DNA from: an uncultured Prevotellaceae bacterium
GTDB lineage: Bacteria; Bacteroidota; Bacteroidia; Bacteroidales; Bacteroidaceae
DNA: 64,000 nt
NCBI GenBank assembly: GCA_900315455.1
Contig: OMZE01000012.1
Coordinates: forward strand, 1-64,000
Direction of reading: 5' to 3'
A program made the translations under genes and the position numbers. Positions 1 through 64,000 of this stretch are shown here, piece by piece. The notes beneath the pieces are model-generated. The model saw nothing but the letters and a program-made list of their open reading frames with translations, did not search any database and had not been told where the DNA came from. Every line of letters starts with the position of its first letter. The first letter of the stretch is position 1.

Positions 1-327
1 ACCATGGTAGTCCACGTTGCCCCAAATGAACTTGACGTTCTTGAATGTGGCTCCGTTGGGAACACTGGCGACGTTGCCCGCTGTGGTATGAGTAAAGGAT
101 ACCACACCGTCGGCCTTGCCTTCGATGGTAACATTTTTAGGCAGGTTGGGCAACGTATAGTTGCCGGCCGCAACCACTTCGATAGTTGCACCGACGTCTG
201 CGGCTGCCACGGCATCTGCTAAAGTCGCATATCCGGTCGAGCCGATCTTCGCGACATCTTGCGCTTGCACCCAATGCGTGGTGAATGCAAGCAGCATAAT
301 TAGTAATGCTTTAATTCGTTGATTCAT
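1..327 (-). CDS. Exported surface protein, 5' end only (partial)
   Basis: Open from an ATG at 327 down to the left edge (109 codons, no stop), so only the N-terminus is seen. The first ~22 residues are a signal peptide (MNQRIK, then a hydrophobic stretch ending WVQAQ). Then comes a segment of the type 'GYATLADAVAAADVGATIEV', followed by glycine/asparagine-rich short strands with 'NVTIEGKADG' and 'FKNVKFIWG'. This pattern is common in large Bacteroidetes cell-surface proteins with beta-helix-like repeats. The function cannot be told from this part. The reading frame on the opposite strand at 4-222 is its shadow. Confidence 0.75.
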   Translation of the reverse strand, partial: MNQRIKALLIMLLAFTTHWVQAQDVAKIGSTGYATLADAVAAADVGATIEVVAAGNYTLPNLPKNVTIEGKADGVVSFTHTTAGNVASVPNGATFKNVKFIWGNVDYHG

Positions 328-856
328 GGTTCAATTTATTTTAATATATAGGTATTTGAATAAAAAATTAATACTATCTTCACTGCTATATCATATGAGG
401 CCGGTCTTTTTTCACATTATTATTAATATTTAGAGCATAATTGAATTAAGCGCGACTTATAATCTGCAAAAATAATTGTTATTTTTAGTATTCACAATTT
501 TTTTTGCCAAAAAAGGTAATATGTATCCATATTTTCAACAAAAGAAGTTGTTTTCTACCAAGGAGTTGTTCAAAATAGGACATTGATAATTGTTTCTCTC
601 CCACTCCACATCGTTGTCGTCACCGTTGTCGGTGAGCGTGAGGTTGGTTACATGTGTAAAAATGAGCATAAATATCGAGTAAGGCACTTGATTTCTGAAA
701 AAAAAAGAAAATTTTCTCTTTCGAAGAGAAAAAGCATGGACTTTCAGTTTTTTTTCGTATCTTCGCAGAGATATTGCAATAACCGGGCGGAGACAACATG
801 CTATCGACAAGGCGGAAACCTATGCCACAGTTGGCGAAGCCCCCAAATGCTAAACT
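328..856. other. AT-rich intergenic region between divergent genes
   Basis: This 530-bp stretch separates the divergent genes at 327 and 857. It is AT-rich, and the small reading frames in it look random. A short perfect hairpin (TTTCTC..GAGAAA) lies near 717-733. A -7-like element TATCTTCG (one mismatch to TAnnTTTG) is at 758-765 and could serve the gene at 857. No RNA gene was recognised. Confidence 0.4.
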
Positions 857-2917
857 ATGATCAACAGACAACTTCTTAGACCAGAGAGTATTGTAGTGGT
901 GGGTGGTTCGAACAACACCCACAAGCCGGGAGGTGCTGTAGTGCGCAACCTGCTCAATGGCGGCTACAAGGGCGTCTTACGTGTCGTCAATCCCAAGGAA
1001 GACGAGGTGCAGGGCGTGAAAGTGTTCCACGACGTGAAGGAAATCCCGCCGACCGACCTTGCCGTAGTGGTGATTCCGGCAAAATTGTGTCCCGAAACAG
1101 TGAAAGTGCTCGCATCGGAAAAAGGCGTGAAAGCCTTCATCATCATCACCGCCGGCTTTGGAGAGGAGACGCCTGCCGGTGCTGCCTTGGAGAAGGACAT
1201 CATCGACACCTGTGAGCAGTATGGCGCAGCCCTCATCGGGCCCAACTGCATCGGCCTTCTCAACTCCTGGCATCACAGTGTCTTTACCAAGCCCATCCCC
1301 CACCTCAATCCCAAGGGAGTAGACTTCATCAGCGGCTCTGGAGCCACCGCCGTGTTCATCCTCGAGTCGGCAGTCATCAAGGGATTGCAGTTCAACTCTG
1401 TATGGAGTATCGGCAATGGCAAGCAAATCGGCATAGAAGACGTGCTGCAATACATGGACGAGAATTTCGACATCGAACACGACTCCAAGGTGAAGTTGCT
1501 GTATATCGAGAACATCAGCAATCCCGACAAGTTGCTCTTCCATGCCAGTTCACTCATCCGCAAGGGATGCCGCATTGCCGCCATCAAGGCTGGCAGTTCG
1601 GAAAGCGGAAGCCGTGCGGCATCGTCGCACACCGGTGCCATCGCGAGCAGCGACTCCGCCGTGGAAGCCCTGTTCCGTAAGGCCGGCATCGTGAGATGTT
1701 TCTCGCGTGAGGAACTCACCACGGTAGGCTGTATCTTCACCCTCCCACCCATCAAGGGAAAGAATTTCGCCATCGTGACCCATGCCGGCGGTCCCGGCGT
1801 GATGCTTACCGATGCCTTGTCGAAAGGCGGGCTCAACGTGCCTCCCCTTGACAAGGAGATTGGCGAAGAACTCAAGACGAAACTCTACCCTGGTGCTTCT
1901 ACCGCCAACCCCATCGACATCCTTGCCACCGGCACGCCGGAGCATTTGGGCATCGCCATCGACTACTGTGAAGAGCGTTTCGACAACATCGATGCCATCA
2001 TGGTGATTTTCGGCACACCAGGTCTGGTGCAACTGTATGAGACCTATGACGTGTTGCACAAGAAGATACTGGAATGCAAGAAGCCCGTCTTCCCCATCCT
2101 GCCGAGTCTGCACACTGCCGGCCCTGAGGTAGAGGAATTCCTGCGCAAGGGACATGTGAACTTCAGCGACGAAGTGACCCTCGCCACCGCGCTGACACAA
2201 GTGATGCGCACTCCCCCACCCGCCCCACCAGAGATAGAACTCTTCGGCATCGACGTGCCCCGCATCCGTGAGATTATCTCCGGCATCAAGGAGAGCGGCT
2301 ATATCTCGCCCAACCTCGTGCACGACCTCCTGGCATGTGCGCAGATACCGATGGTGCCCGAGATGGTGAGCGACAAATGTGAGGAATTGGTGTCCTTTGC
2401 CGAGCGCACGGGCTATCCCGTGGTGGCAAAGGTAGTGGGCCCGGTTCATAAGAGCGACGTAGGCGGCGTGGCTCTCGACATCAAAAACGCCAAGCACCTG
2501 AAGATGGAGTTTGAACGGATGATGAAAATCAAGGATGCCACCGGCGTGATGGTACAGAAGATGCTTCGTGGCACGGAACTCTTCATCGGAGCGAAATATG
2601 AGTCACGCTTCGGACACATCGTGCTCTGCGGTCTGGGAGGCATCTTTGTAGAGGTGCTCAAAGACGTATCGAGCGGTTTGGCCCCACTGTCGTACGGCGA
2701 GGCCTATTCGATGATCAAATCGCTGCGTGGATACAAGATTATCGAGGGAACACGCGGTCAGAAAGGCATCAACCAGCAACGATATGCCGAGGTCATCGTA
2801 CGGCTCTCCACCCTCCTGCGTTTCGCCACCGAAATCAAGGAAATGGACATCAACCCACTCCTCGCCGACGAGAATGGCGTGACCGCTGTAGACGCCAGAA
2901 TATATATAGAGAAATAG
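857..2917 (+). CDS. Acyl-CoA synthetase, NDP-forming (acetate-CoA ligase, ADP-forming, alpha-beta fusion)
   Basis: 686 residues. The order is a CoA-binding Rossmann domain at the N-terminus (SIVVVGGSNN near residue 11, phosphohistidine-type 'SSHTGAIASSD' near 255), a succinyl-CoA-ligase-like domain in the middle, and a C-terminal ATP-grasp domain (from about 480; 'YPVVAKVVGP', 'EMDINPLLAD' near the end). This is the layout of fused ADP-forming acyl-CoA synthetases, which convert acyl-CoA, ADP and phosphate to acid, CoA and ATP in the cytoplasm. In anaerobes they make ATP from acetyl-CoA or from amino-acid-derived CoA esters. The exact substrate cannot be read from the sequence. The gene ends in a TAG that lies in phase with a 9-bp repeat array. 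Confidence 0.88.
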   Translation: MINRQLLRPESIVVVGGSNNTHKPGGAVVRNLLNGGYKGVLRVVNPKEDEVQGVKVFHDVKEIPPTDLAVVVIPAKLCPETVKVLASEKGVKAFIIITAGFGEETPAGAALEKDIIDTCEQYGAALIGPNCIGLLNSWHHSVFTKPIPHLNPKGVDFISGSGATAVFILESAVIKGLQFNSVWSIGNGKQIGIEDVLQYMDENFDIEHDSKVKLLYIENISNPDKLLFHASSLIRKGCRIAAIKAGSSESGSRAASSHTGAIASSDSAVEALFRKAGIVRCFSREELTTVGCIFTLPPIKGKNFAIVTHAGGPGVMLTDALSKGGLNVPPLDKEIGEELKTKLYPGASTANPIDILATGTPEHLGIAIDYCEERFDNIDAIMVIFGTPGLVQLYETYDVLHKKILECKKPVFPILPSLHTAGPEVEEFLRKGHVNFSDEVTLATALTQVMRTPPPAPPEIELFGIDVPRIREIISGIKESGYISPNLVHDLLACAQIPMVPEMVSDKCEELVSFAERTGYPVVAKVVGPVHKSDVGGVALDIKNAKHLKMEFERMMKIKDATGVMVQKMLRGTELFIGAKYESRFGHIVLCGLGGIFVEVLKDVSSGLAPLSYGEAYSMIKSLRGYKIIEGTRGQKGINQQRYAEVIVRLSTLLRFATEIKEMDINPLLADENGVTAVDARIYIEK

Positions 2918-2982
2918 GAACTATAGAAACTATAGTAACTATAGAAAACTATAGATAACTATAGATAATATAGAAACTATAG
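2912..2982. repeat. 9/10-bp tandem repeat with palindromic core CTATAG
   Basis: CTATAG starts at 2921, 2930, 2939, 2949, 2959 and 2977, with mostly 9-10 nt spacing and A-rich spacers. The stop TAG of the preceding gene (2915-2917) sits in a degenerate first unit exactly 9 nt upstream, so the next two or three units carry further in-frame TAGs. It fills the gap before bcp. Confidence 0.85.
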
Positions 2983-3008
2983 AAAACCATAAAAAAAAGA
3001 ATACACTA

Positions 3009-3485
3009 ATGATACAAATTGGAGACAAAGCCCCGGAAGTGCTGGGGCACGACGAGAACGGCAATGAGATTCGTCTCAGTGATTTCAAAGGCAAGAAACT
3101 GGTGCTCTATTTCTATCCGAAAGACATGACATCGGGCTGTACTGCCGAAGCCTGCAACCTGCGCGACAACATCGGAGCCCTTGAGGCCCAAGGCTTTGCC
3201 GTATTGGGAGCCAGTGTAGACGACGCGAAGTCGCACCAGCGGTTCATCGCCAAGCACGAACTGCCCTTCCACCTGATTGCCGACACCGACAAGCAACTTG
3301 TGGAGCAATTTGGTGTATGGGGAGAAAAGAGCATGTATGGCAGGAAATATTTCGGCACGTTCCGCACCACCTTCATCATCAACGAGGAAGGCATAGTGGA
3401 GCGCATCATTGGTCCGAAGAAGATCAAGACCAAAGACCACGCCAAGCAAATCTTGGAGGTTGGAGGTTGGAGGTTGGAGATTTAA
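3009..3485 (+). CDS. bcp: Thioredoxin-dependent thiol peroxidase (peroxiredoxin, Bcp/PrxQ)
   Basis: 158 residues with the full AhpC/TSA thioredoxin fold. The peroxidatic Cys44 and candidate resolving Cys49 sit in 'SGCTAEAC', the atypical 2-Cys layout of the Bcp/PrxQ family. It reduces hydrogen peroxide and organic hydroperoxides in the cytoplasm using thioredoxin. The normal C-terminus should end near 'DHAKQIL'. The last 8-9 residues (EVGGWRLEI) are encoded by a 7-bp TTGGAGG tandem repeat, so the repeat has replaced the original stop. Promoter not obvious; the gene may be co-transcribed with the upstream one. Confidence 0.95.
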   Translation: MIQIGDKAPEVLGHDENGNEIRLSDFKGKKLVLYFYPKDMTSGCTAEACNLRDNIGALEAQGFAVLGASVDDAKSHQRFIAKHELPFHLIADTDKQLVEQFGVWGEKSMYGRKYFGTFRTTFIINEEGIVERIIGPKKIKTKDHAKQILEVGGWRLEI

Positions 3486-3504
3486 GGTTTGAGGTTTGAG
3501 GTTT
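3453..3504. repeat. 7-bp tandem repeat (TTGGAGG grading into TTTGAGG)
   Basis: Seven units in strict 7-nt phase begin at 3453, 3460, 3467, 3474, 3481, 3488 and 3495. The first four encode the C-terminus of Bcp. It is followed by two small hairpins (TCATGC-TGC-GCATGA near 3506-3520 and GAAAGT-AA-ACTTTC near 3549-3562) and then by related GAGATTTGAGATTT sequence at 3590-3602. Confidence 0.85.
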
Positions 3505-3605
3505 ATCATGCTGCGCATGATGAACATCGGCAGCGCCTCGGCATACAGAAAGTAAACTTTCGTCTGCACTCGGCTTGCACGATGTTTGAGATTTGAGATT
3601 TGGAA

Positions 3606-4850
3606 ATGATGAGATTGAGGACAACTATACTTACCGTGCTCTTCCTGTCGATTGCGATGGCCATGAGGGCACAGCGCCACGAGATTTTCAACGACCGCAT
3701 CTCATCGCTTCAGGTGGTGAGCGGCAACGACTGGCTGTCGCCTCCCGTCACCACGTTAGGCGGCGCACCCATCCACATCTCGTTCGACGACCAGACTCAC
3801 GAGTATCACCGCTATACCTATCGCATCGAACACTGCGAGGCCGACTGGAGCGTCAGTGAGGAAATATTCACCAGCGACTACATTGACGGATTCACTGAAG
3901 GCAACCTCATCGAAGATATCGAGGAGTCGCTCAACACCAATGTGCTCTATACCCACTATCACCTCTCCATTCCCAATGAGCATTGCCGGCTGAAGATGAG
4001 CGGCAACTACCGCATCACGGTGCTCGACGACAACAACGACGAGGAGCCGATGTTCAGTGCCTGTTTCATGGTAGTAGACCCACGGATGAGCATCTCGCTT
4101 GGTGTGACCACCAACACCGACATTGATGTCAACCAGTCGCACCAGCAAGTGAGCATGCTGGTGTCGTACAGGGGACTGAATGTCAGCGACCCCTCCACGC
4201 AGATCAAGACCGTGGTGATGCAGAACGGCCGATGGGACAATGCCAGAATAAATGCCAAACCACAGTTCACGATGAACGAAAGCCTGCGATGGGAGCACTG
4301 CCGCGACTTCATTTTCGAAGGTGGCAACGAGTACCGGAAATTCGAGGTGCTCGATACCGATCACCCCAGCATGGGTGTCGACAAAATCAGATGGGACGGG
4401 GAGATGTTCCATGCCTACATCTTCGCCGACGAGCGACGTCCCAACTACCTCTACGATGAGGATGCCAATGGCTGTTTCTACATCCGCAACAGCGACAATG
4501 TGGAGAACGACCGCACCTCGGAATATGTGGTGGCACATTTCCAGGTGTTCAGCGACAAATACGACGGCGAGGTTTATCTCAATGGTGTCTGGACCAACGA
4601 CCAGTTTCTTCCCCGTTACCGCATGGAGTATGACTATGCCACAGGTAGTTATGAGGCAGCGGTGATACTGAAAATGGGCTACTACTCCTACCAATACCTG
4701 CTGCTCGATGAGGCCGGCTATACTCATTTCCTCCCCTCTGAGGGAAATTTCTTCGAGACCGAGAACCAATACCAGGCCCTGGTCTACTATCGTGAGCCCG
4801 GCGGGCGCACCGACCTGCTGCTGGGCTACCAGCAAGTGAAAACGAGATAA
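3606..4850 (+). CDS. Type IX secretion system plug protein (DUF5103 family)
   Basis: About 414 residues. A signal peptide (MMRLRTTILTVLF... ending MRAQ) is followed by the conserved start of the family: 'LSPPVTTLGG', 'YRIEHCEADW', 'TEGNLIEDIEESLNT'. Family members are about 400-420 residues. In T9SS structures this beta-sandwich protein acts as the periplasmic plug of the outer-membrane translocon, sealing it between substrates. The frame opens at 3600; I prefer the ATG at 3606 or 3609 because it fits the signal peptide. The C-terminal tails of the protease at 14.1 kb and the surface protein at 20.2 kb are likely substrates of this system. Confidence 0.85.
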   Translation: MMRLRTTILTVLFLSIAMAMRAQRHEIFNDRISSLQVVSGNDWLSPPVTTLGGAPIHISFDDQTHEYHRYTYRIEHCEADWSVSEEIFTSDYIDGFTEGNLIEDIEESLNTNVLYTHYHLSIPNEHCRLKMSGNYRITVLDDNNDEEPMFSACFMVVDPRMSISLGVTTNTDIDVNQSHQQVSMLVSYRGLNVSDPSTQIKTVVMQNGRWDNARINAKPQFTMNESLRWEHCRDFIFEGGNEYRKFEVLDTDHPSMGVDKIRWDGEMFHAYIFADERRPNYLYDEDANGCFYIRNSDNVENDRTSEYVVAHFQVFSDKYDGEVYLNGVWTNDQFLPRYRMEYDYATGSYEAAVILKMGYYSYQYLLLDEAGYTHFLPSEGNFFETENQYQALVYYREPGGRTDLLLGYQQVKTR

Positions 4851-4862
4851 GCAAGAATCCTA

Positions 4863-6059
4863 ATGAACATCTCCATCTACACCCTTACCTCGGCCTTGCA
4901 CGATGCCAAGGCCGTGGATGCCGTGACCCGGGAATTCCTTTCGGGTCTCGACATCGACTATACCCTGAAAGGCGACGACTACAGCGACTATGGCCATGGC
5001 TTCAGCCTCATCTACGTACGCACCGGTGGTACCGAAGGCATATTTGCCCGACTCCTGCCCCTGTTGCGCGAGAAGAGCCGACACCCTTTCTATCTCCTCA
5101 CCTCGGGCAAAAGCAACTCACTGGCCGCTTCGATGGAAATCCTCTCCTACCTGCGCCTACAAGGCGAGGAAGGCGAGATACTGCATGGCAACCCTACATT
5201 TGTAGCCCACCGCATAGGCGTGCTGTGCCAAGCCCATGAAGCACGCGCCAAACTCCGCGGCATGCGTTTGGGCGTTATCGGCGCTCCGTCCGACTGGCTG
5301 ATTTCCAGTCAAACCGATGATGCCGTTGTATATGAGAAAACAGGCATCCAACTGGTGCACATCGACATGAAAGAGGTCATCGAAGCCATCTCTCCGCAAG
5401 AGGAGCCGATTTCATGTGTCCCCACCACCCCACAGGTTGTCAAAGATGCCTTGCCCGGTGCGACGGCCATCTACAAGGCACTGAAACATGTCGTGGAGAA
5501 GCATCGGCTTCAAGGATTCACCATCCGTTGTTTTGACCTGCTCACGGCCGTGCACAATACCGGCTGCCTGGCACTGGCACGCCTGAACGCGGAGGGCTTC
5601 GTAGCGGGATGTGAAGGCGACGTGCCCACCATGCTGACGATGGCGGTGGCGCGTGCCATTACAGGTGTGTCGGGTTTCCAAGCCAATCCTTCGAGCATCG
5701 ACCCCGAGACAGGCGAGATGGTCTTTGCCCACTGCACCATTCCCTTCGACATGGTGGAGAGTTATGAACTGGACACCCACTTCGAGTCGGGCATTGGTGT
5801 AGGAATCCGAGGTCGGATGCATGAAGGCGGTGTGACCATGGTGAAACTCGCCGGCGATTGCTCAAGGATGTTTGTTGCCGAGGGAGAGTTGCTGCGCAAT
5901 GAGTCGAAGCCCGACCTCTGCCGCACCCAACTGGCCATCGGTCTCGACAAGCCCCGTCACACGGCCTATTTCCTCACCCATCCCATCGGCAACCATCATG
6001 TCATCGTAGCCGGAAGATGGAAAGAACAATTGAAAGCGATAGCGAAGTATTTATTATAG
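4863..6059 (+). CDS. Sugar-isomerase-like protein (L-fucose/L-arabinose isomerase fold)
   Basis: 398 residues, no signal peptide, cytosolic. Two-domain look: an N-terminal part with 'LIYVRTGGTEG' and 'LLTSGKSNSLAASMEIL', and a C-terminal part with 'SGIGVGIRGRMHEGGVTMVKLAG' (near 300) and an end of the type 'HPIGNHHVIVAG'. This resembles the family often annotated as fucose-isomerase-like in Bacteroidetes. I infer the fold from these motifs and cannot name the substrate. It starts 12 nt after the T9SS plug gene and may be co-transcribed with it. Its stop TAG (6057-6059) is the first phased unit of a CTATAG repeat. Confidence 0.55.
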   Translation: MNISIYTLTSALHDAKAVDAVTREFLSGLDIDYTLKGDDYSDYGHGFSLIYVRTGGTEGIFARLLPLLREKSRHPFYLLTSGKSNSLAASMEILSYLRLQGEEGEILHGNPTFVAHRIGVLCQAHEARAKLRGMRLGVIGAPSDWLISSQTDDAVVYEKTGIQLVHIDMKEVIEAISPQEEPISCVPTTPQVVKDALPGATAIYKALKHVVEKHRLQGFTIRCFDLLTAVHNTGCLALARLNAEGFVAGCEGDVPTMLTMAVARAITGVSGFQANPSSIDPETGEMVFAHCTIPFDMVESYELDTHFESGIGVGIRGRMHEGGVTMVKLAGDCSRMFVAEGELLRNESKPDLCRTQLAIGLDKPRHTAYFLTHPIGNHHVIVAGRWKEQLKAIAKYLL

Positions 6060-6116
6060 GAACTATAGATACTATAGAAAACTATAGAAACTATAGAAAT
6101 CTATAGAAATCTATAG
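6054..6116. repeat. 9/10-bp tandem repeat with palindromic core CTATAG
   Basis: CTATAG begins at 6063, 6072, 6082, 6091, 6101 and 6111 (spacing 9 or 10). A degenerate unit at 6054 contains the stop codon of the preceding gene, so extra in-frame TAG codons follow at 6066 and 6075. It fills the gap up to the dipeptidase gene at 6133. Confidence 0.88.
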
Positions 6117-6132
6117 AAAAAAACAACCAAGA

Positions 6133-7764
6133 ATGAAAACAAGAAAGATGGCCGCCATCGTGGCCGCATTACTCGTGCCACTCGCCTGTTTCTCGCAGCC
6201 CGATGAGATGACCATTGAAGGCATGTCGCGCATGTCGTGCACCAGCATCATGGTGGGAAAGGCTGCCTCCACCGACGGGTCCGTCATCACCTCACACACC
6301 TGCGACTCATGGTATCGCACCTGGATGCAGGTGGTGCCCGCCAAGGACCACATGGAAGGAACGAGAGTGGATATCTACGATGGCAGGATGCACACGCAAA
6401 GTGCTGCCGACAGCACGAAGATGCATGTCAGGGGGAGCATACCACAGGTAGCCCACACCTACCGCTATCTCGACACGGCATATCCCTGCCTCAACGAGAA
6501 ACAGTTGGGCATCGGCGAGACCACCATCACCGGCCGTAAGGAGTTGCAGAACAAGAAAGGCCTGTTCTTGATAGAGGAATTGGAGCGAATCGCCCTGGAG
6601 CGCTGCTCTACCGCCCGTGAGGCCATCCGCCTGATGGGCGACCTTGTGAAACAATATGGCTATGGCGACAGCGGAGAATGCCTCACCATTGCCGACAAGA
6701 ACGAGGTGTGGATTTTCGAAATCTTCGGCGAGGGAGAGAAGAACATCGGTGGTGTATGGGCCGCTGTGCGCATCCCCGACGACGAGGTAAGCGTGTCGGC
6801 CAACATCAGCCGCATCGGCGAGATTGACCTCAGTGACCCCGACCATTACATGGCTTCCGACAACGTGCTGGATGTGGCGAAGAAGATGAAATGGTGGGAC
6901 GGCAAGCAACCCTTCTGTTTCTGGAAAGCCTACAGTGGGGGCAACTACCTCAACGAAGTGAAGAACTACAGCGTGCGCGAACATTTTATCCTCAACGCCC
7001 TGGCCCCCTCACTCCACCTGAGCGACACCGTAGCCAACCTGCCGCTCAGCGTGCGACCCGACGCGAAAGTGAGTGTGGAACAAGTGATGCGGCTTTTGGG
7101 AAGTTATTTCGAAGGTACGGAAAAGAACCTCAGTGGACGCCACAAGATAGTGAATCCCAAGCGCAAGGATAAGGACGGCAATTTGGTGGAAGGAGAGCCC
7201 GACAGCATCGTTTCACCTGTCTCCAATCCCTGGATGCGCCCTGATGAAATCAACATGTATTACGCTATGGGCGACTCGGTGATGAAGAACATCCGAACGG
7301 TGAGCGTGCCTTGGTGTGCCTACAGCACCGTGATACAGTTGCGGTCATGGCTGCCCGACGAGGTGGGAGGCGTAGTATGGATGTGCCTCGACAACCCCGG
7401 GGAGAGTCCACGTTTCCCCATCTTCAGCGGAACGACACAGTTGCCCACTCTCCTCAGCATCTGTGGTCAGCATAGCGAGCGCGACGATGCAGCACTGTGG
7501 CATTTCAGGAAAGCCAACAGGCTCGCCACCCTGAGGTGGGGAACCTACCGCAAGACTCTGGAGCCACTACGCGACTATTTCATAGAAAAAGGTGCAAGAG
7601 AGTTGCCTTTTGTAGAACAGACCTGGCAAAGGCTACAGTCGGAAGACCCGAAGCAAGCCGAGCGGATGCTCAATGGCTACACCGCCGACTTCTTTGGCGC
7701 CACCATACTGCGATGGGACGAGTTGGCCCGGCTGCTGTGGCGCCAGACATGGGCGGGCTGGTGA
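6133..7764 (+). CDS. C69-family dipeptidase (PepD-like), exported
   Basis: 543 residues. A signal peptide (MKTRKMAAIVAALLVPLACFSQ) is followed by a short propeptide and the mature-type N-terminus 'SCTSIMVGKAASTDGS', with Cys36 as the expected N-terminal nucleophile (Ntn hydrolase). The acyl-coenzyme-A:6-APA/NAAA-like fold of family C69 hydrolyses dipeptides with broad specificity. In Bacteroidetes these enzymes are exported and feed peptide catabolism. Length fits the family (470-560). It is the last gene of the rightward run and is followed by a hairpin terminator. Confidence 0.9.
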   Translation: MKTRKMAAIVAALLVPLACFSQPDEMTIEGMSRMSCTSIMVGKAASTDGSVITSHTCDSWYRTWMQVVPAKDHMEGTRVDIYDGRMHTQSAADSTKMHVRGSIPQVAHTYRYLDTAYPCLNEKQLGIGETTITGRKELQNKKGLFLIEELERIALERCSTAREAIRLMGDLVKQYGYGDSGECLTIADKNEVWIFEIFGEGEKNIGGVWAAVRIPDDEVSVSANISRIGEIDLSDPDHYMASDNVLDVAKKMKWWDGKQPFCFWKAYSGGNYLNEVKNYSVREHFILNALAPSLHLSDTVANLPLSVRPDAKVSVEQVMRLLGSYFEGTEKNLSGRHKIVNPKRKDKDGNLVEGEPDSIVSPVSNPWMRPDEINMYYAMGDSVMKNIRTVSVPWCAYSTVIQLRSWLPDEVGGVVWMCLDNPGESPRFPIFSGTTQLPTLLSICGQHSERDDAALWHFRKANRLATLRWGTYRKTLEPLRDYFIEKGARELPFVEQTWQRLQSEDPKQAERMLNGYTADFFGATILRWDELARLLWRQTWAGW

Positions 7765-7810
7765 TAAATACCTTATAGGCCGCAGAGACCCTGATGGCAC
7801 TAAAGACCCT

Positions 7811-7840
7811 AAAGGCCGCGCTTGCGGCCTTTCTTTTGTT
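7811..7840 (+). terminator. Rho-independent terminator after the C69 dipeptidase
   Basis: AAAGGCCGC-GCTT-GCGGCCTTT stem-loop followed by a T-rich tract (CTTTTGTTTGG). It stands about 45 nt after the stop codon. Confidence 0.8.
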
Positions 7841-7890
7841 TGGTTTGTTGCTGTAATACAGCAACATACGGGACAGGGGGAAGACAGAGG

Positions 7891-7957
7891 GGAACGAAGG
7901 GACGAAGGAACGGAGGGACGGAGAGACGGAGAGACGAAGGAACGGAGGGACGGAGGA
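7891..7957. repeat. 8-bp purine-rich tandem repeat (GGACGGAG type)
   Basis: About eight units of 8 (one 9) nt alternate between GGACGGAG, AGACGGAG, AGACGAAG and GAACGGAG. It lies between the convergent dipeptidase and rnz genes and stops 3 nt before the rnz stop codon. Confidence 0.8.
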
Positions 7958-7960
7958 AAA

Positions 7961-8878
7961 TCACAAGATATCGACGACCAGCCCCTCCTGAGCGAGGATG
8001 GTGTTGGGGAAGATGCTCTTTGCCTCATCGAGGAGCGGCTGCTCGTCGTTGTAGCGCGAACTGTAGTGCCCTATCATGAGTTGCCGGGCCTGTGCGTCGC
8101 GAGCCACCGTTGCTGCCTCGGCTGCCGTGCTATGGTAATAGAGGCCTGCCAACGCGGCATAGGTCTTCTCGTAAGTGCTCTCATGATAGAGGAGACTCAC
8201 TCCTTCTATTTGCCGGTAAAGAGTGGGAATGTATCTCGTGTCGGAACAATAGGCAAACGACCTTGGCGCATCGGCTGGGGTCACCAACAGGCTGTTGGGC
8301 ACCACTTCGCCATCTTCCGTCACCCAGTCGGCTCCCTGCTTGATGTTGTTGATTTGACTGACGGGGATACCATAGAAGTCGATCATATCACGTCGGATAT
8401 GAGGAAGAGTTGGCTTCTCCCTGAAGAGGAAACCGCAGCATGGCACCCGGTGCTCCAGCGGCAGGGTAACGACAGAAAGAGTCCGGTCGTCATAGACAAG
8501 TTGCTGCCGGGTGGCATCGAGCGGACGGAACATCACCTCATAATCCAGGCCACCACAGAACATCTTCATCATCTCATGGAAGAGACTTTCAAACTGTGCC
8601 GGGGCACACACCAACAACGGTGCCTTACGTCCCAGCAAGCCGAAGGAACTGATGAGGCCTATAAGTCCGAAGCAATGGTCGCCATGGAGATGTGAGACAA
8701 ACACCCCCTTGATTTTGTTGAAATTGATTCGCGCCCTCATGAGGAGCATCTGCGTTCCCTCGCCACAGTCTACGAGAAACATCTTTCCCCGGATCTCAAC
8801 GACCTGCGACGAAGCATAGTGGCGCATCGTAGGGCGCGCGCTGCCACAACCGAGCACATGAACCTTGAAGTCCTCCAT
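7961..8878 (-). CDS. rnz: Ribonuclease Z (tRNA 3' endonuclease)
   Basis: 305 residues, metallo-beta-lactamase fold. The zinc motif HxHxDH is present as SHLHGDH (His63, His65, Asp67, His68). The later family features 'CSDTRYIP' and 'HEST' and a final histidine in 'MIGHYSSRY' are all there. It cuts the 3' trailer from tRNA precursors and may take part in RNA turnover. Length is normal for the short bacterial form (about 305). It is the last gene of a leftward run (exported unknown, mazG, lipoprotein, rnz) with an 8-nt gap to the upstream lipoprotein gene. Confidence 0.96.
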   Translation of the reverse strand: MEDFKVHVLGCGSARPTMRHYASSQVVEIRGKMFLVDCGEGTQMLLMRARINFNKIKGVFVSHLHGDHCFGLIGLISSFGLLGRKAPLLVCAPAQFESLFHEMMKMFCGGLDYEVMFRPLDATRQQLVYDDRTLSVVTLPLEHRVPCCGFLFREKPTLPHIRRDMIDFYGIPVSQINNIKQGADWVTEDGEVVPNSLLVTPADAPRSFAYCSDTRYIPTLYRQIEGVSLLYHESTYEKTYAALAGLYYHSTAAEAATVARDAQARQLMIGHYSSRYNDEQPLLDEAKSIFPNTILAQEGLVVDIL

Positions 8879-8886
8879 GCGCCCCG

Positions 8887-9462
8887 CTATTCCAGTTGAC
8901 GCTTGTAGGCGTAGATGCCCTTTTCGTTCTCCAGATAGAGAGAGTCGTTGCCGATGGAGAGAATATTAAAGGTATCCTTGGAGAGCACGAGTTTGCCATT
9001 GAGGATTTTCCACTCCGTGTAGGGGTTCGACTCATTCTGCACGTGCGACTCCACCACGCCACCGTCCTTGATTTCAAAATTCTTGGCGAGGCTGGTCCAA
9101 CGCCCCATGAGCGAAGTGACGTTGATGGCTTTCCTCACCACCAGTCCCTCTTCACCTGGGGTAGCCATGACAGCCATCTTGTTGCCGTCGTAGAGACCGC
9201 CACATACCACGTCGCCGACGACCAGGCTGTCTTCAGGACTGAGGTATTGCTCCTCAACGATGAAGTCGAGGGTGTCGCCGTCTATCTGCACCAACTGGAA
9301 AGAGTGGCTGGTAGCGTTGACACATTCTCCGAATTTTGTCTCATCACCTTGTGCGACGGCCTTCGTCTCCTTGATGACGGGGATGTTTGCTTCTTTCTTA
9401 TCCGTACAACCTACGGCCATCAGTGCCAATGCAGCAACGAATGTGATTTTTGTTATTTTCAT
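8887..9462 (-). CDS. Lipoprotein with lipocalin-like domain
   Basis: 191 residues. Lipobox MAVGC puts the lipidated Cys at position 19; the following T-D-K-K is not a clear surface-export signal, so a periplasm-facing location is likely. The last ~80 residues (MGRWTSLAKNFEI, YTEWKILNGKLVL, LSIGNDSLYLENEKGIYAYKR) look like the lipocalin-like domains common in small Bacteroidetes lipoproteins. No specific ligand can be named. It lies between mazG and rnz. Confidence 0.7.
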   Translation of the reverse strand: MKITKITFVAALALMAVGCTDKKEANIPVIKETKAVAQGDETKFGECVNATSHSFQLVQIDGDTLDFIVEEQYLSPEDSLVVGDVVCGGLYDGNKMAVMATPGEEGLVVRKAINVTSLMGRWTSLAKNFEIKDGGVVESHVQNESNPYTEWKILNGKLVLSKDTFNILSIGNDSLYLENEKGIYAYKRQLE

Positions 9463-9483
9463 GCCTATAAAAATATTCAGTTT

Positions 9484-10275
9484 TCAATTATTGTTTTCTG
9501 TTTTCTTTGCCTCTTCCCACAGTTTATCCATCTCTGCCAACGTCATCTCGGTAAGCGGCTTTCCCTCGCGGATGGAGTGTTGCTCCACATAGTTGAACCG
9601 TCGGATGAACTTCTGGTTGGTTTGTTCGAGGGCGTTGTCGGGGTTGAGGTGATAGAGCCGGGCAGCATTGATGACACTGAAAAGGAAGTCGCCGAGTTCT
9701 GCCGTCGACCGTTCCTTGTCGTCACGTTCCAGTTCGGCTTGCAACTCATCGAGTTCCTCTCTCACCTTTGCCCAAACATCCTCACGCTTGTCCCAGTCGA
9801 ATCCCACATTGCGGGCTTTGTCCTGTATGCGGTAGGCCTTGATAAGACTCGGCAGCGCCTGTGGCACCCCCGAGAGCACGGTCTTGTTGCCGTCTTTCTC
9901 ACGCAGTTTGATTTGTTCCCAGTTCTGCAACACCTTCTCTGCAGACTCTGCCACCACCTCACCATAGACGTGAGGGTGGCGGAAGATGAGTTTGTCGGCC
10001 TGTTTCTGACAGACATCTGCCACGTCGAAGTCGCCTTTTTCCTGGCCGATCAGGGAATAGAAGCAAACGTGCATGAGCACGTCGCCCAGTTCCTTGCAGA
10101 TGTTCTTACTGTCGTCTTTCATCAATGCGTCGCACAACTCAAACACCTCTTCGATGGTGTTGGGCCTCAGGCTCTCGTTGGTCTGCTTCCTGTCCCAGGG
10201 ACATTCCACACGCAGGCGGTCGAGAACATCGAGGAGCCGTCCGAACGCTTCTATTTTTTCTTCTCTTGAGTGCAT
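9484..10275 (-). CDS. mazG: Nucleoside triphosphate pyrophosphohydrolase MazG
   Basis: 263 residues with two MazG domains. The N-terminal one has 'CPWDRKQTNESL' and the metal-binding EExxE/ExxD set ('EEVFELCDAL', 'ELGDVLMHV'). The second repeats the pattern ('VREELDELQAEL', 'ELGDFLFSVINAAR'). It hydrolyses NTPs and dNTPs to the monophosphate and pyrophosphate, clearing aberrant nucleotides and tuning ppGpp. Length is typical of E. coli-type MazG. It precedes the lipoprotein gene by 21 nt. Confidence 0.96.
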   Translation of the reverse strand: MHSREEKIEAFGRLLDVLDRLRVECPWDRKQTNESLRPNTIEEVFELCDALMKDDSKNICKELGDVLMHVCFYSLIGQEKGDFDVADVCQKQADKLIFRHPHVYGEVVAESAEKVLQNWEQIKLREKDGNKTVLSGVPQALPSLIKAYRIQDKARNVGFDWDKREDVWAKVREELDELQAELERDDKERSTAELGDFLFSVINAARLYHLNPDNALEQTNQKFIRRFNYVEQHSIREGKPLTEMTLAEMDKLWEEAKKTENNN

Positions 10276-10342
10276 GGTTGAAACATTAATATATTAGTGG
10301 AGACCCCACCGAAGAATAACCGCTCCCCCGGAAGGCCAGCGC

Positions 10343-11149
10343 CTATTGAGGAGATTCCGGGAAGATAATCTCATTCATCAGCCGCTCCAAGTCGTTGAGC
10401 GAGTGTTCTTTCGGCCACTCCTCGCCCGAGGAGGTGATGCGAGTGCCATCGGCATAGACCATGGTGAGCGACCAGTGTATGCCATCGAGCACCCTTTCCA
10501 TGGGGATGTTTGGCAAGTTAATCCTACGGAAGAAATATCCAGGATGAATCTGGTAGAAATGCTGTTCGGAGAACAAGGCACGGATACGCTCCAGTCCACC
10601 TTTTGCCACCTCCTTTGGTGTTTCCTGCCATCCAGTCTTGGCTATGTCTTTGTCGCCCTCGCCCTTCTCCAGGCTCATGGGCATACGGGGGTTGTGTGCC
10701 ATCCCGCTGAAATCAAACTTCACATACACCAACTCTCCTTGAGGTTCTGCACGCTGTTCTGCCTGGCGGTTGCGTTCCAGACGGGAACATTCTTCGGTGA
10801 AACACTTATACCTGAGTTGCTCGTGCTCCACACTCCGTGTGGTGCGCCTGCGCTGCACGGTATCCTCTACCACGTATTTGATGGCAGGCAAGATGAACTC
10901 GTTTTCCTCATAACGCGCCTTCATGCTGTCGGAGAGCAGATGAAGCGCCTCGGTGCTGAGTTCTTCAAGCGCATAGATACCTTTTTCACACTCGCGGTCG
11001 TTTGTCATCATCTTGGGCAAGGGCTTGCGCGACGATGGGTTGCGCAGCATCTTCCTCACGAGGTCGAGTTGCTGACTGCCATAAGTCTGCTGAGCCTGAG
11101 CGCTCAGGCACAGCAAGAACAGTGTAAGGAATAAAGAAAGTTTTCTCAT
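10343..11149 (-). CDS. Exported protein of unknown function
   Basis: 268 residues. A clear signal peptide (MRKLSLFLTLFLLCLSAQAQ) is followed by a charged, mostly helical region up to about 150 (including 'RNRQAEQRAEPQGE') and a more globular C-terminus with 'GGLERIRALFSEQHFYQIHPGY' split by aromatic residues. No catalytic motif is recognised. First gene of the leftward run toward rnz. A TATCTTTG -7 element lies 18 nt upstream on the same strand. Confidence 0.7.
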   Translation of the reverse strand: MRKLSLFLTLFLLCLSAQAQQTYGSQQLDLVRKMLRNPSSRKPLPKMMTNDRECEKGIYALEELSTEALHLLSDSMKARYEENEFILPAIKYVVEDTVQRRRTTRSVEHEQLRYKCFTEECSRLERNRQAEQRAEPQGELVYVKFDFSGMAHNPRMPMSLEKGEGDKDIAKTGWQETPKEVAKGGLERIRALFSEQHFYQIHPGYFFRRINLPNIPMERVLDGIHWSLTMVYADGTRITSSGEEWPKEHSLNDLERLMNEIIFPESPQ

Positions 11150-11166
11150 GTTTTCTTTTCTTTTTG

Positions 11167-11194
11167 CAAAGATACGACAAATTCTTTATCCAAC
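11167..11194 (-). promoter_or_regulatory. Putative promoter of the exported-protein/mazG/rnz run
   Basis: On the minus strand TATCTTTG (11174 to 11167) matches the Bacteroidetes -7 box. GTTG 16 nt further upstream is a weak -33 element with shorter than usual spacing. Confidence 0.45.
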
Positions 11195-11260
11195 AGGCTT
11201 AAATTATTGGATTTTTTTATACTTTTGTACCCTTAAAAGAAAATAGGTATAAAATATAAT

Positions 11261-13960
11261 ATGGAATTAGCAAGTAAGTACACCCCACAGGACGTGGAGT
11301 CGAAATGGTACCAGTATTGGCTTGACCACAAGTTATTCAGTTCAAAACCCGATGGCCGTGAGCCATATACCATCGTCATCCCCCCACCCAACGTGACGGG
11401 AGTTCTACACATGGGACATATGCTCAACAACACCATCCAGGACATCCTGGTGCGACGAGCCCGTATGGAAGGAAAGAACGCCTGTTGGGTGCCCGGCACC
11501 GACCACGCCTCTATTGCCACCGAAGCCAAGGTGGTGAAGAAATTGTCGGAACAGGGCGTGAAGAAGCACGACCTCACCAGGGAGCAGTTTCTGGAGCATG
11601 CCTGGGACTGGACCCATGAGCACGGTGGCATCATCCTGAAGCAACTGCGCCGTCTGGGTGCCTCATGCGACTGGGACCGCACCGCTTTCACCATGGACGA
11701 GAAGCGCAGCAAGAGCGTCATCAAGGTGTTTGTAGACCTTTACAACAAAGGCTACATCTACCGTGGTCTCCGCATGGTGAACTGGGACCCGAAAGCCCTT
11801 ACCGCCCTCTCTACCGAGGAGGTGATATACAGGGAGGAGCAGAGTCATCTCTTCCATCTGAAATACTACGTTGACGGTCTCACCACCCTCGACAACGAGT
11901 CGGCCCTGGCTGAGGAAGGCAATGTCATCCACAAGGATGCCAAAGGCTATTATGCCGTAGTGGCCACCACCCGTCCGGAGACCATCATGGGCGACACCGC
12001 CATGTGCATCAACCCCAAGGACCCGAAAAACCAATGGCTGAAAGGCCGCAAGGTCATTGTTCCCCTTGTGGGCCGCGTGATTCCGGTGATTGAGGACCGC
12101 TACGTAGACATCGAGTTTGGTACAGGCTGCCTGAAGGTGACACCCGCCCACGATACCAACGACTATATGCTGGGCAAGACCCACAATTTGGAAACCATCG
12201 ACATCTTCAATGCCGATGCCACCATCTCGGAAGCCAGTCCTCTGTATGTGGGCATGGACCGCATGGACTGCCGCAAGCAGATTGTGATAGACCTCAAGGA
12301 TGCTGGTCTGATGGAGCGTGTGGAAGACTACACCAACAAGGTAGGCTATTCGGAGCGTAATCCCGACACTGCCATTGAGCCCCGTCTCTCGCTGCAGTGG
12401 TTCCTCAGCATGAAGCACTTCGCTGAAATCGCCTTGAAACCAGTGATGGAAGGCGAGATGCAGTTCTATCCTGCCAAGTACAAGAACACCTACAAGAATT
12501 GGCTGGAGAACATCCAAGACTGGTGTATCTCACGCCAGTTGTGGTGGGGACACCGCATCCCGGCATACTATTACAATGATGCCGATGACTTCGTGGTGGC
12601 GGAGACTCCCGAGAAAGCCCTCCTGCTCGCGCGTGAGAAGAGCGGCAACGCACAGTTGCAAGTCGGCGACCTGCGCCAGGATGAGGATGCCCTCGACACC
12701 TGGTTCTCGTCGTGGCTCTGGCCCATCAGCCTCTTCGACGGCATCAACAACCCCGGCAACGAAGAAATCAAGTATTACTATCCCACCTCCGACCTCGTGA
12801 CAGCCCCCGACATCATTTTCTTCTGGGTGGCACGCATGATTATGGCCGGTGAGGAGTATATGGGCACATTCCCCTTCAAGAACGTCTATTTCACCGGTAT
12901 CGTGCGCGACAAACTGGGCAGAAAGATGTCGAAGAGCCTCGGCAACTCCCCCGACCCCATCGAACTCATCGACAAGTATGGAGCCGACGGCGTGCGTATG
13001 GGCATGATGCTCTCTGCCCCTGCCGGCAACGACATTCTCTTCGACGAGGTCCTCTGCGAACAGGGACGCAACTTCAACAACAAGATATGGAATGCCTTCC
13101 GTCTGGTGAAAGGACTTGAGGTGGCCGACATCGAACAGCCTACGGAGTGCCGCATCGCCACGGAATGGTTTGCAGCCAAACTGCGTGAGGCGAATGCAGA
13201 ACTCAACGACCACTTCAGCAAATATCGCATTTCTGATGCGCTGATGACCGTATACCGACTGTTCTGGGACGAGTTCTCCAGTTGGTACCTGGAAATGGTG
13301 AAGCCTGCCTACGGCTCTCCCATCGACCGCAAGACATTGGAGACGACCCTTGGTTATTTCGATACGTTGCTCAAGATGCTGCATCCGTTCATGCCCTTCA
13401 TTACCGAGGAACTGTGGCAGCACCTCTACGACCGCGCCGAGGGCGAAAGCATCATGCGCGAGTGTCTGAATGTAGAAGCACCGAAGGAAGGCGACAGCGA
13501 CATCATTACCAACATCGAGAAGGTGAAGCAAGTGGTGTCGGGCGTGCGCCTGGTGCGCAACCAGAAAGTCATTGCCCCCAAAGAGAAACTTCCCCTGCAA
13601 GTGGTAGCAACCGACAGTTATGCGCGCTTTGCCGAAGTCATCACCAAGATGGCCAACCTTGAGTCGTTTGATGTGGTGGACAGCAAGCCTGCCGATGCCG
13701 CGCAGTTCATGGTAGGTACTGACGAGTTTGCCGTACCACTTGGCAGTCTCATCGACGTGGCTGCCGAGATAGAGAAGCAAGAGGCGCAGTTGAAACACCT
13801 CGAAGGCTTCCTCGCCGGTGTGGAAAAGAAACTGTCGAACGAGCGTTTCGTCGCCAATGCCCCAGAGGCGGTGGTTGCGCTGGAGCGCAAGAAGCGCAGC
13901 GATGCCACAGAGAAAATCGCGTCGCTGAAAGCCTCGCTCGCCGAACTGAAGAAAAAATGA
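11261..13960 (+). CDS. valS: Valine-tRNA ligase
   Basis: 899 residues, class I aminoacyl-tRNA synthetase. HIGH motif is HMGH at 50-53; KMSKS is at 555-559. The editing (CP1) domain with '[13 protein letters not shown]' is present. The anticodon-binding domain and the C-terminal coiled-coil arm ('[18 protein letters not shown]') are complete. It charges tRNA-Val and edits threonine. Length matches bacterial ValS (880-950). A -7-like TACTTTTG is at 11220-11227. A strong hairpin terminator follows the stop by 8 nt. Confidence 0.98.
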
Positions 13961-13968
13961 CCCTATCA

Positions 13969-14012
13969 TCAAGCCCTTTTGAAAGAACACCTTTCAAAAG
14001 GGCTTGATTGCC
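13969..14012 (+). terminator. Strong stem-loop terminator after valS
   Basis: A perfect 17-bp stem (TCAAGCCCTTTTGAAAG at 13969-13985 with its complement at 13991-14007) has a 5-nt loop AACAC. There is only a weak T-tract after it, so it may also act as an mRNA 3'-end stabiliser. Confidence 0.75.
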
Positions 14013-14073
14013 TCTTATCGCCTAAAAACCTTTGATACCAGAAAACTCTATACCACCTAATACCCATCACCCC

Positions 14074-16365
14074 ATGAAACGCAAGACATTATTATCCATT
14101 CTTTTTCTCGTCGTCTCCCTGCTTTGCGACGCACAAGTGATTACTCAGCAACAGGCACGACAGAAGGCCTTGTCGTTTATGCAACTGCAAGGCATGCCGA
14201 CGAAGAAAGGCCTTGTGGCGGCGAAAATTTCACGTCCTCAGGCCCAGCCTGCCCCTTACTATGTTTTCAATGCCACTGAAGGCAAGGGTTTCGTCATCGT
14301 CTCTGCCGACGAGCGCACCGAAGAGATTCTAGGCTATGGCATGGACAGCCAGTTTGATGAAACCCGACTTTCCGAGACCATGCGGATATGGCTGGAAGGA
14401 TATGCCAACCAGATTGATGCTGTGCAAGACGGCCGGATGGAGACAAAGCCCCTGTATGTGGAGAACCACGCCCCCATCGGCAAACTGGTGTCCTCCATGT
14501 GGGGACAAGGCGACGACACCGCCGAGGGTGAGGCCTACAACCAACTCTGTCCCACCATCGACGGGAAACATTGCATGACGGGATGCGCTGCTACCGCCAT
14601 GGCACAGGTGATGCGCTACTACGAATGGCCGAAAGCCTATACTGCCGTGATTCCCGGATACACCCCCAATGAGGACATCGGTTACCTGTCATCGCTCTCG
14701 AAACTGAAATTCTCCTGGAACGACATGGTAGACCGCTACGACGAGGGGCAGACGGCGGCTCAGCAGAAAGCCGTAGCACAACTCATGCGCTACTGCGGAC
14801 AGGCCTTGGAAATAAACTATGGCACCGACGCCTCCTCAGCATCCGCCAGCAGTTTTACCAAGGCCCTGCGCGACTACTTCAACTATGACGTGAACACACG
14901 CTATGTGAGACGTTCCGACTATTCTGCCGAAGGATGGGACAATCTGATTTACAACGAGTTGAAGCACGGGCGGCCAGTCATCTACCATGGTTCCAACCCT
15001 GGAGGAGGACATGCCTTCGTCTGCGACGGCTACGACGGGAATGGATTCTACCACATCAACTGGGGATGGGACGGCTACTGCAACGGCTTCTTCAAACTGT
15101 CGATACTCAACCCCAGAGGTGGCGGTACGGGAAGCAGCACCTCGAACAATGGCTATTCCTCCGACCAAGGTGCCGAAGTGGGTATCCAGAAACCCACCGA
15201 CACCACTGACGAGAAGCGCACGCTCACGCTCGACGACTTCACCAACGAAGGACATACGCTGATGGCACAGTACTGCAACCTCACTGGCTTGCCCGGTGAC
15301 TTTGAATATGGGTTTGCCTATCAGGATGAGAGCATGTTTGGCGGCAGCACGTTTAAAGTGCGTAAAACCACCGCCCATTACGAGCATTACGATGTCAACA
15401 CCTACAACCTCAACCTCGACAACATGTCGCTTGACAACGGCACCTATCGTTTCTATCCCTATGCCATCCTCTCAGGGTGCGGGTGGTATCATGTCATCGG
15501 CGACTACAAGAAATATTATGAAGTGAAGTTCAGCGGTGGACAGGCAACATCCATCACCTATCATCCACGTGCCCAAATGGTTATCGAAAACGTAGAGTTT
15601 GTGGGCAACAAGATAGTGAACCAGCCTCAGGAAGTAAAGATTACCGTAAGCAACAACGGTGAGGAATACAGCGACCTCTTCTATCTCTTCGCTTCTCGGA
15701 CGAACAACAAGGGCGAGACTGTCGACGAGGTGAACATGCCCATAGAGTCGGGAGCAACGGAGCAGGCCTCACTCTACTTCTTGCCCGATGCCACCGGGAA
15801 ATGGAAGATATGGCTCGACATTCTGGAAGATGGCTCCAACAACCTCTCCCCCTGGGAGGTGGACATCAAGGCTGCTCCCACCTCGGCGACCAACCTCAGT
15901 GTTGTGTCTTACGAAATCGACTCCTATACCGATGCCGTGTTCAGGGTGAAGATACGCAACAACAATTCTGATGGGTATTACATGCCTATCTACTGCTACC
16001 TGTTCGAAGAATCCAAGACCTACAACATTGCCTACGACAAGACACAGAATCTTAACATTGCCCCCCATCAGACAGCAGACCTGTCATTCCGTTTCGAGAG
16101 CCTGCAGATGGGCCACAACTATGCCTTGCGGATGAGGGCATACACCGACCACCAGTCGAAGACCCTCGACTGGCTGGGCAGCCGTTACACCTTTACGGTG
16201 AACAGTGTCTTCGACCCCGTCGACGTGCCGGAGATACCCATTCCCACCACGGTTTCCTCTGATGTCTATTCCATCTCAGGGGTGCTCGTAAGAAAGAATG
16301 CCACCACCCTCGACGGACTGCCCAAAGGCATATACATCGTCAACGGGAAGAAAGTTATCTATTAA
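14074..16365 (+). CDS. C10-family cysteine protease (streptopain/interpain-like), secreted by T9SS
   Basis: 763 residues from the ATG at 14074, chosen because it opens a signal peptide (MKRKTLLSILFLVVSLLCDAQ); the frame extends upstream to 14032. An N-terminal propeptide of the Spi/C10 type precedes the catalytic domain. Nucleophile Cys171 is in 'MTGCAATAMAQVM' and the catalytic His313 in 'GGGHAFVCDGY'; 'HINWGWDG' follows. These are the hallmarks of streptopain (SpeB) and Prevotella interpain A. After about residue 380 there are several beta-sandwich domains, and the C-terminus (DVYSISGVLV... GIYIVNGKKVIY) is a Prevotella-type sorting tail. Role: extracellular proteolysis. Confidence 0.93.
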   Translation: MKRKTLLSILFLVVSLLCDAQVITQQQARQKALSFMQLQGMPTKKGLVAAKISRPQAQPAPYYVFNATEGKGFVIVSADERTEEILGYGMDSQFDETRLSETMRIWLEGYANQIDAVQDGRMETKPLYVENHAPIGKLVSSMWGQGDDTAEGEAYNQLCPTIDGKHCMTGCAATAMAQVMRYYEWPKAYTAVIPGYTPNEDIGYLSSLSKLKFSWNDMVDRYDEGQTAAQQKAVAQLMRYCGQALEINYGTDASSASASSFTKALRDYFNYDVNTRYVRRSDYSAEGWDNLIYNELKHGRPVIYHGSNPGGGHAFVCDGYDGNGFYHINWGWDGYCNGFFKLSILNPRGGGTGSSTSNNGYSSDQGAEVGIQKPTDTTDEKRTLTLDDFTNEGHTLMAQYCNLTGLPGDFEYGFAYQDESMFGGSTFKVRKTTAHYEHYDVNTYNLNLDNMSLDNGTYRFYPYAILSGCGWYHVIGDYKKYYEVKFSGGQATSITYHPRAQMVIENVEFVGNKIVNQPQEVKITVSNNGEEYSDLFYLFASRTNNKGETVDEVNMPIESGATEQASLYFLPDATGKWKIWLDILEDGSNNLSPWEVDIKAAPTSATNLSVVSYEIDSYTDAVFRVKIRNNNSDGYYMPIYCYLFEESKTYNIAYDKTQNLNIAPHQTADLSFRFESLQMGHNYALRMRAYTDHQSKTLDWLGSRYTFTVNSVFDPVDVPEIPIPTTVSSDVYSISGVLVRKNATTLDGLPKGIYIVNGKKVIY

Positions 16366-16537
16366 AAAGAGTGTGTCAAAAGCGAATGAGTGCGCTTCGC
16401 GCAGAAATCTCACAAATCGTTACAAATCAAACAAATAACAAATAGAAAAAAAGATTTTAAAGATTTGCATAGATTTGAAAGATTTCTCGCCGTAGGCGAC
16501 TAAAAAATCAATTTGACACGTCCTCATTGAAATTGAG

Positions 16538-16607
16538 ACGAACACGAATCAACCAAATCTACACGAAAAAACATTTTCTTATTCGTGTGAGGTTGATTCG
16601 TGTTCGT
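16538..16607. terminator. Large inverted repeat between convergent genes
   Basis: 17-nt arms ACGAACACGAATCAACC (16538-16554) and its exact complement (16591-16607) enclose a second short stem (ACACGAA/TTCGTGT, 16561-16567 and 16582-16588). It stands between the C10 protease (+) and alanine dehydrogenase (-), so a bidirectional terminator is likely. Two small hairpins (TGCGC-TTC-GCGCA near 16390, TCGCC-GTA-GGCGA near 16487) precede it. Confidence 0.6.
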
Positions 16608-16643
16608 TATGATAAATTAGACGGTAAAGCCCTATGGCCAATC

Positions 16644-17750
16644 TTACAAGACTATCTCTTCATACGGCAGGTTGAAGACATCCGCCACGGCCTTGTAGGT
16701 GACCTTTCCTTCCACCACGTTGAGTCCCTTGAAGAGTGCGGGGTCGTCCTTGCATGCCTTCTTCCATCCCTTGTCTGCCAAGGCGAGAGCATAGCGCAGC
16801 GTGGCATTGGTGAGGGCGATGGTCGACGTGTTGGGCACGGCGCCAGGGATATTGGCAACGGCATAGTGCACGATTCCGTCGACGGTATAAACCGGTTCGG
16901 AGTGTGTGGTGGGTTTTGAGGTCTCGAAGCACCCGCCTTGGTCGATGGCCACATCGACGAGTACGGTGCCCGGCTGCATGAGTTTCAGCATGTCGCGGGT
17001 GATGAGTCGCGGTGCCTTGTCGCCGGGGATGAGCACCGAACCAATGACGATATCGACATCTGCCAGTTCACGCTTGATGTTATGCTTGTTGGAGTAGACC
17101 GGAACCACGTTGGCGGGCATCTCTGCCGTGAGTCGTCGCAACAGCGGCAGTGAAATATCTGTGATGATGACCTGCGCCCCCATGCCAGCAGCCACGCGAG
17201 CAGCAGCCTGTCCCACGACGCCACCGCCAAGGACGAGCACCTTAGCCGGTTTCACTCCAGGAACGCCACAGATGAGTTTTCCCTTTCCACCCTTTGTCTT
17301 TTGCAGGTAGTATGCGCCATTGATGGTAGCCATGCGTCCTGCCACCTCGCTCATCGGGATGAGGAGCGGCAGCGAGCGGTCGGGCAACTGCACGGTCTCG
17401 TATGCCACGCATACAGCCCCACTCTTGATCATTGCGTCGGTGAGGGGCTTGTCGCAAGCGAAATGGAAATAGGTGAAGAGCACCTGTCCCTTTTTCACCA
17501 GTTTATACTCTGGTTCGATGGGTTCTTTCACCTTCACAATCATATCGGCCACGGCATAAGTCTCTTCGATAGTAGGCAAAATCTTTGCGCCCACTTTCAC
17601 ATATTCATCATCGCTGAAGCCGCTACCTTCACCGGCGGTATGCTGCACATAGACCTCATGGCCATGATGCACGAGTTCGGCCACTCCTGCGGGAGTCATT
17701 CCCACACGGTTCTCATTGTTCTTAATCTCTTTTGGAATACCAATTTTCAT
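16644..17750 (-). CDS. ald: Alanine dehydrogenase
   Basis: 368 residues from the ATG at 17750 (MKIGIPKEIKNNENRV), which matches the canonical start of the family; the frame extends upstream to 17777. The N-terminal catalytic domain has 'RVGMTPAGV' and 'FTYFHFA'. The NAD-binding domain has 'VLVLGGGVVGQAAA' near residue 170, and 'VDVAIDQGGCFET' follows. It catalyses reversible NAD-dependent deamination of L-alanine to pyruvate and ammonia in the cytoplasm. Length is typical (371). A TACCTTTG -7 box is at 17798-17791. Confidence 0.96.
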   Translation of the reverse strand: MKIGIPKEIKNNENRVGMTPAGVAELVHHGHEVYVQHTAGEGSGFSDDEYVKVGAKILPTIEETYAVADMIVKVKEPIEPEYKLVKKGQVLFTYFHFACDKPLTDAMIKSGAVCVAYETVQLPDRSLPLLIPMSEVAGRMATINGAYYLQKTKGGKGKLICGVPGVKPAKVLVLGGGVVGQAAARVAAGMGAQVIITDISLPLLRRLTAEMPANVVPVYSNKHNIKRELADVDIVIGSVLIPGDKAPRLITRDMLKLMQPGTVLVDVAIDQGGCFETSKPTTHSEPVYTVDGIVHYAVANIPGAVPNTSTIALTNATLRYALALADKGWKKACKDDPALFKGLNVVEGKVTYKAVADVFNLPYEEIVL

Positions 17751-18113
17751 AGTCTTACAGGATTTTATGTTATACATTCAGGTGTGATATCAAAGGTATT
17801 TTCAGCATTTTGCTGCTTTTTTATCCCGAAAAGCGAATTGGGCAACACTCAAAATGGAGCCCAGAATAACAACTTTGCCAAGCCTTCGGCTTGGGGGTCA
17901 CAACCACTCCCACCTCTCCTTGTCCTAAGGAGAGGCCTCGACCCACCCCCCGTCCCCCGCCCTCTCCAGGGCGGTGGCTCAACCGCTCGATTGTTTGTGC
18001 GGGCTTCGCCCACGTTTACTCCAACTTAGTTTTATGGAAGATGGAATAACTTTGCGATCCATCGCAAAGATAAAAAAAATCATGATTGGTTGTACCGATT
18101 TGGTCGAAAAAAT
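17751..18113. repeat. Intergenic region with a run of GC-rich hairpins
   Basis: No gene. Four separate stem-loops follow each other: 17878-17894 (CCAAGCC-TTC-GGCTTGG), 17913-17935 (CCTCTCCTT..AAGGAGAGG), 17957-17974 (CCGCCCT..AGGGCGG) and 17997-18013 (GTGcGGGC-TTC-GCCCAC). Near 18052-18069 there is CTTTGCGA-TCCA-TCGCAAAG, whose right arm overlaps a minus-strand TATCTTTG -7 box (18072-18065) that could drive ald from a distance. Confidence 0.6.
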
Positions 18114-18164
18114 GCAAAAAAATTATCCATTTTGCCACACTTACTTGTGTCAAAATGGATAATT
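18114..18164 (-). terminator. Rho-independent terminator of the LRR/dockerin gene
   Basis: 14-bp stem arms AATTATCCATTTTG (18121-18134) and its complement (18151-18164), with an inner ACAC/GTGT pairing. On the minus strand it is followed by a run of T (A-run 18114-18120 on the plus strand). Confidence 0.88.
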
Positions 18165-18180
18165 CCATGCCCCATCGGTG

Positions 18181-19791
18181 TCATTCGTTGTTGAGGATAC
18201 GGTTGATGATGGTGGTGACATCCGTTATATTGATAAAACCGTCGAAGTTGAGGTCTCCCCTCTGCCATCTGAAATCGGTGACTTCCTTTCCAAGGATATA
18301 GTGGATGACCTGTGTCACGTCGGACATATTGATGAACGTGTCGTTGTTGGTGTCGCCAAGGAGTCCGCTCACCACGCTCTCGTCGATAGGGAGGATGGTG
18401 ATGAATCCGCTCCAATACGCCGCATTCTTGTAATCGTCGACCACCCTTGACAACACATAGAGCGGCACACCAAGGTTGGTCTCCGTGAATGTCGTCTCGC
18501 TGATGGCAGGTGGTTCGGCGGCATAATACACGATGGACTCCAAAGCCGAGCAAGCCACGAAAAGATTGTTGCCCAGCGAAGTGACCGAAGCCGGTATGGT
18601 GATGGTCTTGAGCCCGCTGCAGAGACGGAAAGCCCCATCCTTGATGGTCTTTACCGAGGTGGGCAGCACAATACTTTTCAGCAAGCGTGCAGAATAGAAG
18701 CCATACTCACCGATGGTGTTGACGGTAGAGGGCATGTCGAAGTCGCCCAACTTCGCGCAGGGGTAGCACAACAGTGTCTGCACAGCCTTGTCGTAGAGCA
18801 CCCCATTGAGGCTGCAGTACGACGAGTTCTCTTCTGCCACGGTGAAGGCCGTCAGGCTGCTGCATCCACAGAACGCCAACGTAGCGATTTCCGACACCTG
18901 TGCGGGGATGGTGATTTTCTTTACCTTGCTGCAGTTCTCGAAAGCACGATAACCAATGGTCTTCAAGTTGTCGGATAACGTGATACTTGTCAGTCCATAA
19001 CACAGGCTGAACGCATAGTCGGCGAGTGTCTCGACGGTAGCAGGCAGTGTGAGAGCCGTGAGTTTGTTGCAATGGTAGAATGCCTTCACCCCTATGCTGG
19101 TCACCGTGGTAGGGATAGTGATGTTGGTGAGTGCCGAACAGTAATAGAACGTGCTGTCGCTGATAGTCGTAATACCCTCGGGCTGATTGACGGTGATGAG
19201 TTGAGCACATCCTTGGAAAGCGTGTTTGCCTACAGATGTCACCCCTTCAGGAAGAGTGATGGAGGTGATGTTGGCACAGCCATGGAATGCCGATGTGGCA
19301 AGTGTGGTGATGGTCGACGGCACTGCGACATCGCCTTCTGCCGTTCCCGGACAGGCGATGAGCATGGCAACGGCCTTGTCGCAGAGCAGACCGTCGACGA
19401 TGGCGAAGGAGGGGTTGTCCTCTGCCACGGCAATAGATGCCAGACGGGGACAGTCGGCGAAAGGTGCGTTGCCGAGGTCGGTAAGGGTGGCAGGGATGGT
19501 GACGCTGGTGAGTTTCGCCGACTCACGGAAGGTGCCGTCTTTAACGGCCACAACGGAGTAGGTATTCCCTCCCGAAGTCACCGTCTCGGGGATGGTGATA
19601 TCTCCCTCATAGCATTTCCGGAACGAGAACGACGTGCCTTCTCCCGATGCCGCTGGCTCTTCCACCACCCTGACGGTATTAGTCGATGTCGTCTCGTACC
19701 AGATGCCGTCGGCCTCAAAGGTCTTTGCCCATAGCCCTTGTGCACAGAAGAGGGCCAGCACGAAAAGGATATATGCCTTGTTCATATTCAT
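18181..19791 (-). CDS. BspA-like leucine-rich repeat surface protein with C-terminal dockerin
   Basis: About 536 residues from the ATG at 19791, chosen for its signal peptide (MNMNKAYILFVLALFCAQGLWAK). The body is a series of ~23-residue LRR_5 repeats of the type 'SITLPEGVTSVGKHAFQGCAQL', as in Tannerella BspA and many Prevotella surface proteins. The final ~60 residues carry two EF-hand-like loops (DTNNDTFINMSD and DLNFDGFINITD) separated by about 20 residues, the layout of a type I dockerin. Role: probably adhesion or surface assembly. The upstream co-directional gene at 20188 encodes a cohesin-like domain. Confidence 0.85.
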   Translation of the reverse strand: MNMNKAYILFVLALFCAQGLWAKTFEADGIWYETTSTNTVRVVEEPAASGEGTSFSFRKCYEGDITIPETVTSGGNTYSVVAVKDGTFRESAKLTSVTIPATLTDLGNAPFADCPRLASIAVAEDNPSFAIVDGLLCDKAVAMLIACPGTAEGDVAVPSTITTLATSAFHGCANITSITLPEGVTSVGKHAFQGCAQLITVNQPEGITTISDSTFYYCSALTNITIPTTVTSIGVKAFYHCNKLTALTLPATVETLADYAFSLCYGLTSITLSDNLKTIGYRAFENCSKVKKITIPAQVSEIATLAFCGCSSLTAFTVAEENSSYCSLNGVLYDKAVQTLLCYPCAKLGDFDMPSTVNTIGEYGFYSARLLKSIVLPTSVKTIKDGAFRLCSGLKTITIPASVTSLGNNLFVACSALESIVYYAAEPPAISETTFTETNLGVPLYVLSRVVDDYKNAAYWSGFITILPIDESVVSGLLGDTNNDTFINMSDVTQVIHYILGKEVTDFRWQRGDLNFDGFINITDVTTIINRILNNE

Positions 19792-19925
19792 TATAAAATC
19801 TTTATTCTTCACCTGAATGACCATGCATTTCATTTATTCCCACCATTCAAGGCAATTCATGTTAGAAAAGAGACAGCAGCCACATTATTAATTATGCAAC
19901 TGCTGTCGTATCATTTTGTATGAAA

Positions 19926-19951
19926 CCGGGAGGGCATAAAATGCCCACCCG
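19926..19951 (-). terminator. Hairpin after the small-peptide gene
   Basis: CGGGaGGGCAT-AAA-ATGCCCaCCCG stem with one mismatch pair, 15 nt downstream of the stop of the small gene at 19966. There is no long T-tract, so termination is uncertain. Confidence 0.5.
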
Positions 19952-19965
19952 ACAAGGTTATTCTC

Positions 19966-20145
19966 TCAACTGAATTCCTCCCAGTGGTTAAACCAGTTGG
20001 CGTCGCCTTCAATGCCTTCTTCATCATCTTCAGCATCGCCTGAACCTTGATTTTTGTCATCTATGTTAAGGCTCACGCCCAAGATTGCTGTTTCCAACAA
20101 CGGCAAGGTGATTTCGACTTCAGGTTGAATATATGTTTTTTTCAT
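19966..20145 (-). CDS. Small acidic peptide of the MKKTYIxP type, function unknown
   Basis: 59 residues from the ATG at 20145 (MKKTYIQPEVEI); the frame is open up to 20184. The N-terminus is the motif seen on many short uncharacterised Bacteroidetes proteins. The middle is very acidic (GDAEDDEEGIEGD) and the end is aromatic (WFNHWEEF). No signal peptide or transmembrane helix. It follows the cohesin-like protein gene by 42 nt and precedes the LRR/dockerin gene. I recognise the sequence type, not a function. Confidence 0.6.
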   Translation of the reverse strand: MKKTYIQPEVEITLPLLETAILGVSLNIDDKNQGSGDAEDDEEGIEGDANWFNHWEEFS

Positions 20146-20187
20146 CGTTATACTAACTTTATGTTCTTGAATAATCCTTTGCACTCA

Positions 20188-21441
20188 CTACTTCACAGTA
20201 ACCTTCTGGCCATTGACGATATAGACGCCCTTCTGCAGGGAGTTGAGATCGCCATCGACCTTTACCTGACGGCCTTGCAGGTCGTATACAGCGTCCACGG
20301 CACCCTGGCCTGTGGTGAGACCCACAATCTCGGTAGCCTGTTCCTCGTCGACAAAATAGTTGACGTTGGCTGCTGAATGGTATTCTGCATAGCCATCCAC
20401 AACGAAGTAGCCGCGGAATGACTTCAGTTTGGTTTTGCCAATGGCGGTGCGGAATTCATTGTTGGAAAGGAAGAGCACAGGAGTGTTCTCACCCAGGTTC
20501 TTGATATAAGTGTAGTTGCCTACAAAGGTACAACCTGATACGGAAGTCTTTGGATTACCTTCTATGGGAACTATGGCAGTCTCGTTCACCACAAATTGCG
20601 TAACATCTGAAGTTACCTTAATCAGATATGGTGTATTGGCTTCAATCGCAGGAGTAGAAAGCGTCTTGAAATAAAGTCCGAAACCGGTAACATTACCGTT
20701 GCTATCCTGATGTTTCTTGCAATCATCTAAAGTCGCAAGGGTAATCTGATTGTCTGGGAAGACTTCCGACATTTTACTACTGGGGATATCGAACGGCAGA
20801 CAAATGGTGTTCCACTTACCGGAATTAATAGTGCGCTTCACTGCAACTTTTCCTTCGTATGCATCAAATGCTTCGTAATCCTTTACCTCATCGAGGGGTA
20901 CCGTAACATTAAAATGAAAGGCATCTTGTACATATTTCTCGTCTCCGGCAGAAGAGATTTGAATAGGCTCATAGTTTTCATCTACTTTTTCACCACCCAT
21001 TATAGCCTCAACACCACTGGTAGGATAATTGGCATCTGCTTTGATTCCTATTTTTAGAAATCTTTTGGATTCTTTAATAACAGATTCTGTAGCTTTGTGG
21101 GTGAGCACAAATTTGATAGATCCTGTTTTCTGCGAATAATTAATATTAAAATAATTCTTATTATATGTACCTACCAACGAAATATCCGGATATGTTACTT
21201 CTTCTTCTGCCTCTTCATCATACGCCGTTATTTCGTTCACAGAAATACCGGCAGGCAGATAAATATAGAACATTCCACCCTTTAATTCGTAACTCTCCAA
21301 ATTCTTAGTAGCCACGTAAATGGTCGCTGTGCCATTTGGCTCAATAACCACATCGTCGATACTAAACAATTCTATGTTTGTCTGTGACCATATGTTTCCA
21401 CAAACCAGCAACGCAAACAAGAAGAAAGCAATTCTTTTCAT
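20188..21441 (-). CDS. Surface protein with cohesin-like N-domain and T9SS-type tail
   Basis: 417 residues. Signal peptide (MKRIAFFLFALLVCGNIWSQ), then about 150 residues with the cohesin-like pattern: 'VVIEPNGTATIYVATKN', 'GGMFYIYLPAGISVNE', a strand 'TGSIKFVLTH' and 'FLKIGIKAD'. A second domain follows ('WNTICLPFDIPSSKM', 'NTPYLIKVTSD') that is common in Prevotella surface proteins. The C-terminus (AVYDLQGRQV... GVYIVNGQKVTVK) is a sorting tail like that of the C10 protease. The cohesin assignment is inference from pattern. Base composition looks AT-richer than its neighbours. Confidence 0.65.
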   Translation of the reverse strand: MKRIAFFLFALLVCGNIWSQTNIELFSIDDVVIEPNGTATIYVATKNLESYELKGGMFYIYLPAGISVNEITAYDEEAEEEVTYPDISLVGTYNKNYFNINYSQKTGSIKFVLTHKATESVIKESKRFLKIGIKADANYPTSGVEAIMGGEKVDENYEPIQISSAGDEKYVQDAFHFNVTVPLDEVKDYEAFDAYEGKVAVKRTINSGKWNTICLPFDIPSSKMSEVFPDNQITLATLDDCKKHQDSNGNVTGFGLYFKTLSTPAIEANTPYLIKVTSDVTQFVVNETAIVPIEGNPKTSVSGCTFVGNYTYIKNLGENTPVLFLSNNEFRTAIGKTKLKSFRGYFVVDGYAEYHSAANVNYFVDEEQATEIVGLTTGQGAVDAVYDLQGRQVKVDGDLNSLQKGVYIVNGQKVTVK

Positions 21442-21908
21442 AATTGTTTATTGTAAATTTGTAATTTCAAAGTGAGTAATAAAACTAAAATTTGTGAGTG
21501 GAATCTATTCCTTCTGATTCTGTTCAGTTGGATTCAGCCCTTCAAAGGGCCTCGCTGGCTCACGATAATTCTCGTTTATCCTTCTCGGCAATACTCGATT
21601 TTATTGTCGATAAAGTGCAACTATATATTATTAGTGTTGATAATCTTTGCAAAATTAAGTTTTTTTCGAAAAAAAGCCCAAACAAAACAGAAAAAAATGA
21701 TTGAAATCGTCGAATTAACGCAAATTATATCGTTTCAGCGACATCTCATCCCCATATCATCGACAGGAAAGTCCATCATCTCTCCACTTAATAAAGAGCC
21801 ATAAACAACAAGTCCCCAAAACGATTCTGTATCTTTTCCGCATTATTTACGGGCGGCAGGCGGCTAATTCGGAGATATTCATTACTTTTGCCATAAAATT
21901 ATAGAAAA
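21442..21908. other. AT-rich intergenic region between divergent genes
   Basis: No gene recognised between the surface protein (-) and kdsB (+). A GGGC-type hairpin is near 21536-21552 (GCCCTTCAAAGGGC). A -7-like TACTTTTG at 21883-21890 is the likely kdsB promoter element. Small reading frames on both strands look random. Confidence 0.45.
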
Positions 21909-22658
21909 ATGAGATTTATCGGAATCATCCCCGCCAGGTATGCGTCGACACGTTTTCCTGGCAAGCCACTTGCCATTCTTGGTGGCAAGACCGTGATACA
22001 GCGAGTATATGAACAGGTGTCTGGCGTTCTCGAAGACACCTATGTGGCCACCGACGACGATCGTATTTACGATGCCGTGACGTCGTTTGGCGGCAAGGTG
22101 GTGATGACCTCGCCCGACCATAAGAGCGGCACCGACCGCATTGCCGAGGCAGCACGGAAGATCGGCGGCGACTACGACGTAGTGGTGAACGTGCAGGGCG
22201 ACGAACCCTTCATCCGTCCGGCACAGATTGAGTTGCTCTGCCAATGCTTCGACGACCCGACGACGCAGATTGCCACTTTGGGCAAGCCATTCGCCGACAT
22301 CGATGCCGTAGACAATCCCAACTCCCCGAAGATAGTCACCGACAACCACGGCTTCGCCCTCTATTTCAGCCGCAGCGTGATACCCTTCGTCAGGGGGGTG
22401 GACCATAAGGATTGGCTGGGGCACTATCCGTTTCTGAAGCACCTCGGACTGTATGCCTACCGCACAACGGTGCTGCATGAGGTAACCCGCCTGCCACAGT
22501 CGCCACTGGAGAAGGCTGAGAGTCTCGAGCAACTGCGCTGGCTGCAGAACGGCTACCGCATCCGTGTCGCCATCACCGACTTCGAGACCGTAGGCATCGA
22601 CACCCCCGAAGACCTGGAGCGCGCCGAACAATGGCTAAGCAATCAAGAACGACCCTAA
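21909..22658 (+). CDS. kdsB: 3-deoxy-manno-octulosonate cytidylyltransferase
   Basis: 249 residues with the canonical N-terminus 'GIIPARYASTRFPGKPL' (nucleotide-binding signature) and 'VNVQGDEPFI' for the metal/substrate site. It activates Kdo to CMP-Kdo for lipopolysaccharide inner-core synthesis in the cytoplasm. Length is typical (about 248). The TAA stop lies inside a repeat-like 9-nt-phased sequence at 22653-22697, which separates it from the convergent sbcC. Confidence 0.96.
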   Translation: MRFIGIIPARYASTRFPGKPLAILGGKTVIQRVYEQVSGVLEDTYVATDDDRIYDAVTSFGGKVVMTSPDHKSGTDRIAEAARKIGGDYDVVVNVQGDEPFIRPAQIELLCQCFDDPTTQIATLGKPFADIDAVDNPNSPKIVTDNHGFALYFSRSVIPFVRGVDHKDWLGHYPFLKHLGLYAYRTTVLHEVTRLPQSPLEKAESLEQLRWLQNGYRIRVAITDFETVGIDTPEDLERAEQWLSNQERP

Positions 22659-22697
22659 AGTCTTTAAGGGCCCTTAGGGGCCTTAGAGACCTTTGGG
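22653..22697. repeat. Degenerate 9-nt-phased repeat between kdsB and sbcC
   Basis: Five 9-nt blocks (CCCTAAAGT, CTTTAAGGG, CCCTTAGGG, GCCTTAGAG, ACCTTTGGG) follow each other; the first holds the kdsB stop codon. Related GAGACCCT/AAGACCCTAAAGG text occurs near 7786-7815. Confidence 0.5.
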
Positions 22698-22770
22698 GAT
22701 GCTATATCCTCACCACCTCTATCCTACTCCTCACCGGGTCGGCACGCTTCACTTGTATTTGAGTTTGGTA

Positions 22771-25700
22771 TCATGGATAAATCTCTATGTGGCTGCTTCC
22801 AGAACTGCCATTCTTGATGATGCGTATTTGCGTGGTGATACGTTCGCTCATGGTGTCGGTATGGCTAATTACGCCTACTTTCTTGCCTTGAGAGGTTTGC
22901 AGCATGGCCAGGGAGTCGATGACTGTGAGCAGCGTGTCGGGATCGAGTGTTCCGAATCCCTCATCGATGAATAGGTTTTCAAATGAAATGTTGCGGGACG
23001 ACAATGCCGAGAGGCCCAGTGCGAGTCCGAGGCTGACGATGAAAGTCTCTCCTCCAGATAAAGATGTGGTGTCACGCACATCGTCTGCGCGGTCATGGTC
23101 GATGACACGGATGCCAAGTGAATTCTTCACTTGTTGCAGCTCATAGCGTCTGTTGAATTTTCTGATTTCCACATTGGCATGTTCAATGAGGAAACTCAGT
23201 GTATAGCATTGCGCGATTTTGCGGAGGGTCTTTCCGTCGCCTCCGATGGCTTCGGTGATTTCCTTCCAATCATCCTTCATTTTTGTGACCTGGTTCAGCT
23301 CTTCCACCTTGTCACCCAACTGTGTGATGGCATCAAGATGGTTTTTCATCCTTGCCTTTGCAGCCACAAGTTCGTCGTTTCGGCTGTTGTTTTGCAGTTC
23401 CTGCCATTCTGTGAGCAGCGTCTCTCGTTCTTTATCCGGTTTGTCCGTGTGGTGCTGGTCATGTGCTTTCTTTGCGTTGTGAAGCAAAGCTGAAGTTGTC
23501 GCGACCTTCTCGCTGCGTCGTTCTTTCTCCTGTTGGATGGCATTCCAGTTTTCCGTGGACTGATACATGTTTTTTACATCCTCCATGGAGATGTCTTGAA
23601 TCCTGTCAGCCCTGTCATTGTAGCGGTCAATCCATACTGTCAACTCGGTGTTTTTTGCTGCAAGATGTTGTTTTTCCTCTTCAAGATGGTTCCTCTTGGT
23701 CTGCATGGCTCCTTTCATTTCTCCGAGAGCAGCATTCATCTTTGATATCTCCTCGTTTTTCTGAGATACAGCAGTGTCGGCATCCTTCTTGTTTCTCATC
23801 AGCCGTTGTTCAACGACATCTGGGTTCTCACCCTCCAGTTCGCTCTTGAAAGCTGTAAGCAATTCCTTGAGGGTGTCATCAGCCTCTTGCCATGCGGTGG
23901 AAGCCTCGTTCAGTGCCTTGCATTTCTCTTCTTCTTGTTGTTGGAGGGTTTCTGTAAGAGCCTTGCATTCAACCAATTTAGTTTTGGCGGAATTGACTTT
24001 CTGCTGTACCTTGGTTAAATTATTGTTGGCTTCTTCCATATACTCTGACAGTTCCTTGACAGCCTTGTCTTTCTTCTTGGTGAAGTTGCTTATTTCTTTC
24101 TGCACATTGTTGAAGAAAGTCAGTTTGTTGTTTGTTTCTTCCTTCTTCTTCTCGTATGATGGCAAGACTGCCTCCAGTTCGTCCTTGTCTCTTCTCAGTT
24201 GCGGATATTGTTCGTGCAGGCGTTGCCATTCACTATCGAACTTTTCAATGTCGGCTTTCAGTTGTTGTAGCTTGTTTTCCAACCCCGATATCATGCCCTC
24301 GTTTTTCTTGATCTTTCCAGACCATTCCTTTTCATTCTGTTGTTGGTCTTTGAGTGATTCCTCTTTGCTTTGGAGCAATGTGTATAATTCAGTGGTTGTT
24401 TCCTCATAGCGTGTCTCATCCATTTTGTAAGGATGTTTCGTGGCGCCACATAAAGGACATGGTTTGCCTTCTTCGAGTGAGGCACGGTGGAGTTCCCATT
24501 TCTCGCTTGTCATCAGGGTATATGTCTTGCGGAGCGTCTCCACCTCGTTTCTCAGCGTGTCGATGTTGAGCTTCTTCAGTTTTTCTGACAAGCTCATATT
24601 CTCTTCCTTCAACTCTGTATGGCGAGCTTTTGTACAGGCTTGTTCTTCTTTGGCGTTGTCAAGATATTTTGCCAGTTCTAAAGCACGGTTAGCGTGTTGC
24701 CAGTCGGTTTCGGCATGTGTCATTTGGACCCGCAATTCTTCAGCATCCATACCCTCGACCTTTTGCTTTTCGGCCAGTAAAAATTCTTCGGCCTTAGCCA
24801 CCGCCACTGAGAGTTTTGCGTTTTTCTCTTCTATCTTCTCCAGCGTCTTTTGTTCTTCTTCCATCGCGTTTTCCACATCCTTTTGGGCTTTGTCGATGGC
24901 TGTGCTGTTGTCTTTCAAGGCTTTTTCCGCAAGATCTTTCTCCTTTTCTGCTGTTTCTTTGGCTTTTTGCTTATCGTCGCAAACAGTTTTTGCCGCATCG
25001 ATTTTCGTCCTCAGTTCACGGGCTTTCTGGATATGGGGTGTTGCTTCGTCGATGGCTTCCTGCCTTTTGACGGCCTCTTCTTTCAGTTGGTTGAGGCTGT
25101 CGGTGGCTGAGAGGATTTGGCCTTCCTTTTGTGTGGCATTCTGCTCATCTCCTTCTATTGCCTTCTTCAAGTTATCCATGCTTTCTTCCATTCTTCTCAC
25201 ATCCTTCAGGCTCTCCACAGCGGGAGCGATGGCGGCATGGAGGTTCAGTTGCTGGATGGAAGGTTGGTATTCGTCAAGTTCTTGTTTTGCCTTGTCGGCT
25301 AAGGCTTGTTGCTGTCCGATGGCCGTGACCATTTTCTCATCGTCAACGTACCATTGCAGTTGTTTTTCCACCTTTCTCTTTGTGGCAGCCAGTTCTTTTT
25401 CCACCTTTTCCAACTCGCCGATCTCCTCTTCGAGTTGGCTATGTTCCTCTTCGGAGAGCAGGTTCTGCCTCACTGCCTCTATCGAGGCGTTGACCCTGTT
25501 GTAATTCTCCAAGGCATCATCCCTTTTGCTTTTAATATCGCTGGCGATGCGGATGTACAAATCTTCGCAACCGATGAGTTTCTCCAGCAGTTCATACCGT
25601 TCGTCCTCATTGGCTGTGAGGAAATTGGCAAACGAACCTTGTGCGATAAGCACTGTACGGAGGAATTGCTCGTATTCCAGTCCGATGATAGTGGGCAAGT

Positions 25701-26169
25701 CATCCCATTCTGCCGTCTCTTCTTGAAGGCTGCCATCTGGAGCTGTGGAAATCTTGTAGAGAATAGTGACAGTATTTTCATATGCTTTTGACTTGAAACG
25801 GATATGCCATTCAGCCCTGTATACATTGCCATTGTTGGCAAGGAATGTCAGTTTGCTGTATCCTTCCTTTTTTCCTCGTGTGAGAATGTTGCGGCAGTCT
25901 GTGGGGGCCAGCCGGTTGGCCTCTTGCTTGTCAGGTGCACCATAAATCTCAATTTTGTTCCTTTCACGTTTCTTCCTTGGATAGCGTGGGGCTCGATTGT
26001 AGAGGGCGAGGCAGATGGCATCAAGGATGGTGGATTTGCCGCTGCCTGTCGGTCCCACAATACTGAAGATGGTGCTATCGCCCAGGGCACCTTCCATAAA
26101 GTTGATGACTTCACCTCCTTGTTTGTCGAGAGAGGCGAGATTGAGTATTTCGAGTTTCAGGATTTTCAT
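22771..26169 (-). CDS. sbcC: SbcC nuclease-complex ATPase (Rad50-like)
   Basis: 1132 residues from the ATG at 26169, which starts the conserved 'MKILKLEILNLAS' and lies 1 nt after the sbcD stop; the frame extends to 26199. Walker A GPTGSGKST is near 39-47. Two long coiled-coil arms flank the zinc-hook CPLC (Cys571, Cys574). The C-terminal lobe has the signature 'LSGGETFIVSLGLALG' and Walker B 'NLFIDEGFGTLD'. With SbcD it forms the ATP-dependent exo/endonuclease that opens hairpins and processes DNA ends. Translation is probably coupled to sbcD. Confidence 0.95.
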   Translation of the reverse strand: MKILKLEILNLASLDKQGGEVINFMEGALGDSTIFSIVGPTGSGKSTILDAICLALYNRAPRYPRKKRERNKIEIYGAPDKQEANRLAPTDCRNILTRGKKEGYSKLTFLANNGNVYRAEWHIRFKSKAYENTVTILYKISTAPDGSLQEETAEWDDLPTIIGLEYEQFLRTVLIAQGSFANFLTANEDERYELLEKLIGCEDLYIRIASDIKSKRDDALENYNRVNASIEAVRQNLLSEEEHSQLEEEIGELEKVEKELAATKRKVEKQLQWYVDDEKMVTAIGQQQALADKAKQELDEYQPSIQQLNLHAAIAPAVESLKDVRRMEESMDNLKKAIEGDEQNATQKEGQILSATDSLNQLKEEAVKRQEAIDEATPHIQKARELRTKIDAAKTVCDDKQKAKETAEKEKDLAEKALKDNSTAIDKAQKDVENAMEEEQKTLEKIEEKNAKLSVAVAKAEEFLLAEKQKVEGMDAEELRVQMTHAETDWQHANRALELAKYLDNAKEEQACTKARHTELKEENMSLSEKLKKLNIDTLRNEVETLRKTYTLMTSEKWELHRASLEEGKPCPLCGATKHPYKMDETRYEETTTELYTLLQSKEESLKDQQQNEKEWSGKIKKNEGMISGLENKLQQLKADIEKFDSEWQRLHEQYPQLRRDKDELEAVLPSYEKKKEETNNKLTFFNNVQKEISNFTKKKDKAVKELSEYMEEANNNLTKVQQKVNSAKTKLVECKALTETLQQQEEEKCKALNEASTAWQEADDTLKELLTAFKSELEGENPDVVEQRLMRNKKDADTAVSQKNEEISKMNAALGEMKGAMQTKRNHLEEEKQHLAAKNTELTVWIDRYNDRADRIQDISMEDVKNMYQSTENWNAIQQEKERRSEKVATTSALLHNAKKAHDQHHTDKPDKERETLLTEWQELQNNSRNDELVAAKARMKNHLDAITQLGDKVEELNQVTKMKDDWKEITEAIGGDGKTLRKIAQCYTLSFLIEHANVEIRKFNRRYELQQVKNSLGIRVIDHDRADDVRDTTSLSGGETFIVSLGLALGLSALSSRNISFENLFIDEGFGTLDPDTLLTVIDSLAMLQTSQGKKVGVISHTDTMSERITTQIRIIKNGSSGSSHIEIYP

Positions 26170-26170
26170 G

Positions 26171-27439
26171 TCAGTCGTTTGATTCGTTCTTGATTCCACT
26201 GATCAGTTCAGAGAGCATGGCCTCTTGCTGCTCATTCATCTCTGCATTGTGCTTGATGAAGAAAGCCTCTCTCAGCGTGTCCATAGGGTCGCGGTTGAGG
26301 ATGTCCTCGATGCTCTTGAGGGAATGTTGTCCAGTGATGGTCTGGATGTCCACCATCGGGATGATTTTTTGGATTTTGCACAACACGGCATTTTTCCCGT
26401 TGACAAGGTCTTCCAATGCCTTGATGTCATCGTTGCTTATTTTTTCCAGTCTGACCTTCAGCGTGACATAGTCAAAATGCTCGTCGCGTTCTCCGTTAAT
26501 CCTATTTTTGAGTTTCTCATCAATCAGATGTTTTAGTTTCTTGGGGGTCAGATCCGCTTCGTCTTCGGGGAGGATGACCAGCTGGTGCTGTGGTTGATAG
26601 ACGAGTTGTTTCACGTTGGGTCTCATCCCTTTTTCTATTGTTACAAGGTCTATGCCGTGCGTGTAGTCCTTCTCTGCAAACGACAAGGGCAGGATGCTGC
26701 CTGTATATCGTGCCCAGTCAGTGTTCCAGATGTGCTGACGTTTGTGGATATGTCCGCAGGTCATGTAGTCGGGATGGTCGGTCCATCCTTCCATGTTGAC
26801 TTCCTCCTGTCCTCCGATGATGATTTTCTCGCTGGCATCTTCTTTAGCGATGTCGGCACCCTTGGCATACATGTGAGCCATCATCACAAGCGGGAGTCCG
26901 GGATGTTTTTCCCTCGCCTTTGCCGTTAATGTTCGCAGGAAATCATTCACACCCTTAGAGTAGGAGGCATTCTGCACGACATCGCTTCGTAGGTAGGGCA
27001 CAGCCAGTATGATGGCGGTGTCCCCATCCTTTCCAATGATGGGTATCATCAAATCATCATAGTCGATTTGCCACTTGCCACCCTCATCGTCCGTTCTCCA
27101 ATACCTGTGGACCACACCACGTATGTCCACTTGATGGCGTGCGAGCAACGGGCGTGGTGCCTCCAGCCGGCTTGCGGAGTCATGGTTGCCGGCGGTGATA
27201 ATGACCTGCATCTGCCGGCATTTCTGCATGGCATCAGCCAGGAACTCATAGTATGCCGACTGCGCTGCCGCCGAGGGGTTGCTGTTGTCGAACACGTCGC
27301 CAGCGATGAGCAAGGCGTCAGGTTGTTGTCCTTCAATCTGTGTGAGGAGCCATGAGAGAAAATGCTTATGTTCGGGAAGCCTGTCGTTACCATGAAACAG
27401 GTTGCCGAGATGCCAATCACTTGTTGTCAATATTTTCAT
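26171..27439 (-). CDS. sbcD: SbcD exonuclease subunit (Mre11-like)
   Basis: 422 residues from the ATG at 27439 (MKILTTSDWHLGNLF), the canonical start; the frame is open up to 27478. Metallophosphoesterase motifs follow in order: DWHLG near 8-12, 'IAGDVFDNSNP', 'TAGNHDS', and 'MTCGHIHKRQ'. It is the nuclease partner of SbcC. Length is typical (about 400). First gene of the sbcDC operon; a TATCTTTG -7 box lies about 55 nt upstream. Confidence 0.96.
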   Translation of the reverse strand: MKILTTSDWHLGNLFHGNDRLPEHKHFLSWLLTQIEGQQPDALLIAGDVFDNSNPSAAAQSAYYEFLADAMQKCRQMQVIITAGNHDSASRLEAPRPLLARHQVDIRGVVHRYWRTDDEGGKWQIDYDDLMIPIIGKDGDTAIILAVPYLRSDVVQNASYSKGVNDFLRTLTAKAREKHPGLPLVMMAHMYAKGADIAKEDASEKIIIGGQEEVNMEGWTDHPDYMTCGHIHKRQHIWNTDWARYTGSILPLSFAEKDYTHGIDLVTIEKGMRPNVKQLVYQPQHQLVILPEDEADLTPKKLKHLIDEKLKNRINGERDEHFDYVTLKVRLEKISNDDIKALEDLVNGKNAVLCKIQKIIPMVDIQTITGQHSLKSIEDILNRDPMDTLREAFFIKHNAEMNEQQEAMLSELISGIKNESND

Positions 27440-27490
27440 AAATTTGTTTTTATGATGAAACAAAGGTTGCTGATACATTCAATTTGACTG

Positions 27491-27519
27491 CAAAGATACG
27501 TTTTATCATCCGAGACAAC
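27491..27519 (-). promoter_or_regulatory. Putative sbcDC promoter
   Basis: Minus-strand TATCTTTG (27498 to 27491) with GTTG 17 nt upstream. It fits the Bacteroidetes pattern with a weak -33 element and slightly short spacing. Confidence 0.5.
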
Positions 27520-27616
27520 CAGAAAAAACAATGAGTCATCAAAATAGTTGTTATTTAAAGAAAATCTACAGTGCGGTTAGGGAATACGCATGGGGAAATG
27601 GATTGTTATCGCATGG

Positions 27617-29122
27617 TTAGCCGCAGTGGAAATAGGTATTGACGAGTTTCTGCACCTCGTCGGGGTATTGCTCCACCTGACGGCGGAGGGTACGGTCGTC
27701 GAAAGCACGCAACTGCTCGATGATACTGTCGATCATCGCGCTGCTGAAGATACCATTTCGCTCGTAGTAGGCGCGCTGCTGTTCCAGGCAATCGGCAGAG
27801 GCGACACAACTGTCGGGCAGTTCGGAGAGTTGACTCAGGCGTGCGGCATTCGCCTCATCGTGGATGTTGACATTGACATAGGTGCGTTCGGCAAGGGCGA
27901 GGGCATCATCCATCTCGAAGCCAGTGCGGCAAGCCACACACAGACCGGCAATGAGTTGGTAGAGGTCGGCAGAGCCGTCGGGCGAACGCATCTCCACGGT
28001 CTGCTTCATCGACGTGTCGGTATGCGAGGGCTGCTCATTGGGATTGGCCACGCTGCACATGTCGACCTGTGCCGTCCATCCCAGGGGCACCCTGACGAGC
28101 ACCGAGCGGTTGCGGTCGCCCCAGCACACGTTGGTGGGCGCTTCTTGATGGGGCACGAGACGGAAATACGACATCGGGTTCTTGTTGCCGAAGGCGGTGA
28201 TGCTGGGCGCGAGTAGCATCATGCCTGCAATCATCTTGCGGGCCTCGTCGGAGAGTTTCCCCTCGTGCAGCATCATGTTTTTGCCGTCGCGCATGATACG
28301 CATGTGGATATGGAGTCCGGAACCTGCCTTGCCCGTGGTGATTTTCGGAGCAAAGGTGACGTTGAGTTGCATCTTGTAGGCGAGATTGCGGATTACCCAT
28401 TTGGCGAGCATCAGTTGATCGGCGGCATTCTCTGCCTTCACGGGCAGGAACTCTATCTCGTTTTGCTCATACACCTTGCCTTCGAGCACGAAATTGCCCA
28501 CCTCGGAATGGCCGTATTTGATTTGTCCGCCCGTCTGTGCGATATACTGCATGCACTTCGCCCGGAACTCATTGGCCTTGGCATAGGGCGACGACTCATG
28601 GTAGCCGTGCTGGTCGATGGCGGGGAAGAGGTAGTTGTCGTCGAAGATGACATAGTATTCCAGTTCGCCCATGGCCTGGAACTCCATGCCAGTGACCCTT
28701 GTAAATGCCTTACAGGCCTTGGCGAGGGTGTGCTCGGGAGCACTCTCAAGCAGTTGGCCGTCCTTGTCGAAGAACGAGCAGAGCATGGCAATAGTGGGTA
28801 TCTCGGCAAAGGGGTCGAGGAAAGCCGTGGCAAACCGCGGCAGCACATAGAGGTCGCTGCTGCCCGCCTGGACGAAAGAGAAAAGGCTGCTGCCATCCAC
28901 CCGCTCACCACAGGTAAGGATGGTGTCGAGATAGGCCCTGTCGGTGATGACGAAATTGAGGGTTTTCAACTTACCGTCGCCTCCGGGATACATGAAGTTG
29001 ACCATGCGGATGCCGTTGGCCTCGGCGTAACGGATAATGTCGGCCTTTGTGAAGTCGACAGCAGGTTTTTGCAGGAATGTCACCAATGGGTTGGCATTCA
29101 TCATCAGGTGCGTGTCATTCAT
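27617..29122 (-). CDS. Glutamine synthetase, type I-like
   Basis: 501 residues. Glutamine synthetase motifs in order: 'MGELEYYVIFDD' (metal glutamate, about 150), the ATP-site 'KAGSGLHIHMRI' (about 265), 'GDRNRSVLVRVP' (about 330) and 'TVEMRSPDGSADLYQLI' (about 375). It catalyses ATP-dependent ligation of ammonia to glutamate. The GSI adenylylation-loop Tyr region is not clearly conserved, and some sequence is diverged, so another gamma-glutamyl acceptor (amine) cannot be excluded. Monocistronic on the minus strand with its own promoter. Confidence 0.85.
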   Translation of the reverse strand: MNDTHLMMNANPLVTFLQKPAVDFTKADIIRYAEANGIRMVNFMYPGGDGKLKTLNFVITDRAYLDTILTCGERVDGSSLFSFVQAGSSDLYVLPRFATAFLDPFAEIPTIAMLCSFFDKDGQLLESAPEHTLAKACKAFTRVTGMEFQAMGELEYYVIFDDNYLFPAIDQHGYHESSPYAKANEFRAKCMQYIAQTGGQIKYGHSEVGNFVLEGKVYEQNEIEFLPVKAENAADQLMLAKWVIRNLAYKMQLNVTFAPKITTGKAGSGLHIHMRIMRDGKNMMLHEGKLSDEARKMIAGMMLLAPSITAFGNKNPMSYFRLVPHQEAPTNVCWGDRNRSVLVRVPLGWTAQVDMCSVANPNEQPSHTDTSMKQTVEMRSPDGSADLYQLIAGLCVACRTGFEMDDALALAERTYVNVNIHDEANAARLSQLSELPDSCVASADCLEQQRAYYERNGIFSSAMIDSIIEQLRAFDDRTLRRQVEQYPDEVQKLVNTYFHCG

Positions 29123-29187
29123 AGGATGTCTTGTTTTGAGTTAATGCCGCAAAGAGCGGCTATTGGCTTGTTTTTACATTTTCATTG

Positions 29188-29218
29188 CAAAGATAACCAA
29201 TGTTGTGTGAAAAACAAC
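29188..29218 (-). promoter_or_regulatory. Glutamine synthetase promoter
   Basis: Minus strand: GTTG (29218-29215), 19-nt spacer, TATCTTTG (29195-29188). One mismatch to TTTG/N19-21/TAnnTTTG, about 65 nt before the start codon. Confidence 0.6.
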
Positions 29219-29309
29219 AGTAATGAAAAGATTTTTCTCGCTCTACAGCAAAAGAATCTTCCCTTCAAAATTGTAAAGATATAAAAAAACATAATAAATG
29301 AGTGAGAAA

Positions 29310-29341
29310 CTTGGGGCAAATGTCAATTATTTGTATTTTTG
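29310..29341 (+). promoter_or_regulatory. Promoter of the lipoprotein gene
   Basis: CTTG (29310-29313), 20-nt spacer, TATTTTTG (29334-29341); one mismatch in the -33 box. It puts the transcript start about 30 nt before the ATG at 29381. Confidence 0.6.
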
Positions 29342-29380
29342 CTTTCAGAAAATCACATCAAAACATTAAAATCTACTTTT

Positions 29381-30118
29381 ATGAAGAAAGCATTTGTTTT
29401 TGGCGTCATCGCCACAGCAGCGTTGGCATTCAACGCATGTACAGAGAAGACCGACAAGCAAGCGCCCGTCGACGACTTCACCATGGAACAATTGGCTGCC
29501 GAGGAAGCCAGGTGCGACACCATCAGCGATTCTGGGCTCGACCTCCTGGCATCCACATGGTCGGGCATGGTAATTCCCACCATCTCCGACAAGGAGGCTG
29601 GGGTAAAGCCCTTGATGCGTGCATTCTGCAAGAATTATCTCGACTTCAAGGGAAACCGCAAGATGATGCGCTACCTGCTCGACGAGAATGGCTACAGTGC
29701 TGAGAAAGACAGTTTCACCGTAGAAGACAAGCCAGAAGCCAACTACATCAAGGTGGCCACCACCGCCGACCTGAGTTCCGCCACCACCGGAAAGGTATGG
29801 AAATGCCAAGACGGTCACCTCATGCTCGGTGTGCTCATGGAGCAGTTTGTGGAGAAGCCCAACCGTCCGGTGCGTGTGGCAGCCTTCTTCGACTACAACC
29901 CCGCCAAGGGTGAGTTGGTGCCCAACCCCAACGTGGCACAGAAAATCGCACAGGCCATGGACTGCATCTACGGCGAACTGACGATGGTCTTCCCCGTAGA
30001 GGGCAACAACATCGAGATGCTGGAATACACCGACAAGAAAGACTCTCTCGCCTATAAGATTCACTTCGACGGCACCTCATTCAAATTCGACCCCAAAGGC
30101 AGGAAAATCTCAAAATAA
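29381..30118 (+). CDS. Lipoprotein of unknown function
   Basis: 245 residues from the ATG at 29381, chosen because it begins the lipoprotein signal (MKKAFVFGVIATAALAFNAC); the frame opens at 29339, upstream of or inside the promoter. Cys20 is the lipidation site; the next residues T-E-K do not match the surface-export signal. The rest is a soluble domain with 'GYSAEKDSFTVEDKPEANYIKVATTADLSS' split features and 'YNPAKGELVPNP'. No family recognised. It is followed by a TCTAGA repeat and then cellobiose phosphorylase. Confidence 0.7.
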   Translation: MKKAFVFGVIATAALAFNACTEKTDKQAPVDDFTMEQLAAEEARCDTISDSGLDLLASTWSGMVIPTISDKEAGVKPLMRAFCKNYLDFKGNRKMMRYLLDENGYSAEKDSFTVEDKPEANYIKVATTADLSSATTGKVWKCQDGHLMLGVLMEQFVEKPNRPVRVAAFFDYNPAKGELVPNPNVAQKIAQAMDCIYGELTMVFPVEGNNIEMLEYTDKKDSLAYKIHFDGTSFKFDPKGRKISK

Positions 30119-30127
30119 ACCTTAATC

Positions 30128-30160
30128 ACTAGAGCCTCTAGAAAATCTAGATTATCTAGA
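30128..30160. repeat. 9-bp tandem repeat with palindromic core TCTAGA
   Basis: Units begin at 30128 (ACTAGA), 30137, 30146 and 30155 (TCTAGA), in exact 9-nt phase. It starts 10 nt after the lipoprotein stop and fills most of the gap before 30181. Confidence 0.8.
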
Positions 30161-30180
30161 ATCCATAAAAAAACAACCCG

Positions 30181-32628
30181 ATGGAAAACAAGAAATACGG
30201 GCATTTTGACGATGCCAACCGCGAATATGTGATTACCGACCCTCAGACCCCATGGCCCTGGATCAACTACCTGGGCAACGAGGACTTCTTCTCACTGATC
30301 TCCAACACCGCAGGAGGCTACTCCTTCTACAAAGACGCCAAGTTCCGCCGCATTACCCGCTACCGCTACAACAACGTGCCGATGGACAATGGCGGACGGT
30401 ATTTCTACCTGAAAGATGGCGACAACGTATGGAACCCGGGGTGGAAGCCCTGCAAAACCCCACTCGACCACTACGAGTGCCGTCATGGCATGAGTTACAC
30501 GCGCATCACCTCTGCAAAAGACGGCATTGAAGCCAGTGTACTCTTCTTCGTGCCGCTGAAGAGTTGGTGTGAGGTGCAGAAACTCACCCTCACCAACACC
30601 ACCGACAAGCCGCGCGCGCTGAAACTCTTCTCGTTCGAGGAATGGTGCTTGTGGAATGCCGCCACCGACATGGAGAATTTCCAACGCAACTTCTCTACAG
30701 GAGAGGTGGAGATAGAAGGGTCGGTGATTTACCACAAGACCGAATACCGCGAACGCCGCAACCACTATGCCTACTACAGCGTGAACACCCCCATTGACGG
30801 ATTTGACACCGACCGCGAGACATTCGTAGGACTGTATAACGGCTTTGACTGTCCCGACGCCGTGATGGAGGGACGTCCACGCAACAGCCACGCCCACGGC
30901 TGGAGTCCCATTGCCTCACACTACATCGAGGTGACACTGGCTCCGGGCGAGAGCCGCGACTTCGTGTTCGTACTCGGATACGTGGAGAACGAGCAGGACG
31001 AGAAATTCATCGCTCCAAAGGTCATCAACAAGAAGAAGGCCCTGGAGACCATCGCCCGATTCGACACCACCGAGAAAGTGGATGCCGCCTTTGCTGAGTT
31101 GAAAGACTACTGGGACGCACTGCTCGACATCTTCGTTGTAGACACCGGCAACGACAAACTCGACCGCATGGTGAACATCTGGAACCAATACCAGTGCATG
31201 GTGACCTTCAACATGTCGAGGTCGGCGTCGTTCTTCGAGAGCGGCATCGGAAGAGGCATGGGATTCCGCGACTCCAACCAAGACCTCGTGGGATTCGTGC
31301 ACCAGATACCGGAAAGGGCACGCCAGCGCATCATCGACATCGCGTCGACACAGTTCCCCGACGGCGGATGCTACCATCAGTACCAGCCGTTGACCAAGCG
31401 CGGCAACAACGACATCGGAGGAGGATTCAACGACGACCCCTGTTGGCTCATCTTCGGTACGGTGGCGTATATCAAGGAGACCGGCGATTTCAGCATCCTC
31501 GACGAACCGGTGCCCTTCGACAACCAGCCCGGCAGTGAGGTGTCGCTCATGCAGCACCTCCGCGTATCGTTCGACCACGTGGTAGAGAACCTCGGCCCAC
31601 ACCGCCTGCCCCTTATCGGGCGTGCCGACTGGAACGACTGCCTCAACCTGAACTGCTTCTCATGGGACCCCAACGAGTCGTTCCAGACCACGGAGAACAA
31701 GACCGAGGGGTCGAAAGCCGAGAGCCTGATGATTGCCGGACTGTTCGTGGTCACGGGCAACGAATACGTAGACCTGTGCCGCAGAATTGGCGACGAGGCA
31801 GAAGCCACACGTGCCCAGCGCCACGTCGACGAGATGGTGGAAGCCGTGAAGCGCGACGGATGGGACGGCGAGTGGTATCTCAGGGCCTACGACTTCTACG
31901 GCCGCAAGATCGGGTCGAAGGAGAATGATGAAGGCAAGATTTTCATCGAGAGTCAGGGATGGTGTACGATGGCTGGCATCGGTGCCGAAGAAGGCATGGT
32001 GGCCAAGTCGCTCGACTCTGTGAAGAAATACCTGGAGTGCGAGCATGGCATCGTGCTCAACAACCCCGCTTTCACGAAGTATATCTATGAATATGGCGAA
32101 ATCAGCAGTTACCCGGAGGGATACAAGGAGAATGCCGGCATCTTCTGCCACAACAACCCATGGGTAATCATCGGCGAGACACTCGCCGGACGGGGTGACG
32201 ACGCCTGGAGCCACTACCGCAAGATACTCCCCAGTTACGTAGAAGAGAAATTCAGCACGCTACACAAGGTGGAACCTTACGTCAACTGCCAGATGGTGGC
32301 AGGAAAGGATGCTGCACGGCCAGGAGAAGGAAAGAACAGTTGGCTCACCGGAACTGCCGCATGGATGTGGCTTACCGTCAGCCAGTATATCCTTGGCATC
32401 AAGCCCGACTACGACGGTCTGCGCATCGACCCATGCCTGCCCAGCACGGCACAGGAGTATTCGGTGAAACGCAAGTTCCGTGACGCGGAGTACCGCATCC
32501 GCGTGAGCAATCCTCAAGGCGTGAGCAGAGGAGTGGCAAGCATCGAAGTCGACGGCACGCCCATCGAGGGCAACGTCATCGGCTACGCCCCCGGCAGCCA
32601 TGAGGTAACTGTGGTGATGGGTGAATAA
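30181..32628 (+). CDS. Cellobiose phosphorylase (GH94)
   Basis: 815 residues. The N-terminus '[14 protein letters not shown]', 'PWPWINYLG' and '[12 protein letters not shown]' matches characterised GH94 cellobiose phosphorylases closely. The catalytic domain has '[16 protein letters not shown]' and the general acid region '[11 protein letters not shown]' (Asp483/Asp486). It splits cellobiose with phosphate into glucose 1-phosphate and glucose, saving one ATP. There is no signal peptide, so it acts in the cytoplasm on imported cellobiose. Chitobiose or another beta-disaccharide as substrate is less likely. Followed by a CTATAG repeat and a terminator. Confidence 0.92.
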
Positions 32629-32635
32629 CCCAAAA

Positions 32636-32686
32636 CCATAGGAACTATAGATACTATAGATACTATAGATACTATAGAAACTATAG
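32636..32686. repeat. 9-bp tandem repeat with palindromic core CTATAG
   Basis: CTATAG begins at 32645, 32654, 32663, 32672 and 32681 with perfect 9-nt spacing, plus a degenerate unit at 32636. It starts 8 nt after the stop codon and ends just before the terminator. Confidence 0.9.
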
Positions 32687-32701
32687 ATGTTATAAATACC
32701 A

Positions 32702-32742
32702 AAATGTCCATGCGCCTCTTGAGGTGCATGGACATTTTTTTT
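32702..32742 (+). terminator. Terminator after cellobiose phosphorylase
   Basis: AAATGTCCATGC..GCATGGACATTT stem with an inner CCTC/GAGG pairing, followed by eight T. Confidence 0.9.
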
Positions 32743-32773
32743 GCAAAAATGCCTATATTATCAAAAAAAAGCG

Positions 32774-32781
32774 TAATTTTG
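32774..32781 (+). promoter_or_regulatory. -7 element upstream of the TPP riboswitch
   Basis: TAATTTTG matches TAnnTTTG. No TTTG at the expected distance upstream. The transcript would begin about 15-20 nt before the riboswitch. Confidence 0.5.
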
Positions 32782-32804
32782 CACCCGATTTGCAGAATGC
32801 AAGT

Positions 32805-32875
32805 TAAGGGGTGCCCGATAGTTCGGGCTGAGATCATACCCTCATACCTGATCCGGGTAATGCCGGCGTAGGGAT
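32805..32875 (+). promoter_or_regulatory. TPP riboswitch (THI box)
   Basis: The core elements are all present in order: GGGGTGCCC, GGGCTGAGA (32824-32832), ACCCTCATACCTGATCCGGG spanning the 32839-32856 region, TAATGCCGGCGTAGGGA up to 32873. It binds thiamine pyrophosphate and normally represses thiamine genes. It lies about 50 nt ahead of the TonB receptor at 32924, so the receptor and pnuT are assigned to thiamine uptake. Confidence 0.95.
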
Positions 32876-32923
32876 TTCCGTTTTTCTCTCCCCCTTATCA
32901 TATTCATTATATTATAAGGTATT

Positions 32924-35296
32924 ATGAAAAGAACCTTTTTATCGTGTGCCCTGCTCTCCCTGACGGGACTGATGGTGGCACAAACTCCCGACTCGCTGAG
33001 GCTGGAAGAACTGCATGAAGTGGTGGTAAAAGGCGTGCGCGCACAGAAAGACGCACCCTATGCCATGACTCACATCAAGAAAGCCGAACTGCAGGAATTC
33101 TCGAAAACAGGAAAAGAACTGCCCTTCCTCTTCTCGCAGACCCCCGGCATCATCGCCTGGAGCGAGAACGGACTCGGTACCGGCACCACCTATATGCGCA
33201 TCCGAGGTGCCGGCGACTCCCGCATCAACGTGACGCTCGACGGCGTGCCACTCAACTCACCCGAAGACCAATGCGTGTTCTGGGCCAACATGAACAGTTA
33301 TGGCTCACTGTTGGGCAGCGTGGAGATACAGCGTGGCGTGGGCTCGTCGACCAACGGCGACGGTGCCTTCGGCGGATGCATCTCACTGTCGTCGAAAGCC
33401 GCCTCTCCCACCCCATCGGCAGACCTGAACTTCAGTTACGGCTCCTACAACACGTTCAACGTCGGAGGGTCATTCACCACCGGACTGCTCTGGAACCACT
33501 TCGTCTTCGACGGTGCATACCATGAGACCAATACCGATGGCTTCATCCACGGCACTTCAGGTCGCTCGGGAAGTTACTACGGCAGTCTCCGATACCTCAC
33601 CGACAAGTTCATCATCCGTTACAAGAACTTCGGCAACTTCGAGAAAACCGGTCAGGCATGGAACGGCGTGACCGCCGGCGACAACGACCTTTCGCTCATG
33701 GAAGGCACCTATGGCGCGCATACCGGCATACGCACCTACAAAGACCTCTACGATGCCGGACTCGGCAAATACAACACCCTCTACGAAACGCTGGCATACA
33801 ATGCCGACGGAGGTTTCCTGACTGATGCCAACGGCAAATACGTGACCAACCGCTATACCTATGCCAACGGCGATCCTTGGAAGCAGGCCACCGACAACTT
33901 CTGGCAGAGCCACAACATCCTCTCCTTCACATGGGATGTCAACACACACCTCAACACCACGGCATCGCTCCACTATACCCACGGCTATGGATACTACAAC
34001 GAGTTCAGGTTCGACAACAAACTGAAGAAATTCGGACTCCAGAACTTCACCGACAGCGAGGGGAAGACTGTGAAGCGCACCGACTTCATCCGCAAGAAAG
34101 GACTGAAACAAGACACCTATGGCCTGATATGGAACGCCAACTACAAGAACGACTACTGGGACATCATGGGAGGCGTTTCCCTGCAACGGTTCAGCGGCAA
34201 CCACTTCGGGCACATCACCTACATTGCGCACCCCGAACTGAGCAAGAAACTCCTTGCCAACGGCAAATACACCTATTATGACTCCGACGCCAAGAAAGAC
34301 GATTACAGCGGTTACTTGAAGGCATCCTACAAGATTACCCCGCACCTGAGTATCTTCGGCGACGTACAATACCGCCACGTGAACTATACCACCGACGGCA
34401 TCAACGACAAGTTCTATGAGAACGAAGACGGCTCATATACCAACCAGCGCCTCGACATCGACAAGAAATACGACTTTGCCAACATCAAGGGCGGACTGAG
34501 TTACCACACCGACGAGCACCGCGCCTACCTGTCGGTGGCGACTAGCAACAGGGAGCCTGAACGCAACAACTTCACCGACAACGGCAGTTATCCCGCACCC
34601 AAAGCAGAGAAACTGCTCGACTTCGAGGCCGGATACAGTTTTACCTCCTCACTGTGGCACGCCGGCATCAACCTCTACTACATGGACTACAAAGACCAGT
34701 TCGTGCAGACAGGACTTGTGAGCGACATCGGCGAGAACCTCACCACCAACATCAAGGATTCCTACCGCATGGGGGTGGAGTTGACCGCCGGCTACAACAT
34801 CACGCCATGGCTCTCCATCGAAGGCAATGCCGCGCTGAGCGCCAACAAGATCAAGGACTTCGACGAGGTGGTGGAAGACTGGGACAACGGAAGCCAGACC
34901 ATCCACTATGACAACTCCACGCTGGCATTCTCGCCCTCGGCCATCCTCAACGGATTCATCAACGTGCACAAGAAGGGATTCCAGGCCACATGGCACACCA
35001 ACTATGTGAGCCGTCAATATCTCGACAATACCGAGAATACCGACCGCTCACTGCCTGGCTACAGCGTGTCGAACATCCAAATCAGTTACACCCTCAAGCC
35101 ACGGAAACTGGTAAAGGAAACCGTCTTCGGACTGAACTTCAACAATGTGTTCAACCACCACTACGCCAGTAGCGGATGGGTATATTCCGCTATCTGCGAG
35201 AGTGCCGGACACCCCAACGACAACCGATACTACCAAATCGGATTCATCCCCATGGCAGGATTCACCACCATGGCAAGCATCACCCTGAAATGGTAA
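32924..35296 (+). CDS. TonB-dependent receptor for thiamine (OMPthi type)
   Basis: 790 residues. Signal peptide (MKRTFLSCALLSLTGLMVAQ), a TonB-box-like 'LEELHEVVVKG', the plug domain ('PFLFSQTPGI', 'MRIRGAGDSRINVTLDGVPLN', 'VEIQRGVGSSTNGDGAFGG') and a 22-strand-type barrel to the end, which closes on an aromatic-rich last strand. There is no N-terminal carboxypeptidase-like extension. The TPP riboswitch upstream and the PnuT transporter downstream mark it as the outer-membrane importer for thiamine or its phosphates. Start chosen for the signal peptide. Confidence 0.9.
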   Translation: MKRTFLSCALLSLTGLMVAQTPDSLRLEELHEVVVKGVRAQKDAPYAMTHIKKAELQEFSKTGKELPFLFSQTPGIIAWSENGLGTGTTYMRIRGAGDSRINVTLDGVPLNSPEDQCVFWANMNSYGSLLGSVEIQRGVGSSTNGDGAFGGCISLSSKAASPTPSADLNFSYGSYNTFNVGGSFTTGLLWNHFVFDGAYHETNTDGFIHGTSGRSGSYYGSLRYLTDKFIIRYKNFGNFEKTGQAWNGVTAGDNDLSLMEGTYGAHTGIRTYKDLYDAGLGKYNTLYETLAYNADGGFLTDANGKYVTNRYTYANGDPWKQATDNFWQSHNILSFTWDVNTHLNTTASLHYTHGYGYYNEFRFDNKLKKFGLQNFTDSEGKTVKRTDFIRKKGLKQDTYGLIWNANYKNDYWDIMGGVSLQRFSGNHFGHITYIAHPELSKKLLANGKYTYYDSDAKKDDYSGYLKASYKITPHLSIFGDVQYRHVNYTTDGINDKFYENEDGSYTNQRLDIDKKYDFANIKGGLSYHTDEHRAYLSVATSNREPERNNFTDNGSYPAPKAEKLLDFEAGYSFTSSLWHAGINLYYMDYKDQFVQTGLVSDIGENLTTNIKDSYRMGVELTAGYNITPWLSIEGNAALSANKIKDFDEVVEDWDNGSQTIHYDNSTLAFSPSAILNGFINVHKKGFQATWHTNYVSRQYLDNTENTDRSLPGYSVSNIQISYTLKPRKLVKETVFGLNFNNVFNHHYASSGWVYSAICESAGHPNDNRYYQIGFIPMAGFTTMASITLKW

Positions 35297-35299
35297 GCC

Positions 35300-35923
35300 A
35301 TGGACACCACATTCCTTGAGAGCCATTGGCTCGACATCACCACCACACTGCTGGGACTCGCCTATATCTTCCTGGAATACAAGGCGAGTATCTGGCTGTG
35401 GCTGGTGGGATTCGTCATGCAGGCTCTCGGCATCGTGCTCTATTACCAAAAGGGACTGTATGCCGACTGCGGCATGGAATGCTACTATATCGCGATGACT
35501 ATCTACGGATTCGTGAACTGGAAATTCTTCAAGGGGAGCAAAAATGCCACGAGCAAACAGGAACTGCCCGTCACCCACTTCAAACGCAGCCTCATCTTGC
35601 CTTGGACCATCGCAACGCTCGCTATCTGGGGGGCCATCTGGTGGTTGCTGGACACTCAAACCAACTCCACCGTGCCCGTGGCCGACAGTTTTACTACCGC
35701 ACTGAGTTTCGTGGGCATCTGGGCCCTTGCACGGAAATACCTTGAGCAATGGCTCATCTGGATAGTCGTCGATGTGGTGACCTGTGTGCTGTATGTATAC
35801 AAAGACATCCCGTTCAAGGCTGGCCTGTATGCCTTATACGTCGTCATCGCCATTTTTGGGTATGTGAAATGGCGAAAAATGATGAATATCCAGGATTCCA
35901 GCGACGTAAAAACTACTGTCTGA
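35300..35923 (+). CDS. pnuT: PnuT thiamine transporter (PnuC family)
   Basis: 207 residues with about seven hydrophobic helices; 'FLEYKASIWLWLVGFVMQALGIVLYY' type N-half and 'WLIWIVVDVVTCVLYVYKDIPFKAGLYALY' type C-half are the PnuC-family features (Trp/Asn-rich substrate path). The family carries uncharged vitamins across the inner membrane by facilitated diffusion. It starts 3 nt after the receptor and shares its TPP riboswitch, so thiamine is the expected substrate. The thiamine pyrophosphokinase that often follows in Bacteroides operons is not here. Confidence 0.9.
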   Translation: MDTTFLESHWLDITTTLLGLAYIFLEYKASIWLWLVGFVMQALGIVLYYQKGLYADCGMECYYIAMTIYGFVNWKFFKGSKNATSKQELPVTHFKRSLILPWTIATLAIWGAIWWLLDTQTNSTVPVADSFTTALSFVGIWALARKYLEQWLIWIVVDVVTCVLYVYKDIPFKAGLYALYVVIAIFGYVKWRKMMNIQDSSDVKTTV

Positions 35924-36089
35924 AAAAGAAGGCAAAAAGGACTTTCCTGACATTATTTCATGCAAAAAGCGCAATATTGTATCAAATTGCTGATGTCAAA
36001 ATAATTGTGTCCGCACACGGCATGGAGGTAGTGAAAATAATTACCCAAAAATTTGCAAAAGTGAACAAAAAAATATAATTTTGCATCGT
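35924..36089. other. Intergenic region upstream of a small transcript
   Basis: Part of the 475-bp gap between pnuT and dnaA. The stretch before the promoter at 36052 shows no gene. The rest of the gap holds a promoter, a candidate small RNA, a TCTAGA repeat and a terminator, listed separately. Confidence 0.4.
36052..36083 (+). promoter_or_regulatory. Consensus promoter of a candidate small RNA
   Basis: TTTG (36052-36055), 20-nt spacer, TAATTTTG (36076-36083): exact match to the Bacteroidetes vegetative promoter. No coding sequence follows before the terminator at 36239. Confidence 0.8.
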
Positions 36090-36273
36090 CAAAAAATGAT
36101 TGTAAAATCAACCCTTAAAATTGACGCGATTTAGACAAAGACAATAATAATTTTCGCTAAAACCTCACCTTTGTGAGGTAAAGTCCCCTCGAGAGAGTCG
36201 ACATCTTTGAGTTAATTTATTTTAGTAAGTTATAAGATATGCACTTGTTCGTGAGAACAGGTGCATGTTTTTT
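36090..36273 (+). ncRNA. Candidate structured small RNA (6S-like?) downstream of pnuT
   Basis: About 180 nt from a consensus promoter to a strong terminator with no reading frame. A CCTCAC-CTTT-GTGAGG hairpin sits at 36164-36179. The 5' end (GATTGTAAAAT) can pair partly with the 3' part (ATTTATTTTAGT), giving a closed rod. Size, promoter-to-terminator layout and closing stem fit Bacteroidales 6S RNA, but I did not recognise a conserved core, so the identity is inference. Confidence 0.5.
36239..36273 (+). terminator. Terminator of the candidate small RNA
   Basis: ATGCACTTGTTC-GTGA-GAACAGGTGCAT stem-loop (one G-T pair) followed by G and six T. Confidence 0.9.
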
Positions 36274-36279
36274 ATGGCA

Positions 36280-36321
36280 TCTAGAGAATCTAGAGAATCT
36301 AGAATATCTAGAGAATCTAGA
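36280..36321. repeat. 9-bp tandem repeat with palindromic core TCTAGA
   Basis: TCTAGA at 36280, 36289, 36298, 36307 and 36316 in perfect 9-nt phase, with spacers GAA or ATA. It lies between the small-RNA terminator and the dnaA terminator. Confidence 0.9.
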
Positions 36322-36343
36322 AAACCTACACCCCCATTAAACA

Positions 36344-36380
36344 CGAAAAAGGAGAATGTATCGCTACATCCTCCTTTTCG
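36344..36380 (-). terminator. dnaA terminator
   Basis: CGAAAAAGGAGAATGTA / TACATCCTCCTTTTCG arms (36344-36360 and 36365-36380) around TCGC. On the minus strand the right-hand arm ends in a T-tract 19 nt after the dnaA stop; it could work in both directions. Confidence 0.8.
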
Positions 36381-36398
36381 AAGTTAGAGTGTCAGTTA

Positions 36399-37808
36399 TC
36401 ATTTAAGTTTGAAAGAATTTTCAATGCTGATGATCTCATCCTGGAACTGGCGGTCGACCTTCATGCGCTCCTCCACCTTCTCGCAACTGTGGAGAACTGT
36501 GGAATGGTCGCGACCGGCGATGAGTTTGCCAATCCTTGATGCCGGCATCTTGGTGTGCTTCTGTGCAAGATACATCGATACCTGCCGTGCTACGACGAAG
36601 TCGCGCTTGCGGCTCTTTCCACTCACATCCTCTGGAGCAACATGATAGTGCTGGCACACCTTCTCCAGAATCTCGTCGATGGTAAGCGGGTTGTTGTCTA
36701 CTTTCACCGAACGTTTCACAAGACTCTCGGCAAGTTGCATGTCGATGCTCCTGTTATAAACGATGGAATACGCCATCAGGGAGTTGACCACGCCTTCGAG
36801 GTCACGCACACTTCCATTAGCGGTATGTGCGATATAACGTACCACATCTTCTGGAATGTCGAGTCCGTCGTGAAGTATCTTGGCATTGAGGATATCGAGG
36901 CAAAGTTGCTCATTCGGGCGCTCCAGTTCGGCGATAAGCCCGCAACTGAAACGAGTAATGAGCCGCTCGTTCATTCCCTGCAGGTCGACTGGCGGTCTGT
37001 CGCATGCCAGGATGACCCTCTTGCCCGTACGGAAGAGATGGTCGAAGATATGGAAGAAAGTATCTTGAGTCCTTGGTGAGGTCATCCACTCCTGTATGTC
37101 ATCGACAATGAGCACGTCGATGGTTTGGTAGAAGTTGATGAAATCATTGAGGGTGTTGAATCTCACGGCATTGGTGTATTGCACCTGGAAAAGTCGGGCA
37201 CTGACATACAGTACTCTCTTCTGGGGATAGAGTTTCTTTATCCTTACACCAATGGCATTGATGAGATGAGTCTTTCCACACCCTGAAGGCCCAAAGACAA
37301 ACATGGGGTTGAACTGGGTGGTGGAAGGATTCTGTGCAATGGAGAGTCCCACCGCACGTGGAAGTTTATTGCTGTCGCCTTCAATGAAGTTCTCGAAAGT
37401 CTGCTGGGGGTTGAGTTGTGGGTCAACGGGCTGGAGCCGGGAAGCGTCGAGGACGCCATACGACTGATTGGCATTCTCCCGTGGAAGAGGTTTTTCAATT
37501 TGGTCTTGCGTATTATCAGACTGCAGCACCATGCCCTTGTCGTTTGTCTTGTCGGTAACGACACGATAGGTGAGACGAACGTTCTGTCCAAAATACCTCT
37601 TCAGAGCCTTTCCTATCAAGTCAACGAAGTTCTCCTCCAAATACTCGTACACGAAGGGGCTGGGCACCTGCACGAGTATCGTCATCGTGGCCGGTGAATA
37701 CGACACGAAGACGATGGGCTTGAACCATGTTTCGAATTGCTGCTCCGACACATTGCCTTTTATCAATTGGAGGCTTTGCTGCCAGAGTTGCGCTGGACTT
37801 ACTTTCAT
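36399..37808 (-). CDS. dnaA: Chromosomal replication initiator protein DnaA
   Basis: 469 residues with all four domains. Domain I has 'QLWQQSLQLIKGNVSEQQFETWF'-type sequence, a short variable linker follows, then AAA+ domain III with Walker A 'GPSGCGKTHL' and Walker B 'VLIVDDIQEW'. Domain IV has the signature 'GRDHSTVLHSCEKV'. It binds DnaA boxes and opens the origin. Length is normal. It stands alone, transcribed leftward from a consensus promoter. No cluster of DnaA boxes was seen beside it. Confidence 0.98.
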   Translation of the reverse strand: MKVSPAQLWQQSLQLIKGNVSEQQFETWFKPIVFVSYSPATMTILVQVPSPFVYEYLEENFVDLIGKALKRYFGQNVRLTYRVVTDKTNDKGMVLQSDNTQDQIEKPLPRENANQSYGVLDASRLQPVDPQLNPQQTFENFIEGDSNKLPRAVGLSIAQNPSTTQFNPMFVFGPSGCGKTHLINAIGVRIKKLYPQKRVLYVSARLFQVQYTNAVRFNTLNDFINFYQTIDVLIVDDIQEWMTSPRTQDTFFHIFDHLFRTGKRVILACDRPPVDLQGMNERLITRFSCGLIAELERPNEQLCLDILNAKILHDGLDIPEDVVRYIAHTANGSVRDLEGVVNSLMAYSIVYNRSIDMQLAESLVKRSVKVDNNPLTIDEILEKVCQHYHVAPEDVSGKSRKRDFVVARQVSMYLAQKHTKMPASRIGKLIAGRDHSTVLHSCEKVEERMKVDRQFQDEIISIENSFKLK

Positions 37809-37890
37809 TGACTATTTGTTTTGAAAAGGTGAAGGGCACTCACTCCCTTCCGAAATCGAATGCAAATATCGCAATAATTTTTCTGATAAA

Positions 37891-37923
37891 CAAATGTAAG
37901 ATTTATGCTACTTTATAACCAAA
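37891..37923 (-). promoter_or_regulatory. dnaA promoter
   Basis: Minus strand: TTTG (37923-37920), 21-nt spacer, TACATTTG (37898-37891). Exact match to the Bacteroidetes consensus, about 85 nt before the dnaA start. Confidence 0.8.
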
Positions 37924-37997
37924 GAACGTAAATACTTATAAACTCGGCACTTAGGCTGCAATGTGGTTGCGTGAAAAATTCTTTACATTTGCATTTT

Positions 37998-38182
37998 TGC
38001 AAGTTATTGTGTTATTGGCACTTAGAGAAAAGAACACCGAAACGAAGCATCATGTAAACAGTTAGTATAAAGCCAACGGAAATGCCTAAGAATTACGCAT
38101 TTTGGTGGATTGGATAAAGTGATTTCTACGCAGACAATTATTTAGACGCATTCTATTTTACGTCTAATGGAGCATTTTTTTT
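37998..38182 (+). ncRNA. Candidate rod-shaped small RNA diverging from dnaA
   Basis: The dnaA-mlaD gap (37809-38242) has no gene. A plus-strand TACATTTG -7 box (37984-37991) is followed by nested complementary segments: ATTGT (38006) with ACAAT (38134), CACTT (38019) with AAGTG (38117), CACCGAAA (38035) with TTTTGGTG (38100), GCAT (38047) with ATGC (38082). A TTAGACG/CGTCTAA hairpin (38142-38167) and eight T (38175-38182) close it. The -33 element is weak and a 7-nt gap separates hairpin from T-run, so confidence is limited. Confidence 0.45.
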
Positions 38183-38242
38183 CATCCTTACCCCATGGCA
38201 TTTTCAAATACCTTTTTAGGGGGGTATTTGAGCCGTCAGGTA

Positions 38243-39199
38243 TCAGGGATTAGCAGGTTTGTCTTTTTTCCCAAACACCGAGAAATGCACATATCTCTTG
38301 GGGTGCTGTCTCAGGTCGATCATGAGGGAGTCGACATGGGTGAGTGTGGCATCGAGTTTGTCGTATACCTCACGGTCGTTGAGCAGTTTAGCCACCGTAC
38401 CGTTTCCGCTGTTGATTTGTTCGGTAATCCCCTTGAGATTGGCGAGCGTCTGGTTGAGTTGTTCCAGAGTGGATTGCAGGTCGAGAGCGGCGAGATTGCT
38501 GGTCAGGCGCTCTGCGTTGTCCATTACCTGACTTGCGCTGCCGATGGCCGTTCCAGCCTGTTGCAGCACGCCATCAGCCCTTCCCACGAGTCCTGGCACG
38601 TTGCTCTTGAGGTCTGCCATGAGATAGTTGATGTCTTTTGTGGTCTGCGTGAGGTCACCCGAGAGTTGGTCGGCATGATGGAGGGTGCTGATGATAGACT
38701 GGTCGGCAAGGATATAATTGATGGAAGAGAGGATAGCATCGAGTTTCGGCATCATTTCCTGTATCTGGGGTACCATTTCCTTTACCTTGGCCATAGCGCC
38801 CCCATTGAGCCTTCCCTCAAAGGTGTCGCCTTCCTTGAGGTAGCCGTTGGCAGCATCGCCCAAGATGAGGTCGACCTGCACATTTCCCAGCAAGTCGCTT
38901 GAGATTTCTGCCACCGTACCCTTAGGAATCTTAAGATGGTCGTCGATTTCCACCTCTGCGATAATCTTGTCCCGATGGTTGTAATCGTAATTGATTCCCC
39001 TGACCAATCCCACCTTGTATCCATTTTCCTTGATAGGGCTGGAATCTGTGAGGCCACTGACATCTGAAAATGACACATAATAAGTAGTGTCGTCGGAAAA
39101 GTGCGTCACTCCCTTGAGAAACTGCATGCCGAAAAACAACAGCACAATGCCTACAATTGCCACCAGGGCTATTTTTATTTCTTTGGTGAATCCTTTCAT
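38243..39199 (-). CDS. MCE/MlaD-family lipid-transport protein
   Basis: 318 residues. One N-terminal membrane helix (IALVAIVGIVLLFFGMQFL) anchors it to the inner membrane. A single MCE domain follows ('YYVSFSDVSGLTDSSPIKENGYKVG', 'AEISSDLLGNVQVDLILG'), and then a helical C-terminal region with heptad-like Leu spacing that would form a periplasmic barrel or needle. MCE proteins ferry phospholipids between the membranes. It begins 1 nt after the amidase stop, so the two are one operon. The ATPase and permease partners are not in the window. Confidence 0.9.
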   Translation of the reverse strand: MKGFTKEIKIALVAIVGIVLLFFGMQFLKGVTHFSDDTTYYVSFSDVSGLTDSSPIKENGYKVGLVRGINYDYNHRDKIIAEVEIDDHLKIPKGTVAEISSDLLGNVQVDLILGDAANGYLKEGDTFEGRLNGGAMAKVKEMVPQIQEMMPKLDAILSSINYILADQSIISTLHHADQLSGDLTQTTKDINYLMADLKSNVPGLVGRADGVLQQAGTAIGSASQVMDNAERLTSNLAALDLQSTLEQLNQTLANLKGITEQINSGNGTVAKLLNDREVYDKLDATLTHVDSLMIDLRQHPKRYVHFSVFGKKDKPANP

Positions 39200-39200
39200 C

Positions 39201-41081
39201 TTATTTGGTTTGTTTAGCGTTTCTATATTCTTTTATGGCCTGTGCCAAAGGTATTTTCATGCCATCGCGGAAAGCAATGATGAAAGCCTGTGGGAACAAC
39301 TCACTGACAGTCTTGCGCAACTGGCTGATTTCCTCAAAGTCGGGAGTCGCCCCAACGGTATACTTATAAAGGTCGTTTTCTACATACATGTCCACTCCTT
39401 GCAACCCTTTGAACACTGCATCGTCTACAGGCAGTTGCAAACTGTTGGCTGCTATTTGCACCTTGAATATCGGTCTTCCGCCCGCTTCAAGCAGAGGAGC
39501 AACAGGTGTTGGAGATGGAACTGACGGACTATCCTGGGCAACAGGTTGCTGGGAAGTTACGGGAGTTGGTTGTGTCGGAGGGGGTGGAATGGTCGCAGTG
39601 ACGCGGACAGTATCAGAAGAGGGTAAAGGAATTGGCGGGGGAGCCGGTGTAGCGGGGCGTGGAGCCGTAGCGGTAGTTGCAGGCGGCGGGGGAGCCGGTG
39701 TAGCGGGGCGTGGAGCCGCAGCGGTAGTTGCAGGCGGCGGGGGAGCCTGTGTGGCGGGGCGCGGAGCCGCAGCGGTAGTCGTAGGGGGTTGGGGAGCCGG
39801 TGTGGCAGGGCGTGGAGCCGTAGCGGTAGTTGCAGGAGGCGGGGGTGCCGGAGTGGCGGGGCGCGGAGCCGCAGCGGCAGTTACAGGAGGCGGGGGAGCC
39901 GGTGTAGCGGGGCGTGGAGCCGCAGCGGCAGTTACAGGCGGTGGGGGTGCCGGTATGGCGGGAGGAGGTGAGGCGGTAGAAGTAGTGGGCAACTTCCTTA
40001 CGCTTCGTTGTTCTGCAAATTGTGTTACAGAAGTTGTATCGTCTTCCACAAACGGACGAGTAGCCACGGGATGTGCTGTAGATGGAGAAGATTCCGTGGT
40101 GGAAGAAGGCTTTGGGGTGGAAGGTGCCTTCGGAGTAGCAGAAGAAGATGCAGAGGTGGAAGTCGAGGGCTTCGGAGCGGAAGTGGAAGGCTTCGGAGTG
40201 GAAGTCGTAGGTTTCGGAGTAGTTGAAGGGGCCGGGGCCGGTGTAGCAGGAGTGGTTTGCTGAGCCAAGACAGGGGTATTGTCAGAGGCATCCGAGGAAC
40301 CATTGGCAGCGATTTTCGTTGAGCCGTGCTGTTTTTTGTATTTCAAGAAGGCGTTGTAGATGCCTTTCGCCATGAGGTTCTGACCGTCGGCGCTGTTGAG
40401 AAACTGTTCCTCGTCGGGGGTGGTGATGAATCCCAACTCTATCAGGCAACTCGGCATCGAGGTCTCCCTGAGCACGAGGAACCCCGCTTGGTGCACACCC
40501 TTGTTTACCCTTCCACTTACGGCACACACCTCGCTCTGGATGAGTTTGGCCAGGTCTACACTCTTAGCCATGTTCTTGTCTTGCATGAGTTCGAACATGA
40601 TATAACTCTCCGACGACTTCGGGTCGAAGCCGGCGTAGCGCTGCTTATAGTCTTTCTCGATGAGGATGACAGAATTCTCTCGCTTAGCCACATTGAGGTT
40701 GTCGTTGGCCCTATGCATACCGAGCGTATAGGTTTCGAACCCACGTGAGATTTTGCCACCGTCGAGCGCATTGGTATGTACCGAGATAAACAGGTCGGCC
40801 TTGTTTCGGTTGGCGATGTTGGCCCTTTCGCTCAAGGGAATGAAGACATCTGTCGTCCTGGTGTAGATAACCTTCACGTCGTGGCAGTTTTTCTCCACCA
40901 TTTTGCCGAAAGCCAGCGCCACCTTCAGGTTGATGTCCTTCTCCTTGGAGATGGCACCAGGGGCACCCGAGTCGTGACCGCCATGACCTGCGTCGATGAC
41001 GAGCGTAAACTTATTCGCCGCCAAGGCAGTAGCGATGGCGAGCGACAAAAAGACAAGGGTGAGTAAGATTATTTTTCGCAT
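39201..41081 (-). CDS. N-acetylmuramoyl-L-alanine amidase with Pro-rich repeats and SPOR-like end
   Basis: 626 residues from the ATG at 41081, chosen for the signal peptide (MRKIILLTLVFLSLAIATALA); the frame opens at 41123. An Amidase_3 zinc domain spans roughly 25-260 ('VIDAGHGGHDSGAPG', 'SVHTNALDG', 'IELGFITTPDEE'). Next is a Ser/Thr/Pro linker, then six 17-residue repeats of the type PAPPPPVTAAAAPRPAT (about 379-480). A C-terminal SPOR-like domain ends it ('FKVQIAANSLQLPV', 'YKYTVGATPDFEEI'). It cleaves the peptide from glycan in cell separation; SPOR domains bind denuded septal glycan. The repeat-rich linker is unusually long. Confidence 0.92.
   Translation of the reverse strand: MRKIILLTLVFLSLAIATALAANKFTLVIDAGHGGHDSGAPGAISKEKDINLKVALAFGKMVEKNCHDVKVIYTRTTDVFIPLSERANIANRNKADLFISVHTNALDGGKISRGFETYTLGMHRANDNLNVAKRENSVILIEKDYKQRYAGFDPKSSESYIMFELMQDKNMAKSVDLAKLIQSEVCAVSGRVNKGVHQAGFLVLRETSMPSCLIELGFITTPDEEQFLNSADGQNLMAKGIYNAFLKYKKQHGSTKIAANGSSDASDNTPVLAQQTTPATPAPAPSTTPKPTTSTPKPSTSAPKPSTSTSASSSATPKAPSTPKPSSTTESSPSTAHPVATRPFVEDDTTSVTQFAEQRSVRKLPTTSTASPPPAIPAPPPPVTAAAAPRPATPAPPPPVTAAAAPRPATPAPPPPATTATAPRPATPAPQPPTTTAAAPRPATQAPPPPATTAAAPRPATPAPPPPATTATAPRPATPAPPPIPLPSSDTVRVTATIPPPPTQPTPVTSQQPVAQDSPSVPSPTPVAPLLEAGGRPIFKVQIAANSLQLPVDDAVFKGLQGVDMYVENDLYKYTVGATPDFEEISQLRKTVSELFPQAFIIAFRDGMKIPLAQAIKEYRNAKQTK
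39641..39946. repeat. 51-bp minisatellite inside the amidase gene
   Basis: Six head-to-tail units of 51 bp begin at 39641, 39692, 39743, 39794, 39845 and 39896; a partial seventh follows. Each encodes 17 residues rich in Pro, Ala and Thr. Units differ at a few positions (for example PAPQPP in one copy). Multiples of 3 keep the frame open whatever the copy number. Confidence 0.92.
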
Positions 41082-41145
41082 TTCCAATTCTATTCGTCTG
41101 CAAAAATAATGATTTTTGTGCAAAACACCGCCAATAACGCCAATT

Positions 41146-41520
41146 TTAGATATTTTTCACATGGATTTTCACACTTGCCGACCGGCAAGCGGCCTTCAAT
41201 GGTGGACTTACCTTCTCTATCTCTACCCAGAGTTCGCTGACCGAGGGAAACGACTCGCACACCTTCGAGGCGATGCGGCCTGCCACATGTTCGAGCAGGC
41301 GCGACGGTATCGCCATCTCCGCCTTGACGATTTCAAGCAGGGCGGCATAATTCACCGTGTCGTCGACAGCATCGGTAAGCAATGCTTTGGAAAAGTCGGT
41401 CTTCACCACCACAGAGACCACGAACTCGCCTCCGGTGAGCCGTTCCTGGTCGAGCACGCCATGGCGTGCGAACACCCTTATTTTATTGAGCGAAACAAGC
41501 CCTTCGCTGAATGTCATCAT
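41146..41520 (-). CDS. folB: Dihydroneopterin aldolase
   Basis: 124 residues, the usual size. Family features: 'VFARHGVLDQERLTGGEFVVSV' start type, 'DDTVNYAALLEIV', 'LLEHVAGRIA', and the C-terminal 'VEIEKVSPPL'. It converts dihydroneopterin to hydroxymethyl-dihydropterin in folate synthesis. Starts 3 nt after the nrdJ stop, so probably co-transcribed. An alternative ATG is one codon later (41517). Confidence 0.94.
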   Translation of the reverse strand: MMTFSEGLVSLNKIRVFARHGVLDQERLTGGEFVVSVVVKTDFSKALLTDAVDDTVNYAALLEIVKAEMAIPSRLLEHVAGRIASKVCESFPSVSELWVEIEKVSPPLKAACRSASVKIHVKNI

Positions 41521-41523
41521 CTG

Positions 41524-44076
41524 CTATCCACATTTTGAGTGACCACAGTTCTTGCAGATGAGGCATCCCTCCTGATAGACCAGCGTCTCGTTGCCACACT
41601 CAGGACATTTCTTTCCCTTAGCCACTGTGCCGTCGACAATGTATTTCTTGAGTGCCCTCTCCACACCATTCTTCCAGGTATTGATGCTCTCGCTCTTGAG
41701 TTGCAACGAACTGACCAATTTGATGACATGTTCGATGGGCATCCGGTAGCGCAGCACCCCCGAGATGAGTTTGGCGTAGTTCCAATACTCGGGGTTGAAT
41801 TTCTCGCTCAAGCCCTCCACCGTGGTTTTGTAGCCACGCTTGTTTTCAAACTGGAAGTCATAGCGGTGGCTGCCATCCTCGTTGGTCTGCTTGATGATTT
41901 TGCCCTTCGTCACTGTTTTTGGTAGAACGATACCCTCGTCGTCGTCCTGAAGACCGGTAAATATCTCATAGGGATAGCCATGGAGCAAGCCCACGAAAGC
42001 CACCCATTTCTCCTTGTTGTTCTGGAACCTCACCACGTCGCACTCAAGGACCTGTGGCCTCACCTCAGTGACCTCGGGGTGTACAGGACAGTTCTCTTCT
42101 GGTTTCGTCTCCTTCTTCTTTTTCTTGTCTACAGCCACCATCACACCAGCACGGCTGCCGTCGCGGTAGATGGTACAGCCCTTGCAGCCCGACCTCCATG
42201 CCTCGATATAGAGTTTGTTGACCAGTTCTTCATCCACGTTGTTGGGAAGGTTGACGGTCACGCTGATAGAATGGTCGACCCATTTCTGTATCCTGCCCTG
42301 CATCTTCACTTTCATCAACCAGTCTACGTCATTGGCAGTAGCCTTAAAATAGGGCGACCGTGCCACGAGTTGGTCGATTTCCTCCTGGCTGTAGCGCTGC
42401 TCGGTATCCAGTCCGTTGACCTTCATCCACTGGAGGAATTTGGGATGATAGACGATATACTCCTCGAAAGAATCGCCCACATCGTCGACGAAATCCACAT
42501 GTACGTTGGCATCGCCGGGGTTGACCTTGCGACGGCGTTTGTAGACCGGCATGAAGACAGGCTCTATGCCACTGGTGGTCTGCGTCATCAGGCTGGTGGT
42601 GCCTGTAGGTGCTATGGTAAGGCAAGCGATGTTGCGACGCCCATACTTCACCATATCGTCGTAAAGTTCGGGGGAAGCCTCCTTGATACGCCTCACAAAA
42701 GGATTGTTCTCCTCGCGCTTGGCATCGTAGATCTTGAAAGCCCCACGCTCCTTTGCCATCGTTACCGATGAGCCGTAAGCAGCGAGCGCCAGGGTGCGCT
42801 GCACCTCAACAGCGAAATCGGTGGCTTCCTCTGTACCATAGCGCAGTCCGAGTGCGGCTATCATATCACCTTCGGCAGTGATACCCACGCCGGTTCGCCT
42901 TCCAAGACCGCTCTTGTCGTAGATTTTTTCCCATAGGTGATACTCTGCGCCTTTCACCTCATCGCTCTGAGGATCGCTCTTCACCTTCGCCATGATGCCC
43001 TCGATTTTCTCCAGTTCCAGGTCTACGATATCGTCCATAATGCGCTGTGCGAGAGTCACATGCTTTTTGAACTTGGCGAAATCAAATTTCGCCTCGGCGG
43101 TGAAGGGGTTGTCGACATAAGAATAGAGGTTGATAGACAAGAGTCTGCAAGAATCATAGGGACAGAGCGGGATTTCCCCACACGGGTTGGTGGAGATGGT
43201 GCGGAAGCCGAGGTCGGCATAGCAGTCGGGGATGCTTTCACGGATGATGGTGTCCCAGAAGAGCACACCCGGCTCGGCACTTTTCCATGCATTGTGCACT
43301 ATCTTCGTCCACAGTTCTTTCGCGTCTATGGTCTTCTCAAACTCCGGCGTGGCGCTGTCTACGGGGAACTGCTGCACGTAGGGCTGGTTGTTGACCACGG
43401 CTTTCATGAAATCATCGTCGATGCGGACGGAGACATTGGCTCCTGTCACCTTCCCCTCGGTCATCTTCGCATCGATAAACGCCTCACTGTCAGGATGCTT
43501 GATGCTCACGGTGAGCATGAGGGCGCCACGGCGACCATCCTGAGCCACCTCACGGGTGGAATTGCTGTAACGCTCCATGAAGGGAACCAATCCGGTGCTG
43601 GTGAGGGCAGAATTGTTCACCGGCGAGCCTTTAGGCCGCAGGTGAGAGAGGTCGTGCCCCACTCCACCCCTTCGCTTCATGAGTTGCACCTGCTCTTGGT
43701 CGATGCGAAGCACTGCACCATAGGAGTCGGCATTGCCATCGAGTCCCACCACGAAACAGTTCGACAATGAAGCCACTTGATGGTTATTCCCTATTCCCGT
43801 CATCGGACTGCCGGCAGGCACCAGGTATCTGAAATGGTCGAGAAGCGTGAACACCTCCTCGGCCGAGAGGGGATTGGGATATTTGCTCTCTATGCGTGCT
43901 ATTTCGTTGGCGATACGCCAATGCATGTCTTCTGGCGACTTCTCGTAGATGTTGCCGAAACTGTCTTTCATGGCGTACTTATTCACCCATACACGCGCAG
44001 CGAGTTCATCGCCTGAGAAATATGCCAACGAAGCGGCATAGGCTTCGTCGTAGGAGTAGGTTTTCTGTTGACTCAT
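41524..44076 (-). CDS. nrdJ: Ribonucleoside-diphosphate reductase, adenosylcobalamin-dependent (class II)
   Basis: 850 residues. N-terminal 'SYDEAYAASLAYFSGDELAARVW' type sequence, 'QVASLSNCFVVG' with the active-site Cys, 'NPCGEIPLCPYDSC' with the radical-site Cys, and 'APTGTTSLM'. The C-terminus is a zinc-ribbon (CPECGNETL... CLICKNCG). This is the class II layout: reduction of ribonucleotides with adenosylcobalamin as radical source, independent of oxygen. No small subunit gene is adjacent. No cobalamin riboswitch was seen upstream. It ties this organism's DNA synthesis to B12, which the cluster 8 kb away makes or imports. Confidence 0.93.
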   Translation of the reverse strand: MSQQKTYSYDEAYAASLAYFSGDELAARVWVNKYAMKDSFGNIYEKSPEDMHWRIANEIARIESKYPNPLSAEEVFTLLDHFRYLVPAGSPMTGIGNNHQVASLSNCFVVGLDGNADSYGAVLRIDQEQVQLMKRRGGVGHDLSHLRPKGSPVNNSALTSTGLVPFMERYSNSTREVAQDGRRGALMLTVSIKHPDSEAFIDAKMTEGKVTGANVSVRIDDDFMKAVVNNQPYVQQFPVDSATPEFEKTIDAKELWTKIVHNAWKSAEPGVLFWDTIIRESIPDCYADLGFRTISTNPCGEIPLCPYDSCRLLSINLYSYVDNPFTAEAKFDFAKFKKHVTLAQRIMDDIVDLELEKIEGIMAKVKSDPQSDEVKGAEYHLWEKIYDKSGLGRRTGVGITAEGDMIAALGLRYGTEEATDFAVEVQRTLALAAYGSSVTMAKERGAFKIYDAKREENNPFVRRIKEASPELYDDMVKYGRRNIACLTIAPTGTTSLMTQTTSGIEPVFMPVYKRRRKVNPGDANVHVDFVDDVGDSFEEYIVYHPKFLQWMKVNGLDTEQRYSQEEIDQLVARSPYFKATANDVDWLMKVKMQGRIQKWVDHSISVTVNLPNNVDEELVNKLYIEAWRSGCKGCTIYRDGSRAGVMVAVDKKKKKETKPEENCPVHPEVTEVRPQVLECDVVRFQNNKEKWVAFVGLLHGYPYEIFTGLQDDDEGIVLPKTVTKGKIIKQTNEDGSHRYDFQFENKRGYKTTVEGLSEKFNPEYWNYAKLISGVLRYRMPIEHVIKLVSSLQLKSESINTWKNGVERALKKYIVDGTVAKGKKCPECGNETLVYQEGCLICKNCGHSKCG

Positions 44077-44101
44077 GATAGTAATAATAAAATTGGGATT
44101 G

Positions 44102-44133
44102 CAAATCTACAAACTTTTTATGAGAACATGAAA
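44102..44133 (-). promoter_or_regulatory. Putative nrdJ promoter
   Basis: Minus strand: TTTC (44133-44130), 20-nt spacer, TAGATTTG (44109-44102). One mismatch in the -33 box, about 25 nt before the start codon. Confidence 0.55.
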
Positions 44134-44415
44134 GGATTGTGAAGAAAAAAAGGAAGAGATATGAATATTTGAAATTGATTTTTTAGTATACCATGACATA
44201 CACGAAGTTGCGGAAAAACATTACAATTTAGATTAAGCCATCGCAAGTATTTTATTGTAATACTATCTATTAAGCGAACATATTAAAGTAAATATCGAAT
44301 AAGCAGATTGATTTTTTGGAACATTTTGAATTCCATCCAAAGACAAAAGTTTACCAAAAAAGAGAACTAAGCGTGAGTGAAAGAGACGTATGTTCTGCGA
44401 AATTTTTCAGCATTG
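44134..44415. other. AT-rich intergenic region without recognised features
   Basis: Left part of the 680-bp gap between nrdJ (-) and the lipoprotein gene (+). I see no gene and no clear RNA structure. The right part of the gap is the 150-bp direct repeat listed separately. Confidence 0.4.
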
Positions 44416-44713
44416 CTCTCGGCTTTGGATAAAAACCTCCCGCTCGAAAAAACAAATGAATTTGCTTTTTTGCTCGCTTATTCGGTTTTTTCACTATATT
44501 TGCCACTCGTGGCCAATATAGGAGGCGCCTTGGCAACAAAAATAAATCTGAATTATTTTGTGTTCCTCTCGGCTTTGGATAAAAACCTCCCGCTCGAAAA
44601 AAACAAAGATTTGTTTTTTGCTCGCTTATTCGGTTTTTTCACTAATTTGCCACTGCGTGGCCAATATAGGAGGCGCCTCGGAAACAAAAATAAATCTAAT
44701 TTATTTTGTGTTC
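44416..44713. repeat. Two tandem ~150-bp direct repeats, each with a promoter-like element
   Basis: Copy 1 is 44416-44565 (150 bp) and copy 2 is 44566-44713 (148 bp), nearly identical; a third copy starts at 44714 (CTCTCGGCTTT) and breaks off. Each copy holds TTTG, a 22-nt spacer and a -7 box: TATATTTG at 44495-44502 in copy 1, TAATTTG at 44643-44649 in copy 2. Each also holds the palindrome AGGCGCCT. Open frames across the repeats are probably not translated. Confidence 0.88.
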
Positions 44714-44735
44714 CTCTCGGCTTTAACTATATTTG
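44705..44735 (+). promoter_or_regulatory. Promoter of the lipoprotein-patatin operon
   Basis: TTTG (44705-44708) at the end of repeat copy 2, 19-nt spacer, TATATTTG (44728-44735). Exact consensus. The leader to the ATG at 44756 would be only about 15 nt. Confidence 0.8.
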
Positions 44736-44755
44736 CAGCACAAACGAAAGGAATA

Positions 44756-45163
44756 ATGCAACTGTCGGCAAACAGAACATCACTGGTGAAATGGAAAGGC
44801 AGGATATATGGTCTTGCCACCATTCTCTTGTGCGCCATCATGCTGACGGGCTGCGACCGGACAACACTCCGACGAGCCATCGACCTCCTGGGCCACCGCG
44901 ACGAAAGCAAGCCTCCGATATACCATGAGTACGAAGGCTACAGCCCAGGCGTACGCAGGAGCCGTGTAGCCGAGGAGTTCTCACGCTACCACTATTACAT
45001 CGCGCCAGAGTCGGTAGCCCCCGACCCTGACCCCGATATATACTTCAGGCAAGACTTCGAAGGTGTGGAGCCAATGGTGACCTTCGATGAGGAGCAATAC
45101 TGGCGCGATCATCCCCTGCAACTCGACATCGACGAAACGAACGATGCCTCTTCCACTGACTAA
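44756..45163 (+). CDS. Small lipoprotein of unknown function
   Basis: 135 residues from the ATG at 44756; the frame runs open to 44558, but that part lies in the repeat and ahead of the promoter. Lipoprotein signal: a charged start, then 'GLATILLCAIMLTGC'. After the Cys comes D-R-T-T, not a surface-export signal. The mature part is short, hydrophilic and Tyr/Asp-rich (YHEYEGYSPGV, 'PDPDPDIYFRQDF'). No family recognised. Patatin-like lipase gene starts 16 nt later. Confidence 0.7.
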   Translation: MQLSANRTSLVKWKGRIYGLATILLCAIMLTGCDRTTLRRAIDLLGHRDESKPPIYHEYEGYSPGVRRSRVAEEFSRYHYYIAPESVAPDPDPDIYFRQDFEGVEPMVTFDEEQYWRDHPLQLDIDETNDASSTD

Positions 45164-45179
45164 ACGACATCACAGCAAC

Positions 45180-46169
45180 ATGAAGACAAAGGTATTTCTC
45201 ACCATCATCGCCCTGTTCTGCCTCTCTGCCACCTGCGTGGCAAAAGACGGGCACCGCCTCCGTGTGGGCATAGCCCTGGGAGGAGGGGGCGCACGAGGAG
45301 CCGCCGAAGTAGGCGTGCTGAAAGTGATAGAGGAGATGGGCATACCCATCGACTACATCGCCGGCTCGAGCATCGGTTCCATTGTGGGAGGACTCTATGC
45401 CATCGGCTACGACGCGCAACAACTCGACACCATTTTCCGCCAACAGAAATGGCTGTCGCTGATTGGGGGACGCAACGACGAATACAGCGGCGACCCCATC
45501 AGGGAGGAAGGCGGCGTAACCTATGTTTTCGGATTCCCCGTACGAGGGAGAAAAGCCAGCAGCACCGAGGGTGCCTATGGCGTAGGACTGAGCGGCGACA
45601 GCATCACCACGATGCTCGACCATCTCACCAAGAAGTATGATGGGGTGAGGAGTTTCGACGACCTGCCCATCCCATTCCGCTGCGTGGCGGTGGATATCCA
45701 CACCCATGAGGAAGTGATAATGGACAGTTGCGAACTGGAACTGGCTATGCGTGCGAGCATGGCCATACCCGGAGCCTTCAAGCCCGTGAAATGGAAAGGC
45801 AGAACCCTGGTCGACGGTGGGATGCTCAACAACCTTCCTGTCGACGTGGTTCGCGTCATGGGGGCCGACGTGGTGATTGCCATCGACCTTGACCAAGTCG
45901 ACCATGCCGACCGCGACTTCTCCCTGAAGGAGGAGTTTGGCATCGGCGGTCTGCTCGACTGGCTGGTATCACGCCCTGACTGGAAGAAACTCAAGGCCAA
46001 CCGCGAGGATGCCGACGTGTATATCCGCCCCAACCTATGGGAGTTTGGGGTGTCGAGTTTCAGCGACAACAGCATTGATGTGATGATATTACGTGGCGAG
46101 GAAGCCGCCCGGAAAGCCAAGGACGAATTGCTCCGCCTGCGCGACAGCATCTACTCTGCAGACGATTAA
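45180..46169 (+). CDS. Patatin-like phospholipase
   Basis: 329 residues from the ATG at 45180 (signal peptide MKTKVFLTIIALFCLSATCVA). The oxyanion motif GGGGARG is at 34-40, the nucleophile Ser64 in GSSIG, and the catalytic Asp212 in VDGGML, so the Ser-Asp dyad is complete. It should hydrolyse acyl esters of phospholipids. The signal peptide puts it outside the cytoplasm. Many Bacteroidetes homologues are more than twice as long and end in a surface-antigen barrel; this one ends after the lipase domain. Confidence 0.9.
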   Translation: MKTKVFLTIIALFCLSATCVAKDGHRLRVGIALGGGGARGAAEVGVLKVIEEMGIPIDYIAGSSIGSIVGGLYAIGYDAQQLDTIFRQQKWLSLIGGRNDEYSGDPIREEGGVTYVFGFPVRGRKASSTEGAYGVGLSGDSITTMLDHLTKKYDGVRSFDDLPIPFRCVAVDIHTHEEVIMDSCELELAMRASMAIPGAFKPVKWKGRTLVDGGMLNNLPVDVVRVMGADVVIAIDLDQVDHADRDFSLKEEFGIGGLLDWLVSRPDWKKLKANREDADVYIRPNLWEFGVSSFSDNSIDVMILRGEEAARKAKDELLRLRDSIYSADD

Positions 46170-46226
46170 CGTTCCGCAGGTCGCTCAATTTTCTGGAGTA
46201 AGAAAGACCTCTCTGCTGCGCATCTG

Positions 46227-47255
46227 CTATCTTTGGCCATCATCTTCTTCATATTCTCTTATGGCGGCAACAAGCCAATCGTTCTCCTCTGATGATTGGG
46301 TGGAAACACGGAAATGACGGGGAGTAAGTCCTTGGAAATTTGAGGCGTCACGGATAAGGAGATGATGGTTCTTGGCCAAATAGTCTTTCAGAAGGGCTGC
46401 CGTTCCCTTTTCTGTCTCCGCCAAGAAAAAATGAGTATGGGTAGGATGGACAATGATACCTGGTATTTGGCTGAGCATACGGCCTAGCCGTTTGGTCTCA
46501 CCAAGGTAGGCTGAGAGCGAGGGGCAACCGCTGGCATCGTTTTCCATCAGCCATTTCCCCGCTTCTATCGCCAGCGTGTTGACCGACCATGGACGGATAT
46601 TTTCCCGGAGCAAATGGATGAGGTGACGGGGTGCCACAATATAGCCGACACGCAGTCCGGGGATAGCATATTTCTTGGTGAGCGAATGAATCTGAATGAT
46701 GTTGCTGGAATCTGCTGCCTCCTGATGCGTCATCATCGGTGCAAGGGTGAAGTCTTCATACGATTGGTCGATGACAATGATACCATATCTTTGTGCCAAC
46801 TTCTCCACCTCTTCCCGTGTATAGACATCACCAGTGGGGTTATTAGGGTTGCATACCCACCGCAGCACCGCTGAGGCCGGCACGCCGTCTTCTTCTCCCC
46901 CACTCCAACGAGTCAACCCTGCCATCCGGCAAGCATCTTCATATTCACAGAACGTGGGCCACTCGCCAATGCTGAAATGCGTGCTACCTTTGCGCGCAAA
47001 GGTCTGCGCGATGAGGTAAATGGCATCTGTAGCGCCATTGGTCACCAAGATGTTCTCTGCCGACACACCATATTTGTTAGCGATGGCCATTTCGAGTGAG
47101 CGGGGAGAAGGCTCGGGATAGTTGCCTATCAAATGAATGTGGCGGCACAAGTGCGTTTTCAGCGCTGTCATGTCGCTATGGGCGTAGATGTTGGAACTGA
47201 AATTGCACCGTATCTCGGGATAGTTGAAAAGGTCGTCTCCGTGGCCGTGTATCAT
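46227..47255 (-). CDS. cobD: Threonine-phosphate decarboxylase CobD (PLP-dependent)
   Basis: 342 residues, class I/II aminotransferase fold. The start 'MIHGHGDDLFNY' and 'NFSSNIYAHSD' are typical of CobD. 'VTNGATDAIYLIAQ' and 'CNPNNPTGDVYT' bind PLP and substrate, and Lys194 in 'HSLTKKYAIPGLRVG' should hold PLP. CobD makes (R)-1-amino-2-propanol phosphate from threonine phosphate for the nucleotide loop of B12. It is the last gene of the riboswitch-controlled minus-strand operon, 2 nt after the second receptor gene. A histidinol-phosphate-type aminotransferase is the alternative; context favours CobD. Confidence 0.85.
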   Translation of the reverse strand: MIHGHGDDLFNYPEIRCNFSSNIYAHSDMTALKTHLCRHIHLIGNYPEPSPRSLEMAIANKYGVSAENILVTNGATDAIYLIAQTFARKGSTHFSIGEWPTFCEYEDACRMAGLTRWSGGEEDGVPASAVLRWVCNPNNPTGDVYTREEVEKLAQRYGIIVIDQSYEDFTLAPMMTHQEAADSSNIIQIHSLTKKYAIPGLRVGYIVAPRHLIHLLRENIRPWSVNTLAIEAGKWLMENDASGCPSLSAYLGETKRLGRMLSQIPGIIVHPTHTHFFLAETEKGTAALLKDYLAKNHHLLIRDASNFQGLTPRHFRVSTQSSEENDWLVAAIREYEEDDGQR

Positions 47256-47257
47256 TG

Positions 47258-49339
47258 TTATTTCCTCAGTTTAAGTTTAAGTCCTACCACCACCATTCTC
47301 CCGGGGCTGTAGAGGGCATATTTCCGTTTCGAAGAGTCAACCCGCCGGTCCACCCGGTCGAAGATGTTCTCCACTCCCACACTGGGTTCCAGGGTGGCCC
47401 ATCCTAGACCGTCGAACGTATGCGTCGTGTGGATGTTCCACACCCCATATCCCGGAGCGTCTTCATCATCCGGATAATAAGTTTTCGACTGCAACCTTCC
47501 GTTCAGGTTCACATTCAGTCCGTATTTTCCCCACACATGGTGATAGTTGGCGGCAATGACTGCGGCATGCCGGATGCTGCGCTCGAGCACACGCCACTCT
47601 TCGCCACTCTTCGTTCGGGCATGGGTATATGCATAATTCAGAGAGAGGTTGAACCCACGGAAGAGATTGGCCGATACATTCACCTGCATTCCTTTCACGT
47701 CGCCTTTGTCGCTGTTCTGATAGAGCGCGTAATGCTCAAGTTTGGCAGCCTGGTCGTCGGTCATTTCCGGGAACTCCGTCCTCAACTTCGCTAATCCCGC
47801 GTCATCCACCGCCACATTGTTCTTCACCACCATGTCATTGATACGGTTCACGTATCCAGTGAGACTGACGGCAAGAAACTGTGTGCGGTATTCCGCGTTT
47901 AGGGAGAAGTAGTTGCTCTTCTCGGGAGAGAGCGTCTGGTTTCCGAAACTTATCTGTGCCTTTCCCCTGTTCACGGAGAAATAATGATAATAGAGTTCAT
48001 CGAGTCCAGGGGCCCGGAAGCCAGCCGAATAGGTGGCCCGCAGGCGGATATTCCCCGGTGCATACATCAGCGTGGCCTTAGGGGTGAGATGTTGTCCGAA
48101 AGTCTCGTGATGAGTGAGGCGTAGTCCGACGGTAGCCGTGAAGCGGTCGAGAAACTTCGCCTCGTGCTGCGCATAGGCAGCAATGGTATACACGTCTTTA
48201 TCGATATTCCCTGACGAGGCATTGAGTTTGTCATTGCGCCAGTCGGCACCGACGATGGTAGTGGAATTGGTGGTGAGCCCGAGGATGGCTTTCACCTCGC
48301 CTTCCATCGACCGCTGTTTCTTCGACTGCACATAGTCGCCCACCTCATAGTCTTTCGTTGCCACATCATATTCCTTGCCGTAGCGGAAGCGGTCGATGGT
48401 GAAATCGGCCTGCAGGGAATTTCTGGAGGAAAACTTGAGAATTCCTCCCACATTCCAACGCAGGCCTCTATAGTGCATCTCATAATCGAGTCCTCCTGCA
48501 ACGTCGGGGCGGGTGTCGGGACGGTCGGTCATCTTGTCGGAGTAGTTCACCCCTGCATTCAGTGCCACGCGCCCATTGGGCGAGAAGGTGAATGTTTGTC
48601 CTACGACATTGGAGTGATAACCAGTGAAGAAAGGCGAGACAGTCTGCTGAGTCTCCGTTTCCGACCCCTTCACCAATTCTAAGTCGTTGTTGCGGTAACT
48701 ATCGGCCCTGTCGTGAGCGAACGAGGTGTATGAACCGAAGCCGTGGCTGAAGATATCGAGCGTCACGTTCTCGGTGAACTGTCCTTTTCCCGACACCTTT
48801 GTATCGGAGGTTATATTGAAAAGATTTTGTGTTGGTTGGTCGGTAATGATGTTGATGACACCTGCGATGGCATCGCTGCCGTAGAGCGATGAAGCCGCCC
48901 CGTCGAGCACCTCGATGCGTTTCACCCTTGCCATGTTGATGCGGTTGAGGTCGACATTATTGGAGATGTCACCAGAGAGTTTCTGTCCGTTTACCAAGAT
49001 GAGGACATACTTGTTGCCCAAGCCGTTCATGCGCAGGAATGTCCCCATCGAGTTGGGTGCCATCGACACCTGCGGCATCATCCGCTGTATGGCGGCATCA
49101 AAGGTGGTAATGCCCTGTTCGGCAATCTCTCTGCTGGAGAGCACGTGCACGGGAGTAGCCGTCGACTTCAGCCGTTGATGGTGCCCCGACCCCGTCACCA
49201 CCACAGGATTGAGGTTATGGGTTTGGCCAGCCATCGACGAGTCGCGCCGTTCCGTCTGGTGTATCTGCGCGAAAGTGGCACTCCCCGAAAGGAGTGCCAC
49301 TATGAGGATAAGTGTTTTCTTGTTCTGCAACGATGCCAT
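47258..49339 (-). CDS. TonB-dependent receptor (B12 locus, second receptor)
   Basis: 693 residues. Signal peptide (MASLQNKKTLILIVALLSGSATFAQ), TonB-box-like 'LNPVVVTGSG', plug ('MPQVSMAPNSMGTFLRMNGLGNKYV' type, 'KRIEVLDGAASSLYGSDAIAGVINII') and barrel. It contains 'GFRAPGLDELYY' and 'NQTLSPEKS', the FRAP/NPxL-like pair seen in haem and cobalamin receptors. Its ATG overlaps the chelatase stop (TAATG at 49341-49337), so the two are translationally coupled. Under the cobalamin riboswitch, a corrinoid or related tetrapyrrole is the likely cargo. Confidence 0.88.
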   Translation of the reverse strand: MASLQNKKTLILIVALLSGSATFAQIHQTERRDSSMAGQTHNLNPVVVTGSGHHQRLKSTATPVHVLSSREIAEQGITTFDAAIQRMMPQVSMAPNSMGTFLRMNGLGNKYVLILVNGQKLSGDISNNVDLNRINMARVKRIEVLDGAASSLYGSDAIAGVINIITDQPTQNLFNITSDTKVSGKGQFTENVTLDIFSHGFGSYTSFAHDRADSYRNNDLELVKGSETETQQTVSPFFTGYHSNVVGQTFTFSPNGRVALNAGVNYSDKMTDRPDTRPDVAGGLDYEMHYRGLRWNVGGILKFSSRNSLQADFTIDRFRYGKEYDVATKDYEVGDYVQSKKQRSMEGEVKAILGLTTNSTTIVGADWRNDKLNASSGNIDKDVYTIAAYAQHEAKFLDRFTATVGLRLTHHETFGQHLTPKATLMYAPGNIRLRATYSAGFRAPGLDELYYHYFSVNRGKAQISFGNQTLSPEKSNYFSLNAEYRTQFLAVSLTGYVNRINDMVVKNNVAVDDAGLAKLRTEFPEMTDDQAAKLEHYALYQNSDKGDVKGMQVNVSANLFRGFNLSLNYAYTHARTKSGEEWRVLERSIRHAAVIAANYHHVWGKYGLNVNLNGRLQSKTYYPDDEDAPGYGVWNIHTTHTFDGLGWATLEPSVGVENIFDRVDRRVDSSKRKYALYSPGRMVVVGLKLKLRK

Positions 49340-50436
49340 TACTCTTCAGGATTCTTGGAGTGATAGTAGTCGAGAGGCTCGCCGTTGATAGCATCCTTGG
49401 TATGGTTCATCCAAACCTGACGGATGGAAGGCCATTCGAGCAGACCTTTCTCTACCATCGTGGAGTTGTCGCAACTGTATCCCATATGGCTGAAGAACAT
49501 CTTCCAACTGGTGTCTTCCACTTCGCCTTCTTTGTTGAGTTTGAATCCATTGTCCCATGCATCATCGTCACCAGCCATGTCATTGTGCCCATGGTCGCCG
49601 TCGATAGACATCAGTGGAACACAATACACCGTGCCGCTCATGATGCCGTTGGCCTGCATGCGCTGCAGCACATGGGTCTTGAAATTATGCATCATGTCCA
49701 CGGTGCCCACATAGTAGTTCTTGCTATACTGCTGAAGGGCCTTCTCAAGTTGGGTATAGCGAACGTTGGCCTTGTAGGTGTCGTAGGAGTCGGGGTTGCC
49801 ATGTCCCATGAAAGTCACGATGCCGTCTTTTGCGATGGAGGCGAAGAGCGTGTGGAGTTGCGAGGCCACCTCGTTCACATCGCTTTCAGCATCTTGCAAC
49901 AGGGGCACACCGAGTTTCAGTGTTACATTTGCCAGGTACTTGTCATCAATATCGCCATTGGCGTTGTTGGCGAAGTCCTTGATGTAGTTGATGACGCGGG
50001 TGTATTCCTCACCGGGGATGACCTGCAGCGACTGCACCACAATCTCACTGTATTTCACTCCGTCCTGGGCAAAAGCATTGAGCCAGAATGGAGGAGCGTA
50101 GAAGTTGCGTGACTTCACGTTCTCACCGGCAGCAGCACGGTTGATGCAAATGGCGGATGAGAAAGAGAGGAACACGTCGTAGCCGGGGAATGCTGCCTTG
50201 TAGGCATCCACGGTAGCATCGAAGGCATCGTATGCCTGCTGCCATGTAGAACCGAAGGCAACGAGGAGGATGACCTTTGAGTTCTTCTTCTGCGACTTCA
50301 CCGTCTTGTTGACGGCATTTTGGTAAATGATGTAGTTGTTTTCTTTGGCATCATCATCATCATCACTACATGCTGTGAAGTTCATTGCTCCACAAATTGC
50401 CATGATGGCAATCATCAAATACTTAATTTTCTTCAT
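49339..50436 (-). CDS. CbiK-like cobaltochelatase, lipoprotein with surface-export signal
   Basis: 365 residues. A lipoprotein signal ends at Cys23 (AICGAMNFTAC) and is followed at once by S-D-D-D-D-D, the surface-export signal described for Bacteroides lipoproteins. The mature part is a class II chelatase: 'KVILLVAFGSTW', the catalytic-type His212 in 'TFMGHGNPDSY' and His282 in 'DGDHGHNDMAGDDD', matching the two His of CbiK. CbiK inserts cobalt into sirohydrochlorin. An export form exists in Desulfovibrio, and P. gingivalis has the CbiK-like haem lipoprotein IhtB. Here it overlaps both flanking receptor genes by 14 and 1 nt. Confidence 0.88.
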   Translation of the reverse strand: MKKIKYLMIAIMAICGAMNFTACSDDDDDAKENNYIIYQNAVNKTVKSQKKNSKVILLVAFGSTWQQAYDAFDATVDAYKAAFPGYDVFLSFSSAICINRAAAGENVKSRNFYAPPFWLNAFAQDGVKYSEIVVQSLQVIPGEEYTRVINYIKDFANNANGDIDDKYLANVTLKLGVPLLQDAESDVNEVASQLHTLFASIAKDGIVTFMGHGNPDSYDTYKANVRYTQLEKALQQYSKNYYVGTVDMMHNFKTHVLQRMQANGIMSGTVYCVPLMSIDGDHGHNDMAGDDDAWDNGFKLNKEGEVEDTSWKMFFSHMGYSCDNSTMVEKGLLEWPSIRQVWMNHTKDAINGEPLDYYHSKNPEE

Positions 50437-52561
50437 TGTCTCTTGTGTTTAAGTTGGACTTGTAGTTATTCTTGAGTTTCTTTCCTTTGTTGAAGCGGAT
50501 GCCGAACGACACGTAGAAAGTGCGTCCGGGCGTAGTGGTACCGAGATGCAGTCCATGAGGGGTGCGGTCGGCATAGTCGAAGATATTGTCGACACCCGCC
50601 TCCACGTGGTAGGCCATGGTCTTTGAGTGGCCAAGGTCGTGTGTGGTAGACAAACGCCATATCTGGTAGCCTTTGCCGTCACCGTCGATCTGGTAGTAGC
50701 GTTTGGTGGAGAAACGGCAGTACACACCTACGCCAAGGCGGTAGTCGGACGAGAAAGCGTGGTTCCATGTGGCGAATGCATTGCCTTTGTGGTGTGCCAT
50801 GCCGTCGATGGTCACCTCGTTCATCCTGTCGTGCGTCGTGTCATACTGGTTGGCCTTGGTGTCCAAGTAACTGTAGCCGCCTCCGACGGCTATTTCCTTC
50901 CATGTGTATCGCACATTCACATCCACGCCATAGGTCTTGGCATCCTCGATGTTCTGATACTGCCGTGTCTTCACTGGGTCGTACAATACGATATACTCGT
51001 CGGGAGCCTGATAATTGGGGATGGTGACAAGGGCTATCATATTATCCACCTTGTTATAGTAAGCAGATACCGTCACGCTGAGTCCTTGCCAGGTGTATTC
51101 ACCACTTACGCTATAATAGTTGCTGGTCTGGGGATTGAGTTGGGTATTGCCCAAATAGAGATAGGTGCCGCTCATCTGCCGCACATAGCGGTAGTAGAGT
51201 TCTTTGGTGGTAGGTGTCTTGAACCCCTGGCTCCATGTGGCGCGCAGCCGCCATGGATGCCCGATTTTCCACATGGCAGACACCTTCGGCGTGAGCCGTG
51301 TACCGAACTGCTCGTTCTGGTTGAGGCGCAGGCCGGCAGTGATATTGATGTTACGGATAAGGTTGAACTCATCCTGTACGTACAACGCTCCCGTCCAGTC
51401 GCTCACCCTTCCCCCTTCCACGCGGTTGGGTGCATCGAGCCAGTCGTAGCGGTATTCCATACCTGCGCTCAGTCTGTTTTCGTAGGGCAGTTCAAACACC
51501 CCTTTCAGATGAGCCATTGTGCGTTGCTGGTCGCTCTGCAACTCTTCCTGACCGGGGAGATAAGGGAAATAAGGGTAATACATCGTCCCTTTGCTCTTTT
51601 CGTAATCCTCCACCAGGGTGTTAGCCGTGAAGTAATAATAGTAAGCATGGCGGTTCCAGTCGATGTCGAGCGTGATGTGGTCGGTTTTGTTCAGTTTCCA
51701 TTTGCCGCCCACCGAGGCCGACGCATTGCGGTATTTCATGTCGTAGGTCTTCACGTCATAATGGGCGTACTTGCCGCTCGTCCGGTAGATACGTTTCCAG
51801 TAGACGCTCCCCTCGGCATAAAGTTCAAGGTCTTTCGTCGGTGTGTAGGTCAGCCGTTCCGACACCTGCCAGTTGGTATGGCGGTTGACGGTCTTGTTGC
51901 GGGAGTCGGTAATGGGAGGTTCCGAACCTTCAGTATGTTCAACTGCCGTGTTCTGCCATCCGTCGGAATGCTGCAGTTGGAAATTCGTGTATGAACTGAG
52001 TTTGCCAAAGTTCAGGGCGATACCATTGTGCTGGCGGATGTCGCCGTAACTGCCCACCCGGCTGGTGTTCTCCAGCAGGATGCCGTCCTTGTCGTGCCGT
52101 TTCGTGATGATGTTCACCACCCCTGCGATGGCATCCGAGCCATAAAGGGCGCTCGACGCACCTTTCACCACCTCTATCTTCTCTATGTTCAGCGGGTCGA
52201 TGAGCGAGAGGTCGTTCTGTCCCCCCACGTCACCATGGATGCGCTTTCCGTCGATGAGTATGAGGATATAACTGTTGCCGAGACCATTCATCTGCATCTG
52301 CGACCCCATGTCGTCTTCGTTGAAGGCGAAGGAAGGCAACAGGCCCGACAAGATGTCCTCGATGCTCTTTCCGGCGTATTGGCGCAGCATCTTTCCGGTG
52401 ATGACCTCGGTCTGCACAGGAGCATCCTTCAGGAAGTGCTGTGTTCCTGTGCCGGTGACCACAATCTCCTGCAGGCTGTCTGTGCGCCAGATATCACTCT
52501 GCGCCCAAGCAGCCACGAAAGAACATAATGCCAGCAAGGTTGCTGTCAGTTTTCGTGTCAT
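50423..52561 (-). CDS. TonB-dependent receptor (B12 locus, first receptor)
   Basis: 712 residues from the ATG at 52561 (MTRKLTATLLALCSFVAAWAQ); the frame extends to 52588. TonB-box-like 'LQEIVVTGTG', plug with 'MQMNGLGNSYILILIDGKRIHG' type sequence and 'EKIEVVKGASSALYGSDAIAGVVNIIT', then a full barrel ending in 'TFYVSFGIRFN'. It is the first gene after the cobalamin riboswitch, so corrinoid uptake (BtuB role) is the best guess. Its end overlaps the chelatase gene by 14 nt. Both receptors belong to the short BtuB/HmuR-like class rather than SusC. Confidence 0.9.
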   Translation of the reverse strand: MTRKLTATLLALCSFVAAWAQSDIWRTDSLQEIVVTGTGTQHFLKDAPVQTEVITGKMLRQYAGKSIEDILSGLLPSFAFNEDDMGSQMQMNGLGNSYILILIDGKRIHGDVGGQNDLSLIDPLNIEKIEVVKGASSALYGSDAIAGVVNIITKRHDKDGILLENTSRVGSYGDIRQHNGIALNFGKLSSYTNFQLQHSDGWQNTAVEHTEGSEPPITDSRNKTVNRHTNWQVSERLTYTPTKDLELYAEGSVYWKRIYRTSGKYAHYDVKTYDMKYRNASASVGGKWKLNKTDHITLDIDWNRHAYYYYFTANTLVEDYEKSKGTMYYPYFPYLPGQEELQSDQQRTMAHLKGVFELPYENRLSAGMEYRYDWLDAPNRVEGGRVSDWTGALYVQDEFNLIRNINITAGLRLNQNEQFGTRLTPKVSAMWKIGHPWRLRATWSQGFKTPTTKELYYRYVRQMSGTYLYLGNTQLNPQTSNYYSVSGEYTWQGLSVTVSAYYNKVDNMIALVTIPNYQAPDEYIVLYDPVKTRQYQNIEDAKTYGVDVNVRYTWKEIAVGGGYSYLDTKANQYDTTHDRMNEVTIDGMAHHKGNAFATWNHAFSSDYRLGVGVYCRFSTKRYYQIDGDGKGYQIWRLSTTHDLGHSKTMAYHVEAGVDNIFDYADRTPHGLHLGTTTPGRTFYVSFGIRFNKGKKLKNNYKSNLNTRDNEEN

Positions 52562-52615
52562 TACAAATTTGATTTTACGCCTACGCATCTTCCTGTACGG
52601 GCGTCGTTATCTTTG

Positions 52616-52777
52616 AGGCAGGTCTTCTGACTTTCCCCAGTCTGCCTTACCTTCCCGGCTCCTTGCCAGTGGCGTTATACAAACAAACCTCCTTAATGGG
52701 GATTACAGCAGCAGGAACTGTCCTGGACTCTCACCAGGTTCCCTTACATCGCGGTGGCATCAGCCACCCGATTGCCT
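52616..52777 (-). promoter_or_regulatory. Cobalamin riboswitch (B12 element)
   Basis: Read on the minus strand: closing stem AGGCA (52777-52773) with TGCCT (52620-52616); GGTGGC..GCCACC; GGGAACCTGGTGAGAGTCC; the B12-box GCTGCTGTAATCC-like stretch near 52700; GCCACTGG; and AAAGTCAGAAGACCTGCC at the 3' end. All conserved blocks are present. It controls the receptor-chelatase-receptor-cobD operon that starts 55 nt downstream. A minus-strand TATTTTTG (52795-52788) may be its promoter -7 box. Confidence 0.95.
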
Positions 52778-52836
52778 AATTCGTGTGCAAAAATACAACA
52801 TTTTTGCGAAACCGCTCTAAATAGGATATTTTTTTT

Positions 52837-52844
52837 TATTTTTG
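52837..52844 (+). promoter_or_regulatory. -7 element of the corrin biosynthesis operon
   Basis: TATTTTTG on the plus strand, the only consensus-like -7 box before cbiA. No TTTG at the right distance. The transcript would start near 52851, downstream of the divergent riboswitch. Confidence 0.5.
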
Positions 52845-52891
52845 CACCAACTAAACCGACTTTTGAGCCAATGCAACCGACAAATGAGCCA

Positions 52892-54142
52892 ATGAAGCCA
52901 TGTTTTATGATAGCGGCACCCATGAGCGGCTCGGGCAAGACAACCATTGCCCGGGGACTGATGGCTTTGTATGCCTCGAGAGGGATGGCCGTGCAGCCAT
53001 TCAAGTGCGGTCCCGACTATATCGACACGAAATTCCATGCGTCGGTTTGCGGCAGACCCAGCATCAACCTCGACACGTTCATGGCCACCCCTGAGCACGT
53101 GTGCCAACTCTTCGTGCGCTATGGAGCCAATGCCGACATCAGCATCGTGGAAGGTATGATGGGACTGTTCGATGGTTACGACCGCGACCGTGGGTCTTCG
53201 TCGGAGATAGCACGCCTACTCGGTCTGCCCGTGGTGCTCGTTGTCGACGCCCGTTCGGCAGCCTACTCCATGGCGGCATTGTTGTCGGGCTTCATCCATT
53301 TCAGGGAAGATGTCCATATCGCGGGCGTAATATTCAATAAGGTGAGTTCAGCGCGTCATTACAAGATGCTCACCCAGGTGTGCGACGATCTCGGCATCAC
53401 GAGTTTCGGCTACCTGCCCAAATCCGATGCCCTGGAGCAACAGTCGCGGTATTTGGGTTTGGACTTCTCAGATACAGCCATGCCCCATCAGTTGGTGAGT
53501 CTGCTTGAGAGCCATGTCGACTGGGAGGGCTTACGCTCCCTTTGCCCTACCGCCCCCATCAGCCACGGTGCTGCCTATGCCCGGCGCGACACTCCCCGCT
53601 TGGTCGTGGCCCGCAACGAAGAGTCGTTTTCCTTCATTTACCAAGAGGCGCTCGATGCCTTTCAACATGTGGTGTCTTTCGACCCCGAGACAGAAGCGCC
53701 CTCCCTTGCCGAAGGAGACCTACTATACCTGCCGGGAGGATATCCGGAGAAGCATCTTGAGGCACTGACCAAAAATGAGGCGGCAATGACCGCCATCCGC
53801 CTTTTTGCGGAGCACGGAGGGAGGGTTGTTGCCGAATGCGGCGGCATGATGTATCTCTGCAAGAGCATCGTAGACGACACGGGTGAATATCCCATGTGTG
53901 GCGTGCTTCCCTACAGCATTACGGCAAGGAAGCAAGACCGCAAACTCTCATTGGGCTACCGGCGTTTCATGCTCGACGGCAAGGAATATCGCGGACATGA
54001 GTTCCACTACACGCAATTCCTCGGGATGCCTCCCGAAAGCATCACACAGGTTTACAATGCCAAAGGCGAGCCCGTCGACACCCCCCTATTCAGATACAAG
54101 AACGTACTGGCCAGTTACACCCATTTGTACCATCTACTATGA
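52892..54142 (+). CDS. cbiA: Cobyrinate a,c-diamide synthase
   Basis: 416 residues from the ATG at 52892 (MKPCFMIAAPMSGSGKTT). Other ATGs in frame are at 52871 and 52907; the frame opens at 52754 inside the riboswitch and cannot start there. The N-terminal P-loop domain has GSGKTT, 'FKCGPDYIDTKFH' and 'EGMMGLFDG'. The C-terminal glutamine amidotransferase has the nucleophile Cys in 'VVAECGGMMYLC'. It amidates the a and c side chains of cobyrinic acid with ATP and glutamine. First gene of the plus-strand operon; overlaps cbiP by ATGA. Confidence 0.95.
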   Translation: MKPCFMIAAPMSGSGKTTIARGLMALYASRGMAVQPFKCGPDYIDTKFHASVCGRPSINLDTFMATPEHVCQLFVRYGANADISIVEGMMGLFDGYDRDRGSSSEIARLLGLPVVLVVDARSAAYSMAALLSGFIHFREDVHIAGVIFNKVSSARHYKMLTQVCDDLGITSFGYLPKSDALEQQSRYLGLDFSDTAMPHQLVSLLESHVDWEGLRSLCPTAPISHGAAYARRDTPRLVVARNEESFSFIYQEALDAFQHVVSFDPETEAPSLAEGDLLYLPGGYPEKHLEALTKNEAAMTAIRLFAEHGGRVVAECGGMMYLCKSIVDDTGEYPMCGVLPYSITARKQDRKLSLGYRRFMLDGKEYRGHEFHYTQFLGMPPESITQVYNAKGEPVDTPLFRYKNVLASYTHLYHLL

Positions 54143-55611
54143 AACAACTCCATCCCATCATGTTTGCCGGCACTGGTAGCGACGTAGGCAAGAGCATCCT
54201 TGCCGCCGCCTTCTGCCGTATTTTCAAGCAGGATGGCTACCATCCCGCCCCCTTCAAGGCCCAGAACATGGCACTCAACTCCTTTGCCACCCCCGAGGGA
54301 CTGGAGATAGGAAGGGCTCAGGCGGTGCAAGCCGAGGCGGCGGGCATCCCCTGCCACACCGACATGAACCCCCTGTTGCTGAAGCCCCAATCCGACCACA
54401 CCTCACAGGTGGTGCTCAACGGAAAGCCCATCGGCAACAAGAACGCCTATGACTATTGGCGAAGGGGGGCTTCCGACATAGATTTCCGGAAGGAGGTGTG
54501 CGCTGCCTTTGACCGTCTGGCAGACCAATACAACCCCATTGTCATGGAGGGTGCCGGAAGCATTTCAGAAATCAATCTCAGAGACAGAGACCTCGTCAAC
54601 ATGTCGATGGCACGCCATGCCAAAGCCGATGTCATCCTTGTGGGCGACATCGACAGGGGTGGTGTCTTCGCCTCCGTCTATGGCAGCATCGCCTTGCAGA
54701 CTCCTGAGAACAGGCAACTCATCAAGGGCATCATCATCAACAAGTTTCGTGGCGACATGAAACTGTTTGACGAGGGCCGCCGCATGATGGAGGAACTCTG
54801 CGGCATTCCCGTCCTTGGTGTCGTGCCCTATTTCAAAGATATCCACATCGAGGAAGAAGACAGCGTGGCCCTGGCACAGAAATCCATGGCCATGGAACGC
54901 GGCAAGGTGAACATTGCCGTGGTGATGCTGCAGCACCTCTCCAACTACACCGACTTCGACTCGCTGGAACAAGACCCACGCGTGCACCTCTTTTACACCA
55001 ATAATGTTGACGACCTGGGAAAAGCCGACATCATCATTCTGCCCGGCACGAAGTCGACCCTCCACGACCTGTATGAACTGCGCCGAAACGGTTGCGCCCA
55101 AGCCATCGTCAAAGCCCACCGAGGCGGCACCTCCGTCCTTGGCATCTGTGGCGGCTATCAACTGATGGGCATAGAGGTTTGCGACCCTGACCATGTGGAG
55201 GGCGATATCGACCGCTTGCCCGGACTGGGGCTGCTGCCCATCACCACCAATATGCATGGTGAGAAGACGACAAGGCAAGTGACATGTGAGTTTGGCCGTG
55301 GGTATGAGATACACATGGGCGAGACCTTGCCTTTCGGTGATGCGAAGCCCTCGCCGCTGCTCCATCTCAGCGACGGCAGAGACGACGGTTATATGGTCGA
55401 CGGGAAATGTATGGGCACCTATGTGCACGGTATTCTGGACAACTCGTCCTTTGTCGATTTCCTGCTCACGCCCTTTACAGAGAAAATCAAGCAGGCAGGC
55501 ACCCCCTTCGACTACCCTGCCTTCAAGGAAGAACAATACGACAAACTTGCCCTTCATGTGCGCCAACATACAGACATGAAAAAGATATACCAAATACTGA
55601 CCGATGACTAA
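54139..55611 (+). CDS. cbiP: Cobyric acid synthase
   Basis: 490 residues. N-terminal 'IMFAGTGSDVGKSILAAAFCR' (P-loop), 'FKAQNMALNSFAT' and 'EGAGSISEINL'. The C-terminal amidotransferase has 'VLGICGGYQLMG' with the nucleophile Cys and 'YVHGILDN' with the catalytic His. It amidates the b, d, e and g side chains of adenosylcobyrinate diamide. Length is normal. Overlaps cbiA (4 nt) and cbiB (8 nt), which implies translational coupling. Confidence 0.97.
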   Translation: MKQLHPIMFAGTGSDVGKSILAAAFCRIFKQDGYHPAPFKAQNMALNSFATPEGLEIGRAQAVQAEAAGIPCHTDMNPLLLKPQSDHTSQVVLNGKPIGNKNAYDYWRRGASDIDFRKEVCAAFDRLADQYNPIVMEGAGSISEINLRDRDLVNMSMARHAKADVILVGDIDRGGVFASVYGSIALQTPENRQLIKGIIINKFRGDMKLFDEGRRMMEELCGIPVLGVVPYFKDIHIEEEDSVALAQKSMAMERGKVNIAVVMLQHLSNYTDFDSLEQDPRVHLFYTNNVDDLGKADIIILPGTKSTLHDLYELRRNGCAQAIVKAHRGGTSVLGICGGYQLMGIEVCDPDHVEGDIDRLPGLGLLPITTNMHGEKTTRQVTCEFGRGYEIHMGETLPFGDAKPSPLLHLSDGRDDGYMVDGKCMGTYVHGILDNSSFVDFLLTPFTEKIKQAGTPFDYPAFKEEQYDKLALHVRQHTDMKKIYQILTDD

Positions 55612-56536
55612 CGCCCTTTCGCTCCTTGCCGGCTGGTTGCTCGACCTCGTGTTGGGAGACCCTCAGCGGTTGCCACATCCCGTAGTGGGGTTTGGCAAGA
55701 TGATTGCCTTTGGCGAGCATCGGCTCAACCATGGGCAGCATCGCAAGATGAAAGGCGCATTGATGGCCATCATTCTCATCATCGTGGTGTTTCTCTGTGG
55801 ATGGCTCATCCGCCGTCTCCTTTCTCTGGCAAGTGTATATCTTGCTGTCGGTTTCGACATCATCGTGGTGTTCTATTGTCTGGCTGGCACCACGCTTATC
55901 CGTGAGGTGCGTGCCGTATTCATCGCCCTCGACCGCTCCTTGGAAGACGGCCGCCGGCAGGTGGCACGCATCGTGGGACGCGACACCTCGGAACTGTCGG
56001 CACAGGAGGTGCGGGCAGCAGCCCTTGAGACCCTTGCCGAGAACCTGAGCGACGGTGTGACGGCACCATTGTTCTGGCTTGCCATTGGCGGCACGCCGGG
56101 GATGCTCGCCTACAAGATGGTGAATACGCTCGACTCCATGATAGGCTACCGCACGGAGCGTTACAAGGACTTTGGCTGTTGGGCAGCCCGTATCGACGAT
56201 GTGGCCAACTATATCCCCGCGCGTCTTACTGCCCTGCTGATGGTCATCGCTTCCGGAAGAATACGTTTGCTCTCTTTTGTCGCCAAATATGGCAGAAACC
56301 ATGCCAGTCCGAACAGCGGCTATCCCGAAGCAGCCCTTGCCGGCATTCTCGACTGCCGTTTCGGAGGCCCGCACTACTATTTCGGCGAACTCTTCGACAA
56401 GCCCTATATCGGCGAGCACGAGCGCCAGTTCATCACCGCTGACATGGAAAAGGCTGTCCGCATCAACCGTTTCGCAGAGGTGATGATGGTGGCATTGACC
56501 ACCCTCGCCCTATATCTCATACCATCTATCCCATAA
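55604..56536 (+). CDS. cbiB: Adenosylcobinamide-phosphate synthase CbiB
   Basis: 310 residues, an inner-membrane protein with about four to five helices. The family start 'LLAGWLLDLVLGDPQRLPHPVVGFG' type is clear; 'RDTSELSAQEVRAAALETLAENLSDGV' type and 'PGMLAYKMVNTLDSMIGY' follow. It attaches aminopropanol phosphate (the CobD product) to adenosylcobyric acid. The partner cobD lies in the divergent operon. A 12-nt gap separates it from the next gene. Confidence 0.96.
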   Translation: MTNALSLLAGWLLDLVLGDPQRLPHPVVGFGKMIAFGEHRLNHGQHRKMKGALMAIILIIVVFLCGWLIRRLLSLASVYLAVGFDIIVVFYCLAGTTLIREVRAVFIALDRSLEDGRRQVARIVGRDTSELSAQEVRAAALETLAENLSDGVTAPLFWLAIGGTPGMLAYKMVNTLDSMIGYRTERYKDFGCWAARIDDVANYIPARLTALLMVIASGRIRLLSFVAKYGRNHASPNSGYPEAALAGILDCRFGGPHYYFGELFDKPYIGEHERQFITADMEKAVRINRFAEVMMVALTTLALYLIPSIP

Positions 56537-56548
56537 CCCCCATCAGCC

Positions 56549-57949
56549 ATGAAGAAAATCATCATTGCAGGCATCGGACCAGGCAGCAGCGAAGATATCA
56601 CGCCCGCCGTGGTCGAAGCACTCCGACAGGCAGACGCTGTCGTGGGCTATCAGTATTATTTCCAATTCATCAAGCCTTTGCTGCGCGATGGCTGCGAGTG
56701 CGTGGACACAGGCATGAAGAAGGAGCGCGAGCGCGCCGAACAGGCATTCGAACTGGCCCAGCAAGGGAAGACCGTGGTGGTCATCTCTTCTGGCGACGCA
56801 GGTATCTACGGCATGACGCCTCTGGTGTATGAGATGGCCCGCGAGAAGAAGTCGCAGGTACAGATAGAGTCGCTACCCGGCATCTCTGCGTTTCAGAAGG
56901 CTGCGTCGCTTTTAGGAGCCCCCATCGGTCACGACATGTGCCTCATCTCGCTCAGCGACCTGCTGACACCCTGGGAGGTGATAGAGCAACGCATCAAAGC
57001 CGCAGCCGCTGGCGATTTCGTCACCGCCATCTACAATCCGAAGTCGCACGGCCGCTACTGGCAACTCTACCGTTTGCAAGAACTGTTTCTGAAATGGCGC
57101 TCACCTCTGACTCCCATAGGCTATGTGCGGCAGGCGGGGCGAGAGGAGCAAGAGGTAAAGGTCACTACTCTTGGTGATTTTGACCCGGAGGATGTAGATA
57201 TGTTCACCGTCGTTCTCATCGGCAACTCACAATCCTATATCAGCGAGGGCAAAATCATCACGCCCAGAGGGTATTATGCACAGGAGAAGGACGATGACGT
57301 GAAACCCGGACAGCAGATCATGATGGACTCCTTCCGTACCATTGCGGGCGAGTTGCATAACAAGGACTTGCCCCTCGGCCACAAATGGGCACTGCTCCAC
57401 GCCATCCACACCACCGCCGATTTTGAGATGGAAAGATTGCTGAATACTGATGAACACGCGGTGGAAAACCTGTTTCAAAAAGTGAAGAAGGGCGAACTCA
57501 AGACTATCATCACCGATGTGACGATGGTGGTGAGCGGCATACGTAAAGGAGCCTTGTCGCGCCTTGGCATGGAAGCCAAATGCTACCTCAGCGACCCCCG
57601 AGTGGCAGAGATGGCGGCCACTCAAGGCATCACCCGAACCCAGGCCGGCATACGGCTGGCCGTGGAAGAGCATCCCGATGCCCTGTTCGCTTTCGGCAAC
57701 GCCCCCACAGCACTGATGGAACTATGTGCCCTGATACGCAAGGGCAAGGCATGCCCCGCCGGCATCATCGCCGCACCCGTAGGTTTCGTCCACGTGAGAG
57801 AGTCGAAACACATGGTCAAGCCATTCAGGGACATTCCCAAAATCATCGTCGAAGGCCGCAAGGGCGGCAGCAATCTGGCAGCCACTCTTTGCAATGCCAT
57901 CCTGACGTTTGATGATGCCGAACAACTCAAGCCAGGGAGGGATTTATGA
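56549..57949 (+). CDS. Fusion: precorrin-3B/cobalt-factor III C17-methyltransferase + precorrin-8X methylmutase (CbiHC)
   Basis: 466 residues. Residues 1 to about 240 are a tetrapyrrole methyltransferase ('IIIAGIGPGSSEDITP', 'ISSGDAGIYGM', 'LPGISAFQKAAS', 'FVTAIYNPKSHGRYW'), the CbiH/CobJ ring-contraction methyltransferase. From about 255 on it is CbiC/CobH: 'DSFRTIAGEL', the conserved His in 'LLHAIHTTADFEM', 'GNAPTALMEL' and 'GFVHVRESK'. CbiC moves the C11 methyl to C12. Two steps of the corrin ring pathway are thus on one chain. Overlaps the next gene by ATGA. Confidence 0.93.
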   Translation: MKKIIIAGIGPGSSEDITPAVVEALRQADAVVGYQYYFQFIKPLLRDGCECVDTGMKKERERAEQAFELAQQGKTVVVISSGDAGIYGMTPLVYEMAREKKSQVQIESLPGISAFQKAASLLGAPIGHDMCLISLSDLLTPWEVIEQRIKAAAAGDFVTAIYNPKSHGRYWQLYRLQELFLKWRSPLTPIGYVRQAGREEQEVKVTTLGDFDPEDVDMFTVVLIGNSQSYISEGKIITPRGYYAQEKDDDVKPGQQIMMDSFRTIAGELHNKDLPLGHKWALLHAIHTTADFEMERLLNTDEHAVENLFQKVKKGELKTIITDVTMVVSGIRKGALSRLGMEAKCYLSDPRVAEMAATQGITRTQAGIRLAVEEHPDALFAFGNAPTALMELCALIRKGKACPAGIIAAPVGFVHVRESKHMVKPFRDIPKIIVEGRKGGSNLAATLCNAILTFDDAEQLKPGRDL

Positions 57950-59163
57950 AGTTTACAGTCATTGGTATCACAGATGCGCCACAACCGTTTTTCCCACCAG
58001 AGGTAAAGGGAATCATTGACGATGGCCGTGTCTTCTCGGGAGGCAAGCGGCACCATGAAATCATGGCTCCGCTATTGCCTGAAGGGGCTCAGTGGATTGA
58101 TATCACGGCACCCATCGATGCTGTCTTTGAGCAATATGCGCATCATGATGGCCATATCATCGTCTTTGCCTCCGGCGACCCCCTCTTCTTCGGATTCGCC
58201 AATACCATCAAGCGCAAACTGCCTGAAGCAGACGTGGTGCTCTATCCCTCGTTCAATTCTTTGCAGATATTGGCCCACCGCCTGGTGATGCCCTATCACG
58301 ACCTGCGTGTGGTGTCGCTCACTGGGCGTCCCTGGCCCGCATTCGACCAGGCCTTGATAGAGCGCACCCGAAAAATCGGTGTGCTCACCGACCGTGAGCA
58401 CACGCCTGCCACCATTGCCCAGCGGATGCTCGACTATGGTTACAACTACTACACGATGCACGTGGGTGTGCATCTCGGCAACCCTACGCGTGAACAAGTG
58501 GTGTCTCTGACGCTTGAAGAGGCTACCCGCAAGGTATTCGACCATCCCAACTGCCTCATCTTATCAGCGGGAGAAATGCCACCTGCGCGCCCTTTCGGCC
58601 TCCCCGACCAACAGTTCGACTTACTCAACAACCGGGAGAAAATGATTACGAAGATGCCCATCCGCCTGCTCACGCTGCAAGCCCTCGGGCTGTCAGCAAG
58701 ACACGTCTTTTGGGACATTGGCTTCTGCACAGGCAGCGTATCTATCGAAGCCCGGCTGCAGTTTCCCCACCTGCAGGTGGTGGCCTTTGAGATACGCCGG
58801 GAATGCGAAGAACTGATTTGCCACAACAGCCGCCGATTCGGCACGCCGGGAATCGACGTGCATATCGGAGACTTCCTGCAAACCGACACGGCACACCTGC
58901 TCCGCCCCGATGCCGTGTTCATCGGTGGCCATGGCGGCAGACTGAAGGAAATCATGGCCAAGGTGCATCAGGTGTTGCAGCCTGGCGGCTGCATCGTCAC
59001 CAACAGCGTCTCCTCCGCTGTCGTACAACAGATGACCGACCGAAGAAGCAGCAAGGACCTGTTTCATGAGGCTTGCCAGGAACTCGGTCTGAGAGAGGCG
59101 CTTCCCACCCATATACAACTCAACGACTACAACCCCATAGACATACTGAAATGCGTAAAATAG
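57946..59163 (+). CDS. cobL: Fusion: precorrin-6Y C5,15-methyltransferase, decarboxylating (CbiET/CobL)
   Basis: 405 residues. N-terminal half CbiE ('VFASGDPLFFGFANTI', 'YPSFNSLQILAHRL'), C-terminal half CbiT with the SAM motif 'FWDIGFCTGSVSIEARLQFP' from about residue 258 and 'VFIGGHGGRLKEIM'. It methylates C5 and C15 and removes the acetate carboxyl at C12. The fusion is the common CobL form. The next gene starts 13 nt before its stop. Confidence 0.95.
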   Translation: MKFTVIGITDAPQPFFPPEVKGIIDDGRVFSGGKRHHEIMAPLLPEGAQWIDITAPIDAVFEQYAHHDGHIIVFASGDPLFFGFANTIKRKLPEADVVLYPSFNSLQILAHRLVMPYHDLRVVSLTGRPWPAFDQALIERTRKIGVLTDREHTPATIAQRMLDYGYNYYTMHVGVHLGNPTREQVVSLTLEEATRKVFDHPNCLILSAGEMPPARPFGLPDQQFDLLNNREKMITKMPIRLLTLQALGLSARHVFWDIGFCTGSVSIEARLQFPHLQVVAFEIRRECEELICHNSRRFGTPGIDVHIGDFLQTDTAHLLRPDAVFIGGHGGRLKEIMAKVHQVLQPGGCIVTNSVSSAVVQQMTDRRSSKDLFHEACQELGLREALPTHIQLNDYNPIDILKCVK

Positions 59164-60932
59164 CCCTCATCCAAATCAGCGAGGCAGGCAAAGACATTGC
59201 CCTTGTGCTGAAAAGCCAGTTGAATGCCACCATCATCAACCGCAATGATGTAGGAAAGCGATGGAAGGAATTCGATGCTTTCGTCTTCATCGGCGCTATG
59301 GGCATCTGTGTGCGCACCATCTCGCCCTTTATCAAAGACAAGCACGAAGACCCTGCCGTGGTGTGTGTGGATACCTTCGGACTGAATGCCATCTCCGTGC
59401 TGTCTGGTCATGTCGGCGGTGCCAATGACCTGACAAACACTATAGCCGATATACTGGGAGCCAACCCCGTCATCACCACCCAAAGCGACAATGCCCGGCT
59501 ATGGGCACTCGACACATTCGAAGAGCAATTCGACTGGCCGATAGCCAGCGATATCGAAGACATGAACGACTGCATCTTTGCTTTTGTCAACCGTGAGCCT
59601 ACGGCATTGCTGTTGGAGGTGCGCGACAAGGGCACCGACTATCTGGAGAAGACACTCCCTGCCCACGTCAGCCTCATCAATGACATCAGCGAGGCCGACC
59701 CGAAGAAATACAAATTGCTCATCATGGTGACGCCATACAAGCGCTATGCACCCAAAGGCATGCTCGAACTGCACTTCGTGCCGATGGTGGGAACCATAGG
59801 TTTCGGACTCGCCCATCATCCCGATGACTACGAGTTCATCTACGACCAGATAGACGAGGCTTTCTCTCACAAGGGTATATTGCCCTGCGCCCATCGCTAT
59901 TGCACCATCGACGTGAAGGCCGATGAACCTTTTGTCGACGTGCTGAGAGAGGAATACGAAGAAGAAGTGGTGTTTTTCACTGCCGAGGAATTGGCTGCCG
60001 TGGAAGTTCCCCACCCCAGTGATGTGGTGGAAAAGCATGTGGGAACACCGAGTGTGTGCGAGGCAGCAGCATTGCTGGGTTCCAACCATGGCAGGCTGAT
60101 TGTGGAGAAAGTGAAGGGCAAGAACTGGACAGCCGCCCTCGCCATCGACCACCGGTATCTGCGCCACCGGCAAGGTCATGTGGAAATCGTGGGTGCAGGT
60201 CCCGGCGATCCCGACCTGGTGTCGGTGAGAGGCCGCAGGATGCTGGAGAAGGCCGACCTTATTCTTTATGCAGGCAGTCTTGTACCTCGCGAACTGACCA
60301 CTTGTGCCAAACCCGGTGCCGTGGTGCGATCGTCGGCAGCCATGACCCTCGAAGAGCAATGCGAACTGATGAAAGCACACTACGACAAGGGGGATTACAT
60401 CGTGCGGCTGCATACCGGCGACCCCTGCATCTTCGGTGCCATACAGGAGCAGATGGCTTTTTTCGATGCCAACGGCATGTCCTACCACATCACGCCGGGC
60501 ATCTCCTCTTTTCTCGCCGCCGCCGCCGAACTGCAGAGCCAGTTCACCATACCAGAGCGCACACAGACCATCATCCTCACCCGTGGCGAAGGGCGCACGC
60601 CGATGCCTGAGAGAGAGAAACTCCATCTGCTGGCGCGCAGCCAGAGCACGATGTGCATCTTCCTCAGCGCAGCCATCGTGGATGACGTGCAGCGTGAACT
60701 GCTACAGGAATATCCCGCTGAGACGCCCGTGGCAGCCTGTTATCACCTCACATGGCCCGACCAGAAAATCTATCGCGGACAACTGAAAGACCTTGCCAAG
60801 ATTGTTCACGACAACCACCTCACGCTGACCACCATGATTGTAGTGGGTGAGGCCATCGGCAACCGTGAGGGTCTCTCCGAACTCTACAACAAGCACTTCA
60901 CCCATCTCTACAGGAAAGGCGACCCATCATGA
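59151..60932 (+). CDS. Fusion: cobalt-precorrin-5A hydrolase + precorrin-4 C11-methyltransferase (CbiGF)
   Basis: 593 residues from the ATG at 59151 (MRKIALIQISEAG); the frame opens at 59073, but that part lies in cobL. CbiG is about 1-340: 'FVFIGAMGICVRTI', 'LSGHVGGANDLTN', 'PVITTQSDNARLWALD'. Then CbiF/CobM: 'VEIVGAGPGDPDLVSVRG', 'RLHTGDPCIFGAIQEQ', 'ITPGISSFLAAAA'. CbiF methylates C11 and CbiG opens the delta-lactone. The order on the chain is reverse to the reaction order. Overlaps cbiJD by ATGA. Confidence 0.95.
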   Translation: MRKIALIQISEAGKDIALVLKSQLNATIINRNDVGKRWKEFDAFVFIGAMGICVRTISPFIKDKHEDPAVVCVDTFGLNAISVLSGHVGGANDLTNTIADILGANPVITTQSDNARLWALDTFEEQFDWPIASDIEDMNDCIFAFVNREPTALLLEVRDKGTDYLEKTLPAHVSLINDISEADPKKYKLLIMVTPYKRYAPKGMLELHFVPMVGTIGFGLAHHPDDYEFIYDQIDEAFSHKGILPCAHRYCTIDVKADEPFVDVLREEYEEEVVFFTAEELAAVEVPHPSDVVEKHVGTPSVCEAAALLGSNHGRLIVEKVKGKNWTAALAIDHRYLRHRQGHVEIVGAGPGDPDLVSVRGRRMLEKADLILYAGSLVPRELTTCAKPGAVVRSSAAMTLEEQCELMKAHYDKGDYIVRLHTGDPCIFGAIQEQMAFFDANGMSYHITPGISSFLAAAAELQSQFTIPERTQTIILTRGEGRTPMPEREKLHLLARSQSTMCIFLSAAIVDDVQRELLQEYPAETPVAACYHLTWPDQKIYRGQLKDLAKIVHDNHLTLTTMIVVGEAIGNREGLSELYNKHFTHLYRKGDPS

Positions 60933-62722
60933 TACTGGTTTTCGGCGGAACAACAGAAGGGCGGAAGACCGCGGAGGTGCTCGAGGAAGCCGGTTCGCGA
61001 TACTATTACTCCACGCGAGGCGACGGACAAGCGCTCGACCTGGTGAACGGTGTTCACCTGAAGGGCGACATGCGCCTGAACGACATGGCTGCCTTCTGCC
61101 ACGACCACGACATCCGTCTGCTCATCGATGCCGCCCATCCCTTCGCCGAGGCTCTGCACGAGAACCTGATATCGCTGGCACGGCAAAACCACCTTCCCCT
61201 CATCCGTTACGACCGCATCTATCCCCCACACACCGACGACATCATTTGGTGCGACGACTACCAGGATGCCATCTGCCAATTGGAAAGCCAAGGCATCGAG
61301 CGGCTACTGGCACTGACAGGAGTGAACACCATAGCCAAACTACGAGGATACTGGGAACGAAACGAGTGCTGGTTTCGCATTCTCAACAGGCCGCAGTCGC
61401 AGGCATTGGCTCAAGATGAACACTTTCCGGAAGACCACCTGGTATACTATGAGAGCGACGACACCACTGCCCTCATCCAACGGATTCATCCTGATGCCAT
61501 TCTGACAAAAGAGAGTGGGCAGAGCGGTGGGTTCACCGAAAAAGTGGAAGCAGCAAGACACTATGGGCTGCCCGTCTTCGTCATCAAGCGTCCACCCTAT
61601 CCCCCCTACTCCATCCCATCCTCCGATGTGCAGGTTGTGTGTGTGAACGGTCCGCACGGACTGCGTAGGGCGGTGGAGAAATGGCTTCCTGAATTCTATC
61701 CCCTGCACAGCGGCCTCACCACAGGCACCTGTGCCACCGCTGCCGCCATCGCCGCCACACTCCGCCTGCTCCGCGGCGAGACGCCCGAAGAAGTGCCCGT
61801 GGTACTGCCCAATGGCGAGACCATCAACGTGGGAGTGACCTATGGCGACGGATTCGCCGCTGTGTGGAAGGAAGGAGGCGACGACCCCGATGTGACCGAC
61901 GGTCTGGAGGTACGTGCCTGTGTTGCCCGTCTGCCCATCACCCACCAACCACAAGTGGAAATCCTCGGTGGCGAAGGAGTGGGCACCTTCACCCTTCCCG
62001 GTTTCGACTACCCTCCAGGTAGCCCTGCCATCAACAAGGTGCCACGGCAGATGCTCACCGACAACCTGAGCACCTTCGGGGTGCCGCTGCGGGTGACCAT
62101 CTCCGTGCCCAAAGGTGCCGAGACAGCCCTCCGCACGTTCAATCCACGCCTGGGCATCGAAGGTGGCATCAGCATCATCGGTGTCTCGGGCATCGTGAAG
62201 CCGTTCTCCGAAGAAGCATTCATCGACAGCATACGCAAGTGCATGGAAGTGGCCAAGGCGAGCGGCTCGCCACGGGTGGTCATCAACAGCGGGGCAAAGA
62301 GCGAGCGGTTTGTCAAAGCCATCTATCCTTCACTGCCACGACAAGCCTTCGTGGAATACGGCAACTACATTGGTGAGACACTGAAGATGGCCAAAGAACT
62401 GGGAATAGCGCAAGTGACTATGGGAGTGATGCTGGGCAAGGCCGTGAAACTGGCCTCCGGCCAACTCGACACCCATAGCCGTCGGGGGACGATGGACAAG
62501 GCATTCATCAAAAAGATGCTGGAAGAAGCGGGATGCCACGCCGACATCTCTCAACTCACCCTTGCCCGCGACCTGTGGAACATCATCCCTGCCGACAGAA
62601 CAAAAAGATTCTGCCATGTGGTCATCAGCCATTGCCAACAACAATGCGCTTCCATCTTCGACAGCAATCGGCTCAAGATACTACTGATAGGGGAAAACGG
62701 GGAAATATATGACGGGGAATAA
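60929..62722 (+). CDS. Fusion: precorrin-6A reductase + cobalt-precorrin-5B C1-methyltransferase (CbiJD)
   Basis: 597 residues. Residues 1 to about 250 are CbiJ/CobK ('ILVFGGTTEGRKTAEVL', 'DAAHPFAEALHENL', 'LLALTGVNTIAKL'). From about 255 it is CbiD: 'GLTTGTCATAAAIAATL', 'FGVPLRVTISVPKGAE', 'GGISIIGVSGIV', and 'INSGAKSE'. CbiD methylates C1 and CbiJ reduces the ring. CbiD marks the anaerobic, early-cobalt route. Last gene of the operon; its stop lies in a small hairpin shared with the convergent btuC gene. Confidence 0.95.
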   Translation: MILVFGGTTEGRKTAEVLEEAGSRYYYSTRGDGQALDLVNGVHLKGDMRLNDMAAFCHDHDIRLLIDAAHPFAEALHENLISLARQNHLPLIRYDRIYPPHTDDIIWCDDYQDAICQLESQGIERLLALTGVNTIAKLRGYWERNECWFRILNRPQSQALAQDEHFPEDHLVYYESDDTTALIQRIHPDAILTKESGQSGGFTEKVEAARHYGLPVFVIKRPPYPPYSIPSSDVQVVCVNGPHGLRRAVEKWLPEFYPLHSGLTTGTCATAAAIAATLRLLRGETPEEVPVVLPNGETINVGVTYGDGFAAVWKEGGDDPDVTDGLEVRACVARLPITHQPQVEILGGEGVGTFTLPGFDYPPGSPAINKVPRQMLTDNLSTFGVPLRVTISVPKGAETALRTFNPRLGIEGGISIIGVSGIVKPFSEEAFIDSIRKCMEVAKASGSPRVVINSGAKSERFVKAIYPSLPRQAFVEYGNYIGETLKMAKELGIAQVTMGVMLGKAVKLASGQLDTHSRRGTMDKAFIKKMLEEAGCHADISQLTLARDLWNIIPADRTKRFCHVVISHCQQQCASIFDSNRLKILLIGENGEIYDGE

Positions 62723-62737
62723 GAAAAAGCCTTATTC
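62717..62737. terminator. Short inverted repeat across the convergent stop codons
   Basis: GAATAAG (62717-62723) and CTTATTC (62731-62737) flank AAAAAGC. The stops of cbiJD (+) and btuC (-) both fall within it. The 7-bp stem is short, so terminator function is uncertain. Confidence 0.45.
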
Positions 62738-63766
62738 ACGCACCTCATCCTTTCGCCTTCTGAACAGCACGCTCGCAATGACCGGCGCGCCGACAAGGGC
62801 TGTCACTGAATTGACGGGCAAAGCCCCCTCAAAACCCGGCAGACGTGCCAGCAGATTGCAAACCAATGCCAGTGCCCCACCAACCAGCATCGTGCCCGGC
62901 ATCAATACCCGGTGGTCGCTGGTGCGGTAGATGGCACGCGTAAGATGGGGCACTGCAAGGCCAATAAACATTATCGGGCCACAATAGGCAGTAACGATGG
63001 CCACAAGCACGCCCGAACTCAGGATGACCAACAGCCGCGACCGCTGTACGTTGAGACCTAAGTTACGGGCATAGGCCTCGCCCAGCAGCAACAGGTTCAT
63101 GGTTTTCACCAACAACATGCTCAACGGCAAGAGGATGACCATCAGCATGACGAAAAGCAACATCTGGTCGCCCGACACCCGGGCAAACGACCCCAGCCCC
63201 CACACCACATAAGCCTTGATATCCTCCTCGGCAGAGAAGAACTTCAGCACACCGATAATGGCATTGGCCAGATAGCCAATCATCACACCGATGATGAGCA
63301 ATGTGACATTGCCCTTCACTTTCTGTGAGATATAGGCTATCAGTCCCAGGATGGTCAACGAGCCGATAATGGCCGCCACCGACATCGCCACATCGCCCAA
63401 GTAACCCAGCCTGCTGAGCGCCACACCGCCCAGCGACCCCGACAGCAACACCACAAAGGCCACCCCCAACGAAGCACCGTTGGAGATGCCCAGCACCGAA
63501 GGCCCTGCCAGCGGGTTATGGAAGACGGTCTGCATCTGAAGGCCACTCACTGCCAGTCCGGCACCCGCCACCAACGCAGTGAGGGCTTGTGGCACGCGCG
63601 AACTGAGCACGATGTTTCTCCATATCTCGTTCTCGCCACCATTGCCGAGCAATATCCTGCAGATATCAGCCACAGGGATGCGCACCGTGCCAAGCAACAG
63701 GTTGAGCACAAACAGCAGCACGATGGCGAGCACCAGGAAGAGGGTCAGCGTGAGGTTTTTTCTCAT
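62732..63766 (-). CDS. btuC: FecCD/BtuC-family ABC transporter permease
   Basis: 344 residues with about ten membrane helices. 'LSSRVPQALTALVAGAGLAVSGLQMQTVFHNPLAGPSVLGISNGASLG' is the typical N-terminal family stretch; 'GLAVPHLTRAI' and 'PVNSVTALVGAPV' are near the C-terminus. It forms the inner-membrane channel for corrinoids, haem or siderophores. Next to the B12 operon and downstream of the binding-protein gene by 4 nt, corrinoid import (BtuC) is the likely role; a siderophore cannot be ruled out. Its ATPase (BtuD) is not seen. Confidence 0.88.
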   Translation of the reverse strand: MRKNLTLTLFLVLAIVLLFVLNLLLGTVRIPVADICRILLGNGGENEIWRNIVLSSRVPQALTALVAGAGLAVSGLQMQTVFHNPLAGPSVLGISNGASLGVAFVVLLSGSLGGVALSRLGYLGDVAMSVAAIIGSLTILGLIAYISQKVKGNVTLLIIGVMIGYLANAIIGVLKFFSAEEDIKAYVVWGLGSFARVSGDQMLLFVMLMVILLPLSMLLVKTMNLLLLGEAYARNLGLNVQRSRLLVILSSGVLVAIVTAYCGPIMFIGLAVPHLTRAIYRTSDHRVLMPGTMLVGGALALVCNLLARLPGFEGALPVNSVTALVGAPVIASVLFRRRKDEVRE

Positions 63767-63770
63767 CGGC

Positions 63771-64000
63771 TTATTTCAGCAAATGGTAGAATGTGGGCTG
63801 ATAGTCGGCGGGCATCAGTTCCGGATGGAAGATAGTCACGAGGTCGGCCAGCACCACGTCGGGACTGACAGGTGAAGTTTCGTAATATGGTGTTTTCTTC
63901 ATGTTGCAGTAGATGACATGATGGTCCTTGAAAGCCTTGAACAAGGCATTGCGCGGCTCCGACGCCTTCAGCGCATCATAGGAGAAATCACCTGGAAAAC
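63771..64000 (-). CDS. ABC transporter substrate-binding protein, BtuF type (3' end only)
   Basis: Only the last ~76 codons are in the window; the gene enters from the right edge. The C-terminus reads '..ASEPRNALFKAFKDHHVIYCN' then 'PDVVLADLVTIFHPELMP' and ends 'TFYHLLK'. This ending is typical of the periplasmic binding proteins paired with BtuC-type permeases in Bacteroidetes. Four nucleotides separate it from btuC. Substrate inferred from context. Confidence 0.8.
   Translation of the reverse strand, partial: FPGDFSYDALKASEPRNALFKAFKDHHVIYCNMKKTPYYETSPVSPDVVLADLVTIFHPELMPADYQPTFYHLLK

Follow-up and report, generated by a model that had tools for sequence, protein, structure and literature searches.

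We have identified a CbiK-family chelatase gene in a B12 gene cluster of an uncultured Prevotellaceae bacterium, within a 64,000-nucleotide stretch of DNA (hereafter, the window). What the data show directly is which genes are present and how they are arranged, an export-signal sequence, a predicted fold, and the protein's conservation and phylogenetic profile among relatives. We consider it probable that this CbiK-fold protein, as a surface lipoprotein, acts with the TonB-dependent receptor encoded upstream (TBDT1) to import an early precursor of the B12 ring, which the cell is itself unable to make. Capture of haem or of finished corrinoids is probably not the purpose of the chelatase.

The lipoprotein chelatase and its operon

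The chelatase gene (49339..50436, minus strand) encodes a 365-amino-acid protein, here called type A, whose match to Pfam CbiK (PF06180, E=1.6e-42) spans residues 54-350 and positions 1-261 of the 262-position profile, at 146.1 bits over a gathering threshold of 26.2. At 107.7 bits it falls below the 400-bit cut-off of the NCBIfam sirohydrochlorin cobaltochelatase CbiK equivalog (NF047852), as does, at 219.9 bits, one protein of a second, signal-peptide-bearing chelatase type that occurs with CbiL (type B). His212 (in MGHG) and His282 (in GDHxHND) are invariant in two alignments of 25 and 29 sequences, window included, which upholds the intact class II chelatase proposed by an earlier, sequence-only reading. 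The position of Asp247 we take to be that of an acidic metal ligand. Alignment places both histidines on the conserved histidine motifs of CbiK, comparable to H145 and H207 of the Salmonella enzyme, which excerpts of PMC4063343 describe as metal or tetrapyrrole histidines. The predicted model is that of an alpha/beta protein, and its top-scoring solved structures in VIA-align are CbiK, FetB, SirB and ferrochelatases; no beta-propeller (the BtuG fold) appears in that list, which by itself excludes nothing.

The protein is probably exported and surface-exposed. Its translated N-terminus, MKKIKYLMIAIMAICGAMNFTAC23-SDDDDDA, reads as a lipoprotein signal peptide whose lipobox Cys23 is followed by SDDDD, residues that resemble an export signal (codons 1-28; 50353..50436, minus strand). 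The LES pattern of lipobox Cys, polar residue and acidic run is therefore present as C-SDDDDD, just as had been noticed earlier, and passages of PMC5080379 give SDDDD as the surface-export consensus of B. fragilis lipoproteins. Among 81 loci (the window and the best 80 of 521 relatives) the lipobox pattern is matched in 80, each with at least two acidic residues among the five positions after the Cys; the remaining locus (L169) reads ACSNDDD. Of the type A and type B proteins, all those inspected at their start show an export signal as judged by eye. A cytosolic location, as for Salmonella CbiK, does not fit the predicted lipobox signal peptide, which is kept in relatives.

A cobalamin riboswitch (RF00174; 52600..52794, minus strand; 74.6 bits, gathering 31.5, E=1.5e-16) leads a receptor-chelatase-receptor operon. 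TBDT1 (50423..52588, minus strand) and TBDT2 (47258..49339, minus strand), both TonB-dependent receptors, match the Pfam Plug and barrel models; the upstream TBDT1 gene overlaps the chelatase gene by 14 nt and the downstream TBDT2 gene overlaps it by 1 nt (TAATG). The riboswitch and both overlaps had been correctly read from the sequence. Of the 81 loci (window and best 80 of 521 relatives), 75 have a TonB receptor gene immediately before the chelatase, in 70 with an overlap of exactly 14 nt, and 72 have an upstream riboswitch-like element. This set overlaps with the loci from the genome profile search, so the two are not independent (L047 and L160, contigs of equal length, share one gene order). 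The six loci that are without an upstream receptor call either start on the edge of a contig or close to it (L135, L140) or have an over-long ORF start as scripted (L137, L154, L156, L168). RF00174 itself precedes the receptor-chelatase unit in all seven relatives scanned with Rfam. The receptor-chelatase-riboswitch unit is conserved, beyond chance. TBDT1 is the conserved partner of the lipoprotein: in a tree of 41 rows it falls within one clade (support 100/99) of 20 receptors, all encoded directly upstream of a lipoprotein chelatase and together comprising every receptor of that position. TBDT2 lies outside this clade and groups with receptors adjoining type B chelatases.

Beside the operon lies a gene for a CobD-like threonine-phosphate decarboxylase or aminotransferase (46227..47255, minus strand; PF00155), with TIGR01140 its best NCBIfam match at 247.3 bits, under the cut-off of 290.55. 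A divergent string on the plus strand starts with CbiA (cobyrinic acid a,c-diamide synthase, 52886..54142), CobQ/CbiP (cobyric acid synthase, 54139..55611) and CbiB (55604..56536), all recognized by profile matches. It continues with the fusions CbiH-CbiC (56549..57949; TIGR01466 at 328.6 bits, PF02570), in which CbiH is the earliest enzyme of the ring pathway to be recognized, CbiE-CbiT (57946..59163; TIGR02467, TIGR02469), CbiG-CbiF (59073..60932 as listed, although the true start may be further in; TIGR01465 at 343.6 bits and cobalt-precorrin 5A hydrolase models) and CbiJ-CbiD (60929..62722; TIGR00312 at 335.7 bits and cobalt-precorrin-6A reductase models). No window protein has a best match that points to a CbiL fused within CbiHC, CbiET, CbiGF or CbiJD. 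A BtuC-like permease of the FecCD family follows (62732..63766, minus strand), and just past the window edge (L072) lie a gene for a BtuF-like binding protein and another cobalamin riboswitch. NrdJ, an adenosylcobalamin-dependent ribonucleotide reductase (41524..44076, minus strand; TIGR02504 at 577.3 bits), is a B12 consumer near the cluster.

Tetrapyrrole genes in the genome and the family

The window's own genome (100% complete, 8% contamination) encodes the ring genes from CbiH to CbiA, in the window. Profile searches returned a single CbiK homologue, the lipoprotein, and this sole recognized cobaltochelatase homologue carries export signals. The same searches found no CbiX, CobN, HemB or HemC, no SUMT match over the cut-off and no CbiL at E<=1e-20 (TIGR01467). 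We considered a cytosolic cobaltochelatase elsewhere in the genome and rejected it, as the searches found no further CbiK, no CbiX and no CobN. The tetrapyrrole methylases are CbiH, CbiE, CbiF and RsmI, besides a fifth match at E=0.09 that holds a stop; a missed CbiL was likewise rejected, the remaining full-length methylase being RsmI. Because the tested steps that make and C20-methylate sirohydrochlorin are missing here, a sirohydrochlorin-level precursor must come from outside, the predicted site of the chelatase. The sequence-only reading was right that a cytosolic sirohydrochlorin would not reach the protein, yet the genome lacks the tested steps for making it.

Across 151 genomes of the family, CbiK and CbiC occur together in 52, CbiK only in 4, CbiC only in 3 and neither in 92 (Fisher 7e-32, phylogeny ignored, as in all our Fisher tests), and a CbiK-family protein is found in 52/55 ring-making genomes. 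The type A lipoprotein accompanies the corrin-ring gene cbiC in 38 of the 40 genomes that carry it (151 screened); in the other two, clusters are apparently cut at contig ends. It is missing from 94 of the 96 cbiC-negative genomes, nearly all of which are also without HemB. HemB is missing from 147/151 genomes, occurs with CbiC in 0/55 and never occurs with type A; one genome (G037) has HemC and SUMT without HemB. In 32 of the 44 genomes with both, no more than 30 kb separates CbiC from a lipoprotein of type A or of divergent type, from which it follows that joint gain and loss adds to their association. The two are on different contigs or more than 30 kb apart in the other 12, including a single-contig genome (G009) where 338 kb separate them. 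Type B occurs without CbiC in G003. CbiX matches were found in 19/151 genomes, in 18 of them coinciding in position with type B CbiK; in G028 the CbiX match lies elsewhere, and G032 has one further weak match. No CbiM exceeded its cut-off in the 151 genomes, a weak hint of cobalt insertion outside the cell, since parts of PMC2667541 tabulate other predicted cobalt transporters for Bacteroidetes.

CbiL, searched with TIGR01467 at E<=1e-20 in the 151 genomes, is present in 0/33 type-A-only genomes versus 15/17 type B ring-makers (Fisher 6e-11, phylogeny ignored), and the contrast recurs within each of the genera g2 and g13. Three of the four genomes whose lipoproteins are all divergent carry CbiL (G002, G016, G091), so that having a lipoprotein is in itself no indication of factor III. 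For all lipoprotein-only genomes the count is 3/37 (Fisher against type B 1e-8, phylogeny ignored); placing those three with type B, a post hoc choice, gives 18/20 versus 0/34, and the type A figure stands either way. cbiL and a lipoprotein chelatase share a gene string in five loci (L032, L033, L067, L068, L094). Two genomes have type B without CbiL (G073 and G106; 87% and 72% complete), and three have CbiC and CbiL without CbiK (G058, G076, G094). An alternative chelatase beside cbiL in these three was sought and rejected, the neighbours resembling, by eye, an epimerase and other unrelated genes.

Both histidines are kept in the aligned types A and B and lost in three homologues outside B12 clusters. 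These three are the aligned members of a third CbiK-like group, found with a signal peptide in nine genomes of g14 and g19; the five of its loci that were retrieved with flanks (L081-L085) have no cbi or receptor match nearby. We set this group apart.

Proposed precursor import and its alternatives

From these data we infer the ligand, cobalt insertion, surface position and hand-over to TBDT1 as follows. Other microbes would release an isobacteriochlorin, metal-free or cobalt-bearing; release of factor II or III by neighbouring microbes is the background here, and we found no report of it in the portions of the literature searched. The lipoprotein would bind this compound at the outer face, where a metal-free ligand would probably receive cobalt with the help of H212, H282 and perhaps D247, and would then hand the cobalt-tetrapyrrole to TBDT1. 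Transport through the inner membrane would fall to BtuF- and BtuC-type components, and the ring would be completed in the cytosol by CbiH, F, G, D, J, T, E, C and A. When B12 is plentiful, the riboswitch would turn import off.

Because type-A-only genomes lack CbiL, the most likely level for the precursor is factor III, already C20-methylated, an assignment we hold with somewhat less than even confidence. It would suit CbiH, whose substrate is cobalt-factor III, the product of CbiL, according to excerpts of PMC7242693. More tentatively, we propose a surface factor III cobaltochelatase with its own TonB receptor: a trimethylated precursor from neighbours would be charged with cobalt outside, and the corrin ring finished inside a cell with no HemB, HemC, SUMT or CbiL. 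In relatives that have retained CbiL, the second exported type, the signal-peptide chelatase that accompanies it, would handle sirohydrochlorin (factor II).

The same import role could be filled with sirohydrochlorin as the ligand of type A, the sole difference being an unrecognized enzyme that C20-methylates in place of CbiL. CbiK enzymes act on sirohydrochlorin, as passages of PMC7242693 state, the fold and histidines are those of CbiK, and the divergent lipoproteins mostly keep company with CbiL. We nevertheless regard this as unlikely given the absence of CbiL from type-A-only genomes: methylase-family matches in 12 of these fit CbiH, CbiE, CbiF and an RsmI-sized protein, besides three at E 0.09-0.27, and no extra methyltransferase was seen in inspected clusters. 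A non-homologous CbiL substitute may exist in these genomes.

A second alternative is that the protein, like BtuG, captures finished corrinoids (cobalamin, cobinamide) and supplies them to a BtuB-type receptor, its chelatase fold now serving as a binding lid. Known corrinoid systems pair a receptor with a surface lipoprotein, the operon has a B12 riboswitch, and the receptors match BtuB, yet the colicin I receptor more strongly. We judge this improbable, as it leaves unexplained both the invariant histidines and the rarity of type A in cbiC-negative genomes, the neediest of imported corrinoids. Least probable is that the system takes up haem or iron, the role proposed for P. gingivalis IhtB/FetB, with iron removed from haem at the surface: the operon is under a cobalamin riboswitch, and the chelatase tracks CbiC although nearly the whole family lacks HemB. 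In B. fragilis, disruption of cbiK, which may be of another subtype, had no effect on haem-iron use (authors' unpublished data cited in a passage of PMC6460266). Of the earlier interpretation, one part is supported: a chelatase fold that is exported, probably surface-exposed, and encoded next to a TonB receptor under the control of a B12 riboswitch. A haem or finished corrinoid ligand is less supported, since type A tracks cbiC.

The nearest solved relative of the chelatase by sequence is FetB/IhtB (PDB 9b86), which shares the CbiK fold; that FetB is named haem-binding counts against precursor import. FetB has Glu in place of Asp247 and is assigned to a haem/iron system, whereas our protein is accompanied by B12 genes and a B12 riboswitch, and the corrin pathway there lacks its first half. 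Salmonella enterica CbiK (PDB 1qgo), a cytosolic sirohydrochlorin cobaltochelatase, has the fold and both histidines in common with it; the tested protein closest to Salmonella CbiK is of type B (E=1.6e-42), not that of the window. CbiKP of Desulfovibrio vulgaris (PDB 2xvx) differs from the lipoprotein as a soluble periplasmic protein, and its organism has another CbiK as well; a paper title in the reference list of PMC12654859 names two functional CbiK, and we know of no receptor partner for CbiKP. BtuB-BtuG, the corrinoid uptake system of Bacteroides, likewise combines a TonB receptor and a surface lipoprotein under B12 control, but BtuG is a beta-propeller, whereas here a chelatase fold co-occurs with ring synthesis genes. 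Parts of PMC10913741 assign IhtB, a lipoprotein, to a TonB receptor system. Tetrapyrrole precursor salvagers, as described in excerpts of PMC6461909, have a corrin pathway without early steps, as here; their uptake machinery is undescribed in those excerpts, and our data offer a candidate machine with a predicted factor III entry point. We found no description of the arrangement in open-licence PMC papers, consistent with the suspicion that it had not been described in this form.

Implications for B12 supply

According to excerpts of PMC6461909, P. gingivalis lacks the steps to precorrin-2 though the corrin pathway is present. All 55 of the 55 ring-making genomes in this large gut and rumen family are without HemB. 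A paper of 2000 calls B12 synthesis in P. gingivalis an enigma in its title. On the import reading, the role of FetB/IhtB would deserve a second look.

Our findings suggest that some gut and rumen bacteria seemingly without starting-ring synthesis take a half-made B12 ring from their neighbours, handle cobalt outside the cell and import the product. If this is true, there is a route by which early B12 precursors are taken up, and gene content tells whether its ligand is factor III or factor II. B12 cross-feeding via half-made rings would then become directly testable.

The receptor–chelatase unit and its conservation

Re-reading of the ORFs and sequence bore out the coordinates and gene overlaps of the sequence-only reading. 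A cobalamin riboswitch (52600-52794, minus strand) heads a minus-strand string from 52794 to 46227, comprising the TonB receptor TBDT1 (50423-52588), the CbiK-family lipoprotein (49339-50436), a second TonB receptor, TBDT2 (47258-49339), and a terminal CobD-like aminotransferase (46227-47255). The plus strand opposite the chelatase string encodes CbiA, CobQ, CbiB, CbiH-CbiC, CbiE-CbiT, CbiG-CbiF and CbiJ-CbiD. Beyond this cbi string is a BtuC-like gene (62732-63766), followed just past the window edge by a BtuF-like gene and a second cobalamin riboswitch, which heads btuF and btuC (fetched locus L072, 2467-2656, minus strand; contig position about 64966-65155); inspection by eye of the nearby ORFs in this locus revealed no ATPase gene. 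Positions 41524-44076 encode a B12-dependent ribonucleotide reductase, and at 32797-35923 (plus strand) a TPP riboswitch precedes a 790-aa protein, TonB-receptor-like by eye, and a PnuC-family transporter, a string perhaps serving thiamine uptake.

A genome-contig scan for chelatase relatives gave 521 stretches, of which the best 80 were kept; their record titles name Prevotellaceae, Bacteroidaceae, Muribaculaceae, Porphyromonadaceae and other Bacteroidales MAGs, many of rumen origin. Among these best 80 of 521 plus the window, the gene immediately upstream of the chelatase encodes a TonB receptor in 75 of 81 loci, the two overlap by exactly 14 nt in 70, and a riboswitch-like element, called with an nhmmer profile of nine Rfam-detected riboswitches rather than a covariance model, precedes the unit in 72. 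Eight of the nine loci lacking the element have <2.2 kb of upstream DNA, and the ninth (L160) has ~3 kb; an Rfam scan placed a cobalamin riboswitch upstream in all seven relatives scanned. In the fetched family loci, a set overlapping the 81, a TBDT1-type gene is upstream of 42/46 A-type ORFs (divergent lipoproteins and second copies included), and where 2.6 kb or more of upstream sequence is available (39 ORFs), the riboswitch-like element occurs in 38. We found no description of a receptor–CbiK lipoprotein unit under a B12 riboswitch in the portion consulted of the open-licence PMC literature.

B12-pathway genes across the family

Profile searches over 151 family genomes, the window's own included, detected the corrin-ring marker CbiC in 55, CbiK in 56, HemB in 4, HemC in 5, SUMT above cut-off in 4 and CbiL (E<=1e-20) in 21; CbiM exceeded its cut-off in none, with 2 weak matches. 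CbiK and CbiC co-occur in 52 genomes, against 4 with CbiK only, 3 with CbiC only and 92 with neither, phylogeny being ignored in the association tests. In the window's genome (rated 100% complete, 8% contamination) these searches found CbiC and CbiK, and no HemB, HemC, SUMT or CbiM above cut-off or CbiL at E<=1e-20; CbiX and CobN were not found there either. No CbiC genome among the 151 has HemB, and thus the family's ring-makers appear to need tetrapyrrole from outside; precursor salvage is an existing name for this condition (PMC6461909, in excerpt). HemC and SUMT accompany CbiC in one genome only, G037, where a 684-aa open frame (contig C49, about 5348-6673) matches both and no HemB match occurs; this organism is perhaps a porphobilinogen salvager.

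Chelatase types and CbiL

The CbiK proteins sort into type A lipoproteins, like that of the window (40 genomes), divergent lipoproteins (6), type B, defined by eye as having a signal peptide and no lipobox (18), and a degenerate group (9); some genomes carry two kinds. The nearest sequence relative of type A is FetB, and that of the one type B protein tested is Salmonella CbiK. An export signal, judged by eye rather than by a signal-peptide predictor, is present in every type A or B protein whose start was read, and both types are probably exported. Both histidines are gone in the three degenerate proteins aligned; members of this group (L081, L083, L085 and similar; genera g14 and g19) have signal peptides and lie outside B12 clusters. 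G150, a genus relative without CbiC, has just a fragment of a type B-like chelatase (L071, 8150-8353), a short remnant that perhaps marks a decayed pathway. Type A accompanies CbiC in 38/40 genomes, and in the other two (G083, G030) the clusters reach contig ends where sister genomes carry cbiH-cbiC.

CbiL converts cobalt-factor II to cobalt-factor III, on which CbiH then acts (PMC7242693, in excerpt). CbiL was found in 15/17 type B genomes having CbiC, in 0/33 whose only active-looking type is A (CbiC detected in 31 of them), and in three of four with divergent lipoproteins only (G002, G016 and G091; not G062). A scan for the whole methylase family in 12 type-A-only genomes gave matches fitting CbiH, CbiE, CbiF and an RsmI-sized protein, the last confirmed as RsmI for the window's genome, plus three further matches at E 0.09-0.27. 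Within genus g2, G001, G031 and G054 have type B and CbiL, G090 has neither, and the exceptions G073 and G106 (87% and 72% complete) have type B without CbiL; in g13, G062 pairs a divergent lipoprotein with no CbiL, and G126 pairs type B with CbiL. cbiL shares a gene string with a lipoprotein chelatase in L032, L033, L067, L068 and L094. Chelatase type seems, from gene content, to follow the pathway entry point.

Proposed import at the level of the CbiH substrate

As CbiH onward is kept, the earlier tested steps are absent and the sole chelatase bears an export signal, the pathway is expected to begin with a compound taken up at the stage of the CbiH substrate. The chelatase would act on, or at least bind, this compound before TBDT1 imports it. 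The missing CbiM would also be in keeping with cobalt insertion outside, though CbiM is absent from nearly the whole family and cobalt may enter by other transporters. B12 makers under low cobalt may release factor II and III; the literature consulted gave no report of this.

Several cases do not fit neatly: G058, G076 and G094 have CbiC and CbiL and no CbiK, CbiX or HemB match; G003 has type B without CbiC; and G037 and the divergent lipoproteins with CbiL belong here too. Joint deletion of a single cluster could link chelatase and CbiC, and leaves part of the association unexplained, because CbiC and the lipoprotein chelatase (of type A or the divergent kind) lie on different contigs or >30 kb apart in 12/44 genomes with both, several of them with short contigs where separation may reflect contig breaks; in the single-contig G009 the distance is 338 kb.

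A receptor tree covered 41 receptors from 26 loci chosen among those fetched. All 20 receptors whose genes immediately precede a lipoprotein chelatase fall in one clade (100/99), a pattern that favours a fixed partnership; one very long branch lies outside this clade. TBDT2 clusters with receptors beside type B chelatases, apart from TBDT1, and may carry a different precursor.
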